The notes below the pieces were generated by a model. It was not told the DNA's origin and did not search any database. It saw nothing but the letters and a program-made list of their open reading frames with translations. Positions 1-25,590 of a stretch of 25,590 bases of DNA are shown here, one piece after another; position 1 is the first letter of the stretch; each line of letters starts with the position of its first letter. The stretch is taken from positions 1 through 25,590 of the IMG/VR virus record IMGVR_UViG_3300046009_004390. The stretch is one strand, 5' to 3'. A program made the position numbers and the translations under genes. Origin of the DNA: a virus.

Positions 1-26
1 AAATCCGAAGGGCTGGTGGCAAATGA
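1..26 (+). CDS. Possible C-terminal end of an upstream gene (partial)
   Basis: The third frame is open from the left edge and ends at a TGA at 24-26, reading IRRAGGK. This TGA overlaps the ATG at 23-25 as ATGA, the same coupling used by many later gene pairs here. That arrangement is the only support for it; the product cannot be identified from seven residues. Confidence 0.3.
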
Positions 27-319
27 CGGACTGGGAACAGGCAGCGAGGGACGCCCGGGAGCTGCGCCGGCAGCAGGTACGGGCGGAGATGGCCCGGGAG
101 TCCCCGGGGACGCTGGCGGAGCTGGAGACGATCCGGGCGACCTTCGGTGGGCTGGCCTTGAGGAGCTGGAGCCCGACCTCGACGTGGCCCGGGGGGACGT
201 GCCGTGACCCATGGTTCGACGAAGCCCGGGAACGGGAGCGGCGGTACATCGACGCGCACCCCGCCTGCGTGCGGGATGTGTCGGTTCTGGGTCCGGCGCC
301 CAAGCGTGGGCGGAGGTGA
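23..319 (+). CDS. Small hypothetical phage protein, frame possibly disturbed
   Basis: This is an ORF of 98 residues. The start ATG overlaps an upstream stop as ATGA. The N-terminal 43 residues are helical and charged (MTDWEQAARDARELRRQQ...), with G/C-rich third codon positions, so this part looks truly coding. From about 150 to 205 the first frame, ending at the TGA at 205-207, looks better coding (LEELEPDLDVARGDVP). From about 208 to 265 the original frame again looks coding (DPWFDEARERERRYID). After a TGCGTGCG tandem at 266-273 the third frame takes over. The annotated ORF may therefore join true and shadow sequence. I recognise no function. The true product could be shorter, ending at 207 after a -1 shift, or longer, fused to the Cys-rich ORF that follows. 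Confidence 0.5.
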   Translation: MTDWEQAARDARELRRQQVRAEMARESPGTLAELETIRATFGGLALRSWSPTSTWPGGTCRDPWFDEARERERRYIDAHPACVRDVSVLGPAPKRGRR

Positions 320-431
320 GTGTCGGCGGCAACCGCCCCGGCCGGCGCCGACGCAACAGGTGGCGCTGTGGCCCCTCACGGAGCCGCTCGACTGGTGCGG
401 GAGTTTCGAGTCGAAGGTGAAGGGAGGCTGA
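204..431 (+). CDS. Small Cys-rich probable zinc-binding phage protein
   Basis: This is an ORF of 75 residues that starts with GTG in a GTGA overlap with a stop at 205-207. The C-terminal two thirds carry CGMCRFW, then GECRR, a WPLT segment, and DWCGSF. Small phage and prophage proteins often share this layout: CxxCRFW, CRR, WPxT, DWCGxF. The four cysteines would suit one structural zinc site. The N-terminal 20 residues (MTHGSTKPGNGSGG...) are low complexity and look like the shadow of better-coding sequence in another frame, so the N-terminus is doubtful. It ends directly before the SD of the next gene. The zinc fold is inferred from cysteine spacing; the biological role is unknown. Confidence 0.6.
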   Translation: MTHGSTKPGNGSGGTSTRTPPACGMCRFWVRRPSVGGGECRRQPPRPAPTQQVALWPLTEPLDWCGSFESKVKGG

Positions 432-432
432 G

Positions 433-645
433 ATGAAGATTTGGCACGCGCACTACTACGACGAGCATGAGGGGAGCTGCCATGTGTGGGCGGCGAATTG
501 CAAGGACTTGAGGGCAGAGATGGAAGACTTCGAGAAGGCGAACCCCGACGCCGAGCTTCTGACGTGCCGCTGGGAGGACTTCCCGACAACCAAGCGCAGC
601 ATCGTCCTCTGGCTCAGGGCTCATGCGAATCGGGAGAACGGGTGA
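433..645 (+). CDS. Hypothetical phage protein, 70 residues
   Basis: ATG at 433 is preceded by a good Shine-Dalgarno (GGGAGG near 422-427) and begins one base after the previous stop. The product starts MKIWHAHYYDEHEGSC, is rich in aromatic residues and acids, and has three cysteines without a clear CxxC pair. It looks like a compact alpha/beta protein, but I do not recognise a family. The TGA at 643-645 shares one base with the ATG of the next gene, which suggests translational coupling. Codon use is normal for the window. Confidence 0.75.
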   Translation: MKIWHAHYYDEHEGSCHVWAANCKDLRAEMEDFEKANPDAELLTCRWEDFPTTKRSIVLWLRAHANRENG

Positions 646-863
646 TGAGCAACCGTTGTGACCAGTGCGGAGCGAAGCCAGCGTGGCGCCACGAGCGCAC
701 CGGCAAGCACCTGTGCGGAGGGCACCGCTGGCGCGCGGACAAGCAGTGGCAGCGCGAACTGGATGCGTGGGGCCGCGAGTCTCACGAGTTGCCGTCGTGG
801 ATGCTGCCAGCGATCTTCGCTTGCGGTATCGTGCTGGTACTCTGTGTGAGGGCAACGCTATGA
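645..863 (+). CDS. Small zinc-motif protein with C-terminal membrane helix
   Basis: The start is the ATG at 645, which overlaps the previous TGA by one base; a GTG at 642 is a second option. The product is 72 residues. The N-terminal part has CDQCG and then HLCGGH, a CxxC...CxxH pattern able to bind one zinc ion. A charged helix follows, rich in Trp, Arg and Glu. The last 24 residues (from LPSWMLPAIF onward) are strongly hydrophobic and end in VRATL, which fits a single C-terminal membrane anchor. The protein would thus be a small membrane-attached zinc protein with its zinc knuckle probably in the cytoplasm. The final ATGA overlaps the next gene. No function is known to me. Confidence 0.7.
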   Translation: MSNRCDQCGAKPAWRHERTGKHLCGGHRWRADKQWQRELDAWGRESHELPSWMLPAIFACGIVLVLCVRATL

Positions 864-1186
864 CGCTCGACGAGATCGCCCGGCGGATCGGGATGTTCCC
901 TTCCACCATCACGCCGCTCGATTGGCACGACCCGAAGGGCGAGCGGTGGCATATCCCCGCCGACCAACTCCGCGCCCACCTCATCACCGGCGACCGGCCG
1001 CTGCGGATTCTGGCGGCGATGGGCACATTCTGCCCCGATGTCGAGCTTTGGCTGCTTGAGCCGGGCGTCTGGCGGATCAACGTTACGAACGGGCAGAACG
1101 GCGGGGCGCGAGAAGGGCAAGGCTACTCGCCTGAAGAAGCCATCCTCGCCGCCGCCGAGGCGCTGCCACCACAGGAGACGCCATGA
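860..1186 (+). CDS. Hypothetical protein, paralogue of the 1532-1867 gene
   Basis: ATG at 860 overlaps the previous stop as ATGA; the product is 108 residues. Its order of motifs is a helix ending in RRIGM, a DP segment, a WH pair, a leucine-rich stretch, PLRILA, ELWLLEP, and a C-terminal helix (EEAILAAAEAL). The same order occurs in the product of 1532-1867: EIGM, DP, WH, VRILA, DLWEIEP, EAVRDCAARAL. The two are therefore diverged copies of one fold, separated by one unrelated gene. No cysteines or catalytic motif are conserved between them, so a binding or regulatory role is more likely than catalysis, but this is inference. The gene ends in an ATGA overlap with the next gene. Confidence 0.75.
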   Translation: MTLDEIARRIGMFPSTITPLDWHDPKGERWHIPADQLRAHLITGDRPLRILAAMGTFCPDVELWLLEPGVWRINVTNGQNGGAREGQGYSPEEAILAAAEALPPQETP

Positions 1187-1539
1187 CCACGAAAGATCCC
1201 GCCGAACGGCTGAAAGTTGCTCGGTACACCGCGTCGCTTTACACGCAGGCGAACAGCGACGTAGACAACGGCCAGTTATTTTGGGCGTTGATGACCGCGT
1301 TGGACGCTCACGACGCCCTGCGCGCCGAGGTCGAGTCGCTAAAGAAAGAGTTTGACGACTTCCATGCGGGCTATCGCCAAGCGCGAGACGCAGAGGTGCA
1401 GCGGCTGTGCTCAAAGATTGAGCGGCTGCGGGCCGCCCTTGAGGCTTTCGTCAATCTGGAAGCTCACCGCCCGTGGGAGGTCGAGGGCCAGTTGGTTTGC
1501 CTGATGGACAACGCAAGGGAGGCCCTGCGCCGTGAGTGA
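1183..1539 (+). CDS. Hypothetical coiled-coil protein
   Basis: ATG at 1183 sits in an ATGA overlap with the previous gene; the product is 118 residues. It is almost wholly helical, with a heptad-like centre around residues 45-90 (LRAEVESLKKEFDDF, then KIERLRAALEAF), which suggests a coiled-coil dimer. It has two cysteines and no enzyme motif. Codon use is a little less GC-biased than in neighbours (GTT, GCT, TTA, TTT codons). It lies between two paralogous genes and overlaps the second by eight bases, so all three are probably made from one transcript. Function unknown. Confidence 0.72.
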   Translation: MTTKDPAERLKVARYTASLYTQANSDVDNGQLFWALMTALDAHDALRAEVESLKKEFDDFHAGYRQARDAEVQRLCSKIERLRAALEAFVNLEAHRPWEVEGQLVCLMDNAREALRRE

Positions 1540-1867
1540 CCTGACCGCCGACGACTACGCCCGGCTCGCCACCGAGATCGGGATGGTGGCGTCCCGCCCA
1601 GTTGACGGGGCGTACACCGACCCAACCCAGCCGAAGGGGTGGCACGTTTTCGACCTCCCCGGCTACCTCGCCGAGCCCGCGCAGATGGTGAGGATTCTGG
1701 CGTTGCCGATGCGCGGCGACCTGTGGGAGATCGAGCCCGACGGCGCGAGGTGGGCAGTATCTCGGGTGGCGTGGGACGACTACGAGCCGAGCATTACGGA
1801 CTCCGGCTTCGCCCAGACCATCGGCGAAGCCGTCCGCGACTGCGCGGCGCGGGCGCTGCGGCCGTGA
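1532..1867 (+). CDS. Hypothetical protein, paralogue of the 860-1186 gene
   Basis: The start is GTG at 1532, overlapping the previous gene by eight bases, with GGGAGG at 1518-1523 as a likely ribosome binding site. The product has 111 residues. Motif order is EIGM near residue 16, a DPTQPKGWH segment, a proline/leucine stretch, VRILA, DLWEIEPDGARWAV, and a C-terminal helix ending ALRP. It matches the gene at 860-1186 in order and spacing, so it is a diverged duplicate. The last 19 bases form one copy of a direct repeat whose second copy ends the next gene. Stop and next start overlap as GTGA. Function unknown. Confidence 0.75.
   Translation: MSDLTADDYARLATEIGMVASRPVDGAYTDPTQPKGWHVFDLPGYLAEPAQMVRILALPMRGDLWEIEPDGARWAVSRVAWDDYEPSITDSGFAQTIGEAVRDCAARALRP
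1849..1867 (+). repeat. 19-bp direct repeat, copy 1
   Basis: The sequence GCGGGCGCTGCGGCCGTGA is identical to 2031-2049. In both places it encodes the C-terminal ALRP plus the stop codon of a gene, and in both it contains the GTG start of the following gene. The two copies bound the 61-residue gene at 1864-2049. Confidence 0.85.
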
Positions 1868-2049
1868 ACTTGTCAGCAATGCTTACACGTTGGCTGCGCC
1901 GCTGGCTGCACACCGGCGCTCACTGGCTCGGCCTGAACCACGGGCGGGTCTGGTCGATCACAGACAGCGACGGCAATGTCTGGATCGGCTTCGAGTGTGG
2001 CGGCTGCGGCAGCATCGACGATGTGCATAAGCGGGCGCTGCGGCCGTGA
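1864..2049 (+). CDS. Small hypothetical protein flanked by direct repeats
   Basis: GTG at 1864 overlaps the previous stop as GTGA; the product is 61 residues. An internal ATG at 1879 is another possible start. The N-terminal part is an aromatic and basic amphipathic helix (LTRWLRRWLHTGAHWL). It is followed by a short beta-like stretch (VWSITDSDGNVWIGF) and a CGGC motif that may bind metal or form a disulfide. It ends in ALRP like the preceding protein because the 19-bp repeat encodes that end. The gene can be seen as a cassette inserted at, or created by, duplication of the upstream gene end. Function unknown. Confidence 0.65.
   Translation: MNLSAMLTRWLRRWLHTGAHWLGLNHGRVWSITDSDGNVWIGFECGGCGSIDDVHKRALRP
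2031..2049 (+). repeat. 19-bp direct repeat, copy 2
   Basis: This is the exact second copy of 1849-1867, 182 bp downstream. It ends the 61-residue gene and carries the GTG start of the nuclease-like gene at 2046. Recombination between the two copies would remove exactly the small gene and leave both neighbours intact. Confidence 0.85.
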
Positions 2050-2492
2050 GGCCAACCTACGAATCCGCGAAGGACCGCGAGCGAGAGCGGGTCGCGGCTT
2101 CCCTGCTTGAGCAGCAGTGGCGGATCGTCGCGCGCAAGCAAGAAGGCTTCGCGTCGATCGACTACCGGCTGGAACTCCCCGGGGGTGAAGTGGTCGCCCT
2201 CGCCGAGGTGAAATACCGGCCAGTGCCTTATCCGAGCATCTTCCTCTCGCTCAAGAAGGCGCCTGCTATCCGGCAGGCAGAGCGGAACAACCTCGACGTC
2301 TGGTACTGCATCCTCCGCGACGACGGGCTCTTCGCCGCGCGCCTCGACCCGCAGCTCCGCTACCCGCGGCAGATGGGCGGGCGTCGTGACCGCGGCGACC
2401 CCGCGGACATCGAAGAGCTTGCGCTGGTGCCGTGGTCCGACTTCACAGCGGTCACGCTCTTCGAGGCATCACGCAACGTCCCGCGGCCGTAG
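2046..2492 (+). CDS. Putative PD-(D/E)XK nuclease-like protein
   Basis: GTG at 2046 overlaps the previous stop (GTGA); the product is 148 residues. An N-terminal charged helix (residues 6-22, with several Glu) is followed by a likely beta hairpin with Asp39 (SIDYRLEL) and then AEVKYR, where Glu54-x-Lys56 follows. The D-(14)-ExK pattern, the preceding helix and a following SLKK helix fit the PD-(D/E)XK nuclease fold, which includes resolvases, restriction enzymes and recombination nucleases. The assignment rests on motifs only and I cannot name a subfamily. It could cut host or phage DNA, resolve branched DNA, or act as a small restriction-like enzyme. It ends the coupled gene run; a 115-bp gap follows. 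Confidence 0.6.
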   Translation: MRPTYESAKDRERERVAASLLEQQWRIVARKQEGFASIDYRLELPGGEVVALAEVKYRPVPYPSIFLSLKKAPAIRQAERNNLDVWYCILRDDGLFAARLDPQLRYPRQMGGRRDRGDPADIEELALVPWSDFTAVTLFEASRNVPRP

Positions 2493-2535
2493 CAGCGCGG
2501 CACGTCCACACAACAGACAGCCTCGTAAGAGTTGC

Positions 2536-2561
2536 TTGACACGCCACTCCGCGGATAGCAT
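2536..2561 (+). promoter_or_regulatory. Possible promoter for the small Lys-rich gene
   Basis: TTGACA at 2536-2541 is a perfect -35 element, preceded by GC as in many proteobacterial promoters. The best -10-like match is TAGCAT at 2556-2561, but the spacing is only 14 bp; other -10 choices at better spacing match poorly. The site lies in the first real gap of the gene run. A GCGGCC/GGCCGC inverted repeat (2571-2591) follows just before the ribosome binding site. The call is weak. Confidence 0.3.
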
Positions 2562-2607
2562 CTCTCGCGCGCGGCCTCCGACACGGGCCGCAGTGGAAGG
2601 AACCGAC

Positions 2608-2673
2608 ATGGCGAAGACCAAGAAGCCCGCCCCGAAGCCGGTGAAGCCGGCCAAGGGCAAGAAGGGCTGCTGA
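2608..2673 (+). CDS. Tiny Lys/Pro-rich peptide ending in Cys
   Basis: ATG at 2608 has a strong Shine-Dalgarno (GGAAGGA at 2595-2601) at good spacing. The peptide has 21 residues with seven lysines, four prolines and a terminal KKGC; it is strongly basic and likely unstructured. Its own leader with a possible promoter on one side and a hairpin-rich non-coding stretch on the other suggest independent expression. It could bind nucleic acid or act as a small virion or host-targeting peptide; these are guesses. The high lysine content with almost only AAG codons matches phage codon use, which supports it as a real gene. Confidence 0.55.
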   Translation: MAKTKKPAPKPVKPAKGKKGC

Positions 2674-2689
2674 CGGAAAAGGGGCGCGT

Positions 2690-2720
2690 CTGGGGTCGGT
2701 TGTGGGTCTTCTTCCCCCAG
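2690..2720 (+). repeat. Inverted repeat 1 (CTGGGG/CCCCAG)
   Basis: CTGGGG at 2690-2695 pairs with CCCCAG at 2715-2720 across a 19-nt loop. It is the first of three hairpins in the non-coding region. Confidence 0.5.
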
Positions 2721-2734
2721 CGCAACGGAGCCCG

Positions 2735-2798
2735 CCCCGCCGGAGCTGAGAGCGCGCTTACCCTTGGGCGCACGTTCCCACTCTCAGCCCCGGCGGGG
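2735..2798 (+). repeat. Inverted repeat 2, long 18-bp stem
   Basis: The left arm CCCCGCCGGAGCTGAGAG (2735-2752) pairs with the right arm CTCTCAGCCCCGGCGGGG (2781-2798) with a single A-C mismatch. The 28-nt loop itself holds GCGC at 2754-2757 and 2768-2771, so the stem could extend inward. This is the strongest secondary structure in the window apart from the terminator after the capsid gene, and it has no T-run. Confidence 0.75.
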
Positions 2799-2833
2799 AG
2801 CATCGGCCCCACAAGGGATGCCATCGTGAAAAG

Positions 2834-2870
2834 GGGCGGCTCGTGGGACTGGCATGACCCGCGACCGCCC
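2834..2870 (+). repeat. Inverted repeat 3 (GGGCGG/CCGCCC)
   Basis: GGGCGG at 2834-2839 pairs with CCGCCC at 2865-2870. Further inside, GTGGG can pair with CCCGC, leaving a small bulge. It lies just after the second copy of the GAAAAGGGGCG direct repeat. Confidence 0.5.
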
Positions 2871-2963
2871 GCCCCGCGGTGTGGTGTCCGACCCGCAAAG
2901 CTCGCTTGATCCGCGAGTTGTTCGGCCCACGCCTCGGGGAGCTTCCCAGCGAAAGGCGCCACA

Positions 2964-3173
2964 TTGAAAGCCGTCCACGCCCGCTACGTCGCTGTCCGCC
3001 TCGATGTCCGCGGAGGTGAGACGGTCATCGAGTACCGCGCCCCCTACGAAGCCTTCGCGAAGATCGTCGGGTTCCTCCACGGGCAAGACGCCCTCATCGT
3101 TCCCGCCAGCGAAGCCCCCATCCCCGAGAACCATCCCTACGGACTGGTGGGCGAAGAGCCCCCAGTGGCATGA
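2964..3173 (+). CDS. Hypothetical phage protein, 69 residues
   Basis: The best start is TTG at 2964, with GAAAGG at 2951-2956 as ribosome binding site. Codon use is strongly coding in this frame. The product begins MKAVHARYVAVRLDVRGG and has alternating hydrophobic residues, suggesting a small beta-rich fold, then an acidic, proline-rich tail. I recognise no family. Its stop overlaps an ATG as ATGA (3170-3173), so a further small gene may be coupled to it. It lies at the head of the packaging gene run after the structured non-coding region. Confidence 0.6.
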   Translation: MKAVHARYVAVRLDVRGGETVIEYRAPYEAFAKIVGFLHGQDALIVPASEAPIPENHPYGLVGEEPPVA

Positions 3174-3319
3174 TCGACACCGCCAGCACCGGCGGGAGAT
3201 CCGGCGTTCCCACTCTTCCCCCAGAGAACCGGGTTCCTCCGATGTCCTCCCCATCGGGCCCGGGCGCCATCGCGGCCACAGCCCCCGCGCTCTCCCCCGG
3301 TGCTGGCACCCTGCGGTAG
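3170..3319 (+). CDS. Possible small Pro/Ser/Gly-rich protein
   Basis: ATG at 3170 overlaps the previous stop as ATGA and the frame stays open for 49 residues to TAG at 3317-3319. The product is low complexity (MIDTASTGGRSGVPTLPPEN...) and probably disordered. The coupling and the fact that it fills nearly the whole gap before the next gene support it; the composition gives little further evidence. It may be non-coding. Confidence 0.42.
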   Translation: MIDTASTGGRSGVPTLPPENRVPPMSSPSGPGAIAATAPALSPGAGTLR

Positions 3320-3330
3320 AGTCCCCGCCC

Positions 3331-3804
3331 ATGGACCGACGCACCGAAGCCCGCATCGCCACCGGCGCCAAGATCAGCGCCGCGCTACAGGGCAACGCGA
3401 ACACCTCCCGAGCCCGGGTCGATGCCACGCGCCGGATGGTCGAGCGGTACATCAAGGCCGCGCCGAGATACCTGACGCGCATCGAAGCCATCGAGAAACG
3501 TCTGCTGACCGCGAATCACCTGAGCCCGGAGCAGATCCGCCGGCTGGAGATCGTCGCGAACATAAACCTCAAGAAGCTCGACAAGATCATCCCCGACATC
3601 CGCCAGCTCATCGTGACGGAGAGCGGCGTGCCCACGGTGCGCGAGAAGGAGCAGCTCATCGCCGAGGCGAAGCAGCTCGGGCTCGACGTGGAGAAGCTCT
3701 GGGCCGACTACGGCGTGAGCGAAGGCGAGGTCATCGAAGGTGAGCTGGAAGAAGACAGTGATGCACCGGATTCGCAAGCTGGCGCAGAAGCCGAAGCTCC
3801 GTGA
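3331..3804 (+). CDS. Putative small terminase subunit or packaging-associated helical protein
   Basis: ATG at 3331 opens a frame of 157 residues. The product is almost all helical. An N-terminal basic region (residues 1-35) could bind DNA. It is followed by helices around VERYIKAAPRYLTRIEAIEK and RRLEIVANINLKKLDKIIPD, then a segment ending in VEKLWADYG and a very acidic tail. Two genes ahead of the large terminase is the usual place for a small terminase, and the size and helical make-up fit, but I see no diagnostic motif. The alternative is an unrelated DNA-binding or regulatory protein. Its 3' end overlaps the next gene by about 44 bases. Confidence 0.5.
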   Translation: MDRRTEARIATGAKISAALQGNANTSRARVDATRRMVERYIKAAPRYLTRIEAIEKRLLTANHLSPEQIRRLEIVANINLKKLDKIIPDIRQLIVTESGVPTVREKEQLIAEAKQLGLDVEKLWADYGVSEGEVIEGELEEDSDAPDSQAGAEAEAP

Positions 3805-4087
3805 CCCTCGCGTCATCGTCTGCGCGTGCAGCGAGTGCGGGGCCGCGATGCCGCTCACGGAAGTCCTTCGCGCGGCGAACCCCTTCGACCTCAACGAGCT
3901 GATACAGGGCTGCCCGGCCTGCAAGAGCATCGACTCGATGATCCGCGTGTGCGAGGTCGAGGGCTGCACCTTCGACGCAACGTGCGGCATCCCGCTCAAG
4001 AGCGGACGCTATGTGCAGTGCTGCGGCTCACATTTCACGGCGCTCGAAGAGAACGACCGCGAGGACCGGCGTGAGCCAGACTGCTGA
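3761..4087 (+). CDS. Cys-rich zinc-ribbon-like protein
   Basis: I choose ATG at 3761 (108 residues); GTG at 3740 would add seven residues. The protein starts with a basic segment (MHRIRKLAQKPKLRDP) and then carries CACSECG, CPAC, CEVEGC, TCG and CCGSH motifs: about eleven cysteines plus His, enough for two or more structural zinc sites. Small zinc-ribbon proteins often bind nucleic acids or protein partners. It is squeezed between the putative small terminase and the large terminase and overlaps both (44 and 17 bases), which implies strong coupling to packaging genes. A role as terminase accessory factor is inference. No homologous family comes to mind. Confidence 0.7.
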   Translation: MHRIRKLAQKPKLRDPRVIVCACSECGAAMPLTEVLRAANPFDLNELIQGCPACKSIDSMIRVCEVEGCTFDATCGIPLKSGRYVQCCGSHFTALEENDREDRREPDC

Positions 4088-5585
4088 GGCTGCGCTCGAA
4101 GCACTCCGCTCCGCAGTCTCCGTGCGGAAGCGGGCGATGCTCTACCGGGAGACGCACGCCCGCGAGTTCGCGCCGCCGTGGTACGACTGGCAGCTCGACT
4201 TCTTCAGCGCCACCCGCAAGCACCGGCAAGTCATGCTCCTCGCGGCGAACCGCGTGGGGAAGACCTTCCCGGGCAGCTACGCCTTCGCCATCCACGCCAC
4301 CGGCCAATACCCCGACTGGTGGGGCGGCTGCGTCATCCACTACCCCGTCACGGCATGGGCTCTTGGCGTCGACGCGACCCAGACGCGCGACGTGCTACAG
4401 CGCGCCCTCTTGGGCATCGAGGGGCAGGACGGCGTCTGGCGCGGCGGCTGGATTCACCACGAGGAGATCGTCGACATCGAGCGCGGCAACCTGCCGGGCG
4501 CCGTCTCGAAGGTTTACGTCCGCCACAAGTCGGGCGGGATCAGCGTCATCGACTTCAAGGCATACCGTCAGGCCAGCACGGGCCAGAAGTCGCTGCCCTT
4601 CGCCGGCTCCTCCGTCGACGTGATGCTCGTGGACGAGCAGCCGCCTGACGAGGTGATGGGCCAGCTACGAACCCGCCTCATGACCGGCAGGAAGCACCGC
4701 GGCGGGCTCCTCATGCTGACGCTCACGCCCGAGCTTGGTGAGACGGAGCTGGTAGCTCAGTTCATGGGGTCGCGTGATCTCGTGAAGCGCCCGGGCAGGG
4801 ACAGTCGCAGGCAGCTCTACCTCGTCGGGCCGATCGCGTGGGACCGGGCCGCGCACCTGACGCCAGAGCTGCGCGAGGAGATGCTCGCCGACTACCCCGA
4901 GCATGAGCGTGATATGCGGTCCAAGGGACTGCCCTACTACGGGAGCGGGAAGATTTTCAGCATCGACGAGTCCATGGCGGTCATCCCGCCCTTCGACATC
5001 TCCCAGCGCCCGTGGCTGCGCGTGCTGCGCTCGCTGGACATCGGCATCGACCACCCGACCGCGATGGCGTGGCTCGCCTTCGACCCGGAGGCGCAGACGT
5101 ACATCCTCTGCAAGACCTTCAGGCAGGGCGATCGCTCGGCCTCCATCCACGCCTCCACCCTTAACTCGATGTGGCGCAACGCCCCGCTCGTGGTCCCGCC
5201 CGACATCGACTCCCGTGAGAAGGGCTCAGGCGAGACGGTGAAGAGCCACTACGAGGCCGGAGGCATCACGGCGCCCATGGTGACATTCCAGAACCCCGAC
5301 GGATCGCGCTACGTCGAGCCCGGCCTGTTCGCCATGCAGGAAGCCTTCCGCACCGGCCGGTTCCTCGTGTTCCGGGACGAGGCCGCGCACTTCCTCGAAG
5401 AGGCCCGCTCCTACCACCGTGACGAGAAAGGCGCTATCGTCAAGAGGCGGGATGATGTAATCGACGCGGTGAGGTACGGCTTCCAGATGGTCGCCACTCA
5501 CGGCATCCAAGCCGCGGAGCGCGAGCGCCCGCTGGCCGCTCAGGGCGGCCTCTACCCGCAGATGGGTCTTCGGCGAGTGAGGTAG
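4071..5585 (+). CDS. terL: Terminase large subunit (packaging ATPase and nuclease)
   Basis: GTG at 4071 has GAGGA at 4061-4065 as ribosome binding site; the product has 504 residues. The N-terminal ATPase domain shows a Walker A-like AANRVGKT (residues 58-65), a Walker B with catalytic Glu in MLVDEQ (about 185-190), and a coupling motif in LMLTLTPELG (about 214-223). The C-terminal RNase H-like nuclease domain shows acidic residues in SLDIGIDHP (Asp323), PPDIDSREKG (Asp378/380) and RRDDVIDAV (Asp461/462/465). This order is standard for tailed-phage large terminases, which cut concatemeric DNA and pump it through the portal. Length is normal and all key motifs seem intact. The portal gene follows within five bases. 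Confidence 0.93.
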   Translation: MSQTAEAALEALRSAVSVRKRAMLYRETHAREFAPPWYDWQLDFFSATRKHRQVMLLAANRVGKTFPGSYAFAIHATGQYPDWWGGCVIHYPVTAWALGVDATQTRDVLQRALLGIEGQDGVWRGGWIHHEEIVDIERGNLPGAVSKVYVRHKSGGISVIDFKAYRQASTGQKSLPFAGSSVDVMLVDEQPPDEVMGQLRTRLMTGRKHRGGLLMLTLTPELGETELVAQFMGSRDLVKRPGRDSRRQLYLVGPIAWDRAAHLTPELREEMLADYPEHERDMRSKGLPYYGSGKIFSIDESMAVIPPFDISQRPWLRVLRSLDIGIDHPTAMAWLAFDPEAQTYILCKTFRQGDRSASIHASTLNSMWRNAPLVVPPDIDSREKGSGETVKSHYEAGGITAPMVTFQNPDGSRYVEPGLFAMQEAFRTGRFLVFRDEAAHFLEEARSYHRDEKGAIVKRRDDVIDAVRYGFQMVATHGIQAAERERPLAAQGGLYPQMGLRRVR

Positions 5586-5589
5586 CGCG

Positions 5590-7716
5590 ATGGCAGCGGT
5601 CGAGTCAGAGGTGATGGCGGATCTCGTGGCGGGCGAAGTGGAGACGGCGGAGCCGGAATATCGCTATACCGACGAGGAGCTGGCGGCCCTCATCGACCAA
5701 GAGATCAGCTCGTCAGCGACGGGCGACTCCGACGACCAAGAGGACGACGTCGCGCTCGCGGTCGACTACTACCGCGGCGTCGAGCCGCAGCCGGCCGGCA
5801 CCAACACGTCGGACTACGTCTCGATGGAGGTCTTCGAGTCCGTCGAGAGCATGAAGGCGAAGCTCATGAAGACCTTCGCCGGGTCGCGCGACGTCATCCG
5901 CTTCAAGCCGATGAGCGAGCGAGACGTCGAGAACGCCCGCCTCCGCACCAAGTACGTCAAGCGCGCCCTGTTCCACGAGAACCCCGGCGCCGCGATCCTC
6001 CACGACGCCTTCCACGACCTCTGCCTGAAGCGCTTCGCGTGCGTGAAGCGCTACGTCAAGACAGAGCGCATCGTGACGTGGCGCGACCTCGAAGACATCC
6101 CGGAGGAGCAGATCGAGGCCGCGGTCATGATGGGCTCCGTCGAGGACATCGAGCCCATCTCCGAGCGCTGGGAGGACGTCGAGGTACCGACCCAGTTCGG
6201 CCCGGCCGTCATCCGCCAGAAGCTCATCACCGCCCGCGCGAAGACCGTCGAGGAGCGGCAGTACCTCTGCGTTGAGGTGCTGAAGCCCGAGAACGTCCAC
6301 GTCTTCGCCGGCGTCGAGGATCTCTCCGACCCCTCGCTCCTCCCCGGCGTCGCCATCTCGTACAGGAAGCGCCGTTATGAACTCATCCGGGAGGGCTTCG
6401 ACCCGGAGATCGTCGCCGAGCTGGAGTCAGCCTCGGGCTCCTCCGTGACCGACGATCGCAAGATCATGAACCGGGACTCGCGCAGCACGAACGGCTCGAC
6501 GTTGCGCGGGCTCGATGAGATCGACATCGAAGAGGCGTTCGTCCGCATCGACATGATGACGCCTCGTGACCTCCCCGAGGCCGATGCCGAGCTGTGGCAG
6601 ATCATCAAGTCCGGCGGAACGATCCTCCTCAAGCAGCGCGTCGACGAGATCCCGCTGCGCTTCGCCACCGCCTACCGCATCGCTCACGAGCCCGTCGGCC
6701 TGTCCGTGGCGGACGTGGCGATGGACGTGCAGCGCGCGACCTCGAACGTCACGCGCGGCATCATCGACAACATCCACCGCGTCAACGCTGGCGTCCGGGC
6801 CGCGGACCTCTCGAAGATCCGCAACCCGCGCGACCTCATCGACAACCCGATCGGCGGCATCGTCGACACGTCCGACCCGCAGGCCGCCTTCGCCGTCGTC
6901 CCGCAGCCCGCGCTGTCGGCCGGCACCATGCCGATGATGGAAGTCCTCGCCACGCAGAAGGAGATGCGGACGGGCGATATGCGGATGGGCCGCGGGCTCA
7001 ACACCGGCGACGTCATCACGCACCAGAACGCGAAGGACATGATCGCGCAGCTCATCGAGGTGGGGAACGCCCGCCCGATGATGATGGCGAAGCTCCTCGC
7101 CGAGACGTTCATGAGGCCGCTTCTCCTCGACCTCTGGAAGCTCGGCTTCGAGGCAGACGTGCCGCTGAAGCTCGACATGGACGGCAACGTCACCGAGGTG
7201 CGCCCGTCGCAGCTTGGCGAGGGTGACGAGATGGAGATCGACGACGCGCTCACTCCGGAGTACGGCCAGAAGCGCGCGCAGAACACCATCATGCTTCACT
7301 CGATGGTCATGGCGAACCCGACGCTCGCGCCGCTCTACCAGATGCAAGAGCAGTACGCCGCGATGTCCGAGGTGTTCGACCTCCTCGGCCAGCCCAATTG
7401 GCTCGCCAACCCCAGCGACCCGAAGGTGCAGCAGCGCCTCCAGCTCGCGCAGCAGGCGGCCCAGCAGGCGGCCCAGCAGCAGCAGGCGCAGATGGCCCAG
7501 CGCATCGGCATCGAGGTGGCGAAGCTCATGGCCGAGGCGCAGGCGAAGCAGGCCGAGCCCAAGCTCAAGAAGGAGGCCCTTGACCTTCAGGCGTCCACCG
7601 CCGCGGCCAAGCAGAACCTCGATGAGCGCAAGTTCCAGCACGAGGCTCAGGTCGACAAGGCCGAGCTTCAGATCGAGCGCGAGCAGAATCGCGCCGCGTC
7701 CATCGGGGACGTGTGA
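5590..7716 (+). CDS. Portal protein
   Basis: ATG at 5590 follows the terminase by four bases; 708 residues, a length close to the large portals of P22-like phages. The portal forms the dodecameric ring at one head vertex through which DNA passes. An acidic N-terminus is followed by the clip and wing region, and the core region has sequence typical of portals (LSVADVAMDVQRATSNVTRG, then NPIGGIVDT). The last 110 residues are a long Gln/Ala/Lys-rich helix, like the barrel extension of P22-type portals. Near 7450-7485 a 12-bp unit CAGCAGGCGGCC is repeated in tandem and runs into CAG repeats, which could change length easily. Family placement is by general pattern, not by search. Confidence 0.85.
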   Translation: MAAVESEVMADLVAGEVETAEPEYRYTDEELAALIDQEISSSATGDSDDQEDDVALAVDYYRGVEPQPAGTNTSDYVSMEVFESVESMKAKLMKTFAGSRDVIRFKPMSERDVENARLRTKYVKRALFHENPGAAILHDAFHDLCLKRFACVKRYVKTERIVTWRDLEDIPEEQIEAAVMMGSVEDIEPISERWEDVEVPTQFGPAVIRQKLITARAKTVEERQYLCVEVLKPENVHVFAGVEDLSDPSLLPGVAISYRKRRYELIREGFDPEIVAELESASGSSVTDDRKIMNRDSRSTNGSTLRGLDEIDIEEAFVRIDMMTPRDLPEADAELWQIIKSGGTILLKQRVDEIPLRFATAYRIAHEPVGLSVADVAMDVQRATSNVTRGIIDNIHRVNAGVRAADLSKIRNPRDLIDNPIGGIVDTSDPQAAFAVVPQPALSAGTMPMMEVLATQKEMRTGDMRMGRGLNTGDVITHQNAKDMIAQLIEVGNARPMMMAKLLAETFMRPLLLDLWKLGFEADVPLKLDMDGNVTEVRPSQLGEGDEMEIDDALTPEYGQKRAQNTIMLHSMVMANPTLAPLYQMQEQYAAMSEVFDLLGQPNWLANPSDPKVQQRLQLAQQAAQQAAQQQQAQMAQRIGIEVAKLMAEAQAKQAEPKLKKEALDLQASTAAAKQNLDERKFQHEAQVDKAELQIEREQNRAASIGDV

Positions 7717-10700
7717 TGGCGGCGCGGTTCGTCTCGACGCTGCTGAAGACCATCGAGGCCGCCGGGCCGAAGCAGAAGTTCGACGGCAAGCAGCTCGCCG
7801 CCTACCTGAAGAACAAAGGCGTCAAGCAGCAGGAGATCGAATACTTCGAGCGGCGCATGGGCCAGCCGTTCGCGGAGTCGACGAACCTCGGCGCGCTCAC
7901 GACGGACGGCTGGAAGAAGCTCCTCGAACCTCTCCAGCTTCCGATCGAGATCAGCCGCATGGGCGGCCGGTTCAACCCGGCGCTCATCGACGACGAGCGT
8001 GTTGCCTCCAAGCTGGAGGGGATCTCGGCCAACATCGCTGAAGACCTTGCGCGCTACGGCAAGGCAAGCCTCTGGGACGGCGGCTGGCTGGTCGGATCGC
8101 CGACCGGCGCACTCACCCGGGCGGAAACCTACGGCGAGGCGGCCGATCTCGTCAGGAAGAACTTCGGCGACACCGACGTCAAGGTCTTCAATCAGTTCTC
8201 CGACGGCAGATACGCCGAGGACGCCTACTTGGGGGCGCTGACGGAGAACCCCGAGCAGTACCTCGGCGAAGACATCCGCGATCGCGCGCGCAGGCTCATC
8301 GAGCGCGACGAGCAGACCGCCAAGCGCCAGCAAACCCGCTTCGGCGAATACACGACGGAGCATGGTGACTCAAACTCCTACGAGGAGATCGTCTTCCGCG
8401 CGCCAGAGGCGACGACGCCCGATCGTGAGTGGAAGGGCCATCACCACTTCCCCTCCGCTGGCCCGGGCTACCTCGCGCATATGCGGACGAACGAGCGCCC
8501 CTTCTCCAACTCGCTCTTCATCGAGGAGATCCAGAGCGACCTCCACCAAGGCCGCAAGGCGGGCGACTATCGGCCTATGCCCGGAGTAGAGGACAAGTCG
8601 GTCGAGTTCCGCGACCGACTCTCGGCTCTCATGAGGCAGATGCAGGAAGCCAACTCGGCGTACTACAACGCGCGCGGAGGCAGCGCAGAGGAGGCTGCTG
8701 CGCTCGCGAGGCAGCGCGAGCTTTCCGAGCAAGTAGGCGCTCTGGATCGCGAGGCGCGCGACGCAGGCTTTGCCAACTACCGCGACAACATGGACGCGCC
8801 AGCAGCCGAAACCCCGTGGCGCACCAACTGGATCGAGAAGGCTTTCCAGCAAGCCATCACCGACGCATCCGAGCGCGGCCTTGGCGCGGTCGAGTGGACG
8901 CCGGGCTACGTCCAGTCGATGCGCTGGACGCTGGACAACCAGCAGGGCTACTCGAACATCTACGACAAGGAGATCACGCAGGCCGCCCGCAAGCTCCAGC
9001 GCCAGTACGGCGGCGAGATCACGGAGCCTTCTCGCACGTTCAATGACGTGAACCGCACAGACCTACCGGACGAAAGCGACGCTCGGGACGAAGCGCTCCG
9101 CGAACTCGCGGACGATGAGCCAAGCGCGGAAGACTTCAGGATCGAGGGTGTCGACGAGAACGGCGAGCCGACGGACGACTACGAGTTCGATCAGGACGCC
9201 TACGACGAGGCGATGGAGCGCTGGAGCGCACGCGTCGACCAGCGCGAGCGGGAGATCCTCGACGAGATCGAGGAAGCCAAGTACGTCACCGAGGACGACC
9301 GCTGGCGCTTCGAGATCACTCCGGCCCTTGCCGAGCGCGCGAAGCAGGGCTGGCCGACGTGGGCCCTCGCCCCCGGCGCCATCGGCCTCGGCGCTCTCGC
9401 GAGTGACGACGCAGAGGCCGCGTTCTCCACGCGCATCCCGAAGACGATCCCGATGGGCGAGGCGTCCGCGCTCATGGATGCCCGTCGTGACGCGGCCAAG
9501 GCGCTTCAGGAAGGCGACAGCATCACCGACGTCATCGACCGCACCGGCTGGCAGCCGGATATGCGGATCGGAAGCAGCGGGCTCGTCCTGCCGCGCGACG
9601 CCGTTGAGCAGAAAGTCCGGTCAACGACTCACCTCGACGACGTCATGCCGATGCTTGGCCGCGAGATCCCGTCATGGAACGGCACTATCGACTGGAGCAA
9701 GCTCGGCGCCCCGCAGCTCTCATCGTTCGACGACGTGGTCGCGATCGGAGCGAACCCCGTCGGGCGCAGCATGGCCGGTGGCGCCCTGCTTGGGGAGTTC
9801 GCCGATCTCCCAGACCTCTTCCGCTTTGACCCCGAATACCGCGCCCTCCCGGTCCTCCCTGACGATCGCGACGGGTTCATCGGCTCCGCCGGCTGGCGAA
9901 CGTTCGACGCAATGGCAGGGAATGTGACCCCCTCGCGCGCGGCGCTCGGCATCGACACGCGCTTCGATCAGAGCCCGCTCGCGCAGCAGCTCAGTCCAGT
10001 GACCGGGCTCTTCAGCCAGCGCAACACGCTACTCAGCCACGAGATCCCGCACGTCGAGCGGGAGGCCAGCATCTCGGCGTCCGATGACCCGATGCTTCTG
10101 TCCGCACGGTTCGGCGAGGAGAACTTCGGCTATTGGAAGATGCCTCACGAGGTCGGCTCGCGGGCCAGCGAGCTGCGCGGCCGTGATGCGCCGGGCGGCC
10201 CGCTGGAGCCGTACATCGACACCATCGAGCGGGTGCGGCAGGCGTACCAGCAGAACGCGATCGTGCCCGGCAACGAGGCCAGCACCTACAGGCACGCCGG
10301 CTACTTCCTGCCGAAGGGCATCACCCGGCGGGCGGGGGCTGGCGCGGGCGTCGCATCACTCCCCCTCTTGAGCGGCGAGCAGGCCGAGGCCGCCGCCCTG
10401 CGCGAGGCTGCCGAGGGCGATGAGGCGGCGACGGCAGAGGCCGCCACAGCCGCGTCTGCCGCTGCGGCCACCCCGTATGGCGGCCTGCTGTATTCGTCGC
10501 CCTCCGACCTCCTCCAAGGCGCTCGTGCGGCCCTGTCGGGCGTGGCCGGCGCCGCTGTGGGCTTCGTGCCGGACTTCGTCACCGGGGTCGGCGAGGAGCT
10601 GTCCCGGGCCACCCGCGCCCGGGAGCAGATGGACGCCTACCTCGCCGGGACGGCCGACTCCCCTCTGGCCCGGCCTTCCGAGATTCCCGAGCTGCCCGTC

Positions 10701-11846
10701 GTGACCGACGAGGCGATCGAGGCGCTGGGCGTCGACCCGTCGGACCCGAACGCGCTCGTGGGCAGCCTCATCGCCCCGCTGACGCCGCTCGCCGCCGGCA
10801 AGCGCGCAACGTGGGCGGCTCGTGAGGGGCTCGCGATGCTCCGCAACCGCCGGCCGCCGCTGTCGGCGAGCCCGACGGAGCTGTCCGTGACCTCCGAGTT
10901 CGTCCCGGGCAGCGAGACGGGGCATATGCTCGACGCCAAGGGCGAGCCGCTCCTCGCGGCGCCATGGCGCGACCGCTACGCCTACTCGCTCACCATGGAG
11001 CCGCCTGTCGCGGGGTCGGTCGATCCGATCTATGCGGCGCTCGGCTACGGGCAGATGCCGGCGCTGCGCGGGCTCGGCAACTACACGGGGCCGTCTGGTA
11101 AGCCGGAGCGCAACCCGCTCATCGTGTCGCGCGTCGAGACTCCCGCCGGCCCGCTCACCGAGGAAGTGCGCGAGGACGCGAACTTCGCCGAGTACCTCCG
11201 CGGCGCGCTGACCGCCCAGAACGCTTCGGCCGCGCACAAGATCCTGCCGTCGACGTGGGGTAACGCTGACGCGGTCGCGGTGCAGACGTCGCTCCCGGGC
11301 TATGCTTACCCCGACATGATGGAATCGGCGCGCCTCTCCGCGGATCGCGCCGGCGTGCCGTGGGTCGATCGTGGCGATGGCCGCCTGACGCTGGCGCCGG
11401 GCTTCGCGGACAAGCCGCTGAAGACCCCGAAGCTGTCGGCCGTGCGCGGCGTCCTCAGCGCCGATGCGTGGCCGCAGATCCGCGGCGAAGCGGGCAAGAT
11501 CGACAGTGTCTACGCTTCGCTCCCGTGGGGTCCAGAAGGCTCAGGGCAAGTGACTCAAGGACTGCTATCGCAAATAGCAGCGGCCAAAGACCCGTCTCGA
11601 TTCTGGAAAGCAATCGAAGACCCAGCGGTAGCGGAGCGGGCTGGTCAGCTCGCACAGGGCGACAAGAGGTTCGGGGCAGCGAGCGGTCGCACGCCTCGGA
11701 AGGACATCCAGCGCTTGCGCTGGCTGATAGCGAACGGAGCCCTTCGTCAGTACGTCCAGAAGTTCGGGACGAAGGGCCTTCCCGCCGGGGCTGGGATTGG
11801 CCTCGGCCTTGGGGCTCTTCGCGAAGAAGACGCCGAATCGATTTGA
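7716..11846 (+). CDS. Giant multidomain phage polyvalent-type protein
   Basis: ATG at 7716 overlaps the portal stop (TGATG); a GTG at 7713 would add one residue. The product has 1376 residues. Residues 1-75 and 215-440 match the pattern seen in large phage polyvalent proteins: an N-terminal helical module (GVKQQEIEYFE), then SYEEIVF, YLAHMRTNERP, LFIEEIQSD (267-275), WRTNWIEKAF and GAVEWTPGYVQ. A very acidic linker (450-530) follows. HEIPH at 775-779 with HEVGSRASELR at 811 onward resembles a zincin metallopeptidase site. A third domain spans about 985-1180. Three Gly-rich hydrophobic segments ending in AEA or AES lie at about 549-568, 873-895 and 1355-1376. Its place between portal and scaffold suggests a packaged protein injected with DNA; anti-host or structural roles are both possible. 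Confidence 0.8.
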   Translation: MAARFVSTLLKTIEAAGPKQKFDGKQLAAYLKNKGVKQQEIEYFERRMGQPFAESTNLGALTTDGWKKLLEPLQLPIEISRMGGRFNPALIDDERVASKLEGISANIAEDLARYGKASLWDGGWLVGSPTGALTRAETYGEAADLVRKNFGDTDVKVFNQFSDGRYAEDAYLGALTENPEQYLGEDIRDRARRLIERDEQTAKRQQTRFGEYTTEHGDSNSYEEIVFRAPEATTPDREWKGHHHFPSAGPGYLAHMRTNERPFSNSLFIEEIQSDLHQGRKAGDYRPMPGVEDKSVEFRDRLSALMRQMQEANSAYYNARGGSAEEAAALARQRELSEQVGALDREARDAGFANYRDNMDAPAAETPWRTNWIEKAFQQAITDASERGLGAVEWTPGYVQSMRWTLDNQQGYSNIYDKEITQAARKLQRQYGGEITEPSRTFNDVNRTDLPDESDARDEALRELADDEPSAEDFRIEGVDENGEPTDDYEFDQDAYDEAMERWSARVDQREREILDEIEEAKYVTEDDRWRFEITPALAERAKQGWPTWALAPGAIGLGALASDDAEAAFSTRIPKTIPMGEASALMDARRDAAKALQEGDSITDVIDRTGWQPDMRIGSSGLVLPRDAVEQKVRSTTHLDDVMPMLGREIPSWNGTIDWSKLGAPQLSSFDDVVAIGANPVGRSMAGGALLGEFADLPDLFRFDPEYRALPVLPDDRDGFIGSAGWRTFDAMAGNVTPSRAALGIDTRFDQSPLAQQLSPVTGLFSQRNTLLSHEIPHVEREASISASDDPMLLSARFGEENFGYWKMPHEVGSRASELRGRDAPGGPLEPYIDTIERVRQAYQQNAIVPGNEASTYRHAGYFLPKGITRRAGAGAGVASLPLLSGEQAEAAALREAAEGDEAATAEAATAASAAAATPYGGLLYSSPSDLLQGARAALSGVAGAAVGFVPDFVTGVGEELSRATRAREQMDAYLAGTADSPLARPSEIPELPVVTDEAIEALGVDPSDPNALVGSLIAPLTPLAAGKRATWAAREGLAMLRNRRPPLSASPTELSVTSEFVPGSETGHMLDAKGEPLLAAPWRDRYAYSLTMEPPVAGSVDPIYAALGYGQMPALRGLGNYTGPSGKPERNPLIVSRVETPAGPLTEEVREDANFAEYLRGALTAQNASAAHKILPSTWGNADAVAVQTSLPGYAYPDMMESARLSADRAGVPWVDRGDGRLTLAPGFADKPLKTPKLSAVRGVLSADAWPQIRGEAGKIDSVYASLPWGPEGSGQVTQGLLSQIAAAKDPSRFWKAIEDPAVAERAGQLAQGDKRFGAASGRTPRKDIQRLRWLIANGALRQYVQKFGTKGLPAGAGIGLGLGALREEDAESI

Positions 11847-11857
11847 CGGAGCGAACC

Positions 11858-12046
11858 ATGGATACAAAGTACCCGAACAAGCTGCGCCCGGCAACCGACA
11901 CCAAGCCGGCCCATGAGAAGCCCGCGATCGCCGCGGACCCCTTCGACATCGAGAAGGCCCGCGAGCGGCGCGACGCGACCACCCCGCAGGCTCAGGCCGC
12001 GCTCCGCCGGAAGCGCATGGCCGAGCTGGCCGGGGGCAAGCCGTGA
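11858..12046 (+). CDS. Small hypothetical helical protein
   Basis: ATG at 11858 has CGGAG upstream at suitable spacing. The product is 62 residues with a Lys/Pro-rich N-terminus (MDTKYPNKLRPATDTKPAHE) and a basic C-terminal helix (ALRRKRMAELAGGKP). The stop overlaps the next start as GTGA. Short basic proteins before the scaffold gene occur in many phage head modules, but no specific family is recognised. Role in head assembly is only suggested by position. Confidence 0.7.
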   Translation: MDTKYPNKLRPATDTKPAHEKPAIAADPFDIEKARERRDATTPQAQAALRRKRMAELAGGKP

Positions 12047-12390
12047 GCCTCCTCGACCGCTTCATCCGTCGGCCGATCCTCGGCACGCCGCCGAAGCAGC
12101 CGTACACCGAGGAGCGCCTCGCCGAGCTGCGCGGGCGCGCCGAGCGTGCCGCGGCCCTCCTCCGCAGCGACGCCTTCGTCGCGGCATATCAGTCATCGCT
12201 CGACACCATCATCGACGAGCTGCTGGCCCTCAACGTCACGGACCTCGATGCGCCCGCGAAGGCGCTGGGGCTCGTGGCGAAGGCGCAGGCGCTCCGCGAG
12301 CTGGTGGGCGACATGAACCGCACCGTCAACGAGTGGGAGCTGGAAGATCGGAAACGCCAGCCCACCCGCGTGACACGCATCTCCGCTTGA
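12043..12390 (+). CDS. Hypothetical helical head-module protein
   Basis: GTG at 12043 overlaps the previous stop (GTGA); the product has 115 residues. It starts MSLLDRFIRRPILGTPP and is mainly helical, with long amphipathic stretches (RLAELRGRAERAAALLRS, AYQSSLDTIIDELLAL, KAQALRELVGDMNRTV). No enzyme motif, cysteine or membrane segment is visible. It lies just before the scaffold gene and is probably co-expressed with head proteins. It could be a small head assembly or minor capsid protein; this is inference from position and size. Confidence 0.72.
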   Translation: MSLLDRFIRRPILGTPPKQPYTEERLAELRGRAERAAALLRSDAFVAAYQSSLDTIIDELLALNVTDLDAPAKALGLVAKAQALRELVGDMNRTVNEWELEDRKRQPTRVTRISA

Positions 12391-12410
12391 CTCCCACAAG
12401 AAGGTAGCTT

Positions 12411-13508
12411 ATGAACGTGACTCAGCAGCCCCCGGGCAATGACCAAGCGCGCAACGCGCAGTCCTCTGGCCCGCAGCAGCCTCCGCAGTCCCTCGGGCTC
12501 TCGGAGGCTGCCCGGCTCCTCGCACAGCGTCGGAGTGCCCTGCGCCAGCAGCCCGCACCAACCGAGCAGCAGGAACCGCAGCGGCGTGCGCCGGCCGAGG
12601 AGTTCGCCGATGAGGCGGGCGACGAGGTCGAAGCGCTGGCAGGCGACGAAGGCGAGGAACTCGAAGGTCAGGAACTCCAGCCGGACGGCGAGGAGCAGGC
12701 CGAGGCCGACGAGGGAATCACCGACGACGCGATCCTCGAACTCGACGGCGAAGAGATCCCGCTGTCGCAGATCAAGGAGTGGCGCGAAGGCGCCATGCGT
12801 CAGGCCGACTACCAGCGGAAAACCCAAGCCCTGTCGCAGCAGATGCAGGGGATCACGGAGCTGGAGTCGAACCTCAACAGGTTCGCTCATGCCATCAACC
12901 GGGACTTCCAGTCGCGGATCGAGATGGCATCCCGTGCCCTCCGGCCGTTCGCTGAGACGGACTGGGCGAAGCTCGCTCGTGAGAACCCGGCCGAATACAA
13001 CGGGCGGAAGGTGCAGTTCGAGCAGGCCAAGGGCCAGCTCGCAGCCATGCAGCAGCAGTGGCAAGCCTTCGCGCAGGAGTACGACGGGCTCTCGCAGCAG
13101 GCGATTCGCATGAAGGCCAAGGCGGCCCTGCCCGAGATCAAGCAGCGGATCAAGGGCTGGAACGACGCGCTCTACACCGAGCGCATGGCCTTCGTGAAGG
13201 ACACCTATCGGGCAGACGTCGACACGCTCTCCAAGGTCACGGACCCGTGGTTCTGGGAGTTGGCGAACGACGCCTACCTGTACCGGAAGGGCAAGCAGCT
13301 TCCCGCGCAGTCGAAGACGAAGCGGATTCTGCCCAAGCCCATCCGCGGCGGACAGGCTACTCCGCGCCAGCCGTCACAGGCGAAGGTGCTGGAGCAGCAG
13401 GTCCGGCAGATTGGACCGGGGAGCCGCACCAGCGAGCGTGAGGCACTCGGAGTGAAACTTCTTCAGCAGCGTCGCGCAGCCGCACAGAAGGCCGCGACGC
13501 GGAGGTAA
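12411..13508 (+). CDS. Scaffold-like head assembly protein
   Basis: ATG at 12411 has AGAAGG upstream; 365 residues. The N-terminal 60 residues are Gln/Pro-rich and disordered, residues 60-105 are very acidic (about every second residue Glu or Asp), and a long helical middle part contains heptad-like segments (LSQQMQGITELESNLNRF and others). The C-terminus is basic and Gln-rich (ending QQRRAAAQKAATRR). This make-up, and the position directly before the major capsid gene, are typical of phage scaffolding proteins, which help coat subunits assemble round the portal and leave before or during packaging. The family is too variable in sequence for a closer label. No protease domain is seen. Confidence 0.8.
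   Translation: MNVTQQPPGNDQARNAQSSGPQQPPQSLGLSEAARLLAQRRSALRQQPAPTEQQEPQRRAPAEEFADEAGDEVEALAGDEGEELEGQELQPDGEEQAEADEGITDDAILELDGEEIPLSQIKEWREGAMRQADYQRKTQALSQQMQGITELESNLNRFAHAINRDFQSRIEMASRALRPFAETDWAKLARENPAEYNGRKVQFEQAKGQLAAMQQQWQAFAQEYDGLSQQAIRMKAKAALPEIKQRIKGWNDALYTERMAFVKDTYRADVDTLSKVTDPWFWELANDAYLYRKGKQLPAQSKTKRILPKPIRGGQATPRQPSQAKVLEQQVRQIGPGSRTSEREALGVKLLQQRRAAAQKAATRR
13501..13505 (+). promoter_or_regulatory. Strong ribosome binding site of the capsid gene
   Basis: GGAGG, followed by TAAG, lies in the last codons of the scaffold gene and nine bases before the capsid ATG. It is one of the strongest SD matches in the window, as expected for the most abundant virion protein. Confidence 0.75.
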
Positions 13509-13514
13509 GCCAAC

Positions 13515-14648
13515 ATGGCACGCGCAATCATCACCGGCGTCGGCGGTGTACCGCAGTCGTCGGTCGCATCCCGCACGAACAACGCCTACAACACCGAGGG
13601 CGTCGTCGAGTCCGTCGAGGACATCATCGAACTCATCTCGCCCTATGAGACGCCCTTCTACAGCCAGATCGAGAAGGGCGACGTCAAGGACCGCCTCCAC
13701 TACTGGCAGGAAGACGTGCTGGAGCCGGCGGTCCGCAACAACGCGGTAATCGCGGGCTGGGAGCCCGTCACCGCCGCCTCGTGGAACACGTCGACCCCCG
13801 GCATGAAGTCCAACTTCGTGCAGACGTTCCTCAAGACGGCGCGCGTCACCGGCCAGATGCGGGCGGTCGACACCTACGGTCGCGGCGACGAGCTGGACTA
13901 CCAGATCATGAAGCGTGGCCGTGAGCTGAAGCGCGACATCGAGTCGTCGCTGCTTGCGGACTCGACCGGCGTGGTCGGCGGCGGCGGCACCGGCGCGAAC
14001 GCGGCGTTCCCGCAGGACGTGACGGGCGCCACCGCGGCGACGCTCACCGGCGCATTCCGCCTCATCAACACCGGCAACCTGCCGATCGGCGCCACGTCAG
14101 CCGCGGGCGCGGGCTCGGTGTTCGCCGGTCAGGCCGGCGGCGATGCGACTGGCGCGCAGCTTTCGGTCACGACCCCGGGCACGAACCGGCCGTTCACCGA
14201 GATCATCCTTCTGGCAGCGCAGAAGGCGGTCTATGACGCCGGCGGCACCCCGACGCAGGCGATCATGAGCGCCTTCCACGCGCAGATCATGGCGAACTTC
14301 GCCTACATCGACCCGACCACCAGCTCGGGCCTCAATGCAGGCACCCGCGTTCGCCAGATCGCCAGCGACAACGCCATCACCAACGTCGTCGATATGTATA
14401 AGTCGCCCTACGGGACGATCGCCGTCGTCATCGACCGCTTCGTGCAGGGCAACCTCCCTACCGAGACGAAGGGCTTCGTGCTGCTGGCCGACCCGGACTT
14501 CTGGAAGCTCGGCGTCCTGCGTCCGATGCAGTCGGAGATGCTCGCGAAGACTGGCGACAACGACAAGGCGATGCTCATCGCCGACTACACGCTCATCCAC
14601 AAGAACACGAGCGCGTCTGGCGCGATCCGCGACCTCAACGTAACGTAA
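13515..14648 (+). CDS. Major capsid protein (DUF5309/SU10-like, HK97 fold)
   Basis: ATG at 13515; 377 residues. Segments typical of this capsid family are an N-terminal VEDIIELISPYETPFYSQI, HYWQEDVLEPA, a central GRELKRDIESSLLAD, AIMSAFHAQIMANF, DMYKSPYGTIAVVIDRFV, LLADPDFWKLGVLRPM, and a C-terminal LAKTGDNDKAMLIADYTLI. Such proteins have the HK97 fold and form the icosahedral shell. A Gly/Ala/Thr-rich stretch at about residues 150-225 seems long for the family and may be a surface insertion. The gene has a strong SD and is followed at once by an intrinsic terminator, consistent with very high expression. No N-terminal prohead protease site is evident. Confidence 0.9.
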   Translation: MARAIITGVGGVPQSSVASRTNNAYNTEGVVESVEDIIELISPYETPFYSQIEKGDVKDRLHYWQEDVLEPAVRNNAVIAGWEPVTAASWNTSTPGMKSNFVQTFLKTARVTGQMRAVDTYGRGDELDYQIMKRGRELKRDIESSLLADSTGVVGGGGTGANAAFPQDVTGATAATLTGAFRLINTGNLPIGATSAAGAGSVFAGQAGGDATGAQLSVTTPGTNRPFTEIILLAAQKAVYDAGGTPTQAIMSAFHAQIMANFAYIDPTTSSGLNAGTRVRQIASDNAITNVVDMYKSPYGTIAVVIDRFVQGNLPTETKGFVLLADPDFWKLGVLRPMQSEMLAKTGDNDKAMLIADYTLIHKNTSASGAIRDLNVT

Positions 14649-14660
14649 GCGACACAGGAG

Positions 14661-14686
14661 CCCCCGGGGGAAACCCCGGGGGTTTT
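14661..14686 (+). terminator. Rho-independent terminator after capsid gene
   Basis: CCCCCGGGG (14661-14669), loop GAAA (14670-14673, a GNRA tetraloop), CCCCGGGGG (14674-14682), then TTTT (14683-14686). This is a classic stem with U-tract twelve bases after the capsid stop. The 3' arm lies just before the ATG at 14690. Confidence 0.93.
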
Positions 14687-14689
14687 CTC

Positions 14690-15055
14690 ATGACTGGCTT
14701 CAAAGCCATCGTCGACAACGACGGCCCCGGGCGCGTCAAGTTCCAGCTTCAGCACTTCGAGGACGTCGGCCCAGCTCTTCGTCAGGCCGAGCTTCAGCGC
14801 AAGCTGGAAGCGGAGCGTCTCCGCAAGGAAAACGAGGTTCGCCCACAGGCGAAGCTGCCGATCACCGTCGTGATGTCCATCAAGCAGCGCTATGGCATCG
14901 ACGCACTCAAGATCCGCCCGGACCAAGAGAAGCGCTTCTGGCAGATCCTTCAGACCGAATACCCCGCGCTGCTGACGACGCAGAAGAAGGTCTACCGCGC
15001 GCCCAAGCGCGAGAAGATCCGCTTCGCGCCGGGCACGCTCTCGCTGGCGCCGTGA
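14690..15055 (+). CDS. Hypothetical head-tail region protein
   Basis: ATG at 14690 lies only three bases after the terminator T-run, so no free Shine-Dalgarno exists; the nearest G-rich sequence is the 3' arm of the terminator stem. A later in-frame start at 14873 (ATG) is possible but would drop half the protein. The product has 121 residues: a beta-like start (MTGFKAIVDNDGPGRVKFQL), a charged helix (RQAELQRKLEAERLRKENE), and a basic C-terminus (KKVYRAPKREKIRF). The family is unknown to me. Position between capsid and adaptor suggests a head decoration or completion role, but this is inference. Confidence 0.68.
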   Translation: MTGFKAIVDNDGPGRVKFQLQHFEDVGPALRQAELQRKLEAERLRKENEVRPQAKLPITVVMSIKQRYGIDALKIRPDQEKRFWQILQTEYPALLTTQKKVYRAPKREKIRFAPGTLSLAP

Positions 15056-15056
15056 G

Positions 15057-15713
15057 ATGCCGGCGAACCTCACCGAACTCAAGGCCGACGTCGCGGGCTG
15101 GCTGAATCGCGACGACATCGACGACGCGGACCTCGGCAAGTTCGTCCGCCTCGGCGAGCTTCAGCTCGATCTCTTCCTGCGCTGCCGCTACACCTCGAAG
15201 ACGACGCGCTTCTTCGTCTCGAACGGCCTCATCACGATCCCCGATGACTACACGGAGCTTCGGATCGTGCAGCCCGTCGGGACGTGGGACGGCGCCGACG
15301 AGGGGACGCTCGTGGCGAGTCCGCAGCCGCCCATGACGCCGGTGTCCTTCCAGTCGCTCGCGGCTTACCAGAGCGGCTCGTATCCGGGCTACCCCGCCAA
15401 CTACGCGGAGACGCCGGACGGCGTGAGCTGGGCCATCTACCCCGCCGGCCTCTGGGCCATCGACGTGAGCTACTACCACAAGCTCCCGCCGCTCTCCGAC
15501 GACAACGCGGCGACGGTGCGGCTCTTTCAAGCCTTCCCGGACGTGTACCTCTCGGCGGCGATGGTGGAGGCGGAGAATTGGCTCAAGGTGAAGGAGCCTG
15601 ACCGCGGCCCGTGGCGCGGCAAGCTCGACGCCTACATCACTTCCCTCAACGGCAACAGCCGGCGCAGCGAAGTCTCGGGCGGGACGCTCGTGACGCGCTC
15701 GCCATACAGGTGA
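15057..15713 (+). CDS. Head-tail adaptor protein
   Basis: ATG at 15057 follows the previous stop by one base; 218 residues. It has the pattern of phage adaptor proteins that bind below the portal ring: an N-terminal helical part (LKADVAGWLNRDDIDD, then FVRLGELQLDLFLRCR), a LITIPDDYTELR beta segment, a Gly/Tyr-rich centre, YYHKLPPLSDDNAATVRLF, and the typical C-terminal FPDVYLSAAMVEAENWLK and KLDAYITSLN helices. In podoviruses this adaptor connects portal and tail. Motifs and order are complete, and no truncation is seen. The fibre-like gene follows four bases after the stop. Confidence 0.85.
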   Translation: MPANLTELKADVAGWLNRDDIDDADLGKFVRLGELQLDLFLRCRYTSKTTRFFVSNGLITIPDDYTELRIVQPVGTWDGADEGTLVASPQPPMTPVSFQSLAAYQSGSYPGYPANYAETPDGVSWAIYPAGLWAIDVSYYHKLPPLSDDNAATVRLFQAFPDVYLSAAMVEAENWLKVKEPDRGPWRGKLDAYITSLNGNSRRSEVSGGTLVTRSPYR

Positions 15714-15717
15714 CGTC

Positions 15718-16920
15718 ATGCCGATCGGCTCACTCAACACCGCTACGCCGGGGTCCGGCGAAGTAGCGGGCACGTCTGGCCCTTCCGAGCTGAAGGGGAT
15801 CAAGACCGAGATCCGCGCGAGTTTCCCGAACTTCACGGCAGGCAACGACGTCGTTACGAAGACCGCGTCCCAGCTCAACGACGCCCCCCAGAAGGGCGCT
15901 TCCGAGACGATCACCGGCGCGTGGTCCTTCATTGGGGACCCAACCAAGAACGGCTGGTCGATCGCGAACGTCAACGAGGCGACCTCGATCGCCAACTCAG
16001 CCGTCGCAAGCTATGTCTCGACGGTGCTGAGTTCGGCCGTCGCAGTCCCGGGCGTCTGGAACTTCATCAACGGGCTTCAAGCCTCTGGGCTCACCGCCCC
16101 CTCGCCTTCCGGCCTCGTGTCGCTCGCCCTCAGTTGCGGCAACGCAAACGCCTTCCTGACAACTACTGCCGGCTCCATTCAGGTCAGCGCGAACGGGGCG
16201 TTCGACCTTGTCGATGGCTCGGCGCTCCGCGTCCGAGACGCAACGTCTGCCGACTCCGCATCTTTCAGCCACGACGGCACCAACTTTCTTGGCGCCTTCG
16301 TCGGCACGACAAACTGGCTCATCACCGGCATAAGCAATATCCTGCTTGGCAGCGACACCCTCGCCACGCAGGCATACGCAGCCAACTACACCGTCAGCGC
16401 ACTCAACAGCCCGCAGACCATCCCGGCTGTCTGGAACTTCTCCGCCGGGCTTCAGTCGGGAGGCGCTTCAGTTGCCACGCAGGCGTGGGCCAACGCCGCG
16501 ATCGCCGCAGAGCGCTGCTACGGCAAGTGCGACGTCAACATCTCTGGGGCAGGCACCGGGTCGGTTGTTCTTCTCACTGGAACGGCAAACGCCGTCCCGC
16601 TGGAAAATGTCACGCACAACAGCGGCGCAGGCACGCTGACCGTTGCAGTCGCCGGCGACTACCGTGTCGTCGTATCCGGGTCAAACGCCTTCTCTGGGGC
16701 GACGGGGCTCAATGCAAACTTCGGGTTCATGAAGAACGGCGGCCCCGGGTTCGATACCTCCGTGCAAGTGTCTTCTTCGATCCAGAACTCGATTTCTATC
16801 TACGTCGAAAACCTCGTCACGCTCGCTGCAAACGACACGATCTCCCTCGGGATGAACATTCCGGTCGGAGTGAATGTGAGCGGCTCGCTCCGCCTGACCG
16901 TGCAGAGAATCGGCGCGTAA
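15718..16920 (+). CDS. Fibre-like virion protein with VWNF repeats and C1q-like C-terminus
   Basis: ATG at 15718 has AGGTGA upstream; 400 residues. Residues 22-40 (GPSELKGIKTEIRASFPNFT) resemble the attachment end of phage fibres. A repeated motif follows: ITGAWSF at 65-71, VPGVWNF at 110-116 and IPAVWNF at 235-241, the last two both followed by GLQ and Gly-rich sequence. Such ITGxWxF repeats are common in fibres. The last 125 residues (from about 275) are beta-rich and hydrophobic, ending in SLRLTVQRIGA, and resemble the C1q/TNF-like jelly roll at the tips of some phage fibres. It lies between adaptor and tail structural protein and is probably trimeric. Host receptor binding is likely but not shown. 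Confidence 0.72.
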   Translation: MPIGSLNTATPGSGEVAGTSGPSELKGIKTEIRASFPNFTAGNDVVTKTASQLNDAPQKGASETITGAWSFIGDPTKNGWSIANVNEATSIANSAVASYVSTVLSSAVAVPGVWNFINGLQASGLTAPSPSGLVSLALSCGNANAFLTTTAGSIQVSANGAFDLVDGSALRVRDATSADSASFSHDGTNFLGAFVGTTNWLITGISNILLGSDTLATQAYAANYTVSALNSPQTIPAVWNFSAGLQSGGASVATQAWANAAIAAERCYGKCDVNISGAGTGSVVLLTGTANAVPLENVTHNSGAGTLTVAVAGDYRVVVSGSNAFSGATGLNANFGFMKNGGPGFDTSVQVSSSIQNSISIYVENLVTLAANDTISLGMNIPVGVNVSGSLRLTVQRIGA

Positions 16921-18584
16921 TGCTCGTCCGCATCCCAAAGCTCGGCTCCGTAGGCGTCCGCTCGACGGACGACTACCCGCCGTCCGAGCTGCCGCCGAAT
17001 GCCTTCACGTCGTCTGACAACGTCAGCTTCAGTGACGGCTGCGCTCGGAAGATGCCGGGATGGCTGCCGGCTATCAGCGGCTTCACGAAAGACCAGCTCT
17101 GGATGCAACCGTGGGAGGACGACGACACCATCTCGATCGCCTTCGGCGCCGCCGACGAGATCAGCACGACGATCAACGGCGTCAACATCGTCGCGGCGAC
17201 GATCCTCGATCAAGCGGGCGTGGCATCGACGGTGAGCGCCAGCACAGGCTGGCAGTCGGACGTCTTTGGCGGGTTCTGCATCATGAACAACCGCGTCGAC
17301 ATCCCGTACTACTCCAGCGCCTTCGCGACTCCGACGTGGACGTTCCGCGAGATCCCGGGCTGGGGCGCTGCCACGTCACCGGCTGGTGCCGTGCAGAGCG
17401 TCCGCAGCTTCCAGAACCATCTCATCGCGCTCGGCGTCGTCGACAACCCCTACACGGTCTTCATCTCCGATCAGGGCAGCCCGGAAGCTTTCCCGACGAG
17501 CTGGGACTACGCCGACCCCACGAAGCTCGCTCGGCGATTCCCGCTCCAGTCGAAGGATGGCGCGATCGTCGACGGCGGCATCCTCAACGACCGCTTCATG
17601 GTCTACCAGCGCTACGCCTGTGTGGCTCTGGAGTACGTCGGTGGCGCATTCGTCATGGCGGCCCGTCGCGTGCTGGACGTGGGCCTCATCAACCGCGACG
17701 CATGGGTGCAGTTCCAGAACTTCCACTTTGTCGTCTCTGAGCGCTCGATCAGCATCCACGACGGCTCACAAGGAACGCGGCCGGACGACGACTACGTCGA
17801 GAACCGCTTCTTCGGCGAGCTGTCGGACCCGGCCGCGGTGTTCGTCACGAAGGACGAAGAGAACCACGAGATCCTCGTCTACTACCCGACCGAAGGCTCG
17901 GTCCCGAACCGCATCCTCACCTACAATTGGATCGACCGGACGTGGTCATTCGCGACCATCGGCTCCGATGTGCGGCGAATCGTGCAGGGCATCGGCCCCG
18001 CTCAGGGTTCGACGTGGGCGCAGCTCGCCTTCCCATGGGAGTCGATCAACCAGACGTGGGCGCAGCTCGCGCGTACCGATCGAAGCACGAAGCTACTCCA
18101 GCTCCGCGATCGCACCGTCGACATCCGTGGCAGCTCTTTCACGAAGACGCTCAATGAGGAGATTGTCGCCGCTGTCGACTCTCTCGATGACCTCGGCTGG
18201 GACGCCTCCGACGATCTACTGTGGGGCTCTGGAGATTCGGCAGTCGACTACGACGCATGGGTCGAGCGACTGACCATCGACCTCGACGAGCTGACCGGCA
18301 ACTCCGGCCAGATAAAGTACCTCGACGCCGTCTACTTCCAAGCGTGCGGCGATGGCTCGATCGACATCCAGTTCGGCATCTCCAACTCGCCGCGCGACCC
18401 GCCGCGCTGGGGGAAAGTCAGAACCGTCGACCTCGGGACAGAGCTGCGCCGCGAGAAGGTCGACGTGCGCCTCACGGGTCGGTACTTCCACTGGCGAGCC
18501 GGCAACTGGCGCGGAGAGCCCAAGCCCGGCGCGTGGAAGATCGCAACCATCGACCTCTCTCTCCAGCAGGAAGGGCTCCGGTGA
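16920..18584 (+). CDS. Tail-associated structural protein (propeller-like)
   Basis: ATG at 16920 shares one base with the previous TAA; 554 residues. The sequence matches a large protein found beside the adaptor in many podoviruses: near the start VSFSDGCARKMPGW, then SVRSFQNHLIALG, SWDYADPTKLARRF, DGAIVDGGILNDRFMVYQRY, FHFVVSERSISIHDG, and ILTYNWIDRTWSF. The repeated short beta-strand units with W and aromatic residues suggest a beta-propeller fold. It likely forms part of the short tail or tube below the adaptor. An 18-bp in-frame direct repeat gives two TWAQLA units near residues 365-385. A C-terminal beta domain ends in IATIDLSLQQEGLR. No enzyme motif is seen. Confidence 0.78.
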   Translation: MLVRIPKLGSVGVRSTDDYPPSELPPNAFTSSDNVSFSDGCARKMPGWLPAISGFTKDQLWMQPWEDDDTISIAFGAADEISTTINGVNIVAATILDQAGVASTVSASTGWQSDVFGGFCIMNNRVDIPYYSSAFATPTWTFREIPGWGAATSPAGAVQSVRSFQNHLIALGVVDNPYTVFISDQGSPEAFPTSWDYADPTKLARRFPLQSKDGAIVDGGILNDRFMVYQRYACVALEYVGGAFVMAARRVLDVGLINRDAWVQFQNFHFVVSERSISIHDGSQGTRPDDDYVENRFFGELSDPAAVFVTKDEENHEILVYYPTEGSVPNRILTYNWIDRTWSFATIGSDVRRIVQGIGPAQGSTWAQLAFPWESINQTWAQLARTDRSTKLLQLRDRTVDIRGSSFTKTLNEEIVAAVDSLDDLGWDASDDLLWGSGDSAVDYDAWVERLTIDLDELTGNSGQIKYLDAVYFQACGDGSIDIQFGISNSPRDPPRWGKVRTVDLGTELRREKVDVRLTGRYFHWRAGNWRGEPKPGAWKIATIDLSLQQEGLR

Positions 18585-18844
18585 TTCGCCCCTACACCCC
18601 CGCGCGCGCCTCCCCGGGCGACCTCGAATCGCTGCGCCGATTCCTCCAGATGGAACTCGACAAGATCGCCGCGGCGTTCGCGCGCGACATCGAGGCCGCG
18701 GGGAACGGGCAGCACGGAACCTCGGGCGAGGCCGGGCTTCTGCTGTACGTCAACCGCACTGGCAGCGTGAGCCTGTCGCGGGTCAAGATAGGGCCTGTTG
18801 ACTCCGCGGGCGTCGGGTTCCGCTCACTCCGCATCGACAACTGA
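18581..18844 (+). CDS. Small virion-associated hypothetical protein
   Basis: GTG at 18581 overlaps the previous stop as GTGA; 87 residues. An N-terminal helix (LESLRRFLQMELDKIAAAFA) is followed by a short beta domain: GEAGLLLYVNRTGSVSLSRVKIGPVD, then GVGFRSLRIDN. Small proteins with this order (a helix, then LLYV, V.IGP.D, and a final R.LR..N) are often found next to tail proteins in podovirus genomes. The role is unknown, perhaps a minor tail or head-tail component. It ends seven bases before the next ATG. Confidence 0.72.
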   Translation: MIRPYTPARASPGDLESLRRFLQMELDKIAAAFARDIEAAGNGQHGTSGEAGLLLYVNRTGSVSLSRVKIGPVDSAGVGFRSLRIDN

Positions 18845-18851
18845 GGGCGCC

Positions 18852-19886
18852 ATGGGACTCTTCGACAACGAAAGCACGACAACGGGAACCCCGTGGGGCC
18901 CGCTCCAGCAGCCCACGCTCGGCGGCGTCAACTACATCCAGAACCTTCTCCAGCAGGGGCCGTGGGGCGGGCCGTACACCGCGCCGATCGACCCGCTCCA
19001 GACGCAGGGCATCCAGCAGGGCGCGGCGGCGGCCGGCGGCGCCGGCGGCATCGCCAACGCCTACCAGCAGCAGGGGCAGGGGCTCCTCCCCGGGATGCAG
19101 CAGGGCTTCGGCTACTTCGGCTCCGCGCTCGCCGGCGGCATGAACCCGTGGGTCACCAACCCGCAGCAGTACCTCGGCATCGCCCAGAACGTCGCGAACA
19201 ACCCCTACATGGACTCCATGGTCACGTCGGCGCTGCGTGACCCCTTCCGCCAGCTCACCGAGCAGATGCTCCCCGGCATCCGCTCCGGCGCGAACATGGC
19301 GGGGCAGGCTGGCGGCTCACAGGAGGCCGTCATGAGCGCGATCGCGAACCGCGGCTACGCCGACCGGGCCGCAGATGTCGGCGCGCAGATGCGCGGCGGC
19401 GCGTACTCGCAGGGGCTTGGCTTCGCGAACCAAGCCGCGCAGTCCGATATGGCGCTCCAGCAGGCGGCAGCACAGAACCTCTTCAACATGGGCCAGATGG
19501 GCCTCGGCTTCCTCGGGCAGGGCTACGGCATCGGCCAGCAGGGCGCGCAGGACACGTTCAACTGGGGCACGCAGGGTCAGGGGCTCCAGAACCAGCAGCT
19601 TCAGGGTCAGATGGCGCAGTTCATGGCCCCGTGGGAACTGGCGAAGTCCTACGGCTCCTACATCAACCCGCTCGCCGGCAGCCTCCAGCAGCGCACCAGC
19701 TCGCAGGATATGCTCCCGGCCTACCTGCTTCAGGGGCTCGGGCCGATCCTCTCCGCCGGCGGCGGCGCCGCGGGTCAGTGGCTCTTCGGCACCCCGGGCG
19801 TCAACGGTCAGCCCGGCACCCCGGGCAACCTCGGGAGGCTCCTCGGCAAGATCCCCGGCCTCGGCGGGATCTTCGGGGACGGTTAA
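18852..19886 (+). CDS. Gly/Gln-rich probable internal virion protein
   Basis: ATG at 18852; 344 residues. It is rich in Gly, Gln and Ala throughout. A middle segment (AGQAGGSQEAVMSAIANRGYAD) is like that of proteins found among podovirus internal or ejection proteins, where an N-terminal VTSALRDPFRQLTEQMLPG-type helix precedes it. Near the end, a short collagen-like stretch (GTPGVNGQPGTPGN) precedes KIPGLGGIFGDG. No cysteine or enzyme motif is visible. Its stop overlaps the next start (TAATG), placing it first in a row of similarly composed virion proteins. It is probably carried in or at the head and released with the DNA, which is inference from composition and order. Confidence 0.68.
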   Translation: MGLFDNESTTTGTPWGPLQQPTLGGVNYIQNLLQQGPWGGPYTAPIDPLQTQGIQQGAAAAGGAGGIANAYQQQGQGLLPGMQQGFGYFGSALAGGMNPWVTNPQQYLGIAQNVANNPYMDSMVTSALRDPFRQLTEQMLPGIRSGANMAGQAGGSQEAVMSAIANRGYADRAADVGAQMRGGAYSQGLGFANQAAQSDMALQQAAAQNLFNMGQMGLGFLGQGYGIGQQGAQDTFNWGTQGQGLQNQQLQGQMAQFMAPWELAKSYGSYINPLAGSLQQRTSSQDMLPAYLLQGLGPILSAGGGAAGQWLFGTPGVNGQPGTPGNLGRLLGKIPGLGGIFGDG

Positions 19887-21592
19887 TGCGCGGCCTCGCC
19901 CCCCTCAGCTCGCCGGCGTGGTATCGGGGCTTCGACCCGATCGCCGTCCCGTGGGGCGAGGGCGACGACTCCATGGGGCTCGGCCTGCCCGACATCCTGT
20001 CCTTCGCCAGACAGCCGCAGAGCCCGCAGGGGGCAGGACAGGGCCCCGGGAGCGGTCAGGGCACGGGCGGCGGGACTTCGAGCGGCAGCGCCGGCGGTAG
20101 CGCGTCCGGCGGCGCCACGTCCGGCTCACAGACCGGCGGCGCGTCAGGGCCGCCCACGGGCGGCGGTACGCTCCCGCCAGTCTGGCAGCCCGGCGGCAGC
20201 CTGCCGCTCCCGCGCAGCTCGACCGGCGACATCGACTGGGGGGTCATCGGCGGCGTCCTCGGGTGGCCGGCGGCCGGCGACAGCCCCACCGACCCGACGA
20301 GCGACTTCCCCGTCCGCGAGGGCGCCCCGGCCGCCCCCTACCCGGGGACGCCGGCCGGCACCTTCGGGGTCGAGGGCGACCCGGAGAGCTGGGGCGACGC
20401 GGAGTGGCAGGAGTGGCAGCGCCGGCGCGGCGAGTGGCAGCGCTGGTGGGAGGCGAACCGGGTCGGCGCGGCCGACGGCGGCGGCCTCGGCGGATCGTCT
20501 GGCGGCTCGACCGGGTCGGCCGGCGGCGGCTCTGGTGGCGGCGGCGGAAACGGCCAGCCGACCACTCCGCCCCCGCCCTTGCCGCCGACCGACTGGGGGT
20601 TCGGCATCGACATCCCGGACGCGGCCTTCGATCCCGACGTGGACGCGATCGTGAAGGGCATCGGCGCGCTGCCCGACATCATCGGAGGTTCCACGGGGAA
20701 CATCCCGCAGTTCATGCCCGGGGAGGTCGGCGGCGCGCCCGCTGGCGGCTCGGCGGCGGGCAACTTCGGCAACTTCATCGCCCGCCTGAAGGCGATCCCC
20801 GACATCCTCGACTTCAAGGAAGACCCTCGTGGCGCGTTCACCGGCGCCATCACGCTTGCCAACCCGGCGGCCGGGGCGCTGGCCGGGGGCTTCCTCGCGC
20901 TCTCCGACTGGGTCAACGCCGGCAACAGCGGCGCCCGTCAGGACCGCCGCGACGAGCTGAACGAGCGTGGCCGGATGATCGCCGACCCGGTGATGGGCGC
21001 CTTCTGGCGCGAGCTGGGGCGCGACCCGGAATGGGTTCTCAACGCCCGCTCTGGCGTCGGCTCCGAGGACGCGCAGTTCTATGGCGACTGGGCCGGTTGG
21101 CTCGGCTCATCCGGCGTCGGCGGCCGGCCAGACACCCCCTTCCAGAACTTCGGCGGCATGGCGCCGCAGGACGCCTACCGCGCGATCGGGCAGTCGCTCG
21201 TGGACTACTACGGCACGCTCTCGCCGGAGGCGCAGCAGTCGCTTCGCGGGCTCGGCTCTGGCGAGTACGCTCCGCGCGCATTCCTCCAGAACAACTTCGG
21301 GTGGGATCCTGAGCAGCCGGCGCCCAACCTCGGCGGGTGGGGCGCCAATGCTGGCGACCTCTCTGGGTTGGAATACCTCTTCAACGAGATCAGCCCGCGG
21401 ATGATGGGCACGCAGAACGCGCTCCTCACGCAGCCTGACGAGTGGACCGATTGGCTCGCTGGATTCCAAGGGCTCCGGCCCAACGTCGCGATCCCCCAGC
21501 CGACGACGACGCTCGACGCAATCCGCAACTGGGAAGCGTGGCGCGCGCAGGCGGAGCAGAACTTCATAAACCTCGGGAACGGGTATCCGTGA
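19886..21592 (+). CDS. Large Gly/Ser-rich virion protein with Trp-rich helix
   Basis: ATG at 19886 overlaps the previous stop; an ATG at 19973 is a less likely start. It has 568 residues. Residues 45-100 and 195-230 are Gly/Ser/Thr linkers. Between them lies a Trp-rich helix (EWQEWQRRRGEWQRWWEANR, about 173-192). Residues 318-342 form a Gly/Ala-rich hydrophobic segment (FTGAITLANPAAGALAGGF). The C-terminal half (from about 345) is a folded acidic/aromatic domain with DYYGTLSPEAQQSLRGLG. Together with its neighbours it fits a set of internal or ejection proteins that interact with membranes. I know no named family. Its high Gly content is repeat-like but codon use stays phage-typical. Confidence 0.65.
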   Translation: MRGLAPLSSPAWYRGFDPIAVPWGEGDDSMGLGLPDILSFARQPQSPQGAGQGPGSGQGTGGGTSSGSAGGSASGGATSGSQTGGASGPPTGGGTLPPVWQPGGSLPLPRSSTGDIDWGVIGGVLGWPAAGDSPTDPTSDFPVREGAPAAPYPGTPAGTFGVEGDPESWGDAEWQEWQRRRGEWQRWWEANRVGAADGGGLGGSSGGSTGSAGGGSGGGGGNGQPTTPPPPLPPTDWGFGIDIPDAAFDPDVDAIVKGIGALPDIIGGSTGNIPQFMPGEVGGAPAGGSAAGNFGNFIARLKAIPDILDFKEDPRGAFTGAITLANPAAGALAGGFLALSDWVNAGNSGARQDRRDELNERGRMIADPVMGAFWRELGRDPEWVLNARSGVGSEDAQFYGDWAGWLGSSGVGGRPDTPFQNFGGMAPQDAYRAIGQSLVDYYGTLSPEAQQSLRGLGSGEYAPRAFLQNNFGWDPEQPAPNLGGWGANAGDLSGLEYLFNEISPRMMGTQNALLTQPDEWTDWLAGFQGLRPNVAIPQPTTTLDAIRNWEAWRAQAEQNFINLGNGYP

Positions 21593-22989
21593 TGCCGTAC
21601 CAGCCAGCCTTCATGCAGGGCCCGCAGCCGGTCCTCGACTCGCGCACGATGCCGCAGCAGGGTCCGCCGATCCCCGCGGGCGTCCTCGGCTCCCCGCAGC
21701 AGGGCCCGCCGATGCCGATGGGGCAGCCGCAGGGAAGCCCCTTCGGCGGGATGCCGCCGGGCATCGCCGCGGGCCTCGGCATGGGCCCGCCGTCGCCCGT
21801 GCGCCCCGCCTTCGATCAGTGGGCGCAGCGGATGCGCGAGATGACGCCGAACCCGCGCGGGCGCGGCTGGCAGTACGCGCTCGGCTCCGCGCTCCTCCCG
21901 GCGCTCGTCGGCAAGCTCGCCGGCGGCTCCGGTCGCGAGGCGCTGCTGTACGGCGTCGGCTCGGCGGCCTACAACTTCAACAACCAGCTCGAAGACTATC
22001 GCGAGATCGAGCGGCGCATCTCCGAAGCGGAAGCCGGCCTGCCGCAGGCGCAGGCGAGCTATGACCTGTCGATGGCGCAGACGGGCGCCGCGCAGGCGAA
22101 GACGCTTCGTGACCTCGGGCTCACCGGCGCCGACCCGGGCGGCAAGGCGCCGTTCTCTGGCGAACTCCAGAAGGGCCGCAACGGCAATCTCTGGCGCTTC
22201 AACACCCGCAACGGCCAGCTCGAAGACACCGGCGTCCAGTTCTACGAAACCCCCACGAAGCCGTCGATGAAGGCCATCGAGACGATCGACCCCGTCACCG
22301 GCCGGCCGGCGACGGTCTTCGTGGACGCGAACAGCTCCGGCGGGCAGACCTTCGTGAAGCCGCCATCGGCGACCGAGATCACGCAGGGCGACAAGGCTGT
22401 CGACACGCTGGCGAAGCTCGACGCGCGCCAGCAGTCCTTCAACAACCAGCTCTCCGGCATCACGGAGATCGTCACTCGCGCAAGCGGCGACGTCGGCGAC
22501 GTGACGTCCGGCGCGCTGGCGACGCTCCTCCAGAAGACCGGCATGAACGTGCCCTACGAAGACCTCAAGGGCGACATCGAGACGCTACAGGGCAACCTCG
22601 CGTTCCTCGAACTCAACAACATGAGGCAGAACAGCCCGACGGGCGGCGCGCTCGGCAGCATCACGGAGCGCGAGCTGACGCTCCTCGCCTCGACGGTCGC
22701 CTCCCTCAGCCAGCGGCAGAGCCCGGAGCGCCTGAAGTCCAACCTCCTCAAGGTGCAGAGCCACCTCAACCGGATCGAGGCGCTCATGGCGCAGGACTTC
22801 GAGAACCAGCGGCAGCAGCTCGCTGCCCGGGCCGCGCGCGCGGCGCCCGGCGTTCCCGCGGCACCGCAGGCGGCTCCCGCGCGGCCGAACCCGCAGCCGA
22901 CGCCGACCGGGGCGCCGACGTGGAACGTCCTGCCGAACCAGCCGCCGCGGAAGTCGGCGAACGACTACCTCAACGCGGTGGGCCAGTGA
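21592..22989 (+). CDS. Probable internal virion (DNA ejection) protein
   Basis: ATG at 21592 overlaps the previous TGA (TGATG); 465 residues. The first 80 residues are Pro/Gly/Met/Gln-rich and disordered. Then comes an Ala/Gly-rich helix (YALGSALLPALVGKLAGG), a helical heptad region (LEDYREIERRISEAEAGLPQ), a beta-like segment, and a helical C-terminal part with NNMRQNSPTGGALGSITERE (about 342-361) and LTLLASTVASLSQ. The SPTGGALG-x-(I/V)-x-x-x-E motif followed by helices recurs in podovirus virion proteins of the ejection type. The C-terminus is Pro/Ala-rich. It is probably packaged inside the head. The stop overlaps the start of the small membrane protein. Confidence 0.72.
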   Translation: MPYQPAFMQGPQPVLDSRTMPQQGPPIPAGVLGSPQQGPPMPMGQPQGSPFGGMPPGIAAGLGMGPPSPVRPAFDQWAQRMREMTPNPRGRGWQYALGSALLPALVGKLAGGSGREALLYGVGSAAYNFNNQLEDYREIERRISEAEAGLPQAQASYDLSMAQTGAAQAKTLRDLGLTGADPGGKAPFSGELQKGRNGNLWRFNTRNGQLEDTGVQFYETPTKPSMKAIETIDPVTGRPATVFVDANSSGGQTFVKPPSATEITQGDKAVDTLAKLDARQQSFNNQLSGITEIVTRASGDVGDVTSGALATLLQKTGMNVPYEDLKGDIETLQGNLAFLELNNMRQNSPTGGALGSITERELTLLASTVASLSQRQSPERLKSNLLKVQSHLNRIEALMAQDFENQRQQLAARAARAAPGVPAAPQAAPARPNPQPTPTGAPTWNVLPNQPPRKSANDYLNAVGQ

Positions 22990-23378
22990 TGCTCCCGCAC
23001 TACCGCCACAACGTCGCGCTGTTCTTCAAGGGCTTCCGCAAGCTCGACGAGATCAAGCTCTTCGAGGGGTGGAACACGCTCTTCTTCGGGCTGCTGTACG
23101 CGCTCAACTACGGCACGCACGTCATCCTCTGGGGTGGCGCTGTCGTCTCGTGGTCGCGCTTCAGCTACGAGAACCGGAAGACCTACAAGATGGCTCGCTG
23201 GGTCGACTGGCTCCTCAACGCGGTCGACGACGACCACGGCAAGGAGGCTGGGAAGGCGCTGTGGGGTTCCGTTCCAACCCCCTCCGCGGAAGCACGGATC
23301 GTGCGGGCCTTCTGGATCGTCCTGACCGTTGCTATCCTCGCGTGGGCGTACATGAGGTGGTTTCGTGACCAAGGCTGA
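22989..23378 (+). CDS. Small membrane protein with two helices; possible holin
   Basis: ATG at 22989 overlaps the previous stop (TGATG); 129 residues. Two hydrophobic helices are clear: residues 30-55 (LFFGLLYALNYGTHVILWGG) and 104-122 (IVRAFWIVLTVAILAWAYM). The N-terminus is basic. A middle segment contains RWVDWLLNAVDDDHGKE and likely lies in the cytoplasm. Size and topology allow a holin, but no endolysin gene is adjacent and the gene lies among ejection proteins, so a membrane protein needed for virion function is equally possible. It overlaps the next gene by 14 bases, and its 3' end supplies the SD of that gene. Confidence 0.7.
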   Translation: MLPHYRHNVALFFKGFRKLDEIKLFEGWNTLFFGLLYALNYGTHVILWGGAVVSWSRFSYENRKTYKMARWVDWLLNAVDDDHGKEAGKALWGSVPTPSAEARIVRAFWIVLTVAILAWAYMRWFRDQG

Positions 23379-25227
23379 ACGTATTCAGCAGGCGATGCGG
23401 GCGGCCAAGGCCGACGGGAACGAGCCGGCCTACATGGAGCTTCGTCAGATGCTCGCGGACGCCTACCGCGAGGAGAACGTCGGCGCGGCCACGTCAGGCA
23501 TGGGAACGGGCGAGCGGGTCGCCGCGAACCTCGGCGCCGGGATGATGGATCTCGCCATGGGCGCCCGGCAGTCGCTCGGCATGGCCTCCGGCGAGGACGC
23601 CCGGCAGAAGGCGCTCATCGACGCCGAGCTGGCCGAGTCCACGACCGGCGGCTCGGCGCTTCAGGTGGCCGGCAACATCCTCCCCACCCTCGCCCTGCCC
23701 TTCGGCGCCGGGATGCGTGGCGCGGCCCTCGGCGGCGGGCTCGTGGGCGGCCTCATGCCGACCCAGAACGACAACATCGCCGCCGGGAAGCTCCAGAACA
23801 TCGCCCTCGGCGCGGCCGGTGGCGCGGCCGGCCAGAAGGTCATGGACGTTGTCGGCCCCCGGCTGGGTTCCGCGCTGGGCTCGACACGGGACTTCTTCGT
23901 GAGGCAGGGGCTCTCCACGGAGGGGCTCCGCCAGCGGCTCGCCGAGCGGATGTTCATGCGCGAGGCCGGCGATCCCGCGGCTGCTGCGGCGTCGGTTCGC
24001 TCCGGCCTCTCAGCCGAGATCCCGGGCGTGATGCCGACGACCGGCCAGCTCCTCCAGAACCGCGCCATGCTCGGCGCAGAGCGCGCCCTCCGCGAGTCGG
24101 GCGGCGAGGCCGGCGTGCCGTTCCGGGCGACGCTCGAAGCGAACAACGCGGCACGGCTCGGCGTCCTCCGGCAGGGGCTCGACGTGGATCCGTCGACGAT
24201 CCGCGGCCCAGCAAGCAAGCAGTGGGATCAGAACTTCGCGAACCTCCGCCTCCAGCCCGGCGGCGCCGACCCGAACGACAAGGTCAAGGCGCTGCTGTCG
24301 ATGTACCAGAACAAGATGGCCGGCAGCAGCGACTCCGTGCTGAAGGTCTTCGACAACCTGAAGCGGAAGTGGGCCGAGATCCGCGCCCTCCCGGAGAGCA
24401 AGCAGCTCGACGCGATCCACAAGTTCCGCATGACGAGCATCAACCAAGTCATCAACGAGACGGTTGGCTCCGACCGCAACACGGCCAAGCTCATCGCGCG
24501 GTCGCTCATCCCGTTCAAGCAGGCGCTCGATCGCCGCATCCAGAACCGGCTCGCTTCCGGCGACTGGCGCGGCATGATGCAGTCCTACAGCCGCGATATG
24601 ACCCGCGCCTCACAGGCGGAGGCGGGCCGCGGGGTGCTTCGTGACGCCGAGGGCGTGGCGACGCGGATGTCGAGCGGCGACCCTTCGCTTCAGTCGGCGC
24701 GCAGCACGATCCGCAACGCCCTGTCGCCGGACAACGCCGTGAACGACTTCGGGGACGACACCTTCAACGCTGGCGCGCGCGACACGATGGAGTCCGTCCT
24801 CTCGTCCCTCGACCGCGAGAAGATGGCCTACGCCCCGGATGTTGGCCCGATGGGCTCGGCGACCGCCGAAAACCTCGCGGCCATGCAGGCGTTCGGCCGT
24901 CCGGCGATGAAGAACGTGACCCTCTCCGACGCCGCGGCGATCGCGGCCGGCGCCTTCGCGAACCCGCTGGTGGCCGCTGGCGTGGGCTTGCAGCGCATCG
25001 CCGCCCACCGGGCGGAGCGCGACATCGCCCAGCGGCTCATCACGCTTTATCGTGACCCAATCGAGGCACTGCGCGTACTCGATCGGCTCGCCATGCCCGC
25101 GCAGAAGAAGCAAGCCGTCGCAGCAGCTCTTGAGGGGTTGCTGCAAGAAGGTCCGCGGCGGCTGGGTGTCGGCGCTGGAGCCGGAGCAGCAATGGCGATG
25201 CCGCCAGCATTACTGAGCGCACAGTAA
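23365..25227 (+). CDS. Large internal virion (DNA ejection) protein
   Basis: GTG at 23365 has a strong SD (GAGGTGG at 23353-23359) inside the previous gene; 620 residues. An N-terminal charged helix is followed by Gly/Ala-rich hydrophobic stretches at about 95-131 (ALQVAGNILPTLALPFGAG and onward) and 143-156, likely membrane-active. Then follow a long helical region with GVMPTTGQLLQNRAMLGAER and LEANNAARLGVLRQ, a segment with WDQNF, and a helical C-terminus ending DPIEALRVLDRLAMPAQKK and a Gly/Ala tail. Podovirus ejection proteins often have this order. They leave the virion with the DNA and form a channel across the cell wall. Length fits. No lysozyme motif is recognised. Confidence 0.78.
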   Translation: MTKAERIQQAMRAAKADGNEPAYMELRQMLADAYREENVGAATSGMGTGERVAANLGAGMMDLAMGARQSLGMASGEDARQKALIDAELAESTTGGSALQVAGNILPTLALPFGAGMRGAALGGGLVGGLMPTQNDNIAAGKLQNIALGAAGGAAGQKVMDVVGPRLGSALGSTRDFFVRQGLSTEGLRQRLAERMFMREAGDPAAAAASVRSGLSAEIPGVMPTTGQLLQNRAMLGAERALRESGGEAGVPFRATLEANNAARLGVLRQGLDVDPSTIRGPASKQWDQNFANLRLQPGGADPNDKVKALLSMYQNKMAGSSDSVLKVFDNLKRKWAEIRALPESKQLDAIHKFRMTSINQVINETVGSDRNTAKLIARSLIPFKQALDRRIQNRLASGDWRGMMQSYSRDMTRASQAEAGRGVLRDAEGVATRMSSGDPSLQSARSTIRNALSPDNAVNDFGDDTFNAGARDTMESVLSSLDREKMAYAPDVGPMGSATAENLAAMQAFGRPAMKNVTLSDAAAIAAGAFANPLVAAGVGLQRIAAHRAERDIAQRLITLYRDPIEALRVLDRLAMPAQKKQAVAAALEGLLQEGPRRLGVGAGAGAAMAMPPALLSAQ

Positions 25228-25293
25228 GCAGCATCACGAGGAGAGCCAGCGGGCGGAGTGCGGCAGCAAGCACGATGCTCATGAGGACGCAGT

Positions 25294-25590
25294 ATGGCAC
25301 GGAAGACAATCACCCAGCTCACCCAGCTCAGTCGCGCCGGCGCCAACCGGAAGACGGACCTCATCCCCGTTTGGGACGCCGACGCCGCCGTCACCAAATA
25401 CATGACCCTCGCCGATGCGATCGCCAACCTCGGCGTAGTCGACCTCCGCGACTGGGACATCGATTTCACCGGCGCCACGAACGAAGCCGTCGACGTGCAG
25501 GCGTGGCAGGATCAAGCCGCTGCCGACGGGCGTATCGCAGTCGCTCCCCCGGGCGTCATCGGGCTTGGCGCGAAGGTGACCTTCAAGGCG
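25294..25590 (+). CDS. Probable tailspike, N-terminal part (runs off the window)
   Basis: ATG at 25294 has GAGGA upstream at good spacing. The frame is open to the right edge (99 codons seen). An N-terminal segment (TITQLTQLSRAGANRKTDLI, then PVWDADAAVTKYMTLADAI) is like the head- or tail-binding start of many phage receptor proteins. It is followed by VDLRDWDIDFTGATNEAVDV, QAWQDQAAADGRIAVAPPGV and IGLGAKVTFK. This DLRDW-D-TGATNEA-Q-PPG-I pattern marks the entry to a right-handed beta-helix in tailspikes with lyase or hydrolase activity on host surface sugars. The enzyme part lies outside the window. A 9-bp tandem repeat (ACCCAGCTC) near 25316 encodes TQLTQL. Confidence 0.75.
   Translation, partial: MARKTITQLTQLSRAGANRKTDLIPVWDADAAVTKYMTLADAIANLGVVDLRDWDIDFTGATNEAVDVQAWQDQAAADGRIAVAPPGVIGLGAKVTFKA

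Follow-up and report, generated by a model that had tools for sequence, protein, structure and literature searches.

A polyvalent-type protein encoded directly after the portal gene in an SU10-type head operon is probably packaged and injected

Here, we describe a 1376-residue protein, P0001, encoded in the virus record IMGVR_UViG_3300046009_004390 (the window is the whole analysed stretch of 25,590 nucleotides), and propose that it is a polyvalent protein of the phage type, which would be produced alongside the proteins of the head, be taken into the capsid close to the portal and be ejected with the DNA into the host. We put the probability of this reading at roughly two in three. Packing in the head and entry into the bacterium with the DNA are probable because the domains of P0001 recur in large injected polyvalent proteins and because its gene lies directly after the portal gene. 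Phages are proposed to use polyvalent proteins for a first strike, but few of these proteins have been tested.

Results

The frame at 7716–11846 on the plus strand is open without internal stops and encodes 1376 residues followed by a stop codon. Its ATG (7716–7718) overlaps the portal TGA (7714–7716), in agreement with the TGATG coupling described in the first-pass annotation, and translation could also begin at an in-frame GTG at 7713. A relative, L123, carries an orthologous gene in the same slot. The genes of the operon are:

4011..5585, plus strand: terminase large subunit (TerL; Terminase_6N/6C)
5590..7716, plus strand: SU10-type portal protein (PF23899, E 5e-103; phrog_1216)
7716..11846, plus strand: P0001, polyvalent-type protein, 1376 aa (translation; orthologue in L123 at 9365–13570)
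12043..12390, plus strand: small conserved protein, 115 aa, between the P0001 and scaffold genes (L123 codon-position identity 0.96/0.97/0.89)
12411..13508, plus strand: head scaffolding protein (phrog_3927, E 4e-21)
13515..14648, plus strand: SU10-type major capsid protein, SU10_MCP (PF17236, E 5e-65)

The gene thus lies between portal and scaffold, as had been claimed, with the refinement that two short ORFs, one ending at 12046 and the other at 12043–12390, precede the scaffold gene. An ORF at 11913–12407 was rejected as a gene, as L123 has a stop inside it and the conserved frame is 12043–12390. Scans of the head operon found no promoters, and the terminator scan gave a result at chance level. 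Elsewhere in the window, 18798–19886 holds another candidate ejection gene (phrog_4287).

Between P0001 and L123 the reading frame is preserved from end to end (codon-position identities 0.62/0.66/0.51), which, with the shared slot, indicates that the ORF is a real gene. The two proteins are only about 44–49% identical, compared with 97% for TerL, 87% for the portal and 92% for the scaffold; within P0001, residues 543–620 retain 91% amino acid identity and residues 4–21 are identical. The gene is inserted into an SU10-type head operon, in a slot where several other SU10-type phages have no large gene; SU10 and PfAn1 lack it. Such rapid, mosaic divergence beside head genes that are almost identical is in keeping with a protein that faces the host.

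The several distinct domains noticed earlier in the chain are recovered here as GVK, EIQSD, LPD23-like and MPTase regions. The features of the protein, all on the plus strand, are:

7725..7853: N-terminal helical 'FxSxL...GVKxxEI' (GVK) domain, residues 4–46 (motif recurrence; L123 identity)
8331..9023: EIQSD domain, residues 206–436 (family profile; AF2 core pLDDT 88–97)
8523..8540: EEIQSD, residues 270–275 (E270, E271, Q273 and D275 invariant in 54 sequences)
9375..9419: boundary element 1, residues 554–568, GAIGLGALASDDAEA (shuffle test)
9453..9563: LPD23-like segment (TGW), residues 580–616 (Pfam LPD23 E 0.0023, below cut-off)
9771..10205: predicted zincin-like MPTase domain, residues 686–830 (hhalign 48.6 against the classic HEIQHAIQ profile)
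10038..10052: HEIPH (HExxH), residues 775–779 (kept in L123)
10335..10391: boundary element 2, residues 874–892 (shuffle test)
10392..11786: lineage-specific C-terminal region, residues 893–1357 (only relative, L123)
11787..11840: boundary element 3, residues 1358–1375 (shuffle test)

With the whole of P0001 as query, tblastn against phages and plasmids, phmmer against the PDB and an NCBIfam search returned no match, and a first scan of genome contigs with the P0001/L123 alignment found no relative. By segment, three of the four stretches that the first-pass annotation had singled out for comparison with polyvalent-type domains do match such domains (residues 1–75, 200–440 and 570–860), whereas residues 985–1180 match only L123.

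The EIQSD module had been said to occur in large polyvalent proteins of phages and plasmids, and this is borne out. All four motifs quoted for it are found in P0001 (SYEEIVF; LFIEEIQSD; WRTNWIEKAF, 368–377; AVEWTPG, 391–397), and phmmer with P0001 matches unrelated viral ORFs over the module with E-values down to 4e-22, which lies far beyond chance. The module defines one family, comprising 112 viral pieces that each reach E ≤ 1.4e-39 against the final profile and found in more than 120 viral contigs and 64 bacterial-genome contigs; in textbook polyvalent proteins it shares chains with ART-PolyVal, LPD22, LPD23 and MPTase. It has no Pfam model. R257 and P367 are also invariant among the 54 sequences, and the EEIQSD of P0001 reads EEWQND in L123. 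In 41 of 101 sequences the EIQSD motif is preceded, at a distance of 120–330 aa, by the GVK motif; among control stretches the figure is 1 of 58.

What might the EIQSD domain do? A fold search against the PDB gave no significant match (best E 0.3); GNATs made up about 15 of the 50 matches listed, none of them significant. Aligned with GNAT by hhalign, the stretch VPDAPF..W..LA.KR..R.AAENG falls on motif A/alpha3 of the beta4–motif A–alpha3–beta5 layout (score 21.6, shuffles at most 12.8, probability 6.7%), and the Q/RxxGxG loop is not present there. No GNAT family appears among the Pfam matches listed for the 54 members. When the GNAT Pfam profile was run over 40 module-bearing records, its two hits lay in very long ORFs some 500–600 residues from the module and were set aside as separate domains. 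The GNAT-like signal of the domain is weak.

Downstream of the EIQSD domain, residues 580–870 match LPD23 and the polyvalent zincin metallopeptidase, with a profile–profile score of 48.6 that none of 200 shuffles reached (best 21.8). LPD23 (PF18838) scores 18.1 bits in P0001 and about 15.7 bits in the genome search, under the curated cut-off of 27 bits, and therefore we call the segment LPD23-like only; it is the only LPD23 match in the L123 and L002 records (E about 6e-4). HMMER alone did not detect the MPTase significantly in P0001, its best stretch (E 4.9) being at the wrong place, and the assignment was kept only after the profile–profile test with 200 shuffles. Besides HEIPH, the stretch PHE(V/I)GSRASELRGR is conserved between P0001 and L123. 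The model of the region contains three strands, the HEIPH helix and then a Glu-bearing helix, at low confidence (pLDDT 62), and E812, in a predicted helix, is a candidate third zinc ligand. Foldseek found no zincin with this poor model. The peptidase may be inactive, because the classic third-ligand motif GExEAR is not conserved: the aligned site reads YFLPK.

Three AEA-type boundary elements occur in P0001, a number reached in none of 3000 block shuffles. The element is over-represented only within P0001; as a family-wide trait it was rejected, the count in 117 EIQSD ORFs being 6 where 6.0 were expected. The last 500 residues have no match except L123, and no known toxin domain was found in them.

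Discussion

At the level of sequence the polyvalent reading holds: P0001 combines at least two disparate domains in a large chain, these domains are common to other polyvalent proteins, and its gene lies near virion or late genes (portal, scaffold, MCP). Genes of relatives adjoin terminase or portal genes or sit among internal virion proteins; their 46 downstream neighbours include portal phrog_1216 in nine cases and phrog_156 in four, and several terminases are found upstream. An unrelated virus (L140) shows the domain order GVK–EIQSD–LPD23–MPTase again in a protein of 3171 aa, with GVK, weakly matched, at 956–990, EIQSD at 1100–1324 and MPTase at 1284–1604.

How might such a protein work? 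Loading near the portal is suggested by the operon position and by analogy to P1 DarB. For polyvalent MPTases, cleavage of the chain that carries them is the presumed activity (PMC5512222), and P0001 is possibly self-processing; its MPTase would then cut the chain, perhaps at the three boundary elements, before or after ejection, and the EIQSD domain would be an enzyme with a target in the host. Tentatively, and at less than even odds, EIQSD may be an unrecognised effector enzyme, either an acyltransferase distantly resembling GNATs or an entirely new fold. On this view its centre would be E-E-x-Q-x-D, a coiled insertion of variable form would be part of it, the linked metallopeptidase would free it, and hundreds of phages as well as some plasmids, across many phyla, would deliver it.

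P0001 could instead be mainly an internal ejection protein that, like the internal virion proteins of T7-type phages, aids DNA across the envelope, its polyvalent domains being accessory or vestigial. The Gly-rich hydrophobic stretches at 554, 874 and 1358 and the Ala/Gly-rich segment 871–985 would suit this role, as would the placement of an EIQSD protein of phage HTVC028P in an internal-virion-protein block before the tail fibre. However, P0001 shows no Pfam or PHROG match to T7-type internal virion proteins, the invariant charged residues of EIQSD and its ART, LPD23 and MPTase partners elsewhere point to enzymes, the phrog_4287 gene is another candidate for ejection, and related SU10-type phages manage without the P0001 gene; we consider this alternative unlikely. 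Still less probable is an assembly factor whose zincin domain matures the scaffold, portal or capsid, with no delivery to the host: the slot between portal and scaffold and the conserved HExxH would agree with it, but the supposed substrates, scaffold and portal, diverge far more slowly than P0001, the gene is missing from phages that share the head type, and self-processing is the activity proposed for polyvalent MPTases. That P0001 is a late intracellular protein, in the head operon for expression timing only and neither packaged nor injected, is the least probable account, since relatives in unrelated phages still adjoin terminase, portal or internal virion genes and the published phage-type class is identified from its virion context (PMC5512222).

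As a polyvalent protein, P0001 links a common domain missing from Pfam to a compact, well-defined head operon, in which its gene is seen to change at a much higher rate than the genes around it. A small phage of the SU10 type that carries a single polyvalent protein would offer a tractable system for studying function, including whether the peptidase frees the other domains.

Comparison with known systems

Like the phage-type polyvalent proteins (Iyer et al, 2017; PMC5512222), P0001 is a large multidomain chain with LPD23-like and MPTase regions and a gene among virion genes, and it shares EIQSD with proteins carrying ART-PolyVal, LPD22 and LPD23. In contrast to them, its largest recognisable domain, EIQSD, is without a Pfam model, it is smaller than many, and its C-terminal 500 residues are unique to the lineage. 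P1 DarB, a virion protein of 251 kDa listed beside the portal ORF, is packaged through its first 30 residues (PMC9024508), and P1 DdrB has a polyvalent MPTase (PMC5512222); P0001 has no tblastn match in the phage collection, and the anti-restriction role of DarB is not transferable. The plasmid p382 of Pseudomonas aeruginosa encodes LPD23, MPTase and EIQSD in a single chain (WP_042853530.1), but this protein is plasmid-borne, has about 5000 aa and nine ART-PolyVal stretches, and places EIQSD after LPD23/MPTase. Pseudoalteromonas phage PH1 has a gene directly after TerL whose product (ANY29564.1) shares a GVK-like N-terminus and EIQSD (E 2e-21) with P0001, with no detected similarity outside the EIQSD region. 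Finally, gp34 of Pelagibacter phage HTVC028P (QPZ53416.1, 954 aa) combines a GVK-type motif with EIQSD, as P0001 does; unlike P0001, it is encoded in a block of internal virion proteins, flanked by 'internal protein A'/gp35 and by 'internal virion protein' gp33, and Pfam finds neither LPD23 nor MPTase in it.

Results

The first-pass annotation described a 1376-residue protein encoded between the portal and scaffold genes and coupled to the portal gene. The translation agrees, and the TGATG at 7714-7718 is the portal stop codon overlapping the start codon of this gene, whose product we call P0001. It lies in the SU10-type head operon of the 25.6-kb IMG/VR virus record, with the order TerL, portal, P0001, two small ORFs, scaffold, MCP and adaptor. 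An identical protein is encoded on a 41-kb contig (L002) and a diverged counterpart on a 43-kb contig (L123). The features concerned are:

7716-11846 (+): P0001, 1376-aa polyvalent-type protein
12043-12390: small gene, 115 aa, between the P0001 gene and scaffold, strongly conserved
2046-2492: member of a phage PDDEXK endonuclease family (PF24579, E 9.5e-19); the terminase gene lies downstream

A longer Arg/Pro-rich ORF at 11913-12407, overlapping the small gene, was rejected as spurious. Elsewhere in the window, 18798-19886 weakly matches phrog_4287 (annotated 'DNA ejection protein', E 2e-6) and is a separate candidate ejection gene, and G+C is about 0.74 over 19001-22000 versus 0.65-0.67 across much of the window.

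Residues 206-436 of P0001 form a domain named here after its EIQSD motif. Used as a degenerate DNA pattern, FIEEIQSD matches at least 120 viral contigs, and all 112 usable viral pieces belong to one family (each E <= 1.4e-39 with a profile seeded with P0001); single-sequence phmmer, without the family profile, already gets down to E 4e-22. R257, E270, E271, Q273, D275 and P367 never vary across 54 sequences. Pfam scans of 14 whole proteins and of the 54 domain sequences found no family over the domain, and in PHROGs it is contained only within phrog_7348. It co-occurs with the polyvalent-protein domains ART-PolyVal and LPD22 in phage proteins, and on the P. aeruginosa plasmid p382 (NZ_CP115292.1) one polyvalent protein, about 5000 aa long, combines it with nine ART-PolyVal stretches, LPD23 and a zincin-like metallopeptidase (MPTase). 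It also occurs in 64 contigs of bacterial or archaeal assemblies from many phyla, some of which may be binned phage contigs. In 41 of 101 sequences, versus 1 of 58 control stretches, an N-terminal motif (FxSxL...GVKxxEI, residues 4-46 in P0001) precedes the EIQSD motif by 120-330 residues, and it therefore travels with the domain.

What fold does the EIQSD domain adopt? Its AlphaFold model (core pLDDT 88-97) predicts three strands, a coiled insertion, a helix and a strand. The model has no significant match in the PDB, where GNATs make up about 15 of the 50 matches listed; a viral library gave six matches at E <= 0.001, one named LPD-containing and the others unnamed or uncharacterised. Aligned by hhalign with 22 GNATs, the PF..W..LA.KR helix falls on GNAT motif A; none of 60 shuffles scores as high, but the probability is just 6.7%. 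Two GNAT families, both RimI-like, have been reported in polyvalent proteins. We treat a GNAT-like nature as a lead, not an assignment.

Residues 580-870 resemble LPD23 followed by an MPTase. Pfam LPD23 scores 18.1 bits on P0001, under the cut-off, and the match in the P0001-type protein is the sole LPD23 match in each of the L123 and L002 records. Classic polyvalent proteins, collected through the pattern HEIQHAIQ, carry TGW...LxxVxxHPxLFxAYP...HEIQHAIQ...GExEAR. Against their profile the P0001/L123 pair shows the same motif order (score 48.6, probability 92), a score reached by none of 200 column shuffles (maximum 21.8); control windows from TerL, portal, scaffold, MCP and adaptor score at most 17.4. 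HEIPH is conserved between P0001 and L123; the GExEAR site is not conserved, and E812, in a predicted helix, is a candidate third ligand. A PDB search with the MPTase profile found the zinc peptidase IrrE (E 0.0012).

Identity between the window and L123 is 97% for TerL, 87% for portal, 92% for scaffold and 94% for adaptor; for P0001 it is about 44% (tblastn) or 49% (alignment), unevenly distributed along the chain. Residues 543-620 are 91% identical, with fourfold-degenerate sites 81% identical, as in the core genes. Identity is 66-77% in the MPTase region (621-870), 20-55% in the EIQSD part and 29-49% at the C-terminus, with fourfold sites largely saturated (0.26-0.42 over residues 1061-1376). 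This pattern suggests that divergent alleles recombined around a common centre. By the same comparison the MCP gene (13515-14648) is a second divergence hotspot of the head operon, at about 56-59% identity, against 92-94% for the adjoining scaffold and adaptor. Separately, the product of 15921-18584, whose C-terminal part matches phrog_3287, is 88% identical to L123 over residues 332-694 and has no counterpart there for about 33-331, which looks like a variable insert.

P0001 also carries three elements in which a Gly/hydrophobic run leads into acidic-AE(A/S), at 554 (behind the EIQSD region), 874 (behind the MPTase region) and 1358 (at the C-terminus). None of 3000 block shuffles of P0001 contained three, for a pattern defined only after the copies were seen, and no enrichment was found across the EIQSD family. 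They might mark sites of processing or be membrane-active segments.

Discussion

What we observe for P0001 itself is its domain make-up, its place in the genome and its pattern of divergence; each functional step is inferred, by analogy with P1 DarB and polyvalent MPTases. The first 30 residues of DarB, a 251-kDa head protein listed beside the portal ORF, are enough to get it packaged (PMC9024508); for self-processing the model is the way polyvalent MPTases have been proposed to work (PMC5512222). P0001 would likewise be packaged in the virion and co-ejected, and might process itself, which would release a putative EIQSD enzyme.

Related genes occupy comparable settings. Several terminases are among the upstream neighbours of EIQSD genes, and portals (phrog_1216 in 9 of 46, phrog_156 in 4), head-tail adaptors and tail genes lie downstream. 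In Pseudoalteromonas phage PH1 the EIQSD gene directly follows TerL, and in pelagiphage HTVC028P it sits inside the internal-virion-protein block, ahead of the tail fibre. A 3171-aa protein from an unrelated 54-kb virus record matches P0001 in domain order, with the GVK motif at 956-990 (weak, E 0.04), EIQSD at 1100-1324 and LPD23 plus MPTase at 1284-1604.

In SU10 the slot between portal and scaffold contains just a 237-bp ORF. It is empty in PfAn1, has no large gene in another record (L125), and in MW202710.1, another SU10-type virus, contains an unrelated Gly/Ala/Thr-rich 508-aa ORF (3849-5375) and a small ORF; the slot thus accepts optional cargo. P0001 adds a member to a known kind of polyvalent protein and carries a widespread domain that has no Pfam model.
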